A DNA stretch of 63,481 nt. It comes from Roseomonas sp. GC11. Its GTDB lineage: Bacteria > Pseudomonadota > Alphaproteobacteria > Acetobacterales > Acetobacteraceae. Under the pieces are notes generated by a model. The model did no database searches and had not been told where the DNA came from. It saw only the letters and a program-made list of their open reading frames with translations. Below are positions 1 to 63,481 of this stretch, piece by piece (the stretch's first letter is position 1; each line of letters opens with the position of its first letter). A program made the position numbers and the translations under genes. Location: the NCBI RefSeq assembly GCF_024437745.1, contig NZ_JANFNY010000024.1:1-63481 (forward strand). The letters run 5' to 3'.

Positions 1-69
1 AAGGCCGTCGAAGACCTCGCCAAGGCGTGGTCGCGCAAGCCAGCCACCAGGCGCAAGCTAGCAAGCTGA
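1..69 (+). CDS. C-terminal tail of an unidentified protein (cut by window start)
   Basis: Reading from the first base in frame 1 gives 22 basic, helix-forming codons ending in TGA at 67-69. No family can be recognised from so short a piece, and it may be chance. It is listed because it would be the 3' end of a gene converging on the dihydrodipicolinate-synthase-like gene at 206. Bases 70-205 hold no gene I can support, only a short palindrome (CCGTATGGATACGG, 167-180). Confidence 0.25.
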   Translation, partial: KAVEDLAKAWSRKPATRRKLAS

Positions 70-205
70 TCAAGGCCTTCCCAGGATCGGCACCCCCGGG
101 GAGCTCAGCCCTGACCGGCAGCGGCGAATGCCGCCCACCACCTGACCTCGGCATCCGTGGCCTTGGCCGTATGGATACGGAGAAGGAGATGTCCCGCTGT
201 GTCTT

Positions 206-1078
206 TCAACACAGCTCGCGGACAATCCGCTCCGCCTGGGCCATCCGATCCACCGGCAGCGGCAGGCGAGGCGGGCGCGGCACGCCCACGGGCCGGCCCA
301 TCTCGCCGAGCAGCGCCTTGGTGCCTGCCACATAAGCCTGACCGCCAACAAATTCGATCAACGGCAGGTAGCGCAGATAGAGCGCGCGGGCCTCGGCGAT
401 CTTGCCCTCATCCGCCACCAGGGTGAAAAGCCGCGCCAGTGCCGCGGGCGCCACGTTCGAGGCCACCGCCACCCAGCCCTCAGCGCCTTCCACGAAGCTC
501 TCGAAGCCCAGGATACCGCCAAACACCGTCATCCGCTCGCCACAGAGGCGCAGGATGTCGCGCACCCGCGTCACCTCCAGCGTGCTCTCCTTGATATAGC
601 GGCAATTCGGGATGGCGGAGAGCCGAGCCACCAGCGCCGGCCTCATGTCCACATTGGCCGTCGCCGGGTTGTTGTAGAGCATGATCGGAATGCCGATGGC
701 GTCCGAGACGGTGCTGTAGTGGTGGAACAGTTCATCCTCGGTGGGCGTGGAGTAGAAGGGCGGGATGATCATCACCCCATCCGCCCCCAGCCGCTCGGCA
801 CGGCGGCTGAGGCGCACCACCTCCCGCGTATCCTCCGCCCCGGTGCCGACCAGCACCGGCACCCGCCCCGCCGCCTGGCGGATGACGGTCTCGGCCACCG
901 CCTCATGCTCCTCATCCGACAGGGAGAGGAATTCGCCGGTGGAGCCGAGCGGGATCAGCCCGTGGATGCCCTGGGTGATCTGCCATTCCACGAAGTCGCG
1001 CAGCGCGGGCAGGTCCACCGCCCCCGTCGCGTCGAAGGGCGTGATCATCACGGTATAGGTGCCGCGGAAGGCGGGCAT
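206..1078 (-). CDS. DapA-family lyase/aldolase (dihydrodipicolinate synthase-like)
   Basis: A 290-residue class I aldolase of the DapA/N-acetylneuraminate lyase superfamily. Visible hallmarks are ITPFD near the N terminus, the GSTGEF loop (family GxTGE), a YNNP motif carrying the catalytic tyrosine, and YIKES, whose lysine would form the Schiff base. The ATG at 1078 is chosen because AAGGAG lies just upstream and the open frame further upstream runs into an intergenic repeat. DapA-like genes in catabolic clusters usually act on 2-keto acids or aldol adducts rather than in lysine synthesis, and that is the inference here. A second, more divergent paralogue lies immediately upstream on the same strand. 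The substrate cannot be read from sequence. Confidence 0.88.
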   Translation of the reverse strand: MPAFRGTYTVMITPFDATGAVDLPALRDFVEWQITQGIHGLIPLGSTGEFLSLSDEEHEAVAETVIRQAAGRVPVLVGTGAEDTREVVRLSRRAERLGADGVMIIPPFYSTPTEDELFHHYSTVSDAIGIPIMLYNNPATANVDMRPALVARLSAIPNCRYIKESTLEVTRVRDILRLCGERMTVFGGILGFESFVEGAEGWVAVASNVAPAALARLFTLVADEGKIAEARALYLRYLPLIEFVGGQAYVAGTKALLGEMGRPVGVPRPPRLPLPVDRMAQAERIVRELC

Positions 1079-1094
1079 GCGAAAGCTCCTTGGA

Positions 1095-1275
1095 GGCTGT
1101 TTGGGAAGGCGGGCGCGCGTGGCTTGAGGGGGCTTTGCCCCCTCAAACATCAGGGGAGACTCACAGAAGGGTTTCCAAAGGCCTCAGGCCTTTGGTGGCT
1201 GCAAGGCGCTGCCTTGCAGGTCTGAGAGGGGCGAAGCCCCTCTCAGGACCGCGTGCTGTCTTGTCAAACGGCCTC
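1095..1275. repeat. Composite palindromic intergenic repeat, copy 1
   Basis: A patchwork of perfect stems: GAGGGGGC/GCCCCCTC near 1124-1146, a palindrome around AAAGGCCTCAGGCCTTT at 1169-1198, and GAGAGGGGC/GCCCCTCTC at 1224-1244. The outer parts (GGCTGTTTGGGAA at 1095 and GTCAAACGGCCTC at 1263) recur inverted at 43195-43337. The 30-base stretch 1169-1198 recurs as its exact reverse complement at 10642-10671. It fills the gap between two co-directional lyase genes, and the stop codon of the upstream gene lies inside it. Confidence 0.8.
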
Positions 1276-2220
1276 GCAGCGGGATGCGGGGGAGGGAAGC
1301 AGACCGGCTTCCCGCAGAGCGGCGCCGATGGCGGCGCGCTCCTCCGCCATGAGGGGCTGCAAGGGCGGGCGCGGCTCAGGATGCGGCAGCAGCCCCATCA
1401 GGTGCAGCGCCGTCTTCATGCGGTTGTGGATGTCCATGCCAGGCGCCCGGTAGAAGGCGCGCACCAGCGGCAGCATCCGTTCATGCGCCGCGCGGGCAGC
1501 GGCGAGGTCGCCGCGCCGGATCGCCGCGTCCAGATCCACCAGCAGGGGCGCCGCCACGCTGCCCAGGCCGGAGAGGATGCCATCCCCCCCACAGGCCAGG
1601 GTGCCGAGCAGCGCGGTGTTGTTGCTGGTCAGCAGGGTCACGGGCCGCCCCAGCGCGGCCAGCACGGCGCGGGTTTCGTCATAGCCGGCAGGCAGGTCGC
1701 TGCCTTCCTTCACGGCGATGACGGAAGGGATCTCCGTGCAGAGCCGGCGCAGCGTCTCCGCCGTGTAGCCCAGCCCCGAGGCACGGGAGAGCTGGAACAG
1801 CACCAGGGGCTTGCCCCCGGCCTCGGCCACGGCCCGGGCAAAGGCCAGGATGGCCTCGGGCCGCGCCGCCGAGCCCCCGGCGAAGGCCGGTGGCGGGAAG
1901 AGCAGCAGCGCATCCGCCCCCGCCTCGGCGGCATCGCGCGCCAGGGCGCAGGCCTGCCGGGTATTCTCCGCCGCCACGCCGGCCACGAGGCCGGTTTCCG
2001 CCCCCAGCGTGGCGCGGGCCAGGGCGACGACGCGGTGGCGCTCCGCCAGATCCAGCGCGGTGGCCTCGCCGGCATGGCCATTCACCACCAGGGCGCGCAC
2101 GCCGGGAATCGCCGCCAGATGGGCGAAATGCGCGCAGAGCGCCCCCTCATCCAGCGCGCCCTCGGGCGTGAAGGGGGTGAGGGTGGCGGGCCAGACGCCG
2201 CCGATACCGGTCAGATCCAT
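1264..2220 (-). CDS. Divergent DapA-family protein
   Basis: A 318-residue protein of the dihydrodipicolinate synthase superfamily. The barrel start (WPATLTPFT) and the Schiff-base lysine region (VIAVKEGSD) are clear. The GxTGE loop, however, reads GHAGE, and the usual YNxP tyrosine motif is replaced by LFQLSRASG, so the proton relay of ordinary DapA enzymes is altered. ATG at 2220 is preceded by AGGAG. The last codons (EAV, stop) fall in the repeat at 1095-1275. It is divergent from lacI and has a LacI-type operator 21 bases upstream of its start, so it is probably the first gene controlled by that regulator. It may be a dehydratase or retro-aldolase for an unknown 2-keto acid. Confidence 0.82.
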   Translation of the reverse strand: MDLTGIGGVWPATLTPFTPEGALDEGALCAHFAHLAAIPGVRALVVNGHAGEATALDLAERHRVVALARATLGAETGLVAGVAAENTRQACALARDAAEAGADALLLFPPPAFAGGSAARPEAILAFARAVAEAGGKPLVLFQLSRASGLGYTAETLRRLCTEIPSVIAVKEGSDLPAGYDETRAVLAALGRPVTLLTSNNTALLGTLACGGDGILSGLGSVAAPLLVDLDAAIRRGDLAAARAAHERMLPLVRAFYRAPGMDIHNRMKTALHLMGLLPHPEPRPPLQPLMAEERAAIGAALREAGLLPSPASRCEAV

Positions 2221-2240
2221 GCGCGCTCCTCGGGCTGGGG

Positions 2241-2256
2241 CCGCAAACGATTGCGG
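2241..2256. promoter_or_regulatory. LacI-type operator O1
   Basis: CCGCAAACGATTGCGG is an imperfect palindrome with a central CG, the symmetry expected for LacI/GalR operators. It lies just upstream of the minus-strand lyase gene. Its reverse complement matches 15 of 16 bases at 2329-2344. Confidence 0.75.
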
Positions 2257-2328
2257 GCAATAGCTAAGAACCTCCCTGCCTCCCCCGTCAAGACCGCGTA
2301 GGAAAGGGCTGAAAAAGGGGGCTTGCGG

Positions 2329-2344
2329 TCGCAATCGTTTGCGG
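2329..2344. promoter_or_regulatory. LacI-type operator O2
   Basis: TCGCAATCGTTTGCGG is the inverted near-copy of the site at 2241-2256, with centres 88 bases apart. It ends 14 bases before the lacI start codon, where it could block both transcription and ribosome access. This suggests autoregulation plus control of the divergent lyase genes, with possible looping between the two sites. Confidence 0.75.
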
Positions 2345-2358
2345 TCCAGCATGGCGGC

Positions 2359-3411
2359 ATGGACGGCCCCGTCACCCTGCGCGATGTCGCGCGCCTTGCC
2401 AAAGTCTCCGTCAGCACCGCCTCCCGCGCGCTGGCCGGCGGGCTGACCAGCCGTGAGACCGAGCAGCGCATCCAGCGCATCGCCGCCGAACTCGGCTATC
2501 GCCCCAATATCCTGGCGCGCGGGCTGAAGACGCGCTCCTCCCGCCTCATCGGCCTGGTGGTGCACAACCTCGCCAATGCCTCCTTCCGCGTGCTGGCCGA
2601 GGTCGCCCAGGCCCGGCTGCGCGCCGCGGGCTACCAGCTTCTCCTCTGCATCACCGCCGATGACCCGGCGCAGGAGGAGGAGGCCCTGGCCACCCTGGCA
2701 GCCCAGGCGGCGGAAGGGCTGATCATCTGCCCCACAGGCCAGAACGGCCCCCGGCTGGCGGCGCTGGAGCGCGCCGGCACGCCCGTCACCTGCGTCATCC
2801 GCCGCGACGAGTCGGCGGAGCTGGAAACCATCCTCGCCGGCGATCCGGAAGGGGCCTATGCCGGCACGCGGCATCTGCTGGCGCTCGGCCACCGCCGCAT
2901 CGGCCTGATCGTCGGCCGCGCCGAGACCACCTCGGGGCGGGAGCGCCTCTCGGGCTATCGCCGCGCGCTGGAAGAGGCCGGGCTGCCCTTCGACGCGGGC
3001 CTGGTCCATGCCGGGCGCTACGAGCCGGAGACCGGGCTGGCCGGCTGCCGCGCCCTGCTCGATGGCGGGGAGCGGCCCACCGCCCTCTTCGTCGCCAACC
3101 ACGAGAGCACGCTCGGCGTGCTGCGCGGCCTGGCCGAGCGCGGCCTGCTGGTGCCCGAGCATCTCTCGCTGCTCTGCTACGAGGATATGCCGGGCCTCGC
3201 CTGGCAGCGCCCCGCCATCAGCGTGGTGGATAATGGCCCGGCCGCCCTGGCCGAACTGGCGGTGGACCGCCTCCTGCTGCGCCTGCGCGGCGAGGCCAGC
3301 GCCAGCCCCGCGCGCGAATACCGCATCGGCGCCCGCCTGATCGAGCGCCAGTCCTGCCGCCCCCCCGCATCCCGCACGCCCTCTCTCCGCCTGCCCGCCG
3401 AGGCCCGATAG
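2359..3411 (+). CDS. LacI-family transcriptional regulator
   Basis: A 350-residue repressor. The N-terminal helix-turn-helix (VTLRDVARLAKVSVSTASRAL) is followed by the hinge region (ELGYRPN) and a periplasmic-binding-protein-like effector domain (LIGLVVHNLANASF, then the ALFVANHE and VVDNGP segments). The ATG at 2359 places the HTH at the very N terminus; an in-frame upstream start would place the operator inside the gene. The tautomerase gene follows after two bases, so lacI is probably the first gene of the plus-strand catabolic operon. The two matching operators in the divergent region are the likely targets. The effector is unknown. Confidence 0.92.
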   Translation: MDGPVTLRDVARLAKVSVSTASRALAGGLTSRETEQRIQRIAAELGYRPNILARGLKTRSSRLIGLVVHNLANASFRVLAEVAQARLRAAGYQLLLCITADDPAQEEEALATLAAQAAEGLIICPTGQNGPRLAALERAGTPVTCVIRRDESAELETILAGDPEGAYAGTRHLLALGHRRIGLIVGRAETTSGRERLSGYRRALEEAGLPFDAGLVHAGRYEPETGLAGCRALLDGGERPTALFVANHESTLGVLRGLAERGLLVPEHLSLLCYEDMPGLAWQRPAISVVDNGPAALAELAVDRLLLRLRGEASASPAREYRIGARLIERQSCRPPASRTPSLRLPAEAR

Positions 3412-3413
3412 CC

Positions 3414-3791
3414 ATGCCCTATGTCGAACTCCTCGCCCCGCCTGTGCCCGAGGCCACCCGCGCCGGGGTGGCGCGCGCCGTCACCGAGGGGCTGTGCGCC
3501 GCCTTCGGCGTCGGCCCGCAGACGGTGACGACCTATTTCCTCGACATCCCCGCCAGCCACTACGCCCATGCCGGGGTGATGGGCGAGGCGGCCGGCACGC
3601 CGCGCATCCTGGCCAAGGTGCATGCCTATCGCCGCGACACCGCCGCCCGCCGCGCCGCCGCCCGCGCGCTGACCGGCCCGCTCGCCGCCCTCTACGGCGT
3701 GCCGGAGGCGACGCTGGCCGTCTATTTCATCGAGCGCGCGCGCGACGAGGTGGCGCATGGCGGCACCCTGGCCTGTGACGCGGAGGGCTGA
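3414..3791 (+). CDS. Tautomerase-superfamily protein
   Basis: A 125-residue protein starting Met-Pro, so removal of the initiator methionine would expose the N-terminal proline that is the catalytic base of 4-oxalocrotonate tautomerase enzymes. Two similar half-repeats (roughly residues 1-60 and 65-120) fit the fused two-unit form of this superfamily. It follows lacI by two bases and precedes the acyl-CoA dehydrogenase start by four bases, which points to one transcript. A role in keto-enol isomerisation of a catabolic intermediate is inferred from context. Confidence 0.75.
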   Translation: MPYVELLAPPVPEATRAGVARAVTEGLCAAFGVGPQTVTTYFLDIPASHYAHAGVMGEAAGTPRILAKVHAYRRDTAARRAAARALTGPLAALYGVPEATLAVYFIERARDEVAHGGTLACDAEG

Positions 3792-3795
3792 GCCG

Positions 3796-4941
3796 GTGGA
3801 CGTTTTTTTCAGTGAGCCGCTGGTCGCGCTGCGCGACACTGTCCGCCGCTTCGCCGAGCGCGAGATCCTGCCGCGTGCCGCCGCCATTGATCGTGAGGAC
3901 CGTTTCCCGCGCGATCTCTACAAGGCCATGGCGGAACTCGGCCTCTTCGCCGTGGCGCTGCCGGAGGCGGCGGGGGGTGCCGGGCTTGGCGCGCTCGGCG
4001 CCTGCGTGGCGATGGAGGAAATCGCCCGCTGCTCCGCCGCCGTCGGCAATGCCTTCGCCATCCCCGTGGAGGCGGCGCTCTTTCTCAGCGAGCACGGCAA
4101 TGCGCGCCAGCGCGCGCTGATCCCCGGCATCCTGGCCGGCGACATCATCCCCGCCACGGCGGTGACGGAGCCGGACCACGGCTCCGATGTCGCCGGGCTG
4201 CGCACCACGGCGCGGCGCGAGGGGGAGGGCTGGGTGCTGAACGGCACCAAGGCCTGGGTGACGCTGGGCGGCGTGGTGGATGCGCTGATGGTCTTCGCCC
4301 GCACCGGGGCCGAGGGCCAGGGCCACCGCGCCATGTCCTGCTTCCTGCTCGATGGCGCCTCGCCCGGGCTGATCCGCGGCAAGACCGAGGATCTGCTCGG
4401 CATGCACGGGCTGGAGGATTGCCAGATCACGCTCGATGGCGTGCGGGCGCCGCTGGATGCGCTGGTGGGGCCGGAGAATGGCGCCTTCAAGATGGCCATG
4501 GGCAATTTCAACTTCTCCCGCCTGATGATGTCGGCCATGGCGCTCGGCATCGCCCAGGCGGGGTTTGAGGATGCCGTCGCCTATGCGCGCAGCCGCAAGC
4601 AGTTCGGCGGCCCGATCCTGAACTTCCAGGCGGTGCAGTTCATGGTGGCCGACATGTCCACCGAGATCGCCGCCTCCCGCCTGCTGGTGCACCACGCGGC
4701 GCGGCTTTGCGATGCCGGCCTGCCGATCGCCAAGGAGGCGGCGCAGGCCAAGCTCTTCACCACCGACATGGCGACGCGCAACGTCTCCAACGCGCTGCAG
4801 ATCCATGGTGGCAACGGCTATTCGCGCGAATACCGCGTCGAGCGCCTGTTCCGCGATGTGCGGCTGGCGCAGATCTATGAGGGCACCAACCAGATCCAGC
4901 GCCTGATCATCGCCCGCCAGGTCGAGAAGGAAATGGCCTGA
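3796..4941 (+). CDS. Acyl-CoA dehydrogenase
   Basis: A 381-residue flavoprotein that would oxidise an acyl-CoA to the 2,3-enoyl-CoA and pass electrons to ETF. Family features include TAVTEPDHGSD in the middle beta domain, the GIAQAGFEDAVAYARSRKQFG segment and the C-terminal IHGGNGYSREYRVERLFRDVR ... IYEGTNQIQ region (broken here for length). The GTG start at 3796 is preferred because GGAGGG lies at the right distance and the length then matches the family. An ATG at 3757 would add 13 residues inside the tautomerase gene. The stop overlaps the CoA-transferase start (TGATG). Confidence 0.92.
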   Translation: MDVFFSEPLVALRDTVRRFAEREILPRAAAIDREDRFPRDLYKAMAELGLFAVALPEAAGGAGLGALGACVAMEEIARCSAAVGNAFAIPVEAALFLSEHGNARQRALIPGILAGDIIPATAVTEPDHGSDVAGLRTTARREGEGWVLNGTKAWVTLGGVVDALMVFARTGAEGQGHRAMSCFLLDGASPGLIRGKTEDLLGMHGLEDCQITLDGVRAPLDALVGPENGAFKMAMGNFNFSRLMMSAMALGIAQAGFEDAVAYARSRKQFGGPILNFQAVQFMVADMSTEIAASRLLVHHAARLCDAGLPIAKEAAQAKLFTTDMATRNVSNALQIHGGNGYSREYRVERLFRDVRLAQIYEGTNQIQRLIIARQVEKEMA

Positions 4942-6530
4942 TGGCGCCGCGCATCCTCCCGGCGGAGGAGGCCGCCGCGCTGGTGCAGGACGGCGATTTC
5001 GTCATCATCGGCGGCAATGGCGGCACCGGCACGCCGGAGGCGGTGATCGAGGCGATCGAGCGCCGCTTCCTCGCCGGCCAGGGGCCGCGCGACCTCACCC
5101 TGTTCCATGTCACCGGCGTCGGTGCGGTGACGGAGCATGGAATGTGCCATTTCGCGCATGAGGGGCTGGTCCGCCGCGTCTATGGCGGGCATTTCGGCCT
5201 CCAGGTGCCCTTCATGGCCCTGATCGACGAAAACCGCGTGGAGGCCTACAACTTCCCGCAGGGCGTGATGACGGGGCTGTGCCGCGCCATGGCGGCGGGG
5301 CAGCCCGGCGTGCTCACCCATGTCGGCCTCGGCACCTATATGGAGCCGGCGCTGGGCGGTGGCCGCATGAATGAGCGCACCACGGAGCCGATGGTGGAGC
5401 GCCTGCATCTGCGCGGGCGCGACATGCTGTTCTACCACGCGCCGGAGCGCCCGCGCATCGCCCTGCTGCGCGGCACCACGGCGGATGAGGATGGCTATGT
5501 CGCCATGGAGCATGAGGCGACGACGCGCGAGGATCTCTCGATGGCGCAGGCCGTGCACAATGCCGGCGGCCTCGTCATCTGCCAGGTGAAGCGGCTGGCG
5601 CGGCGCGGCAGCCTGCACCCGCAGATGGTGAAGATCCCGGGCTTCCTCATCGATGTGCTGGTGGTGGAGCCGGAGCAGATGCAGACCTTCGGCACGCGCC
5701 ACGACCCGAGCCGCTGCGGCGAGACGCGCGTGCCCGTCTCCGCCATCCGCCCCGACCCGCTGAGCGAGCGCCGCGTGATGGCGCGCCGCGCCGCGCTGGA
5801 ATTGCGGCCGGGCGATGTCGTCAATCTCGGCGTCGGTGTCTCCGCCATGATCCCGAATGTCGCGGCGGAAGAGGGGATCGAGGAGATGATCACCCTGACC
5901 GTCGAGGCCGGGGTGATCGGCGGCGTGCCCGGCCATGCCCGCGAATTCGGCACCGCCATCAATCCGCGCGCCATCATCGACCAGGGCTACCAGTTCGATT
6001 TCTACGATGGTGGCGGGCTGTCCTGCGCCTTTCTCTCCTTCGCCCAGGTCGATCCGGCGGGGAATGTCAATGTCACCCGCTTCGGCAACCGCTTCGCCGG
6101 CTCGGGCGGCTTCATCGACATCACGCAGAACACGCGGCGCCTCGTCTTCAGCGGCACGCTCACCGGCGGGCGGCTGGACATCGCGGTGGAGGAGGGCGCG
6201 CTCCGTATCCTGCGCGATGGCAACTTCAAAAAATTCATCCCTGCGGTGGAGCAGATCAGCTTCAGTGGCCCCCAGGCCCTGGCCAAGGGGCAGGAGGTCA
6301 GCTTCGTCACCGAGCGCGCGGTGTTCGAACTGACGCCGGAGGGGCTGCTGCTGACCGAGATCGCCCCCGGCGCGCGGCTGCGCGAGGATGTGCTGGACCG
6401 CATGGGCTTCGCCCCGCGCATCAGCCCCAACCTGAAGCCGATGGAGGCGCGGCTGTTCCATGAAGGGCCGATGGGCATCGGCGCGGAATTCGCCCGCCTG
6501 CCGCCGCGCGCGCGCCGGGTGCCATGCTGA
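4941..6530 (+). CDS. Family I CoA-transferase (fused alpha and beta subunits)
   Basis: A 529-residue enzyme resembling the YdiF/propionate CoA-transferase type, in which the two subunits of acetate/3-ketoacid CoA-transferases are fused. The N-terminal half carries the glycine-rich GGNGGTGTPEA segment. The C-terminal half carries LTVEAGVIGG, whose glutamate is the expected covalent CoA-thioester residue. It would activate a carboxylate by exchange with an acyl-CoA and feed the neighbouring dehydrogenase and hydratase. It overlaps the genes on both sides by a few bases, which shows translational coupling. Confidence 0.9.
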   Translation: MAPRILPAEEAAALVQDGDFVIIGGNGGTGTPEAVIEAIERRFLAGQGPRDLTLFHVTGVGAVTEHGMCHFAHEGLVRRVYGGHFGLQVPFMALIDENRVEAYNFPQGVMTGLCRAMAAGQPGVLTHVGLGTYMEPALGGGRMNERTTEPMVERLHLRGRDMLFYHAPERPRIALLRGTTADEDGYVAMEHEATTREDLSMAQAVHNAGGLVICQVKRLARRGSLHPQMVKIPGFLIDVLVVEPEQMQTFGTRHDPSRCGETRVPVSAIRPDPLSERRVMARRAALELRPGDVVNLGVGVSAMIPNVAAEEGIEEMITLTVEAGVIGGVPGHAREFGTAINPRAIIDQGYQFDFYDGGGLSCAFLSFAQVDPAGNVNVTRFGNRFAGSGGFIDITQNTRRLVFSGTLTGGRLDIAVEEGALRILRDGNFKKFIPAVEQISFSGPQALAKGQEVSFVTERAVFELTPEGLLLTEIAPGARLREDVLDRMGFAPRISPNLKPMEARLFHEGPMGIGAEFARLPPRARRVPC

Positions 6531-7000
6531 GCGGCCCCGCCCCGCGCAGCCTGTGCTGGGAGGATGTGCAGCCGGGCCAGGAATGGCGCACGGACGAGCA
6601 CGCCATCACGGCGGAGGAGATCGCCGCCTTCGCCGCGCTGACGCGCGACCACCACCCGCTGCACACGGAGGAGGCTTATGCCCGCGCGCGCGGCTTTGGC
6701 GGCGTCATCGCGCACGGGCTGTTCGGCCTCGCGCTGATGGAAGGATTGAAGACGGAGCTGCGTCTCTACGAGACCACCTCCATCGCCTCGCTCGGCTGGG
6801 ACAAGGTGCGCTTCCGCTGCGCCATCCTGGCCGGGGACCGCGTGCATCTGCGCTTCCGCTTCCTCTCCGCGCGGCCGAGCCGCGAGGCGGGGCGCGGCGT
6901 CGTGATGGAATCGCTCGAACTCATCAACCAGCACGGCGAGGCGGTGATCACCGCCGAGCATGCCGCGCTGGTGCTGGGGCGGGATGCGCGTCCCGCCTGA
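6524..7000 (+). CDS. MaoC-family enoyl-CoA hydratase
   Basis: A 158-residue single hot-dog-fold protein. The hydratase motif is seen as TRDHHPLHTEEAYA (residues about 43-56), with the Asp/His pair of R-specific enoyl-CoA hydratases, followed by GGVIAHGLFGLAL. It overlaps the CoA-transferase by seven bases. With the dehydrogenase and CoA-transferase it makes a short module: activate, desaturate, hydrate. The substrate chain is unknown. Confidence 0.88.
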   Translation: MLSGPAPRSLCWEDVQPGQEWRTDEHAITAEEIAAFAALTRDHHPLHTEEAYARARGFGGVIAHGLFGLALMEGLKTELRLYETTSIASLGWDKVRFRCAILAGDRVHLRFRFLSARPSREAGRGVVMESLELINQHGEAVITAEHAALVLGRDARPA

Positions 7001-7106
7001 GGGCGGCACGCTTCTTGCTGCTTCTGCTTTTTCCGTTGCTTGCGTCTGAGAGGACGGCCGGGGCCTGCACACCGGCCGGGCAAATCCGCGAACGGAGACA
7101 TACAGG

Positions 7107-7946
7107 ATGAGCACACGTCGCCTTCTCCTTGGCCTGGCCGGCGCCCTGCTGCTGGGCGGACAGGCTCTGGCGCAGTCCTGCGCGCCCAAGGTGCCCGCCG
7201 CCAGCCTGCTCGAGGCGGGCAAGTGGCAGATGTCCATCAACCCCACCCTGCCGCCGCAGCAATTCGTGGACAGCAGGGGCGAGTTGCAGGGGCTCAATGT
7301 CGAGCTGGCGCGCGCCATTGCCGCGAAGCTCTGCGTCGAGCCGGTCTTCCTGCGCATGGATTTCCCGCCGATGATCCCGGGCCTGCGCGCCGGGCGCTTC
7401 GACACCATCAACACCGGCCTGTTCTGGACGGAGGAGCGCTCGAAGCTCTTCTACATGGTGCCCTACGCGCAGCAGGCCATCAGCATCTACACCCTGCCCA
7501 ACAGCAGCCTCGCCATCACCAAATTCGACGATCTTTCGGGCCGCGTCGTCGGCATCGAGAGCGCGACCTACCAGGAGCGCAAATCGCGCGAGGTGAATGC
7601 CGAGATGGTGGCGCGCGGGCTGAAGCCGATCGACTTCCGCACCTTCTCCACCGCCAGCGAGACGGTGGCGGCGCTGCGTGCCGGGCAGCTGGAGGCGGCG
7701 ATCAACATCGACGAGACGGTGAACGACCTCGTGCAGAAGAAGGTGGCGAAGGCGCATCTGCAGGGCCTCTTCGGCACCGACATCACGCTGGCCTTCCGCG
7801 ACAGGGCGATGGCCGAGGGCGCGGCGGCGGCGCTGACCGCGCTGAAGGCCGATGGCACCTATGACAGGCTGTTCGACCGCTTCGGCATGACACGCCTCCA
7901 GGCGGAGAGCTTCGCCATCCGCGGCCCCGGCCCCGCCGCGAACTGA
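7107..7946 (+). CDS. Amino-acid-type ABC transporter substrate-binding protein
   Basis: A 279-residue periplasmic binding protein of the PAAT/His-Glu type, with a signal peptide cleaved after ALAQ (about residue 23). The ligand domain begins WQMSINPTLPPQQFVDSRG and continues LQGLNVELARAIAAKL, typical of bacterial extracellular solute-binding family 3. A fitting ribosome site (GGAGACATACAGG) precedes the ATG. A permease follows 17 bases later, but no ATPase gene is next to it. Uptake of the substrate handled by the upstream catabolic genes is a reasonable inference. Confidence 0.88.
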   Translation: MSTRRLLLGLAGALLLGGQALAQSCAPKVPAASLLEAGKWQMSINPTLPPQQFVDSRGELQGLNVELARAIAAKLCVEPVFLRMDFPPMIPGLRAGRFDTINTGLFWTEERSKLFYMVPYAQQAISIYTLPNSSLAITKFDDLSGRVVGIESATYQERKSREVNAEMVARGLKPIDFRTFSTASETVAALRAGQLEAAINIDETVNDLVQKKVAKAHLQGLFGTDITLAFRDRAMAEGAAAALTALKADGTYDRLFDRFGMTRLQAESFAIRGPGPAAN

Positions 7947-7963
7947 GGCGGGGGAACAGGCCG

Positions 7964-8674
7964 GTGTTCGACGTCCACGCCTTTCTCTCCTACCTCACCA
8001 ACGCCTATCTGCTGCAGGGCGTGCTGGTGACGATCGGGCTGACGGTGGCCACCATGCTCATCGGCCTGTTCCTGGGCATGCTGCTGGCGTTGGCGCGCAT
8101 GTCGCGCCACCTGGCGCTATCCTCGGCGGCGGGCTTCTATGTGTGGATCTTCCGCGGCACGCCGCTGCTGGTGCAGCTGGTGCTGATCTACACCGGCCTG
8201 CCGCAGATCGGGCTCAAGCTCGGCGTGCTGGCCTCGGCGCTGCTGGCGCTCAGCCTGAACGAGGCCGCCTATCTCTCCGAGACCATCCGGGGCGGCTTCC
8301 AGGGCGTGCCGAAGGGCCAGCGGGAGGCGGCGAAGGCGCTGGGCCTCTCGCCCTGGCACACGCTGCGGCTGGTGCTGCTGCCGCAGGTGGCGCGGCTGAT
8401 CATCCCGCCGCTCGGCAATTCGCTGAACGGCCTGCTGAAGGCGACCTCGCTGGCCTCCGTCATCTCGCTGGAGGAGCTGATGCGGCGCAGCCAGGTGCTG
8501 ATGCAGGAGAAGTTCGAGGTGCTGGAACTCTACTGCGTCGCCGCCGTCTATTACCTCGTGCTGACGACGCTGTGGAACCTCGTGCAGGTCCGGCTGGAGC
8601 GCCATTATGGCCGTGGCTATGCCGAAGTCGCGGCGCCGGTCAAACCTGTCTCCGCAATGGCCCAACCTGCCTGA
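7964..8674 (+). CDS. Polar amino-acid-type ABC transporter permease
   Basis: A 236-residue inner-membrane protein with about five hydrophobic segments. The inner-membrane coupling loop reads LSLNEAAYLSETIRGGFQGVPKGQREAAKALGLS (given in part), the EAA motif of His/Glu/Gln-type permeases. It starts at GTG 7964 after GGGGGAACAGG. Two perfect hairpins follow the stop. No cognate nucleotide-binding subunit lies within the window, so it must borrow one or be encoded elsewhere. Confidence 0.9.
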   Translation: MFDVHAFLSYLTNAYLLQGVLVTIGLTVATMLIGLFLGMLLALARMSRHLALSSAAGFYVWIFRGTPLLVQLVLIYTGLPQIGLKLGVLASALLALSLNEAAYLSETIRGGFQGVPKGQREAAKALGLSPWHTLRLVLLPQVARLIIPPLGNSLNGLLKATSLASVISLEELMRRSQVLMQEKFEVLELYCVAAVYYLVLTTLWNLVQVRLERHYGRGYAEVAAPVKPVSAMAQPA

Positions 8675-8683
8675 AGGCGGGGT

Positions 8684-8741
8684 CTGGGGTGGCCCTGCCA
8701 CCCCAGCGGGAGAGGTGCGGAGAGGGCGGTGCCCTCTCCGC
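8684..8741. terminator. Tandem hairpins between convergent genes
   Basis: Two perfect stems lie back to back: CTGGGGTGGC/GCCACCCCAG (8684-8706, 3-base loop) and GCGGAGAGGGC/GCCCTCTCCGC (8717-8741, 3-base loop). There is no U-tract. They separate the permease from the convergent exporter gene and probably act as a bidirectional transcription end or mRNA 3' stabiliser. Confidence 0.65.
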
Positions 8742-8749
8742 GCGGGCGA

Positions 8750-10471
8750 TCAGGCGACGGCCCCATGCTGCACGCTGTGCAGCCGCCGGTAAGGCCCCGG
8801 CCGGGCCAGCAATTCCTCATGCCGCCCGCGCTCGGCGATGCCGCCCTGGTCCACCACCACGATGCTGTCCGCATCGCGGATGGTGGCGAGGCGGTGGGCG
8901 ATGACCAGGGTGGTCCGCCCCTGCGCCAGTTCCGTCAGGCTCTGCTGGATGGCGCGCTCCGTCTCGGTATCGAGGGCCGAGGTGGCCTCGTCCAGGATGA
9001 GGATGGGCGGGTTCTTGAGGAAGATGCGGGCGATGGCGAGGCGCTGCTTCTGCCCGCCGGAGAGCTTCACGCCGCGCTCGCCGATCACCGTGTCCAGCCC
9101 CTCCGGCAGGGCGGCGATGACGCCATCCAGCCGGGCGCGGCGCGCGGCCTCCAGGATTTCCGCCTCGCTGGCGCCCAGGCGGCCATAGGCGATGTTCTCG
9201 CGCAGCGTGCCGGCAAAGAGAAAAACATCCTGCTGCACGATGCCGATCTGCGCGCGCAGGGAGGCCATGCTCATGCTGCGGATGTCGATGCCGTCGATGG
9301 TGATGCGCCCGCCGCTGACCTCGTAGAAGCGCGGCAGCAGGGAGCAGAGCGTCGTCTTGCCGGCACCGGAGGGGCCGACAAAGGCCACCGTCTCCCCGGC
9401 ATGGATGGCGAGGTCCACGCCCTCCAGCACGGCGCGGCCCGGGCCATAGGCGAAGCGCACCTGCTCGAAGCGGATCTCGCCCTTCAGCGGCGGGGCGGGG
9501 ATGGCGTCCGGCGCATCGGTGATATCGGGCGCGGTGTCCAGCAGTTCGGTGTAGCGGCGGAAGCCGGCGATGCCCTTGGGGTAGGTTTCCAGCACCGCGC
9601 TGATCTTCTCGATCGGGCGGAAGAAAACGCCGACCAGCAGCAGGAAGCCGATGAAGGCGCCCTGGCTCAGCTCCCCGCGCAGGACGAAATAGCTGCCGGC
9701 GATCATGACGATCATCTGCGTCAGCCGCATGCCGAGGTAGTTGAGCGACATGCTGGCGGCCATGATCTTGTAGGCACGCAGCTTCGTCTCGCGGTAGCGC
9801 GCATTGTCGTGCGCGAAGAGGCGGCGCTCATGCTCCTCATTGGCGAAGGCCTTCACCACGCGGATGCCGCCCACCGCCTCCTCGATGCGGGCGTTGAAGG
9901 CGCCGACGCGGCCATAGATCTCCCGCCAGGTGCGCGTCATGCCGGCGCCGTAATGCGCCGAGGCCCAGGTGATGAGCGGCACGACCACCGCCGTCAGCAG
10001 CGCCAGCGGCCAGTGCACGCTGAACATCAGCGCGAAGGCGCCGAGCAGCGTCATCACCGCGATGAAGAGATCCTCCGGCCCGTGATGGGCGACCTCGCCG
10101 ATCTCCTCCAGGTCGCGGGTGACGCGGGCGACGAGGTGGCCGGTCTTCTGGTTGTCATAGAACCGGAAAGAAAGCTTCTGGAGATGGTCGAAAGCCTTGC
10201 GGCGCATCTCCGTCTCGATGTTGATGCCGAGCGCGTGGCCCCAGTAGGTGACGATGGCCATCAGCCCGGTATTGACCAGGTAGATGCCGATCAGCCCCGC
10301 CGCGGCGGCCAGGATCAGCCCCCAGTTCTGCCCGGGCAGCAGGTGGTCGACAAAGGCCTTGACCGCGATGGGGAAGCCCAGCTCCAGCAGCCCGGACAGG
10401 ATGGCGCAGGAGAAATCCAGCAGGAACAGCCCCTTGTGGGGGCGGTAATAGGCAAAGAAACGCCGCAGCAT
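8750..10471 (-). CDS. ABC transporter, fused permease and ATPase (MsbA-like exporter)
   Basis: A 573-residue half-transporter. An N-terminal six-helix membrane domain (to about residue 310) is followed by an ATPase domain with Walker A (GPSGAGKTT), the signature (LSGGQKQRLAIARIF), Walker B (ILILDEATSAL) and the H-loop (VIAHRLATI). It would work as a homodimer exporting lipid or hydrophobic compounds. The ATG at 10471 is chosen over an upstream in-frame start because residues from there (MLRRFFAYYRPHKG) match the family N terminus. The gene is alone on its strand, with a repeat-bearing spacer upstream. Confidence 0.93.
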   Translation of the reverse strand: MLRRFFAYYRPHKGLFLLDFSCAILSGLLELGFPIAVKAFVDHLLPGQNWGLILAAAAGLIGIYLVNTGLMAIVTYWGHALGINIETEMRRKAFDHLQKLSFRFYDNQKTGHLVARVTRDLEEIGEVAHHGPEDLFIAVMTLLGAFALMFSVHWPLALLTAVVVPLITWASAHYGAGMTRTWREIYGRVGAFNARIEEAVGGIRVVKAFANEEHERRLFAHDNARYRETKLRAYKIMAASMSLNYLGMRLTQMIVMIAGSYFVLRGELSQGAFIGFLLLVGVFFRPIEKISAVLETYPKGIAGFRRYTELLDTAPDITDAPDAIPAPPLKGEIRFEQVRFAYGPGRAVLEGVDLAIHAGETVAFVGPSGAGKTTLCSLLPRFYEVSGGRITIDGIDIRSMSMASLRAQIGIVQQDVFLFAGTLRENIAYGRLGASEAEILEAARRARLDGVIAALPEGLDTVIGERGVKLSGGQKQRLAIARIFLKNPPILILDEATSALDTETERAIQQSLTELAQGRTTLVIAHRLATIRDADSIVVVDQGGIAERGRHEELLARPGPYRRLHSVQHGAVA

Positions 10472-10611
10472 GGGCAGAGGGTCCGGCCTGAGGAGACAAG
10501 CCCGGCACGCGTCAAACCGCACCGGGCTGGTCCGGTATCCTCCTGCACGAGCGGAGGGTCAACCATTCCGGTGCGTTGCAACAGAGCGGTCATCCTGCCG
10601 CGCGTGGTCTT

Positions 10612-10671
10612 GAGAGGGGCTTCGCCCCTCTCAAACTCTCCCCACCAAAGGCCTGAGGCCTTTGGAAACCC
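10612..10671. repeat. Composite palindromic intergenic repeat, copy 2 (partial)
   Basis: It contains GAGAGGGGC/GCCCCTCTC (10612-10632) and a 30-base palindromic stretch at 10642-10671 that is the exact reverse complement of 1169-1198. It lies between the exporter gene and the stop of the metallo-hydrolase gene, both on the minus strand. The rest of this 215-base gap holds no gene. Confidence 0.8.
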
Positions 10672-10686
10672 ATCCGCAAGCCGCAC

Positions 10687-11682
10687 TCAGCCGAGGGTGG
10701 AGAGGTTCATCGGCTCCTGCACCCAGCCATAGCCATCGCCCTCGCGGGTGACATGGCCGAGGCCGGGCCAGGGGAAGTGGTAGGAGAGCACGGCGTGGCG
10801 ATCCGTCGCCAGCCGGTCGAGCATGCGGCTGCGGCTCTGGGCGGAGAGCTTCGGGTCGGTGTCGAAGGAGAATTCCCACAGCGGCTTGCGCAGCAGCAGG
10901 ATGTGGTGGTGCGCCAGATCGCCGGTATTGACCATCACCTCGTTGCCGGAGCTGATGGCGTAGCAGTGATGCCCGACCGTGTGCCCCGGTGAGGCAAGGG
11001 CGACGACGCCCGGCACCACCTCCTGCTCGTCCTTCACCATGATCATGCGGTCGCGGTAGGCGGAGAGGTTCTTCTTCGCCCCGTCGATGAAGGGCGTCAT
11101 GAATTCCGGCCCGCGCTTGTTGGCGTCATCCGTCCAGAAGCGCAGATCGGCCTCGGAGAGCGCCACCTGGGCATTGGGGAAGACCTTGTTGCCATTGGCG
11201 TCCACGAGGCCCCAGCAATGGTCGCAATGGGCGTGGGTGAGGACGACGAGGTCGATCTGCTCCGGGCTGATGCCGGCGGCGCGGAGATTGGCCAGCATCT
11301 TGCCCGTGGTGGGGCCGAACATCTTGCTGGCCGGGCCCATGCTGTCGCCCATGCCGGTGTCGAACAGGATGAGCTGCCGGCCGGTGTTGAGGACGAGAAT
11401 ATTCTGTTCCAGCGTCGCCTCGTCGGTGGGCAGGAAATTGCTGCTCATCAGGCGGCTGATTTCCTCCGGCGGGGAGGAGGGGAAGGCCGGGGCCGGCTTG
11501 CCGAGCGGCAGGCGGCCATCGGAGATCACCGTGGCCTCGAACGCGCCGAGGCGGAAGCGGTGCCAGGCTGGCGGCAGGTCGTTGCGGAAAGGCGCGGCGG
11601 CGGTGGCGAGGCCGGGCATCTGCGTGGCGGCCACCAGGGCGGCGGCGCCGCCGAGCAGGCCGCGCCGGGTCATCTGTGTCAT
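10687..11682 (-). CDS. Tat-exported metallo-beta-lactamase-fold hydrolase
   Basis: A 331-residue protein with a twin-arginine leader (MTRRGLLGG, cleavage near residue 29). The metal-binding motif THAHCDH covers His150, His152, Asp154 and His155, and GHTVGHH and LSYHFPWPGLGH supply later ligands. The layout resembles methyl-parathion-hydrolase/lactonase-type members of the superfamily, which hydrolyse esters, lactones or phosphotriesters in the periplasm. Which of these it does cannot be told. It is a single gene with no obvious operon partner. Confidence 0.85.
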   Translation of the reverse strand: MTQMTRRGLLGGAAALVAATQMPGLATAAAPFRNDLPPAWHRFRLGAFEATVISDGRLPLGKPAPAFPSSPPEEISRLMSSNFLPTDEATLEQNILVLNTGRQLILFDTGMGDSMGPASKMFGPTTGKMLANLRAAGISPEQIDLVVLTHAHCDHCWGLVDANGNKVFPNAQVALSEADLRFWTDDANKRGPEFMTPFIDGAKKNLSAYRDRMIMVKDEQEVVPGVVALASPGHTVGHHCYAISSGNEVMVNTGDLAHHHILLLRKPLWEFSFDTDPKLSAQSRSRMLDRLATDRHAVLSYHFPWPGLGHVTREGDGYGWVQEPMNLSTLG

Positions 11683-11852
11683 GGACTTGTTCCTTCCCCC
11701 GTCTGTGCTGCGGGTTCTCTCCCGCGCCGCGCGTCAGTCCCGCGGCGCGCCCGAAGCGCAGCACATTCCGTGCGGCACGCGCAACGGATCCGCCGGATTT
11801 TTTTCACGGGCGCCATATCGGCCGCTCGTGCCCACGCCAGACAGAAAAAGTC

Positions 11853-11888
11853 TTTTTGCTTCTTTTTCTTCAGAAAAAGAAGAGTCTT
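11853..11888. terminator. AT-rich inverted repeat, likely terminator
   Basis: The stretch contains CTTCTTTTTCT and its complement AGAAAAAGAAG around a two-base centre, immediately beyond the stop codon of the EI24 gene. It is much more AT-rich than its surroundings and resembles, but does not match, the AT-palindrome repeats at 20095, 51882, 55665 and 60486. Confidence 0.6.
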
Positions 11889-12546
11889 ACTTTCTGTGCA
11901 GCAGATGCGTCATCGCCGCCGTGCCCAGCACCGGCACGAGCAGATTGGCGAAGGGCACGGCGGCGAGGGCGGCCAGTGCGCCCCCAATGGCCAGCACCTC
12001 AACCCGGCGGCGGCGGCGCAGGGCGCGGGATTCGGCCACGCCCATGCGGCGCTGCGCCACCGCCTCAAACAGGCCATAGCCGAGCGAGACCGAGGCCACC
12101 GCCCAGTAAAGCACCACCCCCAGCGGCGGCAGCAGCAGCGCCAGCGGCAGGGTGATGAGGCTGAGCAGCAGCAGCTTCACCGACAGGGCCAGCCCCGCCG
12201 CCACCTGTGCCGCCAGGGAGGCGCCCAGCGCCGGGGGCAGGGCAGGGTAGAAGCGGCGCTCGACCGCCTCCGCCACCGCATCCAGGAAGAGGCCGGTCAG
12301 CGCCAGCAGCACCGGGACAAAGAGCCAGAGGGCGGAGACGAGAACAAGAAGGCCGCCCAGCAGCCCGGCCAGGGTGGCCAGCCAGCCGGTGCCGCCGGCC
12401 AGCGTGGCCACGCCCCAATCCGCCAGCCAGGCCAGGCCGCCAAAGCAGAGCAGCGCCAGGGCCAGGGCCTTCAGCAGGGGGGAGAGGAAAGCCGGGTCGT
12501 CCAACTGGCGAAGCGGCAGGGTCAGGCTGGCAGGCACGGCTTTCAT
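11887..12546 (-). CDS. EI24-domain (CysZ-like) membrane protein
   Basis: A 219-residue protein with several long hydrophobic segments (about residues 20-65, 105-140 and 185-210) and an Arg-rich cytoplasmic loop (RALRRRRR). The overall pattern fits the EI24/CysZ family. CysZ itself is a sulfate channel, but many alphaproteobacterial members have no assigned role. The ATG at 12546 is preferred; the open frame upstream is the translation of a repeat element. Confidence 0.78.
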   Translation of the reverse strand: MKAVPASLTLPLRQLDDPAFLSPLLKALALALLCFGGLAWLADWGVATLAGGTGWLATLAGLLGGLLVLVSALWLFVPVLLALTGLFLDAVAEAVERRFYPALPPALGASLAAQVAAGLALSVKLLLLSLITLPLALLLPPLGVVLYWAVASVSLGYGLFEAVAQRRMGVAESRALRRRRRVEVLAIGGALAALAAVPFANLLVPVLGTAAMTHLLHRK

Positions 12547-12590
12547 GCGGGGGAGGCTCCCAGGGGAAAAGACAGAACAGAAGGGAAAAA

Positions 12591-12660
12591 GACGCGGGGG
12601 AAAAGTATTCCCCCGCACCCCCTTCCTTTCCGTCAGGGCCGGCCGCCGCTGGCGGCCGGC
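12591..12660. repeat. Double-stem intergenic repeat, copy 1
   Basis: The first stem is GCGGGGG/CCCCCGC (12594-12616) with an AAAAGTATT centre. The second is a perfect ten-base stem, GCCGGCCGCC/GGCGGCCGGC (12638-12660), with loop GCT. The 36 bases from 12591 and the second stem recur almost unchanged at 21893-21962. It lies between two minus-strand genes and probably ends the binding-protein transcript. Confidence 0.8.
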
Positions 12661-12684
12661 TGTCTCCTCCTATGTAGCGCCGGT

Positions 12685-13932
12685 TCAACCCCGGATCAGG
12701 GGGCAGCCGCCCTCCGACATGGGGCGGAAGACCTCGTCGGCCGCCACCGTCTGCACCAGCTTGTAGTAGTCGAAGGGCGCCTTGCTCTCCTGCGGGGATT
12801 TCACCTCGAAGAGATAGGCCGGGTGCAGCTTGCGGCCATCGGGGCGGATGCGGCCGGCGCCAAAGGCATCGTCATCCGTCGGCATGGCCTTCATGCGCTC
12901 CACCACGGCACGGCCGGAGCGGCGCGCCTCCGCGACGCCGAGATCCGCCACCGCCTTCAGGTAATGCAGCGTGCCGGCATAGCAGCCGGCATGGATCATG
13001 CCGACCGGCAGGCCCCCCGGCATATGCGGCATCATGCGCGCGGCGAAGGCACGGGTGCGCGCGTTCATGTCCCAATAGAAGCTCTCGGTCAGCAGCAGGC
13101 CCTGGCCATTCTCCAGCCCCAGCCCGTGCACATCGGCGATGGCGAGCAGCAGCGTCGCCAGCTTCGCCCGCCGCGTCAGGCCGAATTCGCGCGCCTGCTT
13201 CACCGCGTTCACCGTATCCGCCCCGGCATTGGCGAGGCCCACCACCTTCGCCCGGCTGGCCTGCGCCTGAACCAGGAAGGAGGAGAAATCGGTGGTGCTG
13301 GGGAAGGGGTAGCGCGCGGCGCCCACCACCTTGCCGCCCGCCTCCTCCACGAAACGCGTGGTGTCGCGCTGGAGGTTGTGGCCGAAGGTGTAGTCGGCGG
13401 TGATGAAGTACCAGGTGTCGCCGCCCGCCTTGGTCAGCGCGGTGCCGACGGTGCGGGAAATCATCTGCGTGTCATAGGTCCAGTGCACGGTGTTGGGGGT
13501 GCACTGGCTGCCATAGAGGTCGGGCGTCGCGGCGCCGGAATTGACGAAGACCTTGTCCTTGTCCCGCGTCACGCCGGCGACGGCGAGGGCGACGGAGGAG
13601 GTCGGCACGTCCAGGATCATGTCCACCCCGTCCTGGTCATACCAGCGGCGGGCGATGGTGGAGCCGGTATCGGCGCGGTTCTGGTGGTCGGCGGCGACGA
13701 TCTCCACGGCGATGCCGGGGTGGCTGGCCATGAATTCCCGCGCCGCCTGCTGCGCGCAGGCCACGCTGCCCGGCCCCGTGGGGTCGCGATAGGGGCCGGA
13801 CATATCGGTCAGCACGCCGATGCGGATGGTGGAGCGCGCCTGCGCCCGGGCGGAGCGCCCGGCCAGGGCACCCCCCATGGCGGCGGCACCGGTGCCGGCG
13901 AGCAGCGCGCGGCGCGGAAGGGTAAGGCTCAT
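12685..13932 (-). CDS. Branched-chain amino-acid-type ABC substrate-binding protein
   Basis: A 415-residue periplasmic binding protein. A Tat-like signal (LPRRALLAGTG, cleavage near ARAQ at about residue 31) is followed by a Leu/Ile/Val-binding fold starting IRIGVLTDMSGPYRD. Such orphan LivJ-like proteins often serve aromatic or organic acid uptake. It sits 130 bases downstream of the acyl-CoA ligase gene on the same strand, so the ligand may be a carboxylic acid activated by that ligase. No transporter subunits accompany it. Confidence 0.87.
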   Translation of the reverse strand: MSLTLPRRALLAGTGAAAMGGALAGRSARAQARSTIRIGVLTDMSGPYRDPTGPGSVACAQQAAREFMASHPGIAVEIVAADHQNRADTGSTIARRWYDQDGVDMILDVPTSSVALAVAGVTRDKDKVFVNSGAATPDLYGSQCTPNTVHWTYDTQMISRTVGTALTKAGGDTWYFITADYTFGHNLQRDTTRFVEEAGGKVVGAARYPFPSTTDFSSFLVQAQASRAKVVGLANAGADTVNAVKQAREFGLTRRAKLATLLLAIADVHGLGLENGQGLLLTESFYWDMNARTRAFAARMMPHMPGGLPVGMIHAGCYAGTLHYLKAVADLGVAEARRSGRAVVERMKAMPTDDDAFGAGRIRPDGRKLHPAYLFEVKSPQESKAPFDYYKLVQTVAADEVFRPMSEGGCPLIRG

Positions 13933-14062
13933 TTCCTGTCTGTCTCCCTGGGGGCCTCTGCGGGCCCTTGGTGCATATGGATGCCGGCCCCCTTCGCGGC
14001 GGCCGGTTCCCGGTATTCAGAGCGGGGCGGCGCCAGCCCCCCGGCCTCATCAGCCCATGGCC

Positions 14063-15730
14063 TCAGTTTCCGGCGGCCTGCATCGCCTCGGCATAGAGTT
14101 CGCGGATGCGCGACTTCAGCAGCTTGCCGGTGGCGGTGTGGGGCAACTCCTCGGCGAAGCGGATATCCTCGGGGATGCACCAGCGCGCGACGCGCCCGTG
14201 GAAATGCGCGCGGATCTCCTCCGCCGTCACCGCCACCCCCGGCCGCCGCACGAGGACGAGCAGCGGCCGCTCCCCCCATTTCGGGTCCGGCCGGGCGACG
14301 GCCGCCGCCTCCTGCACCGCCGGGTGGCTGACGGCGATGTTCTCCAGCTCGATCGAGCTGATCCACTCGCCGCCGGATTTGATGACGTCCTTGGTGCGGT
14401 CGACGATGCAGACATAGCCATCGGCATCGACGGTCGCGACATCGCCGGTGTCGAACCAGCCCGGCTCCGTCGCATGGGCGGGGCTGTCCTCCAGCCCGTG
14501 ATAGGCCGCGGCCACCCAGGGGCCGCGCACCAGCAGCCGGCCGAAGGCCACGCCATCGCGCGCCACCGGCTGCCCGTCGGCGCCAAGGACGCGGAACTCG
14601 ACGCCATAGAGCGGCCGGCCCTGCCGGGCGGAGAGCGCCAGCCGCTCACGCGGGGGGAGGCCCTCATGCTTCGCCTGCGGCGCGCTGGTCAGGGCGACGG
14701 GGCTGGTCTCCGTCATGCCCCAGGCATGGCGGACGGTGACACCGCGCGCCGCCAGGCGCTCGATCACCACCGGCGGGCAGGCGGAACCGCCAATGCCCAC
14801 CAGCCGCAGCGCGCCGAGGCCGCCCTGCGCCCCTGCTATCTCGCCTGCTATCTCACCCTGGGCGTCCAGCCAGTCGAGCAGTCCCATCCACACCGTCGGC
14901 ACCCCGGCGGAGAAGGTGACGCCCTCGCTGAGGATGAGCTCGCGCAGGCTGGCGCCATCGAGCTTCGGGCCGGGCAGCACCAGCTTGGCGCCCACCATCG
15001 GCGCCGAATAGGGCGTGCCCCAGGCATTGACGTGGAACATCGGCACCGCCGGCATGATCACCGAGCGGGCGCTGAGTTCGAAGACATCCGGCAGGCAGCA
15101 GCCCAGGGCGTGCAGCACGCAGGAGCGGTGGCTGTAGAGCACGCCCTTCGGCATCCCCGTGGTGCCGGAGGTGTAGCACAGGCCGCAGGCGGTGTTCTCG
15201 TCCAGCGCCGGCCAGTCGAAGCCGGGCGGCTGGGCCGCCAGAAGCTCCTCGTAGCAGAGCAGCGGCGGCAGCCCCTCCGGCGGGGGCGGCATATGGGCGC
15301 GGTCCGTCATCACCACGATGGCGCGCACGGCGCCGAGCTTCCCCGCCAGCCCCGCCAGCAGCGGCAGGAAGGTGAGATCGGCACAGAGAATCTCATCCTC
15401 CGCATGGCGGATGATACCGGCGATCTGCTCGGGGAAGAGGCGCGGGTTGATGGTGTGGCACACCAGCCCGGCGCCGCCGGCGGCATAATAGATCTCCAGG
15501 TGGCGATAGCCGTTCCAGGCCAGGGTGCCGACCCGCCCGCCCTGGCCGAGGCCAAGCGCCAGCAGCGCCTTCGCCAGGCGCTGGCTGCGTTCGTGCAGCG
15601 CCGCATAGGTGGTGCGGTGGATCGGCCCCTCGACGGTGCGGGAGACGATCTCCGTCTCCCCATGCGTCTCCGCGGCATGGCGCAGCACGGCGCTGACCAG
15701 CAGCGGAACATCCATCATCAGCCCACGCAT
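14063..15730 (-). CDS. AMP-dependent acyl-CoA synthetase (long/medium-chain type)
   Basis: A 555-residue adenylate-forming ligase. The phosphate-binding loop reads [16 protein letters not shown]. Other motifs are GMTETSP and, near the C terminus, [16 protein letters not shown], with the catalytic lysine region [12 protein letters not shown]. It would turn a fatty or aryl acid into its CoA thioester. The ATG at 15730 follows a strong purine run (GGGAGGAGACGAAGG). It is the third gene of a MerR, acyl-CoA dehydrogenase, ligase group. A tandem GEIA duplication (about residues 288-295) is a small oddity. Confidence 0.92.
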
Positions 15731-15796
15731 CCTTCGTCTCCTCCCTTTTGGTTTTTCTTGGTCAGGCGAATGCGGTCCGGCAGGCGGGAAGGGGGG

Positions 15797-17593
15797 TCAG
15801 TAGGCCTCCTCCCGCAGGGCGAGCAGCGGCGCCGCGCCCTCGGCGATGGCGAGGTCCAGCGCCACCGTCTGCGGCAGGATGCGGCGCAGGAAGAACTGCG
15901 CCACCGCCAGCCGGTCACGGTGGCGCTCCTCCGCCGCCGCCCCCAGGGCGAGGGCGTGCAGCGCCATGCGCAGCCACATCCAGCCCAGCGCCACCAGCGC
16001 GAAGAAGCGCAGATAGTCGGTGGCGGCGGCGCCGGCCTCCACCGGGTCCGCCGCGGCGCGCTTCTGCAGCCGGGTGGTGGCGCCCTCCAGCCGCTTCAGC
16101 GCGGCGGCCAGCGGCGCGGTGTAGTCCGCCGCGCCCGGAATGGCCGCGCCCGCCTCGATGCTCTGCCGCACCAGGGCGAAGAAGCGGAAGGGCAGCAGCC
16201 CCTCCTCCATCACCAGCTTGCGGGTGACGAGGTCCATGGCCTGCACGCCATTGGTGCCCTCATAGATTTGCGCGATGCGGGCATCGCGGACGAACTGCTC
16301 CATCCCCCATTCGCGCACATAGCCGTGCCCGCCCAGGACCTGCTGCGCCAGCACCGTCGCCTCGAAGCCGAGATCGGTGAAGGAGGCCTTGATCACCGGG
16401 GTGAGCAGGGCCAGCAGCCCCTCCGCCGCCGCGCGCCCGGCGGCCTCGGGCAGATGCGCGGCCTTGTCCATCTCCAGCGCCGTCCACAGCGCCAGGGCGC
16501 GGCCGGCGCCGGTGAAGGCGCGGATGGTCAGCAGCATCCTGCGCACATCCGGGTGGCCGAGGATGGGCTGCGGCCCTTGCCCGGCGGGTGCGGTGCCTGT
16601 GCCGGCGGCGAGCGGCGCGCGGCCCTGCAGCCGCTCCCGCGCATAGCGCGCCGCGCCCTGATAGGCCGCCTCCGCCACGCCGAGGCCCTGCAGCCCGACG
16701 AAGAGCCGCTCCGCATTCATCATGGTGAACATGGCGGAGAGGCCGCGATGCGGCTCGCCGATCAGCCAGCCCGTGGCGCCGTCATAATTCATCACGCAGG
16801 TGGGCGAGCCATGGATGCCCATCTTGTGCTCCAGCGCGCCCACCGACATGGCGTTGCGCGGGCCCGGCCGCCCCTCCGCATCCGGCAGGTATTTCGGCAC
16901 CAGGGCGAGGCTGATGCCGCGCACCCCCGGCGGTGCGTCCGGCAGCCGCACCAGCACGAGATGAACGATATTCTCCGCCATCTCGTGGTCGCCCACGGTG
17001 ATGAAGATCTTGCTGCCGGTGACGCGCAGCGTGCCATCGGGCTGCGGCTCCGCCCGCGTGCGCAGCAGGCCGAGATCGGTGCCGGCATGGGCTTCGGTCA
17101 GCGCCATCGCCCCGGTCCAGGTGCCGGAGACCAGCTTCGGCAGATAGACGGGCTTGAGCGCGTCCGGCGCGTAGCGGGCGATGGTCTCCACCGCGCCGCG
17201 CGTCAGCCCCGGCAGCAGGCCGAAGGCGAAATTGGCGGAGGAGACCATTTCGTCCAGCGCGATCTGCGCCACCTGCGGCAGGCCCTGGCCGCCCCATTCC
17301 GGCGGATGCGTCAGGCTGGTCCAGCCATCGGCGGCGAAGGCGGCATAAGCCTCGGCGAAGCCCTTCGGCGCGCGCACCACGCCATTCTCCAGCCGGCAGC
17401 CCTCGGCATCGCCGCTGGCATTCAGCGGCGCCAGCACCCCGGCGGTGAAGCGCCCGGCCTCGCTCAGCACATCGCGCAGCAGCGGCAGCGGGTCGCCTTC
17501 CGCCCCGGGCAGCGAGGCCAGCAGCGGCCCCGCCTCCAGCACCTCCTCCAGCAGGGAGATCATGTCCTCCACGGGGGGCTTGTAGTCGGGCAT
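15797..17593 (-). CDS. Large acyl-CoA dehydrogenase (DmdC-like, about 600 residues)
   Basis: A 598-residue member of the large acyl-CoA dehydrogenase subfamily with an extra C-terminal domain, as in 3-methylmercaptopropionyl-CoA dehydrogenase. Motifs include MALTEAHAGTDLGLLRTRA, GSKIFITVGDHEMAENIVH, the glutamate region QIYEGTNGVQAMDLV, and a C-terminal helical extension. The ATG at 17593 gives the usual N terminus (MPDYKPPVEDM). It lies 13 bases after merR and upstream of the ligase gene. A fatty or thio-acid substrate is likely, but the exact one is not determined by sequence. Confidence 0.9.
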   Translation of the reverse strand: MPDYKPPVEDMISLLEEVLEAGPLLASLPGAEGDPLPLLRDVLSEAGRFTAGVLAPLNASGDAEGCRLENGVVRAPKGFAEAYAAFAADGWTSLTHPPEWGGQGLPQVAQIALDEMVSSANFAFGLLPGLTRGAVETIARYAPDALKPVYLPKLVSGTWTGAMALTEAHAGTDLGLLRTRAEPQPDGTLRVTGSKIFITVGDHEMAENIVHLVLVRLPDAPPGVRGISLALVPKYLPDAEGRPGPRNAMSVGALEHKMGIHGSPTCVMNYDGATGWLIGEPHRGLSAMFTMMNAERLFVGLQGLGVAEAAYQGAARYARERLQGRAPLAAGTGTAPAGQGPQPILGHPDVRRMLLTIRAFTGAGRALALWTALEMDKAAHLPEAAGRAAAEGLLALLTPVIKASFTDLGFEATVLAQQVLGGHGYVREWGMEQFVRDARIAQIYEGTNGVQAMDLVTRKLVMEEGLLPFRFFALVRQSIEAGAAIPGAADYTAPLAAALKRLEGATTRLQKRAAADPVEAGAAATDYLRFFALVALGWMWLRMALHALALGAAAEERHRDRLAVAQFFLRRILPQTVALDLAIAEGAAPLLALREEAY

Positions 17594-17606
17594 CGGGCGT
17601 CTCTCC

Positions 17607-18005
17607 TCAGGCGGGCTCGGTGGCGCAGAGGCGCAGCCGCGCCTCGGCATCGGCCCGCATCGCTTCAAGCTCGGTGATGGTCTCGTCCAGCTCGCGCCGC
17701 ATCTGGCGCAGCTCGGCCAGGCGGTCCTCGATGCGGCGCAGGCCCAGGCGGAACTGCGCCGCATGCGGCTGCCCGCCGCGATACTGCGCCAGATACTCGG
17801 CGATCTGGTCGAGGGAGAAGCCAAGGCGGCGGAATTTCTGGATCAGCCGCAGCCGCGCATGGTCGCGGTAGCCATAGACCCGCGCGCCCTCCACGCGGCG
17901 CGGGGCGAGCAGCCCGCGCTCCTCATAGAAGCGCAGCGCCTGTGCCGTCAGCCCGAACTCGCGCGCCAGCGCGGAGACGGACCATTGCCTTGTCCTGTCT
18001 GCCAC
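17607..18005 (-). CDS. MerR-family regulator of acyl-CoA metabolism
   Basis: A 132-residue regulator with the winged helix at residues 6-75 (WSVSALAREFGLTAQALRFYEERGLL, given in part) and a C-terminal coiled coil (about 85-125). It lacks the cysteines of metal-sensing MerR proteins and resembles the LiuR-type members that control branched-chain and fatty acid degradation. It is the first gene before the large acyl-CoA dehydrogenase, so it probably controls this operon and itself. Confidence 0.88.
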   Translation of the reverse strand: MADRTRQWSVSALAREFGLTAQALRFYEERGLLAPRRVEGARVYGYRDHARLRLIQKFRRLGFSLDQIAEYLAQYRGGQPHAAQFRLGLRRIEDRLAELRQMRRELDETITELEAMRADAEARLRLCATEPA

Positions 18006-18063
18006 GACGTTTTCTCCCTGTGCCCATTCTCGGCACGGCGCGGGGGCTCAAGTCAACTTGAGA

Positions 18064-18987
18064 CTACAGGGGATTCGCCAGGAGCCCGAGCACCTCGGCC
18101 AGCGCCTCCGCCGCCGGCGAGAGGCTGGCGCCGCGCCGCCGCAGCAGCACGATGCGCCGGCGCAGCGCCATGCTGCCAGAGGCACCGTCAGAAGGAGTTT
18201 CCACGGGGCGCGTCTCCAGCTCCGGCGCGGCGCGCAGGTCGATGGCGGTGGCGGGCAGCAGCGCCAGCCCCAGCCCCGCCCGCACCAGCGCCACGGCGGT
18301 GGACATGTAGGTGGCCTCATAGGCCGGGCGCGGCACCGCCAGCCCGGCGGCGGCGAAGGCAGCCTCGGCCAGGGCGCGCAGGCTGCTCTCCGGGTCCGTC
18401 AGCACCAGCGGCACGCTGGCCAGCGCCGCCAGCGGCAGGCTCGGCAGCGCCGCCAGCGGGTGCCCCGGCGGCAGCACCGCCACCAGCGCATCCTCGAAGA
18501 GCGGCGTTTCCTCCAGCTCCGGCTCCGGCTGCGCGGCGGCGTGGCCAATGCCGAGATCGGCCTCCCCCGCCCTCACCAGCGCGCCGACGCGCCGCGCCAC
18601 CGCATCGCGCAGCATCACCCGGATGCCGGGATGGGCGGCGCGCAGCCGCGCCAGGGCGCCGGGCAGCAGCGTCGCCGCCACCGAGGGCAGCACGGCCAGA
18701 TGCACCACCCCCGCCCGCCGCGCCGCCTGCTCCCGCGCGCTGTCCACCACCGCCTCCAGCTCCGCCAGGATGCGCTGGAAGGAGGCCGCCAGCGCCGCCC
18801 CCGCCCGCGTCGGCCGCGCCCCGCGCGCCGTGCGGTCGAAGAGGGTGACGCCCAGCGCCTGCTCCATCTCGCGGATCTGCACCGTCAGCGCCGGCTGCGA
18901 GACATGCAGCCGCGCCGCGGCCTGGACGAAGCTGCCGGTTTCCACCGCCGCCACCAGGGCGCGGATCTGGCGCAGGGAAGGGGTCAT
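18064..18987 (-). CDS. LysR-family transcriptional regulator
   Basis: A 307-residue regulator. The N-terminal HTH (SLRQIRALVAAVETGSFVQAAARLHVSQPAL, given in part) is followed by a type 2 periplasmic-fold effector domain. It is divergent from a Bug-type binding protein across 107 bases, the usual layout for a LysR protein controlling tricarboxylate-type uptake genes and their catabolic partner (here the AtuA pair). Confidence 0.92.
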   Translation of the reverse strand: MTPSLRQIRALVAAVETGSFVQAAARLHVSQPALTVQIREMEQALGVTLFDRTARGARPTRAGAALAASFQRILAELEAVVDSAREQAARRAGVVHLAVLPSVAATLLPGALARLRAAHPGIRVMLRDAVARRVGALVRAGEADLGIGHAAAQPEPELEETPLFEDALVAVLPPGHPLAALPSLPLAALASVPLVLTDPESSLRALAEAAFAAAGLAVPRPAYEATYMSTAVALVRAGLGLALLPATAIDLRAAPELETRPVETPSDGASGSMALRRRIVLLRRRGASLSPAAEALAEVLGLLANPL

Positions 18988-19094
18988 AACCCTTTCCTAT
19001 GGGTGGCCCCGGAAAATCTCAATTGCCTGATGGCCCGCCCTGCCGCCTGATACCGGCAACGGGGCCGCCCGAGCCCCCGCCGAGGAGACGCAGC
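18988..19094. promoter_or_regulatory. Divergent lysR / Bug-protein control region
   Basis: Two candidate LysR-type dyads are visible: ACCC-N8-GGGT at 18989-19004, directly in front of lysR, and ATC-N10-GAT around CAATTG near 19016-19032. A ribosome site (GAGGAGACGCAGC) precedes the ATG at 19095. The assignment of either dyad as the operator is a guess from position. Confidence 0.35.
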
Positions 19095-20081
19095 ATGACC
19101 CTTCCCCCCCTGCCGCGCCGCGCCCTGCTGGGCGCCGCCCTGGCCGCCCCGCTGCTGCCGCGCGCCCCGCGCGCCCAGGAGAACTGGCCCGCCCGGCCCA
19201 TCCGCATGGTCGTGCCCTTCGGCGCCGGCACCAGCACGGACATCATGACGCGGCTGGTGGTGCCCCGCATGGGCCAGATCCTCGGCCAGCCGCTGGTGGT
19301 GGAGAACCGCGCCGGGGCCGGTGGCGTGGTGGGCAGCGACGCCGTCGCCAAATCCCCCGCCGATGGCTACACGCTCTGCATGGGCAGCATCGCCTCGCAT
19401 TCGGTGAATGCCTCGCTGATGCCGAACATGCCCTATGACGTGCTGCGCGATTTCGCGCCGATCGCGCTGGTGACCAACGCGCCCAACCTGCTGGTCATCT
19501 CGCCCAGGGTGCCGGCGCGGACACTGCCCGAATTCATCGCCTGGGCGAAGCGGCAGAGCGGCGGCGTCAGCTATGCCTCGGCCGGCAATGGCACCTCCAG
19601 CCACCTCGCCGGCGAACTGCTCAAGCTGAAGACCGGCGCGCCGCTGGAGCATGTGCCCTATCGCAGCGGCTCCCAGGCTGTCACGGATGTAGTGGCCGGC
19701 AATGTGCCGATGATCATCTATCAGGTGACGGCGGTGCTGCCCTTCGTGCGCGAGGGCACGCTGCGCGCCCTGGCCGCCACCTCCGCCCACCGGCTGGCGC
19801 TGACGCCCGACATCCCCACCGCCATCGAGCAGGGCATCGCCGAGTTCGACGTCTCCGCCTGGCACGGCCTCTTCGCCCCGGCGAAACTGCCCGAGCCGCT
19901 GCGGGACCGCATCTACGCCGCCCTGCGCGAGGCGCTCTTCGCCCCGGAGCTGAAGCAGCAGCTGCTCGACCAGGGGCTGGAGCCGGTCGCCATGCCCCCC
20001 GCCGAGTTCCGCCCCTGGCTCGCCGCCGATATCGCCAAGTGGCGGGAGGTCATCCGGGTGTCCGGAGCCAAGGCGGATTAA
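19095..20081 (+). CDS. Bug-type (TctC family) substrate-binding protein
   Basis: A 328-residue periplasmic protein of the tripartite tricarboxylate transporter binding family. The leader contains PRRALLGAALAAPLLP and is cleaved near PRAQ. The mature part starts ENWPARPIRMVVPFGAG, followed by GQPLVVENRAGAGG and SPADGYTLCMG, all hallmark segments. No TctA/TctB membrane genes follow, which is common because Bug proteins greatly outnumber transporters. It probably binds the carboxylate processed by the AtuA-type genes downstream. Confidence 0.92.
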   Translation: MTLPPLPRRALLGAALAAPLLPRAPRAQENWPARPIRMVVPFGAGTSTDIMTRLVVPRMGQILGQPLVVENRAGAGGVVGSDAVAKSPADGYTLCMGSIASHSVNASLMPNMPYDVLRDFAPIALVTNAPNLLVISPRVPARTLPEFIAWAKRQSGGVSYASAGNGTSSHLAGELLKLKTGAPLEHVPYRSGSQAVTDVVAGNVPMIIYQVTAVLPFVREGTLRALAATSAHRLALTPDIPTAIEQGIAEFDVSAWHGLFAPAKLPEPLRDRIYAALREALFAPELKQQLLDQGLEPVAMPPAEFRPWLAADIAKWREVIRVSGAKAD

Positions 20082-20094
20082 AAAAGGAAGAAGC

Positions 20095-20180
20095 GTTCTT
20101 TTTAAAAAAAAGAACCAAAAATTTCTTTCAGTTGGCGTTCCGCTTCAGGACCGAGGCGGGGCACCAGACGGAAAGAAAGA
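20095..20180. repeat. AT-palindrome repeat, copy A
   Basis: A 21-base palindrome (20095-20115) with arms GTTCTTTT/AAAAGAAC is followed by CAAAAATTTCTTTCAG and a degenerate version of the tail seen at 51904-51966. It lies between the Bug-protein stop and the AtuA start on the same strand, so it may act as a partial terminator inside an operon. Confidence 0.7.
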
Positions 20181-20203
20181 TTTTTATTCGGAAAAGAAAA
20201 ACC

Positions 20204-21574
20204 ATGGATCTTCTCCGCATCGGCTGCGGCTCCGGCTTTTCCGGGGATCGCCTGGACGCCCCCCTTCCCGTGGTGGAGGCGCTGATCGCCGCGGGCGGCC
20301 CGGCGGCGCTGATGCTGGAGGTGCTGGGCGAGCGCACCCTGGCCCTGGCCCAGCGCGAGCGCCTGCACCGCCCCGAGGCCGGCTATGAACCCGCTTTGGT
20401 CGATCTGCTGCGGCCCATCCTGGCGCGCTGCGTGGCGCATGGCATTCCCATCGTCACCAATGGCGGCGCCGCCAACCCGCGCGGCGCGGCGCGGGCCGCC
20501 CTGGCCCTGGCGCGGGAACTGGGCCTGCCGGGCCTGCGCGTCGGCGTGGTGGAGGGCGATGATATCCGCGGCACCCCCGCCCTGGCCGGGCTCGACCCCT
20601 GGGAGGGCGATGCCGGCGCGGTGCTGGAGCCGGAGCGCGTCATCGCCGCCAATGTCTATCTCGGCGCGGCGCCCATCGCGGCGGCGCTGCGCCAGGGCGC
20701 GCAACTGGTCATCACCGGCCGCTGTTCCGACCCGGCCCTGGCCCTTGGCCCCATGCTGGCGCATTTCGGCTGGGGCGAGGCGGAGTGGGACCGCCTGGCC
20801 GCCGGCACCCTGGCCGGGCACCTGCTGGAATGCGGCGCCCAGGTCACCGGCGGATACTTTGCCGACCCGGGCGTGAAGGACGTGCCGGGCCTCGCCGAGA
20901 TCGGCTTCCCCATCGCCGAGATCGACGCGGAGGGCGGCATCCTCATCACCAAGCCGCCCGGCACCGGCGGGCTGGTGGACCGCCGCACCGTCACCGAGCA
21001 GATGCTCTACGAACTGCACGACCCTGCCGCCTACCTCACCCCGGATGTGGTGCTGGACATCACCGGCGTGACCCTCACCGAGGAGGGGCCGGACCGCGTG
21101 CGCCTCTCCGGCGCGCGGGGCCGCCCGCGCCCGCCGGCGCTGAAGGCCACCGTCAGCCTGCCCGGCGGCTGGCTGGGGGAGGGCGAGATCTCCTATGCCG
21201 GCCCCAATGCCCGCGCCCGCGCCGAACTGGCGGGGCGCGTGCTGCGGCAGAGGCTGGAGAAGCTCGGGCTGGCGGCGCAGGCGCGGCTGGATCTCATCGG
21301 CGTCGTCAGCGTCTTCGGCGGCGATGCGGGGCCGCCCGCCGGGCTGGACGACATCGCGCCGCCGGATATCCGCCTGCGCCTCGCCCTCGCCACCGCCACG
21401 CGGGAAGAGGCGGAACGCGCGGTGCGCGAGGTGCTCTCGCTCTACTGCTGCGGCCCGGCCGGCGGTGGCGGTGTGCGCAGCCGCGTGGTGGACCGCATCC
21501 GCACCCTGTCCTTCCTGGTGCCGCGCGAGCGCCTCTCGCCCACCGTCTCGCTGCTGACCCTGGAGGATGCATGA
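20204..21574 (+). CDS. AtuA-like protein (DUF1446)
   Basis: A 456-residue protein of the acyclic-terpene-utilisation AtuA family. Family segments include RIGCGSGFSGDRLDAP at the start, VTNGGAANPRGAA, VITGRCSDPALALGP and the conserved CGAQVTGGYFADPG stretch. The biochemical reaction of AtuA proteins is not well established; they are found with hydroxy-acid and terpenoid catabolism genes. The ATG at 20204 is chosen because the longer frame begins in the upstream gene and crosses a repeat. It overlaps the next gene by four bases, so the two polypeptides are made together. Confidence 0.85.
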   Translation: MDLLRIGCGSGFSGDRLDAPLPVVEALIAAGGPAALMLEVLGERTLALAQRERLHRPEAGYEPALVDLLRPILARCVAHGIPIVTNGGAANPRGAARAALALARELGLPGLRVGVVEGDDIRGTPALAGLDPWEGDAGAVLEPERVIAANVYLGAAPIAAALRQGAQLVITGRCSDPALALGPMLAHFGWGEAEWDRLAAGTLAGHLLECGAQVTGGYFADPGVKDVPGLAEIGFPIAEIDAEGGILITKPPGTGGLVDRRTVTEQMLYELHDPAAYLTPDVVLDITGVTLTEEGPDRVRLSGARGRPRPPALKATVSLPGGWLGEGEISYAGPNARARAELAGRVLRQRLEKLGLAAQARLDLIGVVSVFGGDAGPPAGLDDIAPPDIRLRLALATATREEAERAVREVLSLYCCGPAGGGGVRSRVVDRIRTLSFLVPRERLSPTVSLLTLEDA

Positions 21575-21888
21575 TCCCCCTGCACCGCCTCGCCCATGCC
21601 CGCGCCGGGGACAAGGGCAACCGGCTGAACCTCGCCCTGATCGCGCATGACCCCGCGCATTGGCGGCATCTGGCGGCGGAGGTGACGGAGGAAAAAGTCC
21701 TGGCGCTCTTCGCCCATCGCGGCGCCACGGCGGTGCGGCGCTACGATCTGCCGGGGCTCGGGGCCTTCAACTTCGTGGTCGAGGACGTGTTGCAGGGGGG
21801 GGTCAATGGCGCCCTCAACCTCGACGGGCACGGCAAGACGCTCTCCTTCCTGCTGCTGTCGATGGCGGTCAGGGAGAGCCAGGAATAA
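21571..21888 (+). CDS. AtuA-associated small domain protein
   Basis: A 105-residue protein matching the C-terminal ferredoxin-like domain that in other AtuA proteins is fused to DUF1446 (LAHARAGDKGNRLNLALIAHD, then VRRYDLPGLGAFNFVVEDVL, each given in part). Its start overlaps the AtuA stop (ATGA). Here the protein is split into two genes, which probably form a complex. A double-stem repeat follows immediately. Confidence 0.82.
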   Translation: MIPLHRLAHARAGDKGNRLNLALIAHDPAHWRHLAAEVTEEKVLALFAHRGATAVRRYDLPGLGAFNFVVEDVLQGGVNGALNLDGHGKTLSFLLLSMAVRESQE

Positions 21889-21892
21889 AAAA

Positions 21893-21962
21893 GACGCGGG
21901 GGAAAAGTATTCCCCCGCACCCCCTTCCTCTCTGTCAGGGCCGGCCGCCGCTGGCGGCCGGC
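21893..21962. repeat. Double-stem intergenic repeat, copy 2 (overlaps leuD 3' end)
   Basis: The same two stems as at 12591-12660: GCGGGGG/CCCCCGC, then the perfect ten-base stem GCCGGCCGCC/GGCGGCCGGC (21940-21962). The stop codon of leuD (21935-21937) lies between the stems, and the second stem encodes the last residues of LeuD (ASGGRP). Confidence 0.82.
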
Positions 21963-22563
21963 AGCTGCGCCCAGGGGCGGAGGAGCGCGTCCGCCGCGGC
22001 GAAGGCCGTGATGGCCTCGGCATGGCTCAGGGTCAGGTCCAGGTCGTTCCAGCCATTCAGCAGCTTCACGCGCCACACCGGGTCGATGCGGAAGGGCAGG
22101 GTCAGGCCATCCGCCCGCACCTGGCATTCCGTCAGGTCCACCACCAGCCGCTGCCCCCCGGCCTGGAGCCAGGAGAGCAGAATCTCCACCCCATCCTCCT
22201 CCAGCCGGGCGGGGAGGAGGCCGTTATTCACGGCGTTGCTGGAAAAAATATCGCCGAAGCTCGGCGCCAGCACGCAGCGGAAGCCGGCATCCACCAGCGC
22301 ATAGACCGCCGCCTCCCGCGAGGAGCCGCTGCCGAAATTGCGCCGCGCCACCAGCACCTGCGCCCCCGCGCGCTCCGGGCGGTCGATCGGCGAGTGGGCG
22401 AGGGGGCTGCCATCCTCGGCGAAGCGCAGGTCGTGCAGCAGGAAACGGCCATAGCCCTCGCTGCGCGGGCGCTTCATGAAACGGGCGGGGATCAATTGGT
22501 CCGTGTCCACATTGGCCAGCGGCAGCGGGCAGGCAGTGGCGGCGAGGGTGGTGAAAGGCTGCA

Positions 22564-22564
<1 letters not shown>
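21935..22564 (-). CDS. leuD: 3-isopropylmalate dehydratase small subunit-like (LeuD family)
   Basis: A 209-residue aconitase-fold swivel domain. Typical segments are ANVDTDQLIPARF, RRNFGSGSSREAAVYAL and APSFGDIFSSNAVNNG. With the large subunit it would move water across a branched hydroxy-dicarboxylate. Its start overlaps the leuC stop (ATGA). The pair is not next to leuA or leuB and instead faces a GntR-regulated catabolic operon, so a role as citraconate, dimethylmaleate or related hydratase is as plausible as leucine synthesis. The last residues are encoded by a repeat element. Confidence 0.88.
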
Positions 22565-23997
<1,433 letters not shown>

Positions 23998-24045
23998 CTC
24001 GCTCCTCCCTTCCGTCCCGTTCGCGACGATGCCGCAGGAAAATCG

Positions 24046-24078
24046 TTGACGCAATCCTCCTGTCTCGTAGGCTAGACA
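24046..24078 (+). promoter_or_regulatory. Predicted promoter with overlapping palindromic operator
   Basis: TTGACG (24046-24051) is followed 16 bases later by TAGGCT, a plausible -35/-10 pair for the GntR-headed operon. The 18-base palindrome TGTCTCGTAGGCTAGACA (24061-24078) has TGTCT/AGACA arms and covers the -10 box. Placement and symmetry fit autorepression by a HutC-type GntR protein. Confidence 0.6.
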
Positions 24079-24116
24079 GCATCCGGTCTGGAAAACCATA
24101 CAGGAGATCACTCCGC

Positions 24117-24947
24117 TTGGACGCCGCCGTCGAACCCTTCAAGGCGCGCCGCCTCTATCTGCTGCTGCGCGACCGCATCGCCGGCGGCGATGTCGCGGCG
24201 GGGTCGCGGCTGCCCGGCGAGCCGGATCTGGCGGCCGAGCATGGCGTCTCCCGCGTCACCATCCGCCGCGCGCTGGACCAGCTGGCGGCCGAGGGGCTGG
24301 TGGAACGCCGCCCCGGAGTCGGCACCTTCGTCCGCGCCGGTGGCATGATGGCGCCGACGGTGGTCGATTTCGCCGATGTCTTTTCCCACCTGAAGGAAAT
24401 GGGGCGCCGCACCGAGGTGCGCCTGCTCGCCTTCGGCTATGTGCAGCCCCCGGCGGCGGTGGCGGAGGCCCTCGGCCTCGCGGCCGGGGAGCGGGCGCAG
24501 CGCGCGGTGCGCGTGCGGCAGATGAATGGCGCGCCCTTCTCCCACCTCACCACCCATGTGCCGGAGCGCATCGGCCTGACCTATTCGGAGGCCGAGATGG
24601 CGTCCCAGCCGCTGCTGACGCTGCTGGAGCGCAGCGGCGTCGGCGTCGCGCGCGCGCGCCAGTCGATCGGCGCGACGCTGGCGGGTCCGGACGTGGCGCA
24701 GGCGCTCAGCCTGGAGATCGGCGCGCCGCTGCTCTCCCTCACGCGCGTGGTCGAGGATGAGGAGGGCAGGGCGGTCGAGCACCTGCACGCCCTCTATCGC
24801 CCGGACCGCTTCGCCTTCCAGATGCAGCTGCAGCGCACGGGGGCCGATGGCGCCCGGCGCTGGAGCCCATTGCCGCCGCTGGCGGCCAAAACTGAAGAAA
24901 CTGCCACGTCACGGACCACGCGCAGCAAGAGGAAGTCGTCGTCATGA
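24117..24947 (+). CDS. GntR-family regulator, HutC/UTRA type
   Basis: A 276-residue regulator. A winged helix (residues about 5-70; LRDRIAGGDVAAGSRLPGEP, VSRVTIRRALDQLAAEG) is followed by a UTRA ligand domain (about 95-250). TTG at 24117 is the best start: AGGAG lies ten bases upstream and the HTH begins just inside. An ATG at 23961 would start within leuC and cross the promoter palindrome. The stop overlaps the next start by four bases, so the regulator is co-translated with the transporter operon it probably controls. Confidence 0.85.
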   Translation: MDAAVEPFKARRLYLLLRDRIAGGDVAAGSRLPGEPDLAAEHGVSRVTIRRALDQLAAEGLVERRPGVGTFVRAGGMMAPTVVDFADVFSHLKEMGRRTEVRLLAFGYVQPPAAVAEALGLAAGERAQRAVRVRQMNGAPFSHLTTHVPERIGLTYSEAEMASQPLLTLLERSGVGVARARQSIGATLAGPDVAQALSLEIGAPLLSLTRVVEDEEGRAVEHLHALYRPDRFAFQMQLQRTGADGARRWSPLPPLAAKTEETATSRTTRSKRKSSS

Positions 24948-26161
24948 CCTCGCCCCGCCTCACTCTCACGCGCCGCGCCGCCCTGCGCGCCGGTGCCATG
25001 CTCCCCGTGCTGGCCGCCCCGCGCCTGCTGCGCGCGCAGCCTGCCGCGGTGAAGATCGGCATCCTCCAGCCGCTGACCGGCGCGCTGGCGCAGGATGGCG
25101 ATCTCGGCCGCCTCGGCGCCACCCTGGCTGCGGAGGCGATCAACGCCGCCGGCGGCCTGAAGGAACTCGGCGGCGCCAGGGTGGAACTCGTCGTGGCCGA
25201 TGCCCGCTCCAACCCCGAGGCGGCGGCGCAGGAGGTCGAGAAGCTGCAGGCGGAAGGCGTGGTCGCCATCGTCGGTGGCTTCGCCAGCCCGATCTGCCTC
25301 GCCGCCAGCCAGGCCGCCGCGCGCTACGACCTGCCCTATATCGTCGATGTCGGTGTCTCCGACCAGATCACCACGCGTGGCCTGCGCAACACCTTCCGCT
25401 TCGCCCCGGGCTTCGGCACGGTGACGAACACGGCGCTGGCCAATCTCGTCCGCCTCAACACCGCCGGTGGCCGCGCCGCCAAGACGGTCGTGCTGGTGCA
25501 TGAGGATGGCCTCTTCGGCTCCGGCCTCGCCAAGCTGATGCAGACGGAACTGCCGAAGCTCGGCTTCGAGGTGCTGGAGACCATCGCGCACCCGACCCCG
25601 GCGCGCGACATGTCGAATGTCGCGCTGCGCATCCGCGCGCTGAACCCCGATCTCGTCATTCCCTCCAGCTACTACGGCGAATTCGTCCTGCTGGCGCGCA
25701 CGCTGCGCCAGCAGCGCATCCGGCCCAAGGGCATCTACGCCGTGCTGAACGGCGCCGCCTCCAACTACCGCTTCGTCAAGGAATTCCCTGAGGCGGCCGA
25801 GGGCGTGATGGACTGCAACCACTGGCACGATCCCCGCAAGGAGGAGGCCGTGGCGCTGAAGAAGAAGGTCGAGGCCGATGGCCGGCTCTGGGCCTATAAC
25901 GTGCCGCTGAACTATTCCTGCGTGAAGCTGGTGGCCGATGCCATCGAGAATGCCGGTGCCGCTGACCGCGGCAAGGTGACCGAGGCGCTGGCCGCCTCCA
26001 ACTTCCGTGGCCACATCATGCCCTATGGCCCGACGAAGTTCATCAATGGCCAGAACCAGGGCGCGGCCCCGGTGAACACCCAGGTGCAGGGCGGCGACAT
26101 CAAGGTGATCTTCCCCGAGAGCTTCGCCGACGCCAAGCCGATCTTCCCCCTCCAGGGCTGA
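24944..26161 (+). CDS. Liv-type ABC transporter substrate-binding protein
   Basis: A 405-residue periplasmic binding protein. A Tat-like leader (LTRRAALRAGAMLP) is cleaved near LLRAQ (about residue 31). The ligand fold begins AVKIGILQPLTGALAQDG and includes the hinge segment ADARSNPEAAAQEVEKL. It is the first structural gene after the regulator and is followed by a complete set of permeases and ATPases. Its ligand is presumably the molecule degraded by the downstream enzymes. Confidence 0.9.
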   Translation: MTSPRLTLTRRAALRAGAMLPVLAAPRLLRAQPAAVKIGILQPLTGALAQDGDLGRLGATLAAEAINAAGGLKELGGARVELVVADARSNPEAAAQEVEKLQAEGVVAIVGGFASPICLAASQAAARYDLPYIVDVGVSDQITTRGLRNTFRFAPGFGTVTNTALANLVRLNTAGGRAAKTVVLVHEDGLFGSGLAKLMQTELPKLGFEVLETIAHPTPARDMSNVALRIRALNPDLVIPSSYYGEFVLLARTLRQQRIRPKGIYAVLNGAASNYRFVKEFPEAAEGVMDCNHWHDPRKEEAVALKKKVEADGRLWAYNVPLNYSCVKLVADAIENAGAADRGKVTEALAASNFRGHIMPYGPTKFINGQNQGAAPVNTQVQGGDIKVIFPESFADAKPIFPLQG

Positions 26162-26171
26162 TCGCCGGCTC

Positions 26172-27044
26172 ATGTATTCTCCCGCCATCGTGGCCGAGGC
26201 CATGGTGAACGGCCTGATGACCGGGGCGGCCTACGCCCTGGTCGCTCTCGGGCTGACCCTGGTCTATGGCGTGCTGCACATCGTCAACTTCGCCCATGGC
26301 GCCCTGCTGACCTGCGCCATGTTCGCGGTGCTCGGCATGGAGCAGGGGCTGGGCATCGGCCCCTATGCCGCCATCCTGCCGCTGGGCGTGCTGTTCTTCC
26401 TGCTCGGCTACGCGCTGCAACGCTACGTCATCGGCCCTTCCAGCCATGGGGAGGACCGCAACACCCTGCTCGTCACGCTGGGCATTTCCATCGTTCTGGA
26501 GAATGCGCTGCTGGCGGCCTTCCGCTCGGACACGCGCACGCTCGGCGGCGATATGGGCTTCGATGTCGTCGAGCTCGGCCCCATGCTGCTGTCGCGGCCG
26601 CGCCTGGTCGGCTGCGCCGTGGCGCTGGTGGTGGCGGCGCTGCTCTGGCTGCTGCTGGCGCGCAGCGATACCGGCCGCGCCATCCGCGCTGTGGCGAAGG
26701 AGCGCTTCGGCGCCCAGGTGGTGGGCATCGATCCGCGCCATATCTTCGCCGTCACCTTTGGCATTGGCTGCGCCTGCCTGGCGGTGGCGGCCTGCCTGCT
26801 GCTGCCGACTTTCTACGTCAACCCGCGCGTCGGCAACGCCTTCGTGCTGGTGGCCTTCACCATCGTCGTGCTCGGCGGCATGGGCTCGGTGGTGGGAGCG
26901 CTGGTCGGTGGCCTCGTCATCGGCGTGGTCGAGAGCCTGGGCGGCCTGCTGCTGGGTGAAAGCCTCGGCCAGCTCGGCATCTTCCTCATCTTCATCCTGG
27001 TGCTGCTGCTGCGGCCCACGGGCCTGTTCGGGGCAAGGGCATGA
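26172..27044 (+). CDS. LivH-type ABC permease
   Basis: A 290-residue membrane protein with about eight hydrophobic segments. It starts with the LivH hallmark GLMTGAAYALVALGLTLVYG (trimmed) and carries the cytoplasmic coupling stretch SDTGRAIRAVAKERFGAQVVGID. It lies ten bases after the binding-protein gene and overlaps the next permease by four bases. Confidence 0.92.
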   Translation: MYSPAIVAEAMVNGLMTGAAYALVALGLTLVYGVLHIVNFAHGALLTCAMFAVLGMEQGLGIGPYAAILPLGVLFFLLGYALQRYVIGPSSHGEDRNTLLVTLGISIVLENALLAAFRSDTRTLGGDMGFDVVELGPMLLSRPRLVGCAVALVVAALLWLLLARSDTGRAIRAVAKERFGAQVVGIDPRHIFAVTFGIGCACLAVAACLLLPTFYVNPRVGNAFVLVAFTIVVLGGMGSVVGALVGGLVIGVVESLGGLLLGESLGQLGIFLIFILVLLLRPTGLFGARA

Positions 27045-27997
27045 AGCCGCGCGACCTTCTGCCCCTGCTGCTGCTGCTGGGTGCCCTGGCGCTGACGCCG
27101 CTCTTCGCCTCCAACCTGCTGCTGAACTTCCTCGTCTCCGCGCTGATCATCGCGCTGGGCGCGCAGGGCTGGAACCTGCTCGGCGGCTATGGCGGCCAGC
27201 TTTCCTTCGGCCATGCCGCGCTCTTCGGCACGGGGGCCTATGCCACGGCGATCCTGCAGGTGAAGTTCGGGCTGAATGCCTGGCTGGCCTTCGCCTGCGG
27301 CATCGCGCTCGCGGCGCTGGCCGGCTGGATCATCGGCTATCTCAGCTTCCGTGCCCGGCTGCGCGGTTCCTACTTCGCCCTGGTGACGCTGGCCTTCGCC
27401 GAGGTTCTGCGCATCCTCGCCAATGCCGCCGACTTCACCGGAGGTGCTGCGGGCCTGCTGATCAAACTCCAGCCAGGGCTTGCGAATTTCCAGTTCGCCA
27501 GCCGCGCCGGCTATCTCTGGGCGGTGCTGGCCTGCATCCTCGTGGTCGGCCTGATGACACTGTGGATCGACCGGGGCCGTTTCGGCGCGCAGCTCGTCGC
27601 CGTGCGCGAGAATGAGGATGCGGCGCGGGCGCTCGGCGTCGATGTATTGGCGACGAAGCTGCGTGCCATCACCCTCTCTGGCGCCATCACCGGTGCGGCA
27701 GGCTGCCTCTACGCGCAGAATTTTCTCTACCTGGACGCCAGCATCGCCTATGGCACCTGGATTTCGGTGGAACTGCTGATCGCCGCCATCGTCGGCGGCC
27801 TCGGCACCGTGCTGGGGCCTGTGATCGGTGCCCTGGCCCTGCACGGGCTGGGCGAGGTGACCAAGGGCCTGCTCGGCTGGCTGACCGGGATCGACCTCGT
27901 GCTGTTCGGCATCATCCTGATCGCCGCCGTGGCCTTCGTGCCGAGTGGGCTGGTGGGGGCGCTGCGGCGCCTGCGCATGCGGGGAGCCGCCCGATGA
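27041..27997 (+). CDS. LivM-type ABC permease
   Basis: A 318-residue membrane protein, the partner of the LivH-type subunit. It shows LGAQGWNLLGGYGGQLSFGHAA (trimmed), the family signature, and the coupling loop VAVRENEDAARALGVDV. Start and stop both overlap the neighbouring genes (ATGA), which indicates tight translational coupling. Confidence 0.92.
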   Translation: MKPRDLLPLLLLLGALALTPLFASNLLLNFLVSALIIALGAQGWNLLGGYGGQLSFGHAALFGTGAYATAILQVKFGLNAWLAFACGIALAALAGWIIGYLSFRARLRGSYFALVTLAFAEVLRILANAADFTGGAAGLLIKLQPGLANFQFASRAGYLWAVLACILVVGLMTLWIDRGRFGAQLVAVRENEDAARALGVDVLATKLRAITLSGAITGAAGCLYAQNFLYLDASIAYGTWISVELLIAAIVGGLGTVLGPVIGALALHGLGEVTKGLLGWLTGIDLVLFGIILIAAVAFVPSGLVGALRRLRMRGAAR

Positions 27998-28746
27998 GCC
28001 TCCTGATTCTTGAAGCCCTTAGCAAGCGCTTTGGTGGCCTGCTCGCGGTGGACAATGCCTCGCTGGTGGTGCGGGAAGGCAGCATCACCGGGCTGATCGG
28101 CCCGAATGGCGCGGGCAAGACGACCCTCTTCGCCCTGGCCTCCGGCTTCCTGGAGCCGAGTTCAGGCCATGTCATCTTCTCCGGGGAGGATGTGACGGCG
28201 GAGGAGCCGCATCTGCGCGCCCGCCGTGGCATCGCGCGCACCTTCCAGATCGTCCAGCCCTTCCAGGGTCTGACGGTGCGCGAGAACATCGCTGTCGGGG
28301 CCTATCTCCGCCATGCCGGGCGCGATGCCGCGCTGGCGATGGCCGAGAGCGTGGCGCGGGAAGTCGGCCTGGCGCCGCTGCTCGACACGCCGGCGGCGGC
28401 GCTGACGGTGGCCGGGCGCAAGCGGCTGGAACTGGCCCGTGCCCTCGCCACCCAGCCGCGCCTGCTGCTGCTGGACGAGGTGCTGGCGGGCCTCAACCCC
28501 TCCGAGGTGCGTGACATCCTGCCTGTTCTGCGCGGCATCCGCGCCCGTGGCGTCACCATCCTGATGATCGAGCATGTGATGCAGGCGGTGATGAATCTCT
28601 GCGACCACGTCCACGTCCTGGCGCAGGGGCGGATGATTGCCGAGGGGCCGCCGCGCGCGGTCTGCAACGATCCCGTGGTGATCGAAGCCTATCTGGGCCA
28701 TGGCGCCGCGGCACGCATCCGCGCCGAGGGAGGCGCGCATGCTTGA
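27994..28746 (+). CDS. LivG-type ABC ATPase
   Basis: A 250-residue nucleotide-binding subunit with Walker A (GPNGAGKTTLFAL), the LivG-specific IARTFQIVQPFQGLTV segment, a weakly conserved signature (LTVAGRKRLELARALA, with VAG instead of SGG) and Walker B (LLLLDEVLAGLNP). It overlaps the LivM-type gene before it and the LivF-type gene after it. Confidence 0.92.
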   Translation: MSLLILEALSKRFGGLLAVDNASLVVREGSITGLIGPNGAGKTTLFALASGFLEPSSGHVIFSGEDVTAEEPHLRARRGIARTFQIVQPFQGLTVRENIAVGAYLRHAGRDAALAMAESVAREVGLAPLLDTPAAALTVAGRKRLELARALATQPRLLLLDEVLAGLNPSEVRDILPVLRGIRARGVTILMIEHVMQAVMNLCDHVHVLAQGRMIAEGPPRAVCNDPVVIEAYLGHGAAARIRAEGGAHA

Positions 28747-29440
28747 GGTGAAGGGGCTGCACGCCGGCTATGGTGTGGTGGAGGTCCTGCGCGGGATCGA
28801 CATGGCGGTGTCGCGCGGGGAGATTGTTGCCGTGCTGGGCGCCAATGGCGTCGGCAAGACGACCCTGAACAAGGTGTTCTCCGGCGTCATTCCGGCCTGG
28901 GCGGGTGAAATCCTGTTCGAGGGGCAGCGCATCGACCGGGCCACGCCGGATGCCATCGTCGCGGCTGGCCTCATCCATGTGCCTGAGGGGCGCAAGATTT
29001 TTCCCAACATGACGGTGCGCGAAAATCTCGAACTCGGCAGCTATCGTCGGGGAAAGCCGCGCCGGGCCCGTAACCTGGAGCATGTCTTCTCGGTCTTTCC
29101 GCGCCTGCGCGAGCGGTCCGCGCAGGCCGCCGGCACGCTGTCCGGCGGTGAGCAGCAGATGCTGGCCATTGGGCGTGGCATGATGGCTGAGCCGAATCTT
29201 CTGATCCTCGACGAGCCTTCGCTGGGCCTTTCGCCACTGCTGGTCGAGGAGATGTTTACCCTGATCCGCCGGCTGAATGCCGACGGCCTTCCCATCCTGC
29301 TGGTCGAGCAGAACGTGGTGCAATCGCTGGAAATCGCTTCCCGTGCCTACATCCTTGAGAACGGCCTCTTCGCCCTGTCGGGCAGCGCCGCCGAGGTGAG
29401 CGGGAATCCGGAACTGCGCCGCGCCTATCTCGGCATGTGA
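28739..29440 (+). CDS. LivF-type ABC ATPase
   Basis: A 233-residue nucleotide-binding subunit. Visible are Walker A (GANGVGKTTLNKV), VPEGRKIFPNMTVRENLELG, the signature LSGGEQQMLAIGRGMM and Walker B (LLILDEPSLGLSP). ATG at 28739 is chosen because GAGGGAGG precedes it and the LivF N terminus (MLEVKGLHAGYG) begins there. It completes the importer; the MmgE/PrpD gene starts eight bases later. Confidence 0.92.
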   Translation: MLEVKGLHAGYGVVEVLRGIDMAVSRGEIVAVLGANGVGKTTLNKVFSGVIPAWAGEILFEGQRIDRATPDAIVAAGLIHVPEGRKIFPNMTVRENLELGSYRRGKPRRARNLEHVFSVFPRLRERSAQAAGTLSGGEQQMLAIGRGMMAEPNLLILDEPSLGLSPLLVEEMFTLIRRLNADGLPILLVEQNVVQSLEIASRAYILENGLFALSGSAAEVSGNPELRRAYLGM

Positions 29441-29447
29441 GGTCACG

Positions 29448-30854
29448 ATGAACATCGTCACCGCCGGCGTTGAGCCGGCCTCCGTGCTGCTGCGTCGGCA
29501 GCGGCCGGAATGGCTTGAGGAGTGGGGCCGCTTCGCCGCCTCCTTCTCCTTCGCCGACCTGCCTGAAGAAGCGCGCGACCGTACGCGCCTGGTCCTGTTG
29601 GACAGCATCGGTGTCATCGCCGCCGGCATGCAGGAGCCCGAACTGGCATCCCTGCTCCGGCAGCCAACTTATGCGGCGGGAGGCACGGCCATCGCCATCG
29701 GCGCCGGCCATACCTTGCCGCCCCTGCTCGCCGCCTTTGCCAATGGCACCGCCGGCACCATGCTGGAACTGGACGAAGGCAATCAATACGCCCGTGGCCA
29801 TCCCGCGATTCATGTCGTGCCTGCCGCCCTGGCCGCGGCTCCGCGCGATGGCGCTGCCCTGCTCGGCGCCATGGCCCTGGGCTATGAACTGGGCGCGCGG
29901 ATTGGCATTGCCAGCAAGCTGCGCGTGACGATGCATCCGCATGGAACCTGGGGCACGCTCGGGGCTTTTCTGTCGGTGGCGCATCTGCGCGGTGCCGATG
30001 CCCAGCAGATCATGCAGGGCATCAACCTCGCTTCGAGCCTTGGACTGTCTACCAGCCGCCGGACCATGCTGGAGGGTGCGACCGTCCGTAACACCTATGC
30101 CGGTTTCTCCAATCAGCTGGGCCTGATGGCATGGGATCTGGTCGCGGCCGGCTTCACCGGTGAGACCGATGGTGTCGGCGCTGTCTATGGCGGCATTATC
30201 GCTGAGGATTTCCAGCCCTCTGCCATGACGGATTCGCTTGGCGTGCGTTGGGAAATCGCGAGGAACTATTTCAAACGGCACGCCGCCTGCCGCTATACGC
30301 ATGGCGCTCTTGATGCGCTGGGCATGCTGCGTGCGCGGTTGCCCGGTCTGCGCGTCGAGGACATCGCCGCGATATCAGTGGAAACTTATGTCTGGGCAGC
30401 GCAACTTGATCTGCCTGCGCCGGCCAACATGCTCTCTGCCAAATTCTCGATACCCTTTGCCCTGGCAACGGCCCTGGTGCATGGCGAGGCCAGCGTCCCC
30501 GCCTTCCGTCCGCCTGCGCTCCAGGATCCTGCGATCCGCGATCTGGCAGCCCGTGTCACTGTGCGCGAAGATCTCGCACTGACAGCCCAACTGCCTGGCC
30601 TGCGGCCGGCCCGCGTTGCCATGACTTTGCGCGATGGCTCTGTGCACCAGGCCGAAGTGCTGACCAATCGCGGCGATACCGAAGATCCCTACGAGGCTGC
30701 CGACATCATCGCAAAGTTCCGCTCTCTGGCTGTTCCTGTCTGGGGAGAAGCTGGGAGCACGGCGCTGCTCGATGCGGCTCTGGAAGTCGATCAAGCGGGT
30801 GGACTCGACCGTCTTTTCTCCTTGCTGGCGCTACCGCCGCGGAGCATGAACTGA
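29448..30854 (+). CDS. MmgE/PrpD family protein
   Basis: A 468-residue protein of the 2-methylcitrate dehydratase/cis-aconitate decarboxylase/epimerase fold. Family segments seen are LVLLDSIGVIAAG, the LELDEGNQYARGHPAIHVVPA active-site region (trimmed) and YELGARIGIA. A dehydratase or isomerase step on a tricarboxylate or branched dicarboxylate is the usual chemistry. It overlaps the lyase gene by one base (TGATG). G+C and codon choice from here on are visibly lower than in the flanking genes. Confidence 0.87.
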   Translation: MNIVTAGVEPASVLLRRQRPEWLEEWGRFAASFSFADLPEEARDRTRLVLLDSIGVIAAGMQEPELASLLRQPTYAAGGTAIAIGAGHTLPPLLAAFANGTAGTMLELDEGNQYARGHPAIHVVPAALAAAPRDGAALLGAMALGYELGARIGIASKLRVTMHPHGTWGTLGAFLSVAHLRGADAQQIMQGINLASSLGLSTSRRTMLEGATVRNTYAGFSNQLGLMAWDLVAAGFTGETDGVGAVYGGIIAEDFQPSAMTDSLGVRWEIARNYFKRHAACRYTHGALDALGMLRARLPGLRVEDIAAISVETYVWAAQLDLPAPANMLSAKFSIPFALATALVHGEASVPAFRPPALQDPAIRDLAARVTVREDLALTAQLPGLRPARVAMTLRDGSVHQAEVLTNRGDTEDPYEAADIIAKFRSLAVPVWGEAGSTALLDAALEVDQAGGLDRLFSLLALPPRSMN

Positions 30855-31735
30855 TGAGCCTAAAGGACAAGCTGAGCCATGCGGCTCCTGTCGTCGCCCC
30901 TGGCGTCTATGATGCGCTGACAGCCAGCCTCGCGGAGAGCGCGGGTTTTCAGGCACTGTATGTATCAGGTGCGGCCATTGCTTATACGCGGCTTGGGCGG
31001 CCTGATATCGGCCTCGTTGCCATGACCGAGGTTGCCGAGACCATCGGCCTGATTCGCGATCGTGTTGCCTTGCCGCTGATCGTTGATGCCGACAACGGTT
31101 ATGGCAATGCACTCAACACGCAGCGCACCGTCCGGCTTTTCGAGCGTGCGGGTGCGACCGCTCTGCAGTTGGAAGACCAGACGCTGCCAAAGCGCTGCGG
31201 GCATCTTCAGGGAAAATCGCTGATCAGCGCCGGTGAGATGGCCGGAAAGATCAAGGCTGCCGTTGACGCCCGTCATGATGTGTCCACGCTGGTGATCGCA
31301 CGGACGGATGCGGTGGCTGTCGAGGGTATGGATGCCGCACTGGACCGTGCGCGCCTCTATGCCGAGGCAGGTGCCGACATCCTGTTTGTTGAAGCTCCCC
31401 GCTCAAGCGAGCAATTGTCGCGCATCGCGCGTGAACTGGGTGGGCTGCGTCCGCTGCTGGCCAATATGGTCGAGGGGGGTGAAACTCCCATCGCCTCAGC
31501 CGCCAAGCTCGGCGAACTCGGTTTCCAGCTGGTCATTTTTCCGGGTGGCATTGTGCGCGCACTGGCCCACACTGCCCGCGACTACTACGCCTCCCTGGCG
31601 CAGCACGGTAGCAATCAACCCTTCGCCGCGCGCATGTATGATTTCAATGCGCTGAACGAGTTGATCGGGACGCCGGAGATGCTGGCACTCGGCGAAACCT
31701 ACGCACAGCACGAGCGGAAGGAAGATGCGGCATGA
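30854..31735 (+). CDS. Isocitrate lyase/PEP mutase superfamily C-C lyase
   Basis: A 293-residue TIM barrel. The metal and substrate site reads VDADNGYG (Asp78, Asp80), then ELED-type residues at 106-108 (LED) and the catalytic loop PKRCGH with Cys115. The cysteine in this loop marks true lyases (methylisocitrate or dimethylmalate lyase type) rather than phosphonate mutases. Expected products are pyruvate or glyoxylate plus an acid. It overlaps HyuB by four bases. The substrate is presumably the hydroxy-dicarboxylate made by the dehydratase/hydratase genes of the same locus. Confidence 0.88.
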   Translation: MSLKDKLSHAAPVVAPGVYDALTASLAESAGFQALYVSGAAIAYTRLGRPDIGLVAMTEVAETIGLIRDRVALPLIVDADNGYGNALNTQRTVRLFERAGATALQLEDQTLPKRCGHLQGKSLISAGEMAGKIKAAVDARHDVSTLVIARTDAVAVEGMDAALDRARLYAEAGADILFVEAPRSSEQLSRIARELGGLRPLLANMVEGGETPIASAAKLGELGFQLVIFPGGIVRALAHTARDYYASLAQHGSNQPFAARMYDFNALNELIGTPEMLALGETYAQHERKEDAA

Positions 31736-33384
31736 GTGGCATTGACCCCGTCACTCTGGCCATCCTGAAAGGGCGGCTGGAACAGATCGCCGATGAGATG
31801 GATGCAACGCTCTATCGCTCGGCCTTTAATCCGATCATCGCCGAGGCCAGGGATGCCTGCCACGGTTTCTACCATGCCGAGACCGGCGAAACCCTGGTGC
31901 AGGGTGCCAATGGCCTGCCGATTTTCGTTGGTGCCATGGCCTTTGCCGTCAAGGCGGTGATTGACAAGGTGGCCCAGTCGGGAGGCGTGCGCCCGGGCGA
32001 CACCTTCCTGTTCAACGACCCTTATGATGGCGGAACGCATCTGAACGATTTCCGTCTGGTGCGGCCTGTCTTTCGGCAGGGAAAGCTGTTCTGCTGGATG
32101 GCGTCGGTTGGCCATTGGCTGGATATCGGCGGCAATGTTCCTGGTGGCTACAATCCCAAGGCGACCGAGAGCTTCCAGGAAGGCGTGCGCATTCCCCCCG
32201 TCCGGCTGATGACGGAAGGCCGGATGAATCAGGATCTTCTGGATATCCTGGCTGCCAATACGCGCGTCCCGCAATCGAACTGGGGTGATCTCAACGGTCA
32301 GCTCAACGCCCTCGACCTTGGCGAGCGCCGCTTTGCCGCCCTGCTCGACGACTATGGCGAAGCCACGGTGGCAGAGGCTTTCCACGCCTTCTCTGACCGT
32401 GCCGATGCGATGATGCGCACGGCCATCCAGGGCCTTCCGGATGGACGCTACAGTTTCGAGGATGTCCTCGACAATGATGGCATCGATGACAAGCCGCTGA
32501 CCATCGCGCTGGATCTCACCATCGCGGGCGAGACGATGGCGTTGGATTTCTCGCGCTCCTCGCCCCCGGTGCAAGGGCCGGTGAACATCGCGCGCTCCAC
32601 GGCGATTGCGGCCTGCTATGTCGCCTTGAAGCATGTTTTCACCGAGGTGCCGGCCAATGCCGGCTGTCTCCGCCCGATCACCTTCACGGTGCCGGAGACA
32701 ACGCTGCTGGGCGCCACGGCACCGCGTCCTGTCGCGGGCTATACGGAAACCATCCTGCGCCTCATCGGTGTCATTTTCGGTGCCCTGGCCAAGGCGGATC
32801 CCGCGCGTGCTACGGCGGCGCCCTTCGGGACCATCAATGCCCTGTCCCTCGCCGGTCATCGGCCCGATGGATCACGGTGGGTGATGTTTTCCTTTTTTGG
32901 TGGTGGGCTCGGCGGAAATCCGGAAAGCGATGGCCTGAGCCACGCCAACAATCCGATCTCCACCGCCACGATTCCGCCGGTCGAAATCCTGGAGGCCGCC
33001 TATCCTGTCCTGTTCCGCCAATGGGCCTTGCGTGCGGACTCCGCAGGACAGGGCCAGCACCGAGGTGGCCTCGGCGCGGTCTATGAGATCGAGCCTTTGA
33101 CCGATGCCCGCGTTTCGCTGCTCGGCGAGCGTGGCAAGGCTGCTCCCTTCGGCGTTTCGGGTGGTAGCGCAGCTGCGTTGAATCGCTTCACCTGGTGGGA
33201 TGAAGCCGGCGCGCACCATCCACCGATGGTCTCGAAGATTACGGATATCGCCCTCAGGGCGGGCCAGCATATCCGTCTTGAAACACCGGGCGGCGGCGGT
33301 TGGGGTGATCCCACGCTGCGCGATCCGCAGGCGGCCGAGCGTGACCGCCGCCTTGGCTATGTGACGTCGGAGTCCGCGGCATGA
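31732..33384 (+). CDS. Hydantoinase B/oxoprolinase-family subunit
   Basis: A 550-residue HyuB-type subunit. It begins DPVTLAILKGRLEQIADEMD, then has ARDACHGFYHAETGE, PGDTFLFNDPYDGGTHLND and the C-terminal glycine-rich GGGGWGDPTLRD, all typical of the family. With HyuA it would open a cyclic amide (hydantoin, oxoproline or imide) using ATP. The gene order B then A, and the overlaps on both sides (four bases each), indicate a coupled complex. Confidence 0.92.
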   Translation: MSGIDPVTLAILKGRLEQIADEMDATLYRSAFNPIIAEARDACHGFYHAETGETLVQGANGLPIFVGAMAFAVKAVIDKVAQSGGVRPGDTFLFNDPYDGGTHLNDFRLVRPVFRQGKLFCWMASVGHWLDIGGNVPGGYNPKATESFQEGVRIPPVRLMTEGRMNQDLLDILAANTRVPQSNWGDLNGQLNALDLGERRFAALLDDYGEATVAEAFHAFSDRADAMMRTAIQGLPDGRYSFEDVLDNDGIDDKPLTIALDLTIAGETMALDFSRSSPPVQGPVNIARSTAIAACYVALKHVFTEVPANAGCLRPITFTVPETTLLGATAPRPVAGYTETILRLIGVIFGALAKADPARATAAPFGTINALSLAGHRPDGSRWVMFSFFGGGLGGNPESDGLSHANNPISTATIPPVEILEAAYPVLFRQWALRADSAGQGQHRGGLGAVYEIEPLTDARVSLLGERGKAAPFGVSGGSAAALNRFTWWDEAGAHHPPMVSKITDIALRAGQHIRLETPGGGGWGDPTLRDPQAAERDRRLGYVTSESAA

Positions 33385-35435
33385 GCGCGACCATCGTCGG
33401 TGTCGATGTCGGCGGCACCTTCACGGATCTCTTCTGTTTCGATGAGGCGAGCGGTCGATTCCGCACGGCCAAGGTGCCTTCGAACCGTGGCGATGAAGCC
33501 GTGGGCTTCCTCGAAGGTCTGAAGACCTTTGGCCCCGTGGCGCAACTCGCCTCCGTCGTGCATGGCACCACCGTCGGCACCAATGCCCTGCTGGAACGCA
33601 AGGGTGCGAAGGTCGGCCTGATCACCACGCGCGGTTTCCGGGACGTGCTGGAAATGCGCCGGCGTGACCGGCTGCGCACCTGGGGTCTCTGGGGCGATTT
33701 CCTGCCGGTCGTTGATCGTGACATGCGCCTGGAAGTCAGCGAGCGGACCCTGTCCGATGGCAGCATCCGTGAGGCCGTGCAGACAGCGGAAGTGCAGGAA
33801 GCCGTGCGGCACCTGCTGCATATGGGCGCTGAGGCGCTCGCCATTGTCTTCATCAATGCCTATGCCAACCCTGCCAATGAACAGGCCGCGCTTGAAGCCG
33901 CCCGCGCGGTATGGCCGTATGAAACCATCGCCTGCTCAACACAGATCCTGCCCGAGATCCGTGAATTCGAGCGGACCTCGACCACTGCTCTGAACGCCTA
34001 CCTGCAACCGGTCGTGGGGAGTTATCTCGGCAAGCTCGATGCCGCCCTGCAAGGTGAGGGATTCACGGGCAAGTTCCACATCGTGCAATCCAATGGCGGT
34101 GTGATGTCGACCGCCACCGCGCGGCGCCTGCCGGTGCGCACGGCCCTGTCGGGCCCTGCCGCCGGTGTCATCGCGGCGGCGGCGATCGCGCGGGAGGCTG
34201 GCTTCCCGGATGTCATCACCGGCGATCTCGGCGGCACCTCTTTCGATGTCTCGCTGGTTGTCGGGGGAGCCACGGCGCTGGCCGCGCAGACCACCATCGA
34301 CTTCGGCATGGTCATCCGCACGCCAATGATCGAGATCAGCACCATCGGTGCCGGTGGTGGTTCCATCGCGCATGTCGATGCGGGCGGCCTGCTGCAGGTG
34401 GGGCCGGAAAGCGCGGGCTCGCGCCCTGGCCCTGTCTGCTATGGCCAGGGCAATACCCGCCCGACGCTGACCGATGCCAATGTTGTCCTCGGCCGCATCA
34501 ATGCGGAGCGGCCGATCGGTGGCAAGTTGCAGCGCCTGGATGTGGAGGCGGCCAAGGCCGCCATCCTGGAACATGTCGGCCGCCCGCTGGGTCTCGACGC
34601 CATGGCGGCGGCGGAAGCCATTCTGCGCGTGGCCAATGCGCGCATGGCAGGTGCTATCCGCCTTGTCTCGATCGAGCGTGGTCATGATCCCGCGCGTTTC
34701 GCGGCGGTGCCCTTCGGCGGTGGCGGCGCGCTTCATGCTGGCGCGCTGATTCGCGAGGTTGGGTTGAAAGCCGCGCTCGTGCCACGCTATCCGGGCGTGA
34801 CGTCCGCGCTGGGCTGCGTCATCGCCGATATCCGCCACGACCAGGTGCAGACCGTCAATCTGACGCTCGACACGCTCGACGAAGCCACGCTGGACCAGCG
34901 CATGGTGGCGGAAGCCGCTGCTGCCCGCGATGTTGTCGAAGCCGCTGGCCTCGCCGTGGAGAGGATCGATACGGTCTTCGAACTGGACATGCATTACGCC
35001 GGCCAGACCCACACCGTGGCGGTGCCCTTGCCCGTCGCCGTCGGGGAAGGAACGACGGGCGTCACCTGTGCCATCATTCGCGCGGCGTTCGAGGCAGCCT
35101 ATCAGACCAGTTTCTCCCGCCTCCTGCCCGGGCTTGGCGTGCGCATCGTCAACCTCCGCACGGCGGCCATTGGCCGGCGGCCGCGCTTCGATCTCGGCAT
35201 GCTGGCCCCTGAGGCGGGGACGACGCTGGAGGCGGCCCGTCGTGGTACGCGCCCCGTCTGGTTCGAGGGCGCTTGGCACGAGGCCGCCATCTTCGCCCGC
35301 CTGGAACTGCCCGTGGGGGCGGAGGTCGCAGGCCCCGCCATCCTGGAGCAGCCCGATGCGACGACCGTCGTCGATCCTGGCCTGATCGCGCGTGTCGATC
35401 GCCTGGGCAATGTCATCGTGGAGCGCGCGGCATGA
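33381..35435 (+). CDS. Hydantoinase A/oxoprolinase-family ATP-binding subunit
   Basis: A 684-residue HyuA-type subunit with an actin-like ATPase core. The phosphate-1 loop is GVDVGGTFTDLFCF, followed by VVHGTTVGTNALLERKGA, GDLGGTSFDVSLVVGG (phosphate-2) and IGAGGGSIAHVD...GPESAGSRPGPVCYG. A C-terminal hydantoinase domain with DMHYAGQTHTVAVPLP follows. It forms the catalytic pair with the gene before it. The stop overlaps the isochorismatase-fold gene (ATGA). Confidence 0.92.
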   Translation: MSATIVGVDVGGTFTDLFCFDEASGRFRTAKVPSNRGDEAVGFLEGLKTFGPVAQLASVVHGTTVGTNALLERKGAKVGLITTRGFRDVLEMRRRDRLRTWGLWGDFLPVVDRDMRLEVSERTLSDGSIREAVQTAEVQEAVRHLLHMGAEALAIVFINAYANPANEQAALEAARAVWPYETIACSTQILPEIREFERTSTTALNAYLQPVVGSYLGKLDAALQGEGFTGKFHIVQSNGGVMSTATARRLPVRTALSGPAAGVIAAAAIAREAGFPDVITGDLGGTSFDVSLVVGGATALAAQTTIDFGMVIRTPMIEISTIGAGGGSIAHVDAGGLLQVGPESAGSRPGPVCYGQGNTRPTLTDANVVLGRINAERPIGGKLQRLDVEAAKAAILEHVGRPLGLDAMAAAEAILRVANARMAGAIRLVSIERGHDPARFAAVPFGGGGALHAGALIREVGLKAALVPRYPGVTSALGCVIADIRHDQVQTVNLTLDTLDEATLDQRMVAEAAAARDVVEAAGLAVERIDTVFELDMHYAGQTHTVAVPLPVAVGEGTTGVTCAIIRAAFEAAYQTSFSRLLPGLGVRIVNLRTAAIGRRPRFDLGMLAPEAGTTLEAARRGTRPVWFEGAWHEAAIFARLELPVGAEVAGPAILEQPDATTVVDPGLIARVDRLGNVIVERAA

Positions 35436-36046
35436 ACCAGGATGTGATCCCCGTCACTGAAACCGCTTTGCTGGTCGTCGATCTCCAGAATGACTTCCTG
35501 CACCCCGAGGGAGCCTATGCGCGCGGCGGCCTTGCGGAACCGGCCATCGCCGCGCTGCCGCAGCGCCTGAAGCCGCTGGCCGAAGCCTTGCGGGCGAAGG
35601 GGGGCTGGGTGGTCTCCACCCAGTTCACCCTGGTGCCGGGCAAGGATGGCGAGCCGATCATCTCGCCCCACCTCAAGGCGCTGCGGCCTTTCCTGCGCAA
35701 GGGGGATTTCTGCCCCGGCGCCTGGGGGCACCAGCTGGTCGATGCCTTGCAGCCTGCCGATCTGTCGGTGGAGAAGGTGGCCTACTCCGCCTTCTACATG
35801 ACGCGTCTGGAATGGGTGCTGCGCAAATCGGGCATCCGCCGCCTGCTGGTGGGTGGCATCGTCACCAATGGGGGCGTCGCCTCGACGGTGCGCGACGCCC
35901 ATGTGCGCGATATCGACGTCACCGTGCTGGAAGATGGCTGCGCCGCTTTCAGCGCGGAGACCCACGCAACGGCCATCGCCGCCCTGCGCCCCGTCTGCCA
36001 TATCGCCACCATTGGCGAGGCCCTGGCGGAGATCGCCGTGGCATGA
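35432..36046 (+). CDS. Isochorismatase-fold protein lacking the catalytic cysteine
   Basis: A 204-residue protein of the isochorismatase/cysteine hydrolase superfamily. Asp17 (LLVVDLQNDF) and a lysine at 115 (VEKVAYSAF) occupy two of the three catalytic positions. The nucleophile loop reads GGIVTNGGVASTVRDA, with Gly148 where amidases have cysteine (TNxCVxST). Isochorismatases such as EntB and PhzD also carry glycine there, so this is not a normal amidohydrolase. It overlaps HyuA and the oxidoreductase by four bases each. It might act on a vinyl ether or enol-type intermediate; its substrate is unknown. Confidence 0.85.
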   Translation: MNQDVIPVTETALLVVDLQNDFLHPEGAYARGGLAEPAIAALPQRLKPLAEALRAKGGWVVSTQFTLVPGKDGEPIISPHLKALRPFLRKGDFCPGAWGHQLVDALQPADLSVEKVAYSAFYMTRLEWVLRKSGIRRLLVGGIVTNGGVASTVRDAHVRDIDVTVLEDGCAAFSAETHATAIAALRPVCHIATIGEALAEIAVA

Positions 36047-37434
36047 CGGTTCTTCCTGTTCCTGACACCGGTTTTGAGCTCACCCTGCCGGTGGTGGTGA
36101 TCGGTGCCGGCGCCGCTGGCCTCGTGGCGGCGTTGGCCCTCCGCCAGGCCGGGCAGGATGTCCTGGTGCTGGAGCGCGATCCGGTGCCGCGCGGCTCCAC
36201 CGCGCTCTCTGCCGGCCTCATTCCCGCGTCAGCCACGCGCTGGCAGCGTGCCGCGGGCATCGAGGACAGCGCGCTCCTGTTCGGCGCCGATATCATGGCC
36301 AAGGCGCAGGGCGAGCCGGATCCGGCGATGGTGCAATCCGTCGTCGAGCGCATCGGGGGCGTGCTGGAATGGCTGGCGGATCGGCATGGCCTCGATTTCT
36401 CGGTCATCACCGATTTCCGCTACCCGGGCCACTCGGCCTGCCGCATGCACGGCCTGCCCAGCCGCTCCGGCGAGGAACTGGTGGACCGCCTGCGTGAAGC
36501 CGCGGAGGCGGCGGGTGTCGAGATCCTTTGCGATGCCCACGTCATCGCCCTCTACGCCGATGATCAGGCGCGGGTGCACGGGCTGCGCTTCCGGCGCCCG
36601 GATGGCAGCGAGGAAAGCCTGGGCTGCGAGGCCCTGATCCTCGCCTGCAACGGCTATGGCGGCAATCCGGATCTCGTCGCGCGGCATGTGCCGCAGCTGG
36701 CGGGGGCGCTCTATTTCGGCCATGCCGGCAATCAGGGCGATGCCGTGCTCTGGGGGGAGGCCCTGGGGGCGGCAACGCGCCATCTCTCTGGCCACCAGGG
36801 GCATGGCTCCGTCGCGCATCCCATCGGTATCCTGATTTCCTGGGCGACCATGACCCAGGGTGGCGTGCAGGTGAACCTGTTGGGCCAGCGCTTTTCCGAT
36901 GAGAGCCACGGTTATTCCGAGCAGGCGGCCACCGTGCTGCGCCAGCCTGAAGGCACGGTGTGGAGCATCTTTGATGAGCGGATTGCCGGCATCGCCCGGC
37001 AGTTCGAGGATTTCCGCCAGGCCGAGCAGGCGGGCGTGGTGGTCACGGCCGCTGATCTTCCGGCCCTCGCCGCGGTGACGCGCCTGCCATGCGAAGCCCT
37101 GGCGGCGACGCTGGAAGAAGTGGAGCGGATGAAAGCAGGTGCGGAGAAGGATCGCTTCGGGCGGGACTTCGCCGGGCAGCCGCCGCTTCAGCCGCCCTAT
37201 CGCGCGGTGCGCGTCACGGGCGCCCTGTTTCATACGCAGGGTGGGCTGGTCGTGGATGGGCAGGCGCGCGTGCTGCGGCCGGATGGCGCGCCGCTTCCCA
37301 ATCTCTACGCGGCGGGGGGCGCGGCCTGTGGCGTGTCCGGCAGCCGTGCGGAAGGATACCTGTCGGGCAATGGGCTTTTGACGGCGGTGGCGCTGGGGCA
37401 TGCGGCGGGCGTTGCCGCGGCGGGGCGGGGTTGA
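36043..37434 (+). CDS. FAD-dependent oxidoreductase (fumarate reductase/KsdD type)
   Basis: A 463-residue flavoprotein. The Rossmann FAD loop is VVVIGAGAAGLVAALALRQAG, with GSTALSAGLIPA as the second contact. FHTQGGLVVDGQARVL and NLYAAGGAACGVSG at the C terminus match the flavoprotein subunit of soluble fumarate reductases. It would reduce or introduce a C=C bond next to a carbonyl. It has no heme or iron-sulfur domain. It is the last gene of the operon and is followed by a bidirectional hairpin. Confidence 0.88.
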   Translation: MTVLPVPDTGFELTLPVVVIGAGAAGLVAALALRQAGQDVLVLERDPVPRGSTALSAGLIPASATRWQRAAGIEDSALLFGADIMAKAQGEPDPAMVQSVVERIGGVLEWLADRHGLDFSVITDFRYPGHSACRMHGLPSRSGEELVDRLREAAEAAGVEILCDAHVIALYADDQARVHGLRFRRPDGSEESLGCEALILACNGYGGNPDLVARHVPQLAGALYFGHAGNQGDAVLWGEALGAATRHLSGHQGHGSVAHPIGILISWATMTQGGVQVNLLGQRFSDESHGYSEQAATVLRQPEGTVWSIFDERIAGIARQFEDFRQAEQAGVVVTAADLPALAAVTRLPCEALAATLEEVERMKAGAEKDRFGRDFAGQPPLQPPYRAVRVTGALFHTQGGLVVDGQARVLRPDGAPLPNLYAAGGAACGVSGSRAEGYLSGNGLLTAVALGHAAGVAAAGRG

Positions 37435-37477
37435 AAAAAAGTCCGGGGGAAGGAATTCCCCCGGACCCCCATCTTTT
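37434..37477. terminator. Bidirectional intrinsic terminator
   Basis: The stem GTCCGGGGGAA/TTCCCCCGGAC (37441-37466) is flanked by A7 before and CTTTTTT after, so it can end transcription in both directions. It sits exactly between the convergent oxidoreductase and polyamine-type permease genes. It resembles the first stem of the repeats at 12591 and 21893. Confidence 0.85.
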
Positions 37478-37486
37478 TTCTGTCAG

Positions 37487-38389
37487 TCAGATGGCTTGCG
37501 TCGCGGTGTCGCTCGCGCCAGGCAGGGCGGCCATGTCCTGGCTCTCGGCGCGCAGTGCGTTCCGCTCGCGGCGCGCGGCTTTTGCCTCCTCGCGGCGCTT
37601 CGCCACTTCATAGAGCAGCGCGCCGGCCACGGTCACCGCGATGATCGTCACGGCCAGCGCGCTCAGCGCCGGTGTCGTGCCCTGGCGCACCCGGCCGGCC
37701 AGCACCGTGGTCAGCGTCTTGTCGGCCAGGATCGAGAAGGTGGTGGTGTTGTAGTTCTCGAAGGAGGACAGGAAGGCCACCACGGCGGCGGAGCCGATGG
37801 AAGGCGCCATGAAGGGCAGCATCACATCGCGGAACACCTGCCAGCGGCTGGCGCCGAGATCCAGCGCCGCCTCCTCCAGCGTGCGGTCGAACCGCGCGAG
37901 CCGGGCCAGGAAGATCAGCATGGTGTAGGCGGAGATGAAGCTGGATTGCGCCAGCACCGTCATCAGCGTGCCGTCATAGAAGAAGCGCAGGCCGGTGAGC
38001 TGCGTCGCCTGCCGCCAGAAGACGACGGTGGAAATGCCGATGATGACGCCCGGCGTCAGCACCGGCGAGACGACGATCAGGTAGTAGAAGGAGCGCGCCC
38101 GCGCCTGCAGCTGCGTCATCACCAGCGCGCCGGCGAGGCCCACGGGGACGGAGACGAGGACAACAAGAAGCCCGATCCACAGGCTGGTGCGCAGCCCCAG
38201 CATCAGGTCCTTGTCGCCCGCCAGCTTGCCGAACCAGTCGAGCGTGAAGCCCTCGAAGGGCCAGGCCTGCGGATAGGCGGGCGTGTTGAAGGCGGTGATG
38301 CCCATCACCACCAGCGGTCCGAAGAGATAGGCGAAGAACAGCAGGATGTAGAAGCCCACCAGGGCACGCCGCAGCGTGTCGGCCCTCAT
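37487..38389 (-). CDS. Polyamine-type ABC permease (PotC-like)
   Basis: A 300-residue membrane protein with six hydrophobic segments and the EAA loop EEAALDLGASRWQVFRDVMLP. It is the last gene of a PotDABC-like importer (binding protein, ATPase, permease, permease) on the minus strand. It overlaps the upstream permease by four bases. Basic residues dominate the C-terminal tail (AKRREEAKAARRERNALR). Confidence 0.9.
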   Translation of the reverse strand: MRADTLRRALVGFYILLFFAYLFGPLVVMGITAFNTPAYPQAWPFEGFTLDWFGKLAGDKDLMLGLRTSLWIGLLVVLVSVPVGLAGALVMTQLQARARSFYYLIVVSPVLTPGVIIGISTVVFWRQATQLTGLRFFYDGTLMTVLAQSSFISAYTMLIFLARLARFDRTLEEAALDLGASRWQVFRDVMLPFMAPSIGSAAVVAFLSSFENYNTTTFSILADKTLTTVLAGRVRQGTTPALSALAVTIIAVTVAGALLYEVAKRREEAKAARRERNALRAESQDMAALPGASDTATQAI

Positions 38390-39405
38390 TTCGCGATCTC
38401 CCCGAGGCCGAGGCGGAACAGCTTCAGCACGCCCAGCACGAAGATGATGCAGGCGACGAGCAGGATCAGCGCATAGGCCGCGCCCTGCTGCCAGTTGAAG
38501 GCCTGGTAGAAGCGGTCATAGACGATGGGCGTGAACCACAGGCTGCGCGGCCCGGCCAGGATCAGCGGCGCCGCCAGGGAGCCCGCCGTCAGCATGAAGA
38601 CCAGCGTGGCGCCGGAGCCGATGCCCGGCTTGGCATGCGGGATGACGATGAAGGCATGGATATGCCACCACGGCGCCCCGAGGTCGCGCGCCGCCTCGAT
38701 CAGATTGCGGTCCAGCGTCTCGATCGCGTTGTAGAGCGCGAACATCATCATCAGCAGATAGGCATAGGCGAGGCCGGAATAGAGCGCGACATCCCCCGCG
38801 ATGAAATCCACCGGCTGGTCCGTGAGGCCGAGCGACATCAGAACCCGGTTGATCAGCCCCTGATTGCTGAACAGCAGGCGGAAGGCGAAGGCCCGCAGAA
38901 GCTCGTTCACCCAGTAGGGGGCGATCAGCATCAGCATCATCAGCCGCAGCCGCGCCGGCCGCGCCACCTTCGCCATGTAGAAGGCGACCGGGTAGCAGAT
39001 GCAGAAATCCAGCGCCGTCACCAGGATGGAGACGAGGATGGTGAGGCCGAAAGCCTTCAGGTGGGTGACGTTCCAGCTGTCGGTCGATGTGTTCGAGCCG
39101 AACAGGAAGAAGCGGTAGTGGTCCAGCGTGTAGATGTCGCGCGCATTGCCCCACTGCGCCGGCGGCAGCCGCGGGCGGAAGGACAGGTCGATCATCGACA
39201 GCAGCGGCAGGACGATCATGAAGACCGTCCACAGCACCACGGCGAGGATCAGGAAGGAGGCCACCGGCCAGCCATTGCGCGCGATGAAGCCGGGCGGCGC
39301 ATCAGGGCCGAGCGCCCGCCGTTCCCGCCAGGAGAGGGTGGCGAGCGCCAGCACCATCAGCACCGGCACCGCCAGGATCACCCATTGGCCGGTACTGCTA
39401 TGCAT
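38386..39405 (-). CDS. Polyamine-type ABC permease (PotB-like)
   Basis: A 339-residue membrane protein with six or seven hydrophobic segments and the coupling loop IEAARDLGAPWWHIHAFIVIP. Two candidate ATGs lie at 39411 and 39405. The second is preferred because GAGGG is then eight bases away. The start overlaps the end of the ATPase gene. The N terminus (to about residue 70) is longer than in classic PotB. Confidence 0.88.
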   Translation of the reverse strand: MHSSTGQWVILAVPVLMVLALATLSWRERRALGPDAPPGFIARNGWPVASFLILAVVLWTVFMIVLPLLSMIDLSFRPRLPPAQWGNARDIYTLDHYRFFLFGSNTSTDSWNVTHLKAFGLTILVSILVTALDFCICYPVAFYMAKVARPARLRLMMLMLIAPYWVNELLRAFAFRLLFSNQGLINRVLMSLGLTDQPVDFIAGDVALYSGLAYAYLLMMMFALYNAIETLDRNLIEAARDLGAPWWHIHAFIVIPHAKPGIGSGATLVFMLTAGSLAAPLILAGPRSLWFTPIVYDRFYQAFNWQQGAAYALILLVACIIFVLGVLKLFRLGLGEIAK

Positions 39406-40480
39406 CGCCATAGCCCTCGCGCGGCAGCAGGATGGCGGCCTCGGGGTCGTAGTCCAGCCAGGCTTCCTGGCCGGGTTCCGGCGCCTGCCGCGCCGCCGCG
39501 CCGGAGAGGGAGAGCAGCAGCGCGCGACCGCCACCGCAGCGCAGCGTCAGATGCGTCGTCGCGCCCTCGAAGGCGCGGCCGGTGACGGTGCCGGCGAGGC
39601 GCCCGGCCCCCGGCTCCACCAGCGACAGCGCCTCGGGCCGCAGGAACAGCACGGCCTCCGAGCCGGGCGCCAGCTGCCGGCTGTTGCGGCCGGGCAGGGG
39701 GCCAAGCTCCGTCTGCACGCGCGCCAGATCGCCATCGCGGTCCAGCACGGCGCCGGGCAGCGCGTTGTTCTCGCCGACGAAGCCGGCGACGAAGGCGGTG
39801 CGCGGCTGGTGGTACAGCGTCTCGCCATCGCTGATCTGCTGGATCACGCCGCGGCTCATCACCGCGATGCGGTCCGACATGGTCAGCGCCTCGCCCTGAT
39901 CATGCGTGATGTAGATGAAGGTGATGCCGACGCGGCGCTGGATGGCGCGCAGCTCGGTGCGCATATGCTGGCGCAGCTTGAGGTCGAGCGCCGAAAGCGG
40001 CTCGTCCAGCAGCAGGATCTTCGGCTCCACCGCCAGGGCGCGGGCGATCGCCACGCGCTGCTTCTGGCCGCCGGACAGCTCATCGATGCGCTTGTTGCCC
40101 TGGCCGGGCAGGGCGATCAGCTCCAGCAGCGCCTCCGCCCTGGCCAGCCGCTCGCGCTTGCCCATGCCGCGCACACGCAGGCCATAGGCGATGTTCTCCG
40201 CCACCGACATCATCGGGAAAAGCGCGAGGTTCTGGAAGATCAGCGCCGTCGGCCGCTCATTCGGGCCGGTGCCGCGCATGTCGCGGCCCTCGAAGAGCAC
40301 GCGCCCCTCGCTCGGCTGCACGAAGCCGGAAATGGCGCGCAGCAAGGTCGTCTTGCCGCAGCCGGAAGGGCCGAGGAAGGAGAAGAACTCGCCCTGGGCG
40401 ATGTCGAGCGAGGCATCCTCGACCGCGGTGAAGCCGCCGAAGCGGACGCTGACGCGGTCAAGCACAAGGGCTGATGTCAT
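39398..40480 (-). CDS. Polyamine-type ABC ATPase (PotA-like)
   Basis: A 360-residue nucleotide-binding subunit: Walker A (GPSGCGKTTLLRAISG), signature (LSGGQKQRVAIARALA), Walker B (ILLLDEPLSALD), the H-loop (YITHDQGEALTMSDRI), and a C-terminal TOBE regulatory domain (about residues 270-350). It lies between the binding-protein gene and the two permeases. Confidence 0.92.
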   Translation of the reverse strand: MTSALVLDRVSVRFGGFTAVEDASLDIAQGEFFSFLGPSGCGKTTLLRAISGFVQPSEGRVLFEGRDMRGTGPNERPTALIFQNLALFPMMSVAENIAYGLRVRGMGKRERLARAEALLELIALPGQGNKRIDELSGGQKQRVAIARALAVEPKILLLDEPLSALDLKLRQHMRTELRAIQRRVGITFIYITHDQGEALTMSDRIAVMSRGVIQQISDGETLYHQPRTAFVAGFVGENNALPGAVLDRDGDLARVQTELGPLPGRNSRQLAPGSEAVLFLRPEALSLVEPGAGRLAGTVTGRAFEGATTHLTLRCGGGRALLLSLSGAAARQAPEPGQEAWLDYDPEAAILLPREGYGDA

Positions 40481-40547
40481 GGGCACCCGTCTGCCAGGAA
40501 GAACAGGGATCGCGGGGGCGGGCAGGCGCCGCCCCCGCGCGGCATCC

Positions 40548-41723
40548 TCAGGCGGCCTTGAACTTCTCGGCGTACTGGGTGCGCAGGTCGGCGAACCAGG
40601 AAGGCTCCGGCACGCGGTGCCACAGCTTCGCCGTGGCATCGCCCGGATAGGCCTCCAGGAAGTTCTTCTTGGCCACATCAGACAGAAAAGCATCCGCCCC
40701 CTTGGCCACCGGGTTGTAGCCCGAGCCATCCGCCACCTTGGCCGAGACCTCGGGGGAGTGGATGTAGTTGATCCAGGCATAGGCCTGCTCGACATTGCGC
40801 GCGGCCTTGGTGATGGCCCAGCCATCGAGCCAGGCGATCGCGCCTTCCTGCGGCGCCATGTAGGAGACGGGGCGGCCCTGCTTCTTCAGCGACAGCGCCG
40901 GGCCATCCCAGGTCTGGCCGATGACGACGCCATTCTCCAGCAGGCCGGACTTGGTGTTGTCGGCCGAATCCCAGAACTGGCGGATCTGCGACTTCTTCTC
41001 GATGGCGAACTTCAGGATGGGGTCGTAGATGCGGCGCATCGACGCCTCATCCTTGTAGCTGTCCATCATGCGGTTGCTGGCCAGGCGGCCGGTGCGGTCC
41101 CACCACAGGCCGATGCCGAGCAGCAGCGAATGCGGCCGGCCCTGCACCTTGCCGCGATAGGCCTCGTCCCACAGCGTGCCGTAGCTCAGCGTCTCATAGT
41201 TCAGCGTTGTGAGGTCGGTGCGCCAGGAAATCGCCTCCGAACCCCAGCAATGCGGCACGTGGTAGAGCTTGCCGCCCCAGGTCCAGACGCTGGTCGAGCC
41301 CTCCAGCATGGCCGGCAACAGGCGGTCGAGCTGCAGCTTCTTCGTGTCGAAGGGCGCCAGCACCTCAAGCTCCTGGAACTGCGGCGCGCGGTCGCGCGTC
41401 GGCTGGCAGAGGTCGAAGCCTTCGCCGCCGGTGGCCTGCAGCTTGTTGATCTGCTCCTCATTCTGCGAGAAGGGCGTCTTGTTGATGCGGATGCCCGTCT
41501 TCTTCTCGAAGTCGGGGATCACCTCGCCCGGCAGTTCGTCATCCCAGTGCAGCAGGTTGAGCGTGCCGGAGGAGGACAGCGCGTCCTTCACATACCACGG
41601 CCCCATCGCGGCCACGGTGCCGGCGGCGCCCGCCTTCAGGAAGAAACGGCGGCTGAGGCCGCGCGCCGCGCGCAGCGTCTCGGCGGCCTGGGCCGTGGCG
41701 GCCATCTTGTTGGTGTCAGACAT
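40548..41723 (-). CDS. Polyamine-type extracellular solute-binding protein
   Basis: A 391-residue protein with a twin-arginine-like leader (SRRFFLKAGAAGTVAAMG) and a PotD-type fold (LNLLHWDDELPGEVIPDFEKKTG, given in part; VIGQTWDGPAL). It is the first gene of the importer operon, 67 bases from the ATPase. Spermidine/putrescine-like cations are the family substrates. The speD and speE genes about 5 kb away fit polyamine use but do not prove the ligand. Confidence 0.9.
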   Translation of the reverse strand: MSDTNKMAATAQAAETLRAARGLSRRFFLKAGAAGTVAAMGPWYVKDALSSSGTLNLLHWDDELPGEVIPDFEKKTGIRINKTPFSQNEEQINKLQATGGEGFDLCQPTRDRAPQFQELEVLAPFDTKKLQLDRLLPAMLEGSTSVWTWGGKLYHVPHCWGSEAISWRTDLTTLNYETLSYGTLWDEAYRGKVQGRPHSLLLGIGLWWDRTGRLASNRMMDSYKDEASMRRIYDPILKFAIEKKSQIRQFWDSADNTKSGLLENGVVIGQTWDGPALSLKKQGRPVSYMAPQEGAIAWLDGWAITKAARNVEQAYAWINYIHSPEVSAKVADGSGYNPVAKGADAFLSDVAKKNFLEAYPGDATAKLWHRVPEPSWFADLRTQYAEKFKAA

Positions 41724-42036
41724 GCTGTGAAGCTCTCCCCTGGCTCTACGGCCGGATACCGGTCCCTGCCGCTGCCCTAAGCAGGAAGCAGGCCAGTCCG
41801 GCCCGGGCCTCCTCGGGCCGCCCCGGGCCGCCGCGGGTGGGGACTGCTCTGCGATACCCGGTCAAAGCCTGGGCGGATCGTTGGGGATGTGTGCCTTGTT
41901 TCTGTGCAAAGGCCGCGCCGGAGCCTGCCGCCGGCGTGGAGGGGGGGAGGGGCGAGGAACGAGCGTTAACGGAGTCTTGGAACAAGCCACGGTTCTTCCT
42001 GGTTCAGGCGGTCGCTGCCGGTGTCAGGAACGAGTC
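41724..42036. other. Intergenic region, divergent promoters
   Basis: No gene is supported here. It separates the divergent binding-protein gene and the unknown gene at 42037. It is full of short GC palindromes (for example GGCCCGGGCC near 41800). I see no convincing -35/-10 pair. A ribosome-site-like AGGAACGAGTC precedes the ATG at 42037. Confidence 0.4.
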
Positions 42037-43194
42037 ATGCCTTTCTCGCCCCCAGCCCATTCGTCCCAGGCGCATTCCTCCATCGTCTGCGACCATGACT
42101 GGCTGTCGCATATGCGCTCCCGGCCGCAGATCCTGGGCGAATTCGCCGAGGCCCTGCCAGGGCAGGGGGATCTGGTGATGGAGGAGGCGGCCGCACGTGC
42201 CTGGCCGGGCCATGGCGGCCGGGCGCTCGACCATTTCGAGGCGGCGCTGGACGAGATGGAGGCCGGCTTCACCGCCATCGCCGAGGCCGAGGACGCCTAT
42301 CGCGCGGCCATGGAGCACTGGCTGGCCCAGCAATGCCTCACCTGGACGACGCTGGCGGCGGCCTGGGTGGGGGCTCTGCTCTCGCCCCGCCGGCGGGAGG
42401 ATTACCGCCGCCTCGTGGCGCTGCGGCAGACGCAGCCCCTGTCCGACCGCGAGGCCGCCGCCGCCTTTCGCAAGGCGCGCGCCGAGGCGGATGCGCGCAT
42501 CCAGCAGGGCGGCCGGCTGGCGGCCACCTGGGCGGTGCAGGCGGCGCTGGCCCTGGTGCTCACCGGCCGCACCCCCTCCGGCCCGCTGGCCGAGGCGGTG
42601 CAGGCCTATGACGCGGCGGTGACGCGGCGCGCCATGCTGCGCCACCGCATCGTCGTCTCCGCCATGGGGGTGAGCCAGACCTTCCCCTTCGAGATCACCC
42701 CGCCCCCGCCGCCCGCGCGCCGCCCGCGCCTCGCCTGGCCGGCGGAACTCGGCTCGATGGGCATCCCGAGCCGTGTCGAGGACCCGCTGCGCATCGCCGT
42801 CTCCGTGCGGGCCGATGGCCTCTCCTGGGAGGGCGGCGATGTCTGCGTGCTGGAACTCGGGGAATGGGAGGTCGCCATGCCGCTCAGCGAGGCGGGCTCG
42901 GCGCGCATGCTCGGGCTGATCAGCAAGTTCAACAATTTCCGCTCCGTCCGCGGGCGTGAGGACACGATGGTCCTCGGCTATGACGTGCCCAAGGGCGTGG
43001 AGAGCATGCGCCTGACGCGCCACATGCGGAACTGGCAGGCCGAGCAATGGGGCCTGACCGTCGATCTGCGCTATGAAAAGCTGCCGCGGGAGAAGGCGCC
43101 GAAGGGCGCGAATGCGGCCGGCAATGCGCCCGGGACCTCTTCAGGGAATTCCCCGGGGGATTCGCTGGCCGCCGGCGCGCCGTCGCGGGGCTGA
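42037..43194 (+). CDS. Unrecognised 385-residue protein
   Basis: I do not recognise a family. The N-terminal half (about 30-200) is rich in Ala, Glu and Arg and likely helical. A proline stretch (TPPPPPARRPRLAWP, about 225-240) leads to a more beta-like C-terminal half with charged, ordered sequence (RVEDPLRIAVSVRADGLSWEGGDVC, given in part). The tail (from about 350) is low-complexity Gly/Ala/Ser/Asn. There is no signal peptide or clear membrane segment, so it is probably cytoplasmic. The ATG at 42037 is chosen for its upstream AGGAACGAG. A composite repeat starts directly at the stop codon. Confidence 0.65.
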   Translation: MPFSPPAHSSQAHSSIVCDHDWLSHMRSRPQILGEFAEALPGQGDLVMEEAAARAWPGHGGRALDHFEAALDEMEAGFTAIAEAEDAYRAAMEHWLAQQCLTWTTLAAAWVGALLSPRRREDYRRLVALRQTQPLSDREAAAAFRKARAEADARIQQGGRLAATWAVQAALALVLTGRTPSGPLAEAVQAYDAAVTRRAMLRHRIVVSAMGVSQTFPFEITPPPPPARRPRLAWPAELGSMGIPSRVEDPLRIAVSVRADGLSWEGGDVCVLELGEWEVAMPLSEAGSARMLGLISKFNNFRSVRGREDTMVLGYDVPKGVESMRLTRHMRNWQAEQWGLTVDLRYEKLPREKAPKGANAAGNAPGTSSGNSPGDSLAAGAPSRG

Positions 43195-43337
43195 GAGGCC
43201 GTTTGACAGCACGGCGCGTGATCTTGAAAAGGTCTTCGCCTCTCTCTCTCGGCCCCCGCGCCACAGGGAAAGAAAGAGGGGCGTTTGAGAGGGCAAAGCT
43301 CCCTCCAGCCAGGAGCGGCCCGTATTCCCAAACAGCC
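43195..43337. repeat. Composite palindromic intergenic repeat, copy 3
   Basis: It runs inverted relative to copy 1: it begins GAGGCCGTTTGACAGCAC and ends TTCCCAAACAGCC, the reverse complements of the ends at 1275 and 1095. The inner stems are degraded. It starts on the first base after the stop of the unknown gene. Confidence 0.72.
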
Positions 43338-43691
43338 GCTGAGCCGGCTGCGGGGCCGCTCCCGGAGAACAGGTCCGTCCACGCCCATCTCCAGGCGGCG
43401 ATGCCGCAATTGTCGCGGACAGCCTTCAGCACCCATCGGGCGCATTTGCTGATGGACCCCTCTGGCCATGTGCTGGAGGCGAACGAGGCCGGTGACGGAC
43501 CACGCCATGCCCGGCATGAGCGGGGCGGAACTGGCGGCGCAGGCGGCCGGGCAATGGCCGGGCAGGGGCATCTGCGCAGGTCCGGCTCTGCGGAGAACAT
43601 CGCCCTGAAGAAATTCCCCATCCTCCCGAAGCCCTTCCAGAAGGAGGATCTGCGGGAACGGCTCGGCAGGGCCGGCCACCCCCTCCAGTGA
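43338..43691 (+). pseudogene. Decayed response-regulator receiver fragment
   Basis: One frame from 43492 reads TDHAMPGMSGAELAAQAA, the phosphorylation-site Asp and following helix of a CheY-like receiver, then drifts into nonsense and stops at 43603-43605. Another frame continues at about 43605-43660 with ILPKPFQKEDLRERLGRA, the conserved Lys-Pro-Phe end of the same domain. So one or more frameshifts split a receiver domain. Upstream bases in the second frame show no further family signal. Genes of this kind usually form the tail of hybrid histidine kinases. Confidence 0.65.
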
Positions 43692-43721
43692 GGGGGGGCG
43701 GGCCAGCCCCGGCGCGGCGGA

Positions 43722-44174
43722 TCAGTCGATGGCGTTGGCCTGCAGGAACAGCGCCTGGGAGAGGGTTTCGAAGAAGCGCTGGAAGGGCGCGGGGTCGGAC
43801 AGTTCGTGCTGGTTCAGCTGGCCCGAGGCGCGGACGATGGTCCGGTTGCCCTCGCCCCGGCGCAGGGTGACCGTGAAGCGGACCAGCCCGCCGCCGCCAT
43901 AGCGCGTGGCGCTGATGGTGCCGAGCACGGTATCGGCGCGGTCCACGACGAAGCCCAGATCCTGCAGGGCGCTGATCGCGGCCTGATACACCTTGCCCTG
44001 GTCCGCCGTGTCGAAGGCGCGGGTGGAGATGGCGCGCTGCGCCGCCTGGCTGTTGGCGCTGCCGAGCACCTGCTGGCGGCTGTCCGTCTGGCAGGCGGCG
44101 AGCAGCGGCAGCAGCGCCACCGCGAGGGCGGCGCCGAGGCGGGAGGAGGGGGCTGGCACGGTGTCAGATCTCAT
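43722..44174 (-). CDS. Lipoprotein, paralogous family member 1
   Basis: A 150-residue protein with a lipoprotein signal (LLPLLAACQT, lipobox cysteine near residue 28). The mature domain contains FDTADQGKVYQAAISALQDLGF (given in part), then ISATR and a C-terminal RFFETLSQALFLQ helix. The same layout recurs in three other genes of this operon. The start overlaps the previous gene by eleven bases. The function is unknown; export to the envelope is likely. Confidence 0.75.
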   Translation of the reverse strand: MRSDTVPAPSSRLGAALAVALLPLLAACQTDSRQQVLGSANSQAAQRAISTRAFDTADQGKVYQAAISALQDLGFVVDRADTVLGTISATRYGGGGLVRFTVTLRRGEGNRTIVRASGQLNQHELSDPAPFQRFFETLSQALFLQANAID

Positions 44175-44646
44175 GCGCGGTGAGGAAGGCGGATTGCGCC
44201 ATCTTCTCGAAGAAGCCCTGGTAGATGGCCGGGTCCTCCAGCGTCTCCCCGGCGGTGAGCAGGGAGCCCGGGCGGGGGGTGATGGACTGGAAGGTGGCGC
44301 GGACCAGAATGCTGCGGCCATCGGCGCCGGGGCGGAGCACCACCTGCGCGCGCACGCGCCCATCGGCGGTCCTGGTGCCGACGATGATGCCGTGCTCGGC
44401 CTGCGTCTCCTCGATCTGGTAGCCGAGGTCCTGCAAGGTGCCGATGGCGCTTTGCAGCATCAGCCGGCGGTCGGCCGTGTCGAAGCGGCGGGTCTGCCGG
44501 GCGCGCAGGGCGGTCGCCGCCGCGCTGGGGGTGAAGGCGGCGGCCTGCTGCGCCGGGGTGGGGGCACAGCCTGCCAGCGCCGCCAGGGCCGCGCCGGGCA
44601 GCGCCGCCAGCAGGAGGCGCCGCCGGGGGCAGGGCTGGCGGGACAT
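44164..44646 (-). CDS. Lipoprotein, paralogous family member 2
   Basis: A 160-residue protein with an Arg-rich leader and lipobox ALAGC (cysteine at about residue 27). The core FDTADRRLMLQSAIGTLQDLG, followed by GTRTADGRVRAQVVL and a closing FFEKMAQSAFL, aligns by eye with its neighbours. The function is unknown. Confidence 0.75.
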   Translation of the reverse strand: MSRQPCPRRRLLLAALPGAALAALAGCAPTPAQQAAAFTPSAAATALRARQTRRFDTADRRLMLQSAIGTLQDLGYQIEETQAEHGIIVGTRTADGRVRAQVVLRPGADGRSILVRATFQSITPRPGSLLTAGETLEDPAIYQGFFEKMAQSAFLTAHEI

Positions 44647-44660
44647 CGCGCCGGCGCCGC

Positions 44661-45080
44661 TCAGAAGCTGGAGGCGCGATAGGAGAAGTCGCGCACCTTG
44701 CCCGCGGCGTCATAGCGGATGATCACCGTGAGGGTGCGCTGCGAGGTGCTGGACGCCCCGGCGCGCCCGCCCACCCCGCCGAGGAACAGCACGCCGGCGC
44801 CGCCCTCGGAGGAGGAATAGACCTGCTCGGTGGAGATGCGGTCATAGACCCAGGTTTCGCGCCGCTGCTCATCCGTGGTGACGATGTTGGGCGAACCCAG
44901 AACCCCGCCCACCTCGGCGCCGCTCATGCCGGCACGGATCTCGCGCTGCACTGTGCCGACGGTGACGCGGTCCTGCGCCTCGCGGCCGGCGGCAACGCTG
45001 CGGGCGTGGTCGCTGGCCGGGGTGCAGCCGGCCAGGAGGGCGGCGATGCCCAGGAGGGGCAGGAAGCGGGGGCTGGTCAT
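44661..45080 (-). CDS. Small lipoprotein with BamE/SmpA-like domain
   Basis: A 139-residue protein with lipobox ALLAGC (cysteine near residue 19). The segment QREIRAGMSGAEVGGVLGSPN, followed by ETWVYD, resembles the helix-strand pattern of SmpA/OmlA/BamE proteins. A Gly-rich loop (FLGGVGGRAGASS) precedes a final strand (LTVIIRYDAAGKVRDFSY). It differs from the other four genes of the operon and may be their assembly partner. Its start overlaps the preceding gene by four bases. Confidence 0.72.
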   Translation of the reverse strand: MTSPRFLPLLGIAALLAGCTPASDHARSVAAGREAQDRVTVGTVQREIRAGMSGAEVGGVLGSPNIVTTDEQRRETWVYDRISTEQVYSSSEGGAGVLFLGGVGGRAGASSTSQRTLTVIIRYDAAGKVRDFSYRASSF

Positions 45081-45661
45081 CGCGGGGCGGCTCCGGTGGC
45101 GGGGCTGGCGGCGGCGGGGCTGGCGGCGGCGGGCTGCGCGGCAGCACGGGCGGCGGCCTCGCGTTCCTTCAGGGTGTTCAGCTCGGCGGTGGGGCGCAGG
45201 GCCTCGGGGGCTGCCACCTCCGCCGGCGCCGCGGCCAGCTCGCGCTGCAGCGTCGCCGCCAGCTGGGTGTAGAAGTTCTTCTCGTAGAATTCGGCGCTGT
45301 CCACCTGCGCCTCGCGCTGCGGCGAGACGATGGTGGCATTGGCGCGCACCACTGAATCCTGCGGCGTGCGGGCGCGCACCACCACGGCCATCCGCAGCGT
45401 GGTCATGCGGGTGGCGGAGACGGTGCCCGCATCCGGCTCCACCTTGGTGATGCGGTAGCCGAGATCATGCAGGGCGGCGATGGCGCCGCGCATGGCGGCA
45501 TCGGCATCGACCGGCACCAGCCGCACCTGCGCCGCGCGCAGCTCGGTCGCGGGCTTGCTGCTGGGCTCGAAGACCATCTGCGGCTGGACGCAGCCGGCCA
45601 GCAGCGGCGCGCAGAGCGCCAGGGACAGGGGTATGGAGATGGACAGGATCGGGCGCGTCAT
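45077..45661 (-). CDS. Lipoprotein, paralogous family member 3 (Ala/Pro tail)
   Basis: A 194-residue protein with lipobox LLAGC (about residue 24). The core DADAAMRGAIAALHDLGYRI, then VSATRMTTLRMAVVVRAR, shares the family pattern, and a FYEKNFYTQLAATLQREL helix follows. The last 45 residues are an Ala/Pro-rich low-complexity tail absent from the other members, of the kind seen in periplasm-spanning linkers. Confidence 0.73.
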   Translation of the reverse strand: MTRPILSISIPLSLALCAPLLAGCVQPQMVFEPSSKPATELRAAQVRLVPVDADAAMRGAIAALHDLGYRITKVEPDAGTVSATRMTTLRMAVVVRARTPQDSVVRANATIVSPQREAQVDSAEFYEKNFYTQLAATLQRELAAAPAEVAAPEALRPTAELNTLKEREAAARAAAQPAAASPAAASPATGAAPR

Positions 45662-45663
45662 GC

Positions 45664-46212
45664 TCAGGCCCCACGCGCCAGGCCGGCGCGCACCTTCTCG
45701 AAGAAGCCGGTGGAGAATTCAGGCTCGCTCAGCCGCTCGACGCGGGTGAAGCCCTTGTTCGTGGTGACGATGCGCTCGAAGGAGACGCGGAGCTGGCTGT
45801 CCCGCGCGCCGAGGGGGCGGGTCGTCAGGGTCGCACGGATCACCTGATCGGTGTCATAGATGGGGTCGTAGCGGACGCCAACCAGCGCCAGCCCGATGGC
45901 CAGGGCCACCTGGCCGGCGACCTGGCCGGCCTCGGTCGCATCGCGGTCCTTGCTGCCGGCGAGGACGCCGTAGCGGGGCGCGCTTTCCTCGATGGTGAAG
46001 CCGAGATCCTGCAGGACCTGCGTGGCCTCGATGAGCAGGCGCTGCTCCGGCACGTCGGCGAAGCGCGCGGTCTGCGTCTCGCGCAGTGCGGCGGCATTCT
46101 CCAGCGGCGCGCCGATCCGCAGGGCGGCCTTATTGGCCCAATCCGGATCCTGCTGCTGGCAGGCAGACAGGAAGATGGCCGCCGTTATGGCAGCCAGAGA
46201 AGAAAGGCGCAT
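45664..46212 (-). CDS. Lipoprotein, paralogous family member 4
   Basis: A 182-residue protein, first gene of the operon. The leader ends in the lipobox LSAC (cysteine near residue 17). The core FADVPEQRLLIEATQVLQDLGF (given in part) is followed by GVLAGSKDRDATEAGQ, a short hydrophobic segment (VALAIGLALVGV) and FFEKVRAGL. ATG at 46212 follows GGGAAGCC. A 19-base palindrome lies 24 bases upstream. Confidence 0.76.
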   Translation of the reverse strand: MRLSSLAAITAAIFLSACQQQDPDWANKAALRIGAPLENAAALRETQTARFADVPEQRLLIEATQVLQDLGFTIEESAPRYGVLAGSKDRDATEAGQVAGQVALAIGLALVGVRYDPIYDTDQVIRATLTTRPLGARDSQLRVSFERIVTTNKGFTRVERLSEPEFSTGFFEKVRAGLARGA

Positions 46213-46235
46213 CAGGCTTCCCGGCACTGTCGGCA

Positions 46236-46254
46236 CAAGACAAGGTTTGTCTTG
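46236..46254. promoter_or_regulatory. Perfect 8+3+8 palindrome upstream of the lipoprotein operon
   Basis: CAAGACAAGGTTTGTCTTG has perfect eight-base arms around GGT and sits in an AT-richer stretch just before the operon's first ribosome site. It could be an operator or a hairpin in the 5' leader. I do not recognise the regulator. Confidence 0.5.
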
Positions 46255-46382
46255 GCAATAAAATGTTACAGAGCCGTCCTCTGCCGTCAAGCATGCGCCG
46301 GCCAGCCGCGGGAATGCCGGCCGCGCGGATGCGTTCAGGGCGAGGCCTGCGAATGACAGCGGATCGTCGGGGGGAGGGAATA

Positions 46383-46473
46383 TGGCGGATGGGGTGGGAT
46401 TCGAACCCACGATACCCTTTTGAGGTATACACACTTTCCAGGCGTGCGCCTTCGACCGCTCGGCCACCCATCC
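46383..46473 (-). tRNA. tRNA-Ser(GGA)
   Basis: On the minus strand the 91-base molecule starts GGATGGGTGGCCGAG and ends CCCATCC, a G discriminator and an encoded CCA. The acceptor stem pairs over seven bases. The anticodon GGA lies at 46439-46437, and the long variable arm is typical of serine tRNAs. The T loop reads TTCGAAT. Confidence 0.95.
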
Positions 46474-46793
46474 AGCGCAGGCCGGGGGTATAGCAGCCCC
46501 GGCGCAGGGGGCAAGGGGTTTCGCGCGGCCAAAATGCGACCGGAATGATGAAGCGGGACAGGACTGGAGTTTTTCCGTATCCCCCCGGGGGGTTGCCGGG
46601 GGCCTTCCGGAGGGGGCAGGGGGGCAACACGGCGAGATACGCGTTGGGCGCAGGAACGACCCGCGATTTTTTCGGCCTCGCGGTCCCGATTTTCCTTGCG
46701 GCGGGGGAAGGCTTGCCGCATATGCCGCCCCCGTTGACCTGATCGATCTCCGATCACCCTGGTCATCTTCTGGTGGGAAGGAGCCCCCGAGCC
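46474..46793. other. speD leader / intergenic region
   Basis: No gene is supported. It contains the self-complementary CCCCCCGGGGGG (46581-46592), an inverted repeat CCGCGA/TCGCGG (46661-46683) and a possible -35 (TTGACC, 46734-46739) without a good -10. AAGGAG at 46778-46783 is the speD ribosome site. Confidence 0.4.
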
Positions 46794-47249
46794 ATGGACG
46801 CTCTCGTTTCTCCGCTGGGGATGGTCTCGGATAGCAGCCCGAGCGAAGCCCAGTCTGTTGATACTCACGGTGAGGCGAAGGATTACTTCGTCGAGCGTGA
46901 CGGTGTGCGCTTCGCTGGCACGCACCTGATCGTCGATCTGTGGGGTGCCACGAATCTCGACGACCCCGCGCACATTGATGCTGTGCTGCGCGAGGCCGCC
47001 ATCGAGACCGGCGCGACCATCCTGCACGGCCATTTCCACCACTTCTCCCCGAATGGTGGTGTCTCCGGCGTGCTGGTCCTGGCCGAAAGCCATGTCTCGA
47101 TCCACACCTGGCCGGAGCGGGCCTATGCCGCGCTGGACATTTTCGTCTGCGGCATCTGCAACCCGTACAACGCGGTGCCGGTGCTGAAGAAGGGCTTCCT
47201 GCCCGAGCGCGTGCAGCTCGCCGAGCACAAGCGCGGCCTGATCGGCTGA
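46794..47249 (+). CDS. speD: S-adenosylmethionine decarboxylase proenzyme
   Basis: A 151-residue pyruvoyl enzyme that makes decarboxylated S-adenosylmethionine for spermidine synthesis. The self-cleavage site is LAESHVSIHTWPE; cleavage between Glu and Ser would create the pyruvoyl cofactor. HGHFHHFSPNGGVSG supplies catalytic histidine and FVCGICNP the catalytic cysteine region. ATG at 46794 is used, with GGAAGGAG upstream. The first 35 residues form an N-terminal extension. speE follows after 90 bases. Confidence 0.95.
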   Translation: MDALVSPLGMVSDSSPSEAQSVDTHGEAKDYFVERDGVRFAGTHLIVDLWGATNLDDPAHIDAVLREAAIETGATILHGHFHHFSPNGGVSGVLVLAESHVSIHTWPERAYAALDIFVCGICNPYNAVPVLKKGFLPERVQLAEHKRGLIG

Positions 47250-47285
47250 CGCCCGCCTGACGCGCTCCTGTCACGTGACGCCGCG

Positions 47286-47313
47286 GAGGGCGGGGCCTTA
47301 GGGTCCCGCCCTC
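47286..47313 (+). terminator. Hairpin between speD and speE
   Basis: A perfect nine-base stem, GAGGGCGGG/CCCGCCCTC, with a ten-base loop lies 27 bases before the speE start. There is only a weak T-rich tail (TTCGCATCTT). It could reduce read-through into speE or protect mRNA ends. Confidence 0.55.
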
Positions 47314-47339
47314 TTCGCATCTTCCCGAGGATTTCCCCG

Positions 47340-48212
47340 ATGCCGACCGACTCCTGGGTGAACGAAACCCTGTACCCCGACTGGGGCCAGCGCTTCCTGG
47401 TGAAGCGTGAACTCGCCCGCGTGCAGAGCGAGTTCCAGGACATCATGCTGTTCGAGAGCTACAGCCATGGCCGCGTCATGCTGCTCGATGGCGTGGTGCA
47501 GATCACCGAGAAGGACGAGTTCGTCTACCAGGAGATGCTGACCCATGTGCCGCTGCTGGCGCATGGCGACGCGAAGCGCGTGCTGATCATCGGCGCCGGC
47601 GATGGCGGCGTGCTGAAGCGCGTGCTGCAGCACAAGACCGTCGAGAAGGCCGTGATGGTCGAGATCGATGGCGAGGTCATCCGCCTGTGCAAGGAGCACA
47701 TGCCCGACATCGCCGGCGATGCCTGGAACGACCCGCGCGCCGAGGTCATCGTGGGCGATGGCATCGACTATGTCCGCAAGGCGCCGGCCGGCAGCTTTGA
47801 TGTGGTGATCGTCGATTCGACCGACCCGATCGGCGTGGGCGAGGTGCTCTTCACCGACGAGTTCTACGCCAATGCGGCGCGACTGCTGTCGGATCGCGGG
47901 CTGATCGTGAACCAGTGCGGCGTCCCGGCCATGCAGGCCGAGGAACTGGCCGAGACCTCGCTGCGCCGTGGCAAGGTCTTCCCGGATATCTGGGCCTATG
48001 TCGCCGCCGTGCCGACCTATGTCGGCGGCTTCATGACGCTGGGCTGGGCGGCGAAGGACGCGACGCTGCGCCAGGTGGACACCGCCACCATCCGCGCCCG
48101 CGCCGAGGCCGCCGGCATCCTGGGGCTGACGCAGTACTGGACGCCGGAAATCCACACCGGCGCCTTCAACCTGCCGCCCTATATCAGCAAGCACCTGCCG
48201 AAGCAGGGCTGA
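47340..48212 (+). CDS. speE: Spermidine synthase
   Basis: A 290-residue aminopropyltransferase. SAM-type binding motif VLIIGAGDGGVLKRVLQH, then VEIDGEVIRLCKEHMPDIAG, and the catalytic aspartate region VIVDSTDPIGVGE (Asp in DSTDP) are all present. It would transfer the aminopropyl group from SpeD's product to putrescine. A composite repeat starts about 20 bases after its stop. Confidence 0.95.
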   Translation: MPTDSWVNETLYPDWGQRFLVKRELARVQSEFQDIMLFESYSHGRVMLLDGVVQITEKDEFVYQEMLTHVPLLAHGDAKRVLIIGAGDGGVLKRVLQHKTVEKAVMVEIDGEVIRLCKEHMPDIAGDAWNDPRAEVIVGDGIDYVRKAPAGSFDVVIVDSTDPIGVGEVLFTDEFYANAARLLSDRGLIVNQCGVPAMQAEELAETSLRRGKVFPDIWAYVAAVPTYVGGFMTLGWAAKDATLRQVDTATIRARAEAAGILGLTQYWTPEIHTGAFNLPPYISKHLPKQG

Positions 48213-48231
48213 ACAAGGCTCTGGCCTCGAT

Positions 48232-48350
48232 GAGGGGGCTTTGCCCCCTCAAACACCCCCAGCAGGGGACAGGGTCCCCTGCACCCGCCTTCAGGGGGGA
48301 ACCCCCTCTCAAGAACGCGGGCTGTGTTCTCAGACACTCTCTGAGACCCG
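48232..48350. repeat. Composite palindromic intergenic repeat, copy 4
   Basis: GAGGGGGC/GCCCCCTC (48232-48250) is the same stem as in copy 1. It is followed by the perfect stem GCAGGGGAC/GTCCCCTGC (48262-48282) and a stretch CTCTCAAGAACGCGGGCTGT that resembles the right half of copies 1 and 3. It lies between the convergent speE and a small unknown gene. Confidence 0.72.
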
Positions 48351-48371
48351 TGGGGCGCCGCGTGGCGCCCC

Positions 48372-48626
48372 TCAGGATTCCTGGCGCCCCGGCAGGGTGG
48401 TGAGCAGCATTTCCAGCCCCGCCTGCACCGCGCGCAGGGCCTGCCGCGCCTCGCCACGGCAGGCCCGCGGCAAGGCCAGGGCAGCGGCGCACAGCACCGC
48501 CACCTCCCGTTCCAGCCCCGCCATGTCGATCTGCCGGCCGGAATGGACCAGGGCCTGCGCCACGGCCAGGGTCGACCGCAGGCTTTCGGCGCTGGCCTGA
48601 ACAGCCTGGAGAGAGGTGAGTGACAT
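48372..48626 (-). CDS. Small helical protein, unknown
   Basis: An 84-residue protein, Ala/Leu-rich, likely two or three helices, with no signal peptide or known motif. It faces another small helical gene across 137 bases. I do not recognise it; codon positions look coding, but a chance frame in high-GC DNA cannot be excluded. Confidence 0.45.
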   Translation of the reverse strand: MSLTSLQAVQASAESLRSTLAVAQALVHSGRQIDMAGLEREVAVLCAAALALPRACRGEARQALRAVQAGLEMLLTTLPGRQES

Positions 48627-48763
48627 GGCCTCAATTTAATCGGTGGAAAGTTACTCTTTCATTCCGGTTGTGCGCCGGGCGGGGCCATGCCGTGCCCAGG
48701 CTGCCTTAAACCTCCGCTAATCTCCTTGCCGTTAAGCTACTTCGTCTCGAGGGAGCTGCCGCA

Positions 48764-49012
48764 ATGGACATGGACGAAGCCCTGCGCCTCTGCGCCGCCA
48801 ACATGCGGGCGCAATCCCACCGCCTGCTGGCCATGGCCCGGCAGATGTCGGCCGCCGAGGAAGCCGCCGAGGCCGAAGCCGCCGCGGAGGACCTCGCCGC
48901 CAGCGCGCTGCTGGATCGCCCGGCGGTGAGTGGCGCCAGCCTGGACGCCCTGCGCATCAGCCACCAGCTCCTGGGTGAGGCCATCGCGCTGCTCGACGCC
49001 GAGGCGAAATGA
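48764..49012 (+). CDS. Small acidic helical protein, unknown
   Basis: An 82-residue protein with an acidic Ala/Glu-rich middle (AAEEAAEAEAAAED) flanked by amphipathic helices. A good ribosome site (GAGGGAGC) precedes ATG 48764. It lies 69 bases before the hybrid kinase gene. No family recognised. TTAA-N7-CTAA at 48706-48720, a near match to the CtrA box, lies upstream. Confidence 0.55.
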   Translation: MDMDEALRLCAANMRAQSHRLLAMARQMSAAEEAAEAEAAAEDLAASALLDRPAVSGASLDALRISHQLLGEAIALLDAEAK

Positions 49013-49047
49013 CGTGCCGCGCCGTGCCAGCCTGAAGAAGGTAACTG

Positions 49048-49067
49048 ACATCACGTTTTTGTGATGT
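49048..49067. promoter_or_regulatory. Inverted repeat in front of the hybrid kinase gene
   Basis: ACATCAC-GTTTTT-GTGATGT has seven-base arms around six bases, 14 bases upstream of ATG 49082. It may be an operator or leader hairpin. It overlaps two alternative in-frame starts (49061, 49064), which argues for the later ATG. Confidence 0.45.
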
Positions 49068-49081
49068 TAGTCTGGCCGGCA

Positions 49082-50686
49082 ATGCGCTTGCTCAGCCCCT
49101 GGCGGGGCCGGCCCGCCGACACCGACTTCATGGCCCTGCTTTCGGGCCTGCCCGACCCTGCGCTCTGGCTGGGTGAGGGCGAGGCGGTGCGCGAGGCCAA
49201 TGCCGCGCTGCGCCAGATGCTCGGCCCGGCCGTGCTGATCCGCCCCGGCACGCCGGTGGACCGCCTCTTCGCCGCCGCTGCCCGCCCCCTGCTGCGGCAA
49301 TGGCTGCAGGAGGGCGGCGAGCCCCCGGCCGAGCTGCGCCTGATCGCCCCGGAAGGGCAGGAAGGGCCGCTGGTGGCGCCGCAGCGCCTCGCCCTGCCGA
49401 GGGGCGATTCCGTGCTGCTGCTGCGCGACCAGTCCCACCGCCGCGCGCTGGAGGCCCGGGTGGCGGAGGCCGACCGGCTCCAGGCCCTGGGCGCCCTGGC
49501 CGGCGGCATCGCGCATGACTTCAACAATCTGCTCTCCGTCGTGCTGGGCGCGGCGGAGGATGCGGAGCGGCTGGCCGGCGCGCAGCCCGCCCAGGCGCCG
49601 CTGCGCGCCGAGCTGAACCAGATCAAGGAAGCCGCCCGCCGCGGCGCCGCGCTGGTGCGGCAGATGATGGCCTATGCCCGGCAGCAGGTGCTGGCCCCGC
49701 GCCTCGTGCCGCTGAACGCGGCGGTGGAAGGAATCGCCCAGCTTCTGCGCCCGCTGCTCGGCCAGAGCATCCGGCTCACCCTGGAGCTGGACACGCCCGG
49801 CCGGCATGTGCGGATCGACCCCTCGCAGCTCGACCGCGTGCTGATGAACCTGGCGATGAATGCGCGGCAGGCCATGCCCGAGGGTGGGGAACTGACCCTG
49901 CGCACCGGCCGCGCCCTGCTGCTGCAACCCCAGCGCGGCGTGGGCGAGGATATTCCCGTCGGCCGCTGGACGGTGCTGGAGGTGGAGGATACGGGGAAGG
50001 GCATCCCGCCCGAACTGCTCACCCGCATCTTCGAGCCCTTCTTCACCGGGCGGCTCCAGCAGGGCGGCACCGGCATGGGGCTGGCCACGGTGCATGGCAT
50101 CGTCCGCCAGTCCGGCGGCTATGTCACGGTGCGCAGCACGCCGGGGGTGGGCAGCCTGTTCCGCATCCTGCTGCCGCGTGTCGAGGAGCCGGCAGCGGTG
50201 GAGCCCCCCGCGCCAGCGCCCGAACCTCCCATGCCTGCCCCCCCCGCATCCGCGCCGGAGCTTTCCGCCGCCGGGCCTCCCGCCGCCCAGCCCGCCGTCC
50301 AGCCCGCCTTGGCCCCGCTGCTGCTGGTGGAGGATGAGGCGCCGCTGCGCCGCCTCGCCGAGCGCGCCCTGCAGCGCGCCGGCTGGGCGGTGATGGTGGC
50401 CGAGGATGCCGAATCGGCGCTGGAGATGCTGGAGGAGGCCGCCACCCCTCCGGCGCTGATGGTGACGGATGTGGTCATGCCGGGCATGGACGGGACGGAG
50501 CTGGCGCGGGTGGTGCGGCAGCGTTTCCCCGGCCTGCCGGTTCTTCTGGTGAGCGGATATGCCCCATCCATGGTAGAGAAGGGGCTGGAAGGCCCGGGGC
50601 TGCATTTCCTGGCCAAGCCCTATGGCGCGGCCGACCTCGCCGAGGCGGCGCGGCGGGCGATGGCGGTGGAAACCCCCCTTGCATAG
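49082..50686 (+). CDS. CckA-like soluble hybrid histidine kinase
   Basis: A 534-residue protein: an N-terminal PAS-like region (about 15-120), a dimerisation/phosphoacceptor helix with LGALAGGIAHDFNNLL (His145), a HATPase domain (NLAMNARQAMPEGG, DTGKGIPPELLTRIFEPFFTG, GGTGMGLATVHGI), a Pro/Ala linker (about 370-410) and a receiver domain with phospho-Asp463 (MVTDVVMPGMDG) and KPY. The HDFNNL motif and its position before recA resemble CckA of alphaproteobacteria, but no transmembrane helices precede the PAS region, unlike Caulobacter CckA. The assignment to CckA is therefore tentative. Confidence 0.85.
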   Translation: MRLLSPWRGRPADTDFMALLSGLPDPALWLGEGEAVREANAALRQMLGPAVLIRPGTPVDRLFAAAARPLLRQWLQEGGEPPAELRLIAPEGQEGPLVAPQRLALPRGDSVLLLRDQSHRRALEARVAEADRLQALGALAGGIAHDFNNLLSVVLGAAEDAERLAGAQPAQAPLRAELNQIKEAARRGAALVRQMMAYARQQVLAPRLVPLNAAVEGIAQLLRPLLGQSIRLTLELDTPGRHVRIDPSQLDRVLMNLAMNARQAMPEGGELTLRTGRALLLQPQRGVGEDIPVGRWTVLEVEDTGKGIPPELLTRIFEPFFTGRLQQGGTGMGLATVHGIVRQSGGYVTVRSTPGVGSLFRILLPRVEEPAAVEPPAPAPEPPMPAPPASAPELSAAGPPAAQPAVQPALAPLLLVEDEAPLRRLAERALQRAGWAVMVAEDAESALEMLEEAATPPALMVTDVVMPGMDGTELARVVRQRFPGLPVLLVSGYAPSMVEKGLEGPGLHFLAKPYGAADLAEAARRAMAVETPLA

Positions 50687-50713
50687 CCCGGTCTTTGCGA
50701 ACATATAGAGAAC
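50679..50713 (+). promoter_or_regulatory. recA promoter with LexA (SOS) box
   Basis: GAAC-N7-GAAC, the alphaproteobacterial LexA box, lies at 50699-50713 as GAACATATAGAGAAC. TTGCAT (50679-50684) and CATATA (50702-50707), 17 bases apart, form a plausible promoter whose -10 is inside the box, so LexA binding would block initiation. Confidence 0.85.
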
Positions 50714-50836
50714 ATAAATTCCTCGCCCGGGACGCGGCTTCCCCTTGAAGCGCATCGCCAGGGCCTGGATGATCCGGCCGCAAGCTGCGGCACAGGCGAT
50801 ATGAGAGACAAGCCGAACGGCGAAAGGGTTCCCAGA

Positions 50837-51874
<1,038 letters not shown>

Positions 51875-51881
51875 GAGAAGC

Positions 51882-51966
51882 GTTCTTTTTTGAAAAAAAG
51901 AACCAAAAAACTTTCTTCAGTTTAGCGTCCCGCTGTGCCGGGAGACGGCGGCAGCCTGAAAGAAAA
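51882..51966. repeat. AT-palindrome repeat, copy B
   Basis: A 22-base palindrome (51882-51903; arms GTTCTTTTTT/AAAAAAGAAC, centre GA) starts eight bases after the recA stop. It is followed by CAAAAAACTTTCTTCAG and the tail CGTCCCGCTGTGCCGGGAGA...GCAGCCTGAAAGAAAA, shared nearly base for base with 55688-55750. Confidence 0.85.
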
Positions 51967-51999
51967 CTCCAGAACCCACAAGGCTCTGGAGTTTTTTTT
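51967..51999 (+). terminator. recA intrinsic terminator
   Basis: A seven-base stem CTCCAGA/TCTGGAG with an eleven-base loop is followed by eight T residues (51992-51999). It lies between recA and the convergent AsmA gene. Confidence 0.88.
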
Positions 52000-52004
52000 G
52001 ATGT

Positions 52005-54569
52005 CTATCGCCCGAACAGCCCGCGCAGCAGATCGCTGGCGCTGCCCCCCTGGCGTTCGCGCCGGCTGGAGGAGGCGCTTTCCGGCGCGGGCATGGGCCC
52101 GTTGCGGCCCCCGCGCGCGACGGCGAGCTGCTGGGCGCAATCCGGCAGGGTGCCCGGCGCGCGGCCGGAAAGCTGCTGCCCGAGCTGGGCCAGGACGCCG
52201 CCCTGCTTCTCCATCTGCTGGGCGACGAGATCGCCGACGATGCCGAGCGTGGCTTCCGGCACGCCCGCCGGGTCCAGCCGGTAGCTGGGGTTGGCGAAGC
52301 TGCCGCCCACCTGCACCGGGGCGGAGAGGCCGAGCCCGCCCAGGCGGATCTGCGGCAGCAGGCGCAGGGCCAGGCGCTCCTGCCGCAGGTCGATCTCGCC
52401 ACTGCCGACGACATCGGCCAGGGAGGTCTCGACGAGCATGGCCTGGGGCCGGGCGATGCCCTCGCGCAGGTTCAGGCGCAGGGCGAGGCAGCGCAGGGCG
52501 GTGCTGCCCTCGCTGGGGGCATTGGGCAGCAGCAGGCGCCGGAGATCGCCGGCCAGGGAGGCGAGAAGGCGGTTGTCCACCTGCCCATTGGCCATGGCCA
52601 GGGCCATGTGCCCGCCCAGCGTGCCGGCGATCTGGCGCGTATCGGCGCCGCTGCCGGCGAGGTCGGCTTCCACCTCCAGCCGCCCGCTGGCCTGCGGCGG
52701 GATGCCATAGGCCTGGAGCATGGGGCGCAGATCCAGCCCGCCCCCCTCATGCCGGAAGGCGAGGCTGAGGCGCGGCAGGGCCCCGCTGCCATCGAGCGCG
52801 AGCTTGCCGGCGATGCGCCCACCCGGCAGGCCGAGGCTGAGCGGCTCCACCGCCAGTTGCCCGTTGTTGAGCTTCAGCGTGGCGCGCAGGTCGCGATAGG
52901 TGACGCCCCCCGCCAGGGCCTCGCCCACGGTCAGGCCGATCTGGGCGTTGAGGGCGCGCAGCGGGAGGAAGGCCACCGGCAGGTCGGGGATGACGCGGCG
53001 CGGCTCGGCGGCGGGCGCCGGTGGCGGAGGGGCGGCCGGAGAGGGCGCGGGGGCGGCCGTGGCGGGCGCGGCCTGGGCCGCCGGCGGGCTGGCCAGCATG
53101 CCATCCAGGTCCAGGCGCTGCGCGGCGAGGCGGGCCGTCAGCAGGGGCGGGGTGCCTTCCTGCCAGGCGCCTTCGCCTTCCGCCTGAAGCTGGCGGGAGT
53201 CGAGGCGCAGCGCCTCCAGGCTGCTGCGCTGCCGCGACAGGGTGAGGCGTGCCCCGAGCCGCGCCTCGGTCAGGCGCGGCAGGGGCATGGCCAGGGCGGC
53301 GGACAGCGCGGCCGTATCCCGGGCGCTGAAGGAGAGGTCCAGCTCCGCCTCCTGGCCACCCTTCCACTGGCCTTCGGCGCTCGCCTCCAGCCCCTCACCG
53401 CGGAGGACGAGGCGGAGCGGCCAGGGCAGATCCGCCGTGGGGTTGCCGGCGAGCAGCTGCTCCAGCGGGGGCAGCCTGCCCTCGGCGCGCAGCGGCAGGC
53501 CGTTCAGCGTCAGCGCCGAGGCCAGGGCGACGGGCTCGCCTGGGGCGGTGAAGCCAAGGCTGGTCACGCCGGCGCGCAGCCCGGCGGCCAGCGGCGCGGC
53601 GAAGCCGGTGCTGCGCAGTTGCATCCGGTTGACGCGGGGCAGGGCGCCCGCCCCCGCATCGGCCAGTTCCAGCGAGAGATCCAGGCCCCGCGCCAGGGGC
53701 AGCGGGCCGAGGAAGGGGGCGAGGCGCTGCGTGTCCTCCGCCGCGGCGTCGAGGGTGAGGCGCCAGCCGCCGAGGAGATCCGGCTGGGCCAGATTGCCCT
53801 GCGCCACGAGCTGCACGCCCGGCGCGGCGAGGGCGAGGCGGAGCGGCCATTCGCCGCTGCTGGCCGTGGCGCCGGTGAGCTGGGCCAGCGGGCCGCTGCT
53901 GCCCTCCGCCGCCACCGCCACGCCGTGGAAGCCGAAGCGGCCCTCGAAGCGCATCGGCGCCTCCGGGCTCTCGGCTTCCAGGTGGAAATGGCGGATTTCC
54001 AGCGTCTCCGCCTGGCCCTTGCGGAGGTCGCGCCAGCCGATCCGGCCGCCCTCGATGTCGATGGCGGCGACGGTCAGGGCCAGCGGCTCCCCGGCGGGGG
54101 CGGCGGGCGTGCTGGCCGGGGCGGGGGCGGCCCCGCGCGGGCGCGGCGGGCCGAAACGCCAGTTGGGCGTGCCCTCGGCATCCAGCTCCAGCAGCAGGTC
54201 CGGCTCGATCAGCGTCACCCGCTCGAAGGCCAGCTTGCGGCGGAGCAGCGGCAGCAGGGCCAGCTCCGCCTCCACCCGGCGGGCGGTGAGCATCTGGGCC
54301 CGGCTGCCGCGCGTCTCCCAGCCCGGCGCATTGGCCAGGGCGACGCCCTCCAGCGTCACCGTCGGCACCAGGGACAGCTTGATGCCGATGGGGCCGGAGA
54401 GGGTGAGGCCGCGCCCGGTGGCCTGCTCCACGGCGGCGATGACGCGGGGGCGCAGCACCTCGTCGCTCAGCGCGAGGCTGAGCGCGCCCCAGCCCGCCGC
54501 CGGAATGGCGACCAGGACGGCCAGGGTGACCAGCGCGGCACGGCCGCGCCGGCGGCGGGGCGGGGCCAT
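52005..54569 (-). CDS. AsmA-family envelope protein
   Basis: An 854-residue protein with an Arg-rich cytoplasmic start, one signal-anchor helix (about residues 11-32) and a long beta-rich periplasmic body. The N-terminal AsmA signature is seen as TGRGLTLSGPIGIKLSLVP followed by VALANAPGW. A Pro/Ala linker (about 495-520) separates it from the C-terminal AsmA_2-like domain (RDLRATLKLNNGQLAVEPLSLGLPGGRIAG, given in part). Family members are thought to move phospholipid between membranes. The pseudouridine synthase gene lies four bases upstream. Confidence 0.88.
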   Translation of the reverse strand: MAPPRRRRGRAALVTLAVLVAIPAAGWGALSLALSDEVLRPRVIAAVEQATGRGLTLSGPIGIKLSLVPTVTLEGVALANAPGWETRGSRAQMLTARRVEAELALLPLLRRKLAFERVTLIEPDLLLELDAEGTPNWRFGPPRPRGAAPAPASTPAAPAGEPLALTVAAIDIEGGRIGWRDLRKGQAETLEIRHFHLEAESPEAPMRFEGRFGFHGVAVAAEGSSGPLAQLTGATASSGEWPLRLALAAPGVQLVAQGNLAQPDLLGGWRLTLDAAAEDTQRLAPFLGPLPLARGLDLSLELADAGAGALPRVNRMQLRSTGFAAPLAAGLRAGVTSLGFTAPGEPVALASALTLNGLPLRAEGRLPPLEQLLAGNPTADLPWPLRLVLRGEGLEASAEGQWKGGQEAELDLSFSARDTAALSAALAMPLPRLTEARLGARLTLSRQRSSLEALRLDSRQLQAEGEGAWQEGTPPLLTARLAAQRLDLDGMLASPPAAQAAPATAAPAPSPAAPPPPAPAAEPRRVIPDLPVAFLPLRALNAQIGLTVGEALAGGVTYRDLRATLKLNNGQLAVEPLSLGLPGGRIAGKLALDGSGALPRLSLAFRHEGGGLDLRPMLQAYGIPPQASGRLEVEADLAGSGADTRQIAGTLGGHMALAMANGQVDNRLLASLAGDLRRLLLPNAPSEGSTALRCLALRLNLREGIARPQAMLVETSLADVVGSGEIDLRQERLALRLLPQIRLGGLGLSAPVQVGGSFANPSYRLDPAGVPEATLGIVGDLVAQQMEKQGGVLAQLGQQLSGRAPGTLPDCAQQLAVARGGRNGPMPAPESASSSRRERQGGSASDLLRGLFGR

Positions 54570-54573
54570 GGGG

Positions 54574-55557
54574 TCAGCCCCGGCGCTTCGGCTGCGGCGT
54601 GCGGGGCTTCTCGAAGCCCAGCGTCTCGAAGCTCTCCGCCATGTGGGGCGGCAGCGGCGCCGTCACGTCCAGCGTGCCGCCCTCCGGGTGCGGCACGATG
54701 AGGCGGCGGGCATGCAGGTGCAGGGCGTGGGACATGCCCTCCAGATGCGCCGCCTGCCCGCCATACTTGCCATCGCCCAGGATGGGGCAGCCGAGCGCCG
54801 CCGCGCAGTGGACGCGCAGCTGGTGGGTGCGCCCGGTCAGTGGCCGCAGCTCCAGCCAGGTGGCGTGGCGGCGGGCGGCGTCCACCGTGTCGAATTCGGT
54901 GATGGCGTGGGCGCCATCCTTGCCCTCGGCGGGGACGACGCGCTCGCCCATCGGGCCGCCGCCCTGCTTGGCCAGGCGCATGTCGATGCGCCCGCCCTGG
55001 TATTGCGGCTGGCCCACCACGATGGCCCAGTAGGTCTTCTGCGCATCCCGCCCACGGAAGGCGGCGGCGAGGAAGCTGGCCGCCGCGGCGTCGCGCGCCA
55101 GCAGGATGACGCCGGAGGTGTCGCGGTCCAGCCGGTGGACGAGGCGCGGGCGCTCCTCCTTCTCGAAGCAGAGCGCGTCCAGCATGCCGTCCAGGTGCTT
55201 GCGGATGTTGGGGCCGCCCTGCACCGGCAGGCCATGCGGCTTGTTCAGGGCGATGATGTGGTCATCGCGGTAGAGGATCATCTGCTCCAGCGCGCGGGCA
55301 TCCTCCTCGGAGACCGGGCGCGGGCGGGGGGTGAGGCTTTCCGGCGCCGGCCCCTCGGGCAGCGGCGGGATGCGGATTTCCTGCCCGCGCGCGAGGCGGG
55401 TATTGGCCTCGGCCCGCTTGCCATCGACGCGGATCTGCCCGGTGCGCAGCATTTTCTGCAGCGCCCCCTGGGTCAGCTGCGGGAAGTGCCGGCGGAACCA
55501 GCGGTCCAGGCGGGAATCGGCGTCCGCGGCGTGGACGGTGCGGTGCTGGATGGTCAT
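54574..55557 (-). CDS. RluA-family pseudouridine synthase
   Basis: A 327-residue enzyme isomerising uridines in rRNA (RluC-like). An N-terminal S4 RNA-binding domain (LDRWFRRHFPQLTQGALQKMLRTGQIRVDG, given in part; residues 16-60) precedes the catalytic domain with HRLDRDTSGVIL (catalytic Asp) and RPLTGRTHQLRVH. The end is lysine/arginine-rich. It shares an operon with the AsmA gene downstream. Confidence 0.92.
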   Translation of the reverse strand: MTIQHRTVHAADADSRLDRWFRRHFPQLTQGALQKMLRTGQIRVDGKRAEANTRLARGQEIRIPPLPEGPAPESLTPRPRPVSEEDARALEQMILYRDDHIIALNKPHGLPVQGGPNIRKHLDGMLDALCFEKEERPRLVHRLDRDTSGVILLARDAAAASFLAAAFRGRDAQKTYWAIVVGQPQYQGGRIDMRLAKQGGGPMGERVVPAEGKDGAHAITEFDTVDAARRHATWLELRPLTGRTHQLRVHCAAALGCPILGDGKYGGQAAHLEGMSHALHLHARRLIVPHPEGGTLDVTAPLPPHMAESFETLGFEKPRTPQPKRRG

Positions 55558-55664
55558 GGGCAGTCTCGATCAACTCGGGCGGGGGCTTGTAGCAGCCGGA
55601 GCCGCCCGACTCACCCCCGGAATGGGTGGGCTGTGTGAAAGGCAGGGCAAAGCCTGGGAAAAGC

Positions 55665-55750
55665 GTTCTTTTTTGAAAAAAAAGAACCAAAAAACTTTTT
55701 TCAGTGCAGCGTCCCGCTGTGCCGGGAGACGGCGGCAGCCTGAAAGAAAA
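55665..55750. repeat. AT-palindrome repeat, copy C
   Basis: A 23-base palindrome (55665-55687; arms GTTCTTTTTT/AAAAAAGAAC) is followed by CAAAAAACTTTTTTCAG and then the same GC-containing tail as copy B through AGCCTGAAAGAAAA. It lies between the crcB stop and the pseudouridine synthase start on the minus strand. A second AGCCTGAAAAAAAA follows directly. Confidence 0.85.
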
Positions 55751-55766
55751 GCAGCCTGAAAAAAAA

Positions 55767-56156
55767 TTAAAAGCGTCTGCCGAGCCAGAAGCACAGGGCG
55801 AAGGCGCCGAGGCCGAGGCCGAGGGTCAGCGCCAGATAGCCCAGCGCCACCGCCGGGCCGCGCTGCCATAGCACACCGAGGTCGAGGGAGAAGGCTGAGA
55901 AGGTCGTGAACCCGCCGAGCACGCCGGTGATGACGAGCAGCCGCGTCTCCAGCGGGAAGGGCATGCCGGCCTGCATGGCGCCGCCGAGCAGGCCGATCAC
56001 CGCGCTGCCGATGACATTCACCGCCAGCGTGCCCCAGGGCAGGGCGGTGCCGAACCAGGCGGCGCACCAGACGCCCACGGCATAGCGCAGCACCGAGCCG
56101 GCGGCGCCGCCCGCCGCCACCAGGGCGAGCAGCAGGGGGGAGAAGGGGCCGTTCAT
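55767..56156 (-). CDS. crcB: Fluoride efflux channel (CrcB/Fluc)
   Basis: A 129-residue four-helix membrane protein exporting fluoride as a dual-topology dimer. Motifs [27 protein letters not shown] (pore Asn) and [15 protein letters not shown] (Phe/Thr/Ser track) are conserved. The ATG at 56156 overlaps the rarA stop. There is no room for a fluoride riboswitch, since it is coupled to rarA. Confidence 0.93.
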
Positions 56157-57592
56157 CGGCGGGTCCTCGGGGTGGGGGTGTCGCGTCCGGCCATGCGCTG
56201 CTCGCGCAGGGCGTCCCATTCGCGCAGGCGGTCGAGGATGCGGGCCTCGATGCCGCGCCCGGCGGGGCGGTAGAAGCGCTGCCGCTCCATGCCCTCCGGG
56301 AAGTAGTTCTGGCCGCTGAAGCCGCCATCCTCGTCATGGTCATAGGCATAGCCGGCGCCATAGCCGAGCTGCTTCATCAGCTTGGTGGGCGCGTTCAGGA
56401 TATGGGCCGGGGGCATCAGGCTGCCGGTTTCGCGCGCGGCGCGGCGGGCCTCCTTGTAGCCGACATAGACGGCGTTGGATTTCGGCGCCGCGCCCAGATG
56501 CACGACAAGCTGCGCCAGGGCCAGCTCCCCCTCCGGGCTGCCCAGGCGCTCATAGGTCTCCCAGGCGGCGAGGGCGGCGGGCAGGGCGGAGGGGTCGGCC
56601 AGCCCGATATCCTCGGTGGCGAAGCGCGTCAGGCGGCGGGCGATGTAACGCGGGTCCTCGCCGCCCTCCAGCATGCGGGCGAACCAGTAGAGCGCCGCAT
56701 CCGGGTCCGAGCCGCGCAGCGACTTATGCAGGGCGGAGATGAGGTTGTAATGCTCCTCCCGGTCCTTGTCGTAGAGGGCGGCGCGCCTGGCGAGCAGGGC
56801 GGAGAGCCCGGCCGGGTCCAGCGCCGCGCTGCCTTCCGGCAGGGCCAGGAGCTGCTCGGCCATGTTGAGCAGATAGCGGCCATCGCCATCGGCCATGGCG
56901 CGCAGCACGCCGCGCGCCGCCTCGTCCACCGGCAGGGCGCGGGCGGACAGCTGCTCGGCGCGGGCCAGCAGCCGCTCCAGCGCCGCATCGTCCAGCCGGC
57001 GCAGCACCATCACCTGGCAGCGCGAGAGGATGGCGCCGTTCAGCGCGAAGGAGGGGTTCTCCGTGGTCGCGCCCACCAGCGTGACCGTCCCATCCTCGAC
57101 GACGGGCAAAAAGCCATCCTGCTGGGCGCGGTTGAAGCGGTGGATCTCGTCGACGAAGAGCAGCGTGCCCTGCCCACCGCCAGAAGGGCCACCACCAGAG
57201 AGGCCGGGGCGGCGGCGGGCGCGGGCCTCGTCGAAGGCCTTCTTCAGATCCGCCACGCCGGAGAAGACGGCGGAGAGGGCGGCGAAGCGCAGCCCGGCGG
57301 CCTCGGCCAGCAGGCGGGCGATGGTGGTCTTGCCCACCCCCGGCGGCCCCCAGAGGATCAGCGAGGCCAGGGCGCCGCGCCCCAGCATGCGGGTGATGGC
57401 GCCCTCCGGCCCCAGCAGGTGTTCCTGCCCCACCACCTCCTGCAACTGGCGCGGGCGCAGGCGGTCGGCCAAGGGCCTGTCGGGCCCTCCGGGCGGGCCG
57501 GACCCGTCTCCCGCCTCCGCCTCCACAGGGGGGGCGGGGTCCGGGGCGGCGGCGGCGCCGAAGAGGTCGTCGGTCTGGGCTTTGCGCGGCAT
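56153..57592 (-). CDS. rarA: Replication-associated recombination ATPase (RarA/MgsA)
   Basis: A 479-residue AAA+ protein acting at stalled replication forks. Walker [16 protein letters not shown], Walker [17 protein letters not shown], sensor 1 [10 protein letters not shown], and the C-terminal tetramerisation region ([37 protein letters not shown], trimmed) match the family. The first 45 residues are low-complexity Pro/Ala/Gly. ATG at 57592 is used. It is the first gene of a rarA-crcB operon, divergent from alaS. Confidence 0.95.
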
Positions 57593-57748
57593 GGCACCCT
57601 TATAACGCCGCAACCGGGCCCCCCTGCAAAGCCGCGCCGTGTAAAGGCGGCTGGCCCGGTGTTGACTTTGTGCTGGCCCTTCCCACTCCAGCCATGCCGC
57701 GCTACGTCAGCGGCCACGGAATATCACGCCAGGGCGACAGAGCGGACG

Positions 57749-60394
<2,646 letters not shown>

Positions 60395-60485
60395 GGCCGG
60401 CGGGACCCAGCCGGGCGCGGTGCTGAAGGCACCGCGTCCGGAGGAGGGCGGGGGAAAGAAAAAAGAGAAAAGAGAAAAGAGAAAA

Positions 60486-60525
60486 GTTCTTTTTTGGAAA
60501 AAAGAACCAAAAAACTTTTTTCTGT
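60486..60525. repeat. AT-palindrome repeat, copy D
   Basis: A 22-base palindrome (60486-60507; arms GTTCTTTTTT/AAAAAAGAAC, centre GG) is followed by CAAAAAACTTTTTTCTG. The GC tail of copies B and C is missing. It lies between the convergent alaS and epimerase genes and can serve as a terminator for both. A purine tract (60450-60485) precedes it. Confidence 0.8.
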
Positions 60526-60534
60526 TCGCCGGCT

Positions 60535-61560
60535 TCAGTTGAGGCCGTGGTAGCTCCGGTACCACGTGACGAAGCGCTCCAGCCCCACCTCCAGCGGTGT
60601 GGACGGTGCGAAGCCGATCGCGGCCCGCAGCAGCGAGACATCCGCCCAGGTGCGTTCCACATCGCCCGGCTGCATCGGCAGTTCCTGGCGGATGGCCGTG
60701 CGGCCGGTGAAGCGCTCCAGCAGCCGGACCACGTCATTCACCATCACCGGCGAGTCATTGCCGATGTTGAACAGGCGGTGCGGCACGCCGGCGGCGATGC
60801 GGCCCGGCTCCTCCGCATGGGCAGGCGGCGCCACCGTCAGCCGCGCGATGGCCTCGACGATCTCGTCCACATAGGTGAAGTCGCGCCAGAGGCGGCCACC
60901 CTCATAGAGGGGGATGGGCTCGCCCGCGAAAAGCGCGCGGGTGAACTTCCAATAGGCCATGTCCGGCCGGCCGAAGGGGCCATAGACGGTGAAGAAGCGC
61001 AGCCCCGTCAGCGGCAGGCCGTAGAGATGGGCATAGGTCTGCGCCATCAGCTCGTTGGAGCGCTTGGTGGCGGCATAGAGGGAAACCGGCTGCTCCACCG
61101 GGTCGCGCTCCTGGAACGGCACCTTGGTGTTGGCGCCATAGACCGAGGAGGAGGAAGCATAGATCAGGTGGCGCACCGGGCGGTGCCGCGCCGCCTCCAG
61201 CACCTCCAGGAAGCCGCCGACATTGGTGGTGGCATAGGCGCGCGGATTGTCGAGCGAGTAGCGCACCCCCGCCTGCGCGGCGAGATGCACCACCACATCC
61301 GGCTTCACCTCCGCCCACAGGGCATCCAGCGCCCCCGGGGTGGCGATGTCGAGCGGCACGAAGCGGAACCCCGCATGCTCCGCCAGCCGCGCCAGCCGCG
61401 CCCGCTTCAGCGCGGTGTCGTAGTAGTCGCTCAGATTGTCGGCGCCCGCCACCTCGGCCCCGCCTGCGAGCAGGCGGTGGGACAGCGCCGCGCCAATGAA
61501 GCCGGCGGCACCGGTGACCAGGATGCGCTGGCCGGCGAGGTCAGTCTCGGAAGGTATCAT
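60535..61560 (-). CDS. NAD-dependent epimerase, UDP-glucuronate 4-epimerase-like
   Basis: A 341-residue short-chain dehydrogenase-type sugar nucleotide enzyme. The NAD loop is VTGAAGFIGAALSHRLLAGG, the catalytic triad appears as SSSSVYG and YAATKRSNE (Tyr and Lys), and DNLSDYYD and GLRFFTVYGPFGRPDMA match UDP-glucuronate 4-epimerases. It would make UDP-galacturonate for surface polysaccharide. The ATG at 61560 is used; a GTG at 61569 overlapping the stop of the glycosyltransferase gene is an alternative adding three residues. Confidence 0.9.
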   Translation of the reverse strand: MIPSETDLAGQRILVTGAAGFIGAALSHRLLAGGAEVAGADNLSDYYDTALKRARLARLAEHAGFRFVPLDIATPGALDALWAEVKPDVVVHLAAQAGVRYSLDNPRAYATTNVGGFLEVLEAARHRPVRHLIYASSSSVYGANTKVPFQERDPVEQPVSLYAATKRSNELMAQTYAHLYGLPLTGLRFFTVYGPFGRPDMAYWKFTRALFAGEPIPLYEGGRLWRDFTYVDEIVEAIARLTVAPPAHAEEPGRIAAGVPHRLFNIGNDSPVMVNDVVRLLERFTGRTAIRQELPMQPGDVERTWADVSLLRAAIGFAPSTPLEVGLERFVTWYRSYHGLN

Positions 61561-61565
61561 GGATC

Positions 61566-63481
61566 TCACTGGCCGGGGGACAGGAAGCTCTTCCGCTCCA
61601 GGAAGGCCAGCCTGGCTGCGTGGTCGTCAGTCCGGCAAATCATGAAGCCGCGCAGACCGGCCCCGATCTGCGTCCGGGCGAGGCCGGCGATGCCCTCTGC
61701 CGCAACTCCGGGGCCGTTGTCCAGATCCAGTTCAAGCTCCACCCCCGGTTGGGTGCCATGCGCGGCGGGAAGATCGACGACGAAGGTCACATCCCCGCTC
61801 CCTTCAAGCGGCAGCTCCACCTGGGTGAGCGGCGCGCCGCCCAGGCTGGCATGGAGGAGGTTGGTCTGGAGGAGGCTGGCACGCAGGCCGACCACCAGCG
61901 CCTCGCCCGGCTGGCGGAGATCGAGATAGAGCCGCAGCGGCACGCCCCGCGCCTCGTCGGGGAGGGGGAGGCGCAGCGTGGCATGGCCCTCGCGGCACCA
62001 CAGGCCCCATTCCTCCTGCCGGTGCCAGCCGGGGCCCTGGCAGGCCGCCTCCGCCACGGCCAGGGTGATGTCGGGCCGCGGCAGGCAGGCGCGCTGCGTG
62101 GCATAGGGCTGGCCCAGCCGCAGCGGCATCCGCCCCTCCGCCGGGCGCATGGGGTGGCGCGCCAGCGCGGCCACCGCCTCCAGCACATTGTCCTTCACCG
62201 CCGCCCAGCTGCGCGGCTGGCCCTTCTGCCGCGCCACCGCCTCCTGCGCCGCGCGGAAGTCCGGCTCGAAGGCGACGCGCTCGACCAGTGCCACGAGCTC
62301 CGGCTGGCTCTGCGGCGTGAAATACAGGGCGGCCTCGCCCCCCGCCTCGGTCAGCGACGAATGGCGCGGGGTGATGACCACCTTGCCATGCGCCAGCGCC
62401 TCGGTGACCGGCAGGCCCCAGCCCTCGTAATGGCTGTTATAGAGGGTGAAGGCGCAGCCGGCGTAGAGCGTGGCGAGGTCCTGGTCCGACACGCCGGAGA
62501 GCAGCAGCACATGGCGCTGCAGCTCCGGCACGCTGCGCAGCAGGCTCAGCGCCGGCTCGGCATGCCAGCCGGCCCGGCCGACGCAGACCAGCCGCGGCAC
62601 CCGTGCCGGCCCGTGGCGGCGCAGCAGTTCCAGCCAGGCGCTGAACACCAGCAGGTGGTTCTTGCGGCTCTCCAGCGTGGCGACGAAGAGGGCGAAGCTC
62701 TCCCCCGGCCGCAGGGCGCGCAGGGCGCCCGAGGCGCCGAGGGTCTCGGGCACCAGTTCGCGCGGGTCGGCATCCAGCCGCACCACATGGGCGGGCAGGG
62801 AGAAGCCGGGCATCAGCCGGCCGAGCTGCTGCAGCACGTCGCGCCGCGTGTTCTCGGAATTGCACAGCAGCCCGTCCGCCTGCAGCGCCATGGCGGCGAA
62901 CCAGCGGGCATAGTCATGCACCGTCGATTGCTGGCAATGCTCGGGCACGATCAGCGGCACGCAGTCATGCACGAAGGGCAGATAGCGCAGGCCATGGCGC
63001 TGGCGCATCGCTGTCAGGGCGCGGAAGTAATCCGGCAGCCCCCAGGAATTGCCCAGATTCACCAGGATCGCCCCTTCCGGGAAGGCGATCGGCGCGCTGC
63101 TGGTGGTGCGGGCATAGAGCGCGTCGCGCGCCGTGACCCAGTCCGCCGCCTCCGCATCCGCGCCGGAGGAGGCGAGGGCGCAGAGCGCGGTGAAGGCCGC
63201 CTTGTCCACCGGCCGCCAGCACAGCGCATCGGCATCGTAGCGCGCCAGGGCGATGGCCATGCCGGCCGGGGCCGGCGCGGCGGCGGCGCGGCTGACAATG
63301 CCCATCTGCACGCGCTGGATGCCCGTCGGCGTGCGCGCCCCGGCGAAATAGATCAGCAGGTCCGAGACATCGAGGAACAGGCGCAGCACCGCCGCCTGCC
63401 CAGGCGCTGCGGGCTGTGGCGCCGCGGGCTGTGGCGCCGGGGCGGGCGCGGCTGCCGGCGGGGGGGGCTGCGGGGCTGCGA
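61566..63481 (-). CDS. Group 1 glycosyltransferase, 5' end outside window
   Basis: The reading frame is open to the window edge, so the protein is at least 637 residues and its true start is not seen. After an Ala/Pro-rich segment comes VLRLFLDVSDLLIYF and TPTGIQRVQMG, then a GT4 domain (FALFVATLESRKNHLLVFSAW, trimmed; YNSHYEGWGLPVTEALAHGKVV, trimmed, the E-x7-E donor-sugar region). A C-terminal beta-rich domain of about 190 residues follows. It probably builds a surface glycan with the adjacent epimerase. A GTG at 63389 is a possible but unlikely start. Confidence 0.85.
   Translation of the reverse strand, partial: AAPQPPPPAAAPAPAPQPAAPQPAAPGQAAVLRLFLDVSDLLIYFAGARTPTGIQRVQMGIVSRAAAAPAPAGMAIALARYDADALCWRPVDKAAFTALCALASSGADAEAADWVTARDALYARTTSSAPIAFPEGAILVNLGNSWGLPDYFRALTAMRQRHGLRYLPFVHDCVPLIVPEHCQQSTVHDYARWFAAMALQADGLLCNSENTRRDVLQQLGRLMPGFSLPAHVVRLDADPRELVPETLGASGALRALRPGESFALFVATLESRKNHLLVFSAWLELLRRHGPARVPRLVCVGRAGWHAEPALSLLRSVPELQRHVLLLSGVSDQDLATLYAGCAFTLYNSHYEGWGLPVTEALAHGKVVITPRHSSLTEAGGEAALYFTPQSQPELVALVERVAFEPDFRAAQEAVARQKGQPRSWAAVKDNVLEAVAALARHPMRPAEGRMPLRLGQPYATQRACLPRPDITLAVAEAACQGPGWHRQEEWGLWCREGHATLRLPLPDEARGVPLRLYLDLRQPGEALVVGLRASLLQTNLLHASLGGAPLTQVELPLEGSGDVTFVVDLPAAHGTQPGVELELDLDNGPGVAAEGIAGLARTQIGAGLRGFMICRTDDHAARLAFLERKSFLSPGQ
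63409..63438. repeat. Two tandem 15-base repeats
   Basis: GCGGGCTGTGGCGCC occurs twice in a row within the Ala/Pro-rich N-terminal segment of the glycosyltransferase, encoding repeated Ala-Pro-Gln-Pro-Ala units. Such in-frame repeats can vary in number. Confidence 0.8.

Follow-up and report, generated by a model that had tools for sequence, protein, structure and literature searches.

Gene content and control region of the locus

The window analysed here is a 63,481-nucleotide stretch of DNA from Roseomonas sp. GC11. It carries LeuD and LeuC genes reading leftward and, in one tight run reading rightward, the genes from a GntR regulator to an FAD enzyme, with a control region between the two groups:

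21899..21916, minus strand: terminator-like hairpin, 3' of LeuD (terminator scan)
21935..22564, minus strand: LeuD-type hydratase small subunit (Aconitase_C; TIGR00171)
22564..23997, minus strand: LeuC-type hydratase large subunit (TIGR00170; cysteines; tree)
24046..24073, plus strand: probable promoter, TTGACG-16-TAGGCT (conservation across six aligned intergenic regions)
24060..24079, no strand: putative operator O1, CTGTCT-N8-AGACAG (conservation, pattern search)
24086..24101, no strand: putative second palindrome O2, GTCTGG-AAAA-CCA(G/T)AC (alignment of intergenic regions)
24117..24947, plus strand: GntR/UTRA regulator, TTG start (Pfam/NCBIfam)
24944..26161, plus strand: periplasmic binding protein, SBP (Peripla_BP_6)
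26172..27044, plus strand: LivH-type permease (Pfam)
27041..27997, plus strand: LivM-type permease (Pfam)
27994..28746, plus strand: LivG-type ATPase (Pfam)
28739..29440, plus strand: LivF-type ATPase (Pfam; start chosen, ORF from 28700)
29448..30854, plus strand: MmgE/PrpD-family protein, putative accessory hydratase or isomerase (Pfam; nearest solved relatives)
30854..31735, plus strand: ICL/PEP-mutase superfamily lyase, loop PKRCGHLQGK (Pfam/NCBIfam; alignments)
31732..33384, plus strand: HyuB, predicted metal-site subunit of an ATP-dependent cyclic-amide hydrolase (Pfam; metal-ligand residues)
33381..35435, plus strand: HyuA, predicted ATP-binding subunit (Pfam)
35432..36046, plus strand: isochorismatase-fold protein without catalytic Cys, TNGGV (Pfam; alignments)
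36043..37434, plus strand: FAD_binding_2 oxidoreductase, fumarate-reductase/TcuA-like (Pfam/NCBIfam; alignments)

Pfam and NCBIfam confirm the gene names given in a preliminary description of this DNA, and families, coordinates and junctions bear out the arrangement proposed there (leuCD leftward; regulator, importer and catabolic genes rightward). The range then assigned, 24061..37434, starts inside the control region and leaves LeuCD outside. The rightward run has 11 junctions: nine are overlaps of 1-8 bases (exactly 4 in seven cases), and two are gaps of 10 and 7 bases. The nearest solved chain to the binding protein is 8wch_A (E 1.5e-40). Single terminator-like sites are weak evidence, since the stretch scanned contains 14 of them where 6.3 are expected. 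Two candidates were rejected as members of the set: a LeuD candidate upstream of LeuC (24108-24788) has no Pfam match, LeuD being found downstream of LeuC, and AtuA (20039-21574) is present at 1 of 80 loci and in two genomes of the same-genus comparison (one overlapping).

The divergent gap spans 119 bases (23998-24116). The O1 palindrome is kept in five aligned related loci, two of which show a single T/C change, and O2 has no mismatch in two loci (L026 and L027) and one in the window. When up to three mismatches are allowed, CTGTCTNNTAGNCTAGACAG has a single match in the 5.25-Mb genome, at the divergent gap and with 0 mismatches, although a control search with the pattern reversed likewise gives one match somewhere in the genome; within the window, one match compares with 0.08 expected. 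More generally, 34 of 54 loci have TGTC-N8..12-GACA upstream of the GntR gene, compared with 390 of 20000 random pieces. The GntR regulator would be expected to bind TGTC/GACA palindromes and to dissociate in the presence of the substrate or of an intermediate. The promoter is marked from conservation only, because a consensus promoter scan reported no sigma-70 site.

Conservation of the gene set

Conservation was counted over 56 fully covered loci of other genomes, mostly Alphaproteobacteria. All 14 genes are present at 41 of these loci, and LeuCD and the FAD gene change place across loci yet remain in the set. The preliminary description had called for such a comparison, and its outcome points to a functionally linked set of 14 genes. 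The set is distributed among Roseomonas relatives, Azospirillum, Methylobacterium, Microvirga, Bosea and Bradyrhizobium, and it is plasmid-borne in Sulfitobacter, Neorhizobium and Paraburkholderia. The order from importer to FAD gene is the same in 5 of 16 other genomes of the genus. LeuCD adjoins in four of them; in P. wenyumeiae, the fifth, a separate contig carries LeuC (83%) and LeuD (68%) next to a second regulator (76%). The Tistrella set is divided between two plasmids: pTM1 carries the importer, PrpD, the lyase and the FAD enzyme (69%), while pTM2 carries GntR, HyuB, HyuA, the isochorismatase-fold protein and LeuCD. An acyl-CoA dehydrogenase and a CoA transferase on pTM2 were considered as a replacement for the FAD enzyme; as pTM1 of the same organism has that enzyme, they are additions. 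Similarly, Asp/Glu-racemase-family genes were rejected as a LeuCD replacement, as leuC-leuD of Neorhizobium lie just upstream of GntR, together with a second FAD oxidoreductase.

Other loci deviate further. A Falsiroseomonas-type clade keeps the importer, PrpD, HyuAB and the FAD enzyme, but not one of its 10 full loci has a lyase or LeuCD nearby. Each of 12 loci of the clade also has a molybdenum hydroxylase, and six of the 12 an RraA-like aldolase; the pathway end or the substrate of this clade therefore differs. Two loci (L142 and L143) show weak isochorismatase matches and lack HyuAB, one (L137) has no LeuCD, PrpD or FAD gene within the 20 kb examined, and Paraburkholderia L175 has neither an FAD gene nor PrpD. 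Gene neighbourhoods indicate that some steps are served by other families elsewhere, namely those of HyuAB, the LeuCD type, the importer and, only perhaps, the lyase.

Predicted functions of the enzymes

HyuB residues D41, H103, D106 and H128 are present in 74 of 74 rows. By motif and spacing, rather than by alignment, they match Asp41, His99, Asp102 and His124, given as the metal ligands of CapB in the available text of PMC8453981, as befits the ATP-dependent lactamase/hydantoinase family. HyuAB is probably an ATP-dependent cyclic-amide hydrolase. At three loci (Verticiella, L095 and Sphingobium L189), two PuuE-related hydrolase genes take its place. In Verticiella a single run comprises a Cys-type isochorismatase gene, the two PuuE-related genes, LeuC, LeuD, SBP, LivHMGF, the lyase (47%) and the FAD enzyme (53%), and the best HyuA matches in the genome reach 36%; for L095 and L189, no HyuAB was found beside the PuuE-related genes and no close HyuA in the genome or record. 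Proteins of this kind (L168/L090, L095) score 146.9, 118.2, 114.1 and 93.3 bits against a PuuE cut-off of 424.6, which marks them as relatives rather than proven allantoinases. PuuE relatives include cyclic imide hydrolases, as stated in the accessible part of PMC9304392. Their presence in place of HyuAB at three loci without a close HyuA supports the earlier proposal that a cyclic amide or imide is opened.

Both hydratase subunits exceed the 3-isopropylmalate dehydratase cut-offs (LeuC, TIGR00170, 646.6 vs 560.25 bits; LeuD, TIGR00171, 164.2 vs 116.25 bits), and C356, C414 and C417 of LeuC, the presumed [4Fe-4S] ligands, are invariant in 58 of 58 rows. These scores would suit a leucine biosynthesis pair adjoining the operon by chance, an explanation that we consider extremely improbable. 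The genome has a second leuC-leuD, at C66, whose LeuC is 59% identical to the operon LeuC and which is probably the housekeeping pair; a sole leuCD in the genome would have counted against the earlier proposal, and the operon LeuCD is not the only one. In a LeuC tree of 44 rows, nine presumed housekeeping rows group in a clade of their own that contains no operon LeuC, and LeuCD is kept with the operon at 43 of the 56 full loci (16 divergent, 27 on the same strand). Given the C66 copy and the separate clade, it is very probable that the operon LeuCD does not serve leucine biosynthesis. LeuCD of another type occurs in six loci (L136, L138, L140, L141, L175 and L176; 37-72% to each other's kind), and L138 reaches the LeuD/DmdB family model. 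Family chemistry, the association of LeuCD with the lyase and this different LeuCD type in the same place elsewhere all support the proposed hydration and cleavage.

The lyase has KRCGH, the catalytic-loop signature (KxCGH) of the ICL/PEP-mutase superfamily, in 65 of 65 rows. Methylisocitrate lyases are its closest relatives overall. At L095 and L189 it may be exchanged for a CoA transferase and an HMGL-like protein; a lyase relative (45%) lies at another site in the genome of L095, and the lyase search in Sphingobium covered the plasmid only. The first reading of PrpD, whose nearest solved relatives are IDS-epimerase and cis-aconitate decarboxylase, has to be changed: several clusters that are otherwise almost complete lack it, and it is dispensable.

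The isochorismatase-fold assignment holds, but an amidase-type reading has to be changed. Gly148 occupies the position of the nucleophilic Cys of RutB/biuret hydrolase-type amidohydrolases in 71 of 71 rows; in alignments it pairs with the Cys of RutB and with that of cysteine hydrolase 6xix. Gly is also found in 12 of 12 further loci, so that the Cys is missing in every ortholog examined. The catalytic Asp and Lys (D17 and K115, assigned by motif and RutB alignment) are kept in 71 of 71 rows. The FAD enzyme, left out of the chemistry first proposed, is present at 55 of the 56 full loci and on this evidence belongs to the core. It matches L-aspartate oxidase models weakly. Where solved fumarate reductases have TTRDKAS, whose Arg we take to be catalytic, the window has ESHGYSEQ, with G-Y-S-E in 72 of 72 rows.

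A possible pathway and its alternatives

Five elements are read directly from the DNA: the gene content, the divergent control region with its conserved operator, the conservation of the set, the LeuCD paralog and the HyuB and LeuC residues. On these we build a tentative model, to which we give somewhat less than an even chance, of an inducible catabolic operon for import of a cyclic imide or amide, ring opening, a redox step, hydration and C-C cleavage; its substrate class and reactions are deduced, and the order of the steps is unproven. The Liv-type transporter would import a cyclic imide or amide that is small, carboxylated and alkyl-substituted, alkyl-maleimides or hydantoins being the tentative candidates of the preliminary description, and HyuAB would use ATP to open the ring. 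The isochorismatase-fold protein may then complete nitrogen removal by a non-cysteine mechanism, and the FAD enzyme would carry out a redox step, most simply as an alkylsuccinate dehydrogenase that yields an alkylmaleate (the direction is a guess). LeuCD would hydrate the alkylmaleate to a branched malate, with PrpD as an accessory hydratase or isomerase in some lineages, and the lyase would cleave it to a carboxylic acid and a 2-oxo acid, which would be pyruvate if the carbon with the hydroxyl bears a methyl group. The low PuuE scores, the missing amidase Cys and the deviating loci (the Falsiroseomonas-type clade, L142, L143, L137 and L175) weigh against this model. The first interpretation thus stands in part (linkage, non-leucine LeuCD, ring opening, hydration and cleavage), while the roles of PrpD, the isochorismatase-fold protein and the FAD enzyme needed revision.

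Several known systems share parts of this scheme. Anaerobic nicotinate fermentation ends with dimethylmaleate hydratase (DmdAB) and dimethylmalate lyase; the operon resembles it in pairing a LeuCD-family hydratase with an ICL-superfamily lyase and, in some relatives, in having LeuD/DmdB-family subunits. It differs in its ring opener (HyuAB or PuuE-related proteins) and its core FAD enzyme, and neither methyleneglutarate mutase (B12), methylitaconate isomerase nor enamidase is among the Pfam matches of the operon genes. The 2-methylcitrate cycle ends with PrpD, AcnD/AcnB and PrpB. PrpD-, aconitase- and PrpB-family proteins also occur together here, but with no citrate synthase, with LeuCD for AcnD/AcnB and with a lyase that departs from PrpB in score and loop. 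The creatinine/N-methylhydantoin pathway uses HyuAB and N-carbamoylsarcosine amidase, hydratase and lyase playing no part; HyuAB followed by an isochorismatase-fold protein is common to both, whereas the operon protein lacks the catalytic Cys and a hydratase and lyase are added. Caprolactamase CapAB, as presented in the available text of PMC8453981, shares the two subunits, the four metal-ligand residues and the best family-model match, but the operon HyuAB falls far below the cut-offs and has different partner genes. Finally, in the fungal nicotinate pathway, cyclic imidase HxnM opens an imide and amidase HxnN hydrolyses the half-amide (PMC9304392, accessible part). PuuE/HxnM-type relatives replace HyuAB in three of our loci, although the taxa differ and that part of the source reports no hydratase-lyase end.

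Other routes can be drawn through the same genes. HyuAB or PuuE might open the ring of a 5-substituted hydantoin, giving an N-carbamoyl amino acid, from which the isochorismatase-fold protein would remove the carbamoyl group and which the FAD enzyme would oxidize as an amino acid, before hydration and cleavage. The PuuE-variant loci (L189, L095 and L168) do carry an isochorismatase-fold protein with Cys, in a TSGC motif known from N-carbamoylsarcosine amidase. Asp/Glu/hydantoin-racemase-family genes occur in two clusters (L179 and L191), the weak L-aspartate oxidase matches agree with amino-acid oxidation, and hydantoin-type hydrolases are found in both the HyuAB and PuuE families (available parts of PMC8453981 and PMC9304392). 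However, the isochorismatase-fold protein of the window lacks the Cys, and the 14 core genes include no aminotransferase, ammonia lyase or racemase, which counts against this route because an amino-acid product needs deamination before LeuCD; we regard it as rather unlikely. A route through a tricarballylate-type acid, oxidized by a TcuA-like FAD enzyme to an aconitate-type acid and ending in a methylcitrate-like manner, with PrpD, LeuCD and the lyase giving pyruvate (or glyoxylate) and succinate, strikes us as unlikely. It would fit the kinship of the lyase with methylisocitrate lyases, a 46% PrpD relative near tcuA-tcuB in Variovorax RA8 and the matches of the FAD enzyme to TcuA models, which at 146.5 and 94.4 bits are below the cut-offs of 369 and 372.55. 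Against it, all 65 lyase rows have KRCGHL in the loop where four methylisocitrate-lyase alignments (the 9hgk group not among them) have KRCGHR, EGG and PGG stand where the compared solved lyases have EFG and no PGG, the PrpB equivalog score is 290.8 bits (cut-off 354.4), and PrpD is dispensable.

HyuAB could also carboxylate a ketone, as acetone and acetophenone carboxylases do, the other genes handling the carboxylated product. Such carboxylases belong to the HyuAB family (PMC8453981, available text) and their NCBIfam models match both subunits, at 297 and 133 bits; caprolactamase is nevertheless the best match for both, at 508.4 and 313.5 bits (cut-off 1000 each), all these scores being below cut-off, and substitution by PuuE-related hydrolases fits hydrolysis, not carboxylation. 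We therefore consider a carboxylase very unlikely.

Within the cyclic imide/amide model, the operon might serve as an end-route for alkylated maleimides or succinimides derived from tetrapyrroles (haem, bilins, chlorophyll), a speculative and distinctly improbable assignment based on a carbon-skeleton fit on paper. Hematinic-acid imide or ethylmethylmaleimide would be candidates: ring opening and nitrogen loss would give a dialkylsuccinate or dialkylmaleate and hydration a dialkylmalate, from which the lyase would release pyruvate and glutarate or butyrate. The open-access literature found on tetrapyrrole-imide catabolism concerns fossil pigments, haemin and geoporphyrins; for an isonicotinate/citrazinate route, the 20 of 64 titles listed are mostly on carbon-dot chemistry, with none on catabolism, and no paper on the gene combination was found in open-access titles and abstract starts.

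The annotated records compared label these genes as 3-isopropylmalate dehydratase, hydantoinase, cysteine hydrolase, pyrimidine utilization protein B, oxaloacetate decarboxylase and isocitrate lyase family, and pathway predictions from these genomes may therefore mislead. A widespread gene set thus encodes what appears to be a whole pathway without an assigned substrate and, because the ring opener, the hydratase type and the importer have natural substitutes, this pathway can be tested stepwise with a short list of compounds.

Operon architecture and control region

The operon is organized as two divergent units around a common 119-base control region. LeuC, LeuD and the members of the rightward unit are listed here with the left neighbour of the operon:

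20039-21574, forward strand: AtuA-family gene (PF07287), left neighbour, converging on LeuCD
21935-22564, leftward: LeuD, from sequence/family matches
22564-23997, leftward: LeuC, from sequence/family matches
24117-37434, rightward: GntR/UTRA regulator, Peripla_BP_6 binding protein, LivH, LivM, LivG, LivF, MmgE/PrpD, ICL/PEP-mutase-superfamily lyase, HyuB, HyuA, isochorismatase-fold protein and FAD_binding_2 protein, in this order

As nine of the 11 junctions in the rightward unit overlap and only 10 and 7 bases separate the genes at the other two, these genes are likely co-transcribed. AtuA is present in 1 of the 80 loci compared and was rejected as a member of the set, as just two near relatives have it next to the operon. 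The right neighbour is a binding-protein-dependent ABC transporter, whose ATPase finds only 27-36% matches, to Liv ATPases, in six comparison loci. The commonest flanking family reached 20 of the 80 loci. The sole tRNA gene found in the window is tRNA-Ser(GGA) (46383-46473, reverse strand).

Six aligned intergenic regions have in common TTGACG, a 16-base gap and TAG-CT; in them, the palindrome CTGTC(T/C)-N8-AGACAG overlies the presumed -10 and is followed by a second palindrome. The palindrome pattern matches once in the window (0.08 expected) and once, with at most three mismatches, in the whole genome, where a backwards-read control pattern likewise matches once. Upstream of GntR, 34 of the 54 loci with enough sequence have a TGTC-N8..12-GACA frame no more than 220 bases away; of random pieces drawn from these loci, 390 of 20000 have one. 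Because of common descent among related loci, the 34 are not independent events, but Microvirga, Methylobacterium and Azospirillum have other bases inside the same frame.

For the preliminary description, its catabolic reading would fall if LeuCD restored leucine prototrophy and were the only such pair in the genome, but a second pair does exist: outside the window, contig C66 carries a leuC followed by LeuD and a 380-residue gene, a layout for which we presume this leuC to be the housekeeping one. There are also an aconitase-family gene on contig C99 and a match in two pieces on contig C44. In a 44-row quick tree of LeuC, the nine presumed housekeeping rows group in a single clade (support 100) that contains none of the operon LeuC proteins. 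The rows from the operon fall short of a single clean clade (3 changes), another eight Falsiroseomonas copies stand among or next to them, and the LeuC proteins of L095 and Verticiella (L168) are long branches. P. wenyumeiae carries its LeuC (83%) and LeuD (68%) on a separate contig, adjoining a second regulator 76% identical to the window GntR. Judged by sequence, the operon LeuCD is thus a paralog, apart from the presumed housekeeping pair. The same P. wenyumeiae stretch (L169, 7583-11876), away from the main operon, also holds another FAD_binding_2 gene (40%). On contig C44 (L025, 2984-6210, reverse strand), another lyase-like gene, at 41% to that of the operon, adjoins a 594-residue aconitase-family frame, possibly a further hydratase-lyase pair in this genome.

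Conservation of the gene set

In a PrpD search of 58 genomes, own included, five of the 16 other genomes of the genus proved to have a close relative (68-80%). All five have the importer, PrpD, lyase, HyuB, HyuA, isochorismatase-fold and FAD genes in identical order, with LeuCD next door in four. GTDB species genomes were then scanned with a PrpD alignment and the best 80 of 286 relatives kept, three of them from genomes already in the same-genus comparison; loci are thus ranked by similarity to this one protein. Among the 56 of 80 loci considered full (at least 21.2 kb), a gene was counted if its match covered more than 30% of the query at 35% identity or more. The complete 14-gene set occurs in 41 of these 56 loci. 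FAD is present in 55, HyuA, HyuB and the isochorismatase-fold gene in 54 each, the lyase in 44, and PrpD in 56 by construction of the search. LeuC is present in 43 (16 with divergent and 27 with same-strand orientation) and absent from 13, and the position of the FAD gene varies between loci. In a 398-genome phylum sample, own genome included, isochorismatase-fold orthologs (57-72%) were found in seven other genomes, one in another class, the next match being at 39%; six of these seven genomes were fetched, and all six carry HyuAB and the lyase. In Tistrella, the set is divided between two plasmids.

Several loci count against this reading: L142 and L143 have weak isochorismatase matches without HyuAB, L137 and L175 lack parts of the set, and in L023 the PrpD is distant (41%), HyuAB reach 35% and the lyase gave no match. 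So does L165, where HyuAB-like genes and LeuCD lie next to a CoA transferase and an enoyl-CoA hydratase; this is another pathway type. HyuA of one genome (G014; L019, 13189-15241) matches as two pieces in neighbouring frames and may be broken or misread. A possible archaeal relative of the operon sits on a haloarchaeal megaplasmid (L188, 2399-12757), where an FAD enzyme (42%) is grouped with a Liv-type importer and a pair of PrpD-family genes, and an isochorismatase-family gene lies close to them.

Substitutions and additions

At the ring-opening step, Verticiella combines PrpD and a divergent GntR with a single run of a Cys-type isochorismatase, two PuuE-related genes, LeuC, LeuD, SBP, LivHMGF, lyase (47%) and FAD (53%); HyuAB was not found in this run, the best HyuA matches genome-wide being at 36%. 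In L095 and the Sphingobium plasmid locus L189, which are close kin, a Cys-type isochorismatase again accompanies two PuuE-related genes. HyuAB was not found in either stretch (best HyuA match 39% in the L095 genome, none on the Sphingobium plasmid). The PuuE-related proteins match PuuE models weakly (93-147 bits, cut-off 424.6). Published work places in the PuuE branch not only allantoinase but also cyclic imide hydrolases, represented by HxnM and an imidase homolog from Pseudomonas putida (PMC9304392, PMC3084791). The likeliest reading of the shared step is therefore that a cyclic amide or imide is hydrolysed.

Other steps vary too. LeuCD is of another type in L136, L138, L140, L141, L175 and L176 (family models run on L140 and L138). 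For cleavage, a CoA transferase and an HMG-CoA-lyase-like protein in L095 and L189 are possible substitutes; no ICL-type lyase was found in these stretches, but the L095 genome has a 45% lyase relative elsewhere. For import, Sulfitobacter has a DctP TRAP transporter, G394 (L139) a DctP-family protein adjoining LeuD, and L189 and L095 (about 5340-7580) depart from both the ABC and the TRAP type, with genes for a TonB receptor and an MFS transporter upstream of PrpD. PrpD had no match in L136-L141, L174-L177 and L190, the L136 and L138 stretches being incomplete on the importer side. Additions comprise a tautomerase (L139, L174, L179, L191), an Asp/Glu-racemase-family pair (L179, L191) and an acyl-CoA dehydrogenase with a CoA transferase (L190). 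In Tistrella (L179, 13345-18025) and Neorhizobium (L191, 11631-14947), the common add-on consists of the tautomerase, a second FAD enzyme (48-52%) and the two racemase-family genes. The latter were rejected as a LeuCD replacement, as leuC-leuD was found just upstream in Neorhizobium; likewise, the acyl-CoA dehydrogenase and CoA transferase on Tistrella pTM2 do not replace the FAD enzyme, which is on pTM1.

In the Falsiroseomonas-type clade (L038, L048, L051, L070, L073, L077-L081, L085 and L092), lyase and LeuCD were found in none of the 10 full loci, and neither was GntR. Downstream of the FAD gene, 12/12 clade loci have a gene for a CoxL-like molybdenum hydroxylase (L083 is too short to tell), and 6/12 have an RraA-like aldolase. 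This would fit an earlier oxidation of a ring carbon adjoining nitrogen, but either the pathway ends differently in this clade or its last genes are unlinked: in the seven clade genomes searched, the best lyase-like (44-48% identity) and LeuC-like (61-65%) genes are located elsewhere.

Conserved residues and proposed pathway

HyuB keeps residues matching the four metal ligands reported for CapB, the caprolactamase metal-site subunit (PMC8453981). LeuC cysteines C356, C414 and C417 are kept in 58/58 rows. The lyase keeps KRCGH, followed by L in 65/65 rows, whereas four aligned methylisocitrate lyases have R; 4iqd has L. When solved lyases are ranked on the EGG/PGG stretch, the dimethylmalate lyase 3fa3 comes ahead of the classic methylisocitrate lyases but behind the 9hgk group and 4iqd. 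This gives a weak hint of a dialkylmalate-type pocket. In the isochorismatase-fold protein, Asp and Lys are retained, but Gly takes the Cys position in 71/71 rows and 12/12 further loci, as it does in the solved YecD-like proteins 1j2r and 3txy. True isochorismatases, which hydrolyse an enol ether, are likewise not known to have this Cys. At the place of E(L/I)TTRDKA in flavocytochrome fumarate reductases, the FAD enzyme reads ESHGYSEQ, with the Tyr present in 72/72 rows.

In the proposed pathway, the substrate would be imported, its ring opened by HyuAB and nitrogen release completed; a redox step, hydration and cleavage would follow. The support extends to the chemistry of the families, while we infer the step order, the direction of the FAD reaction and the substrate. 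As the core set has no deaminating enzyme, an imide fits the operon better than a hydantoin, and a substituted imide fits better than plain succinimide, since succinate would require no FAD enzyme, hydratase or lyase.
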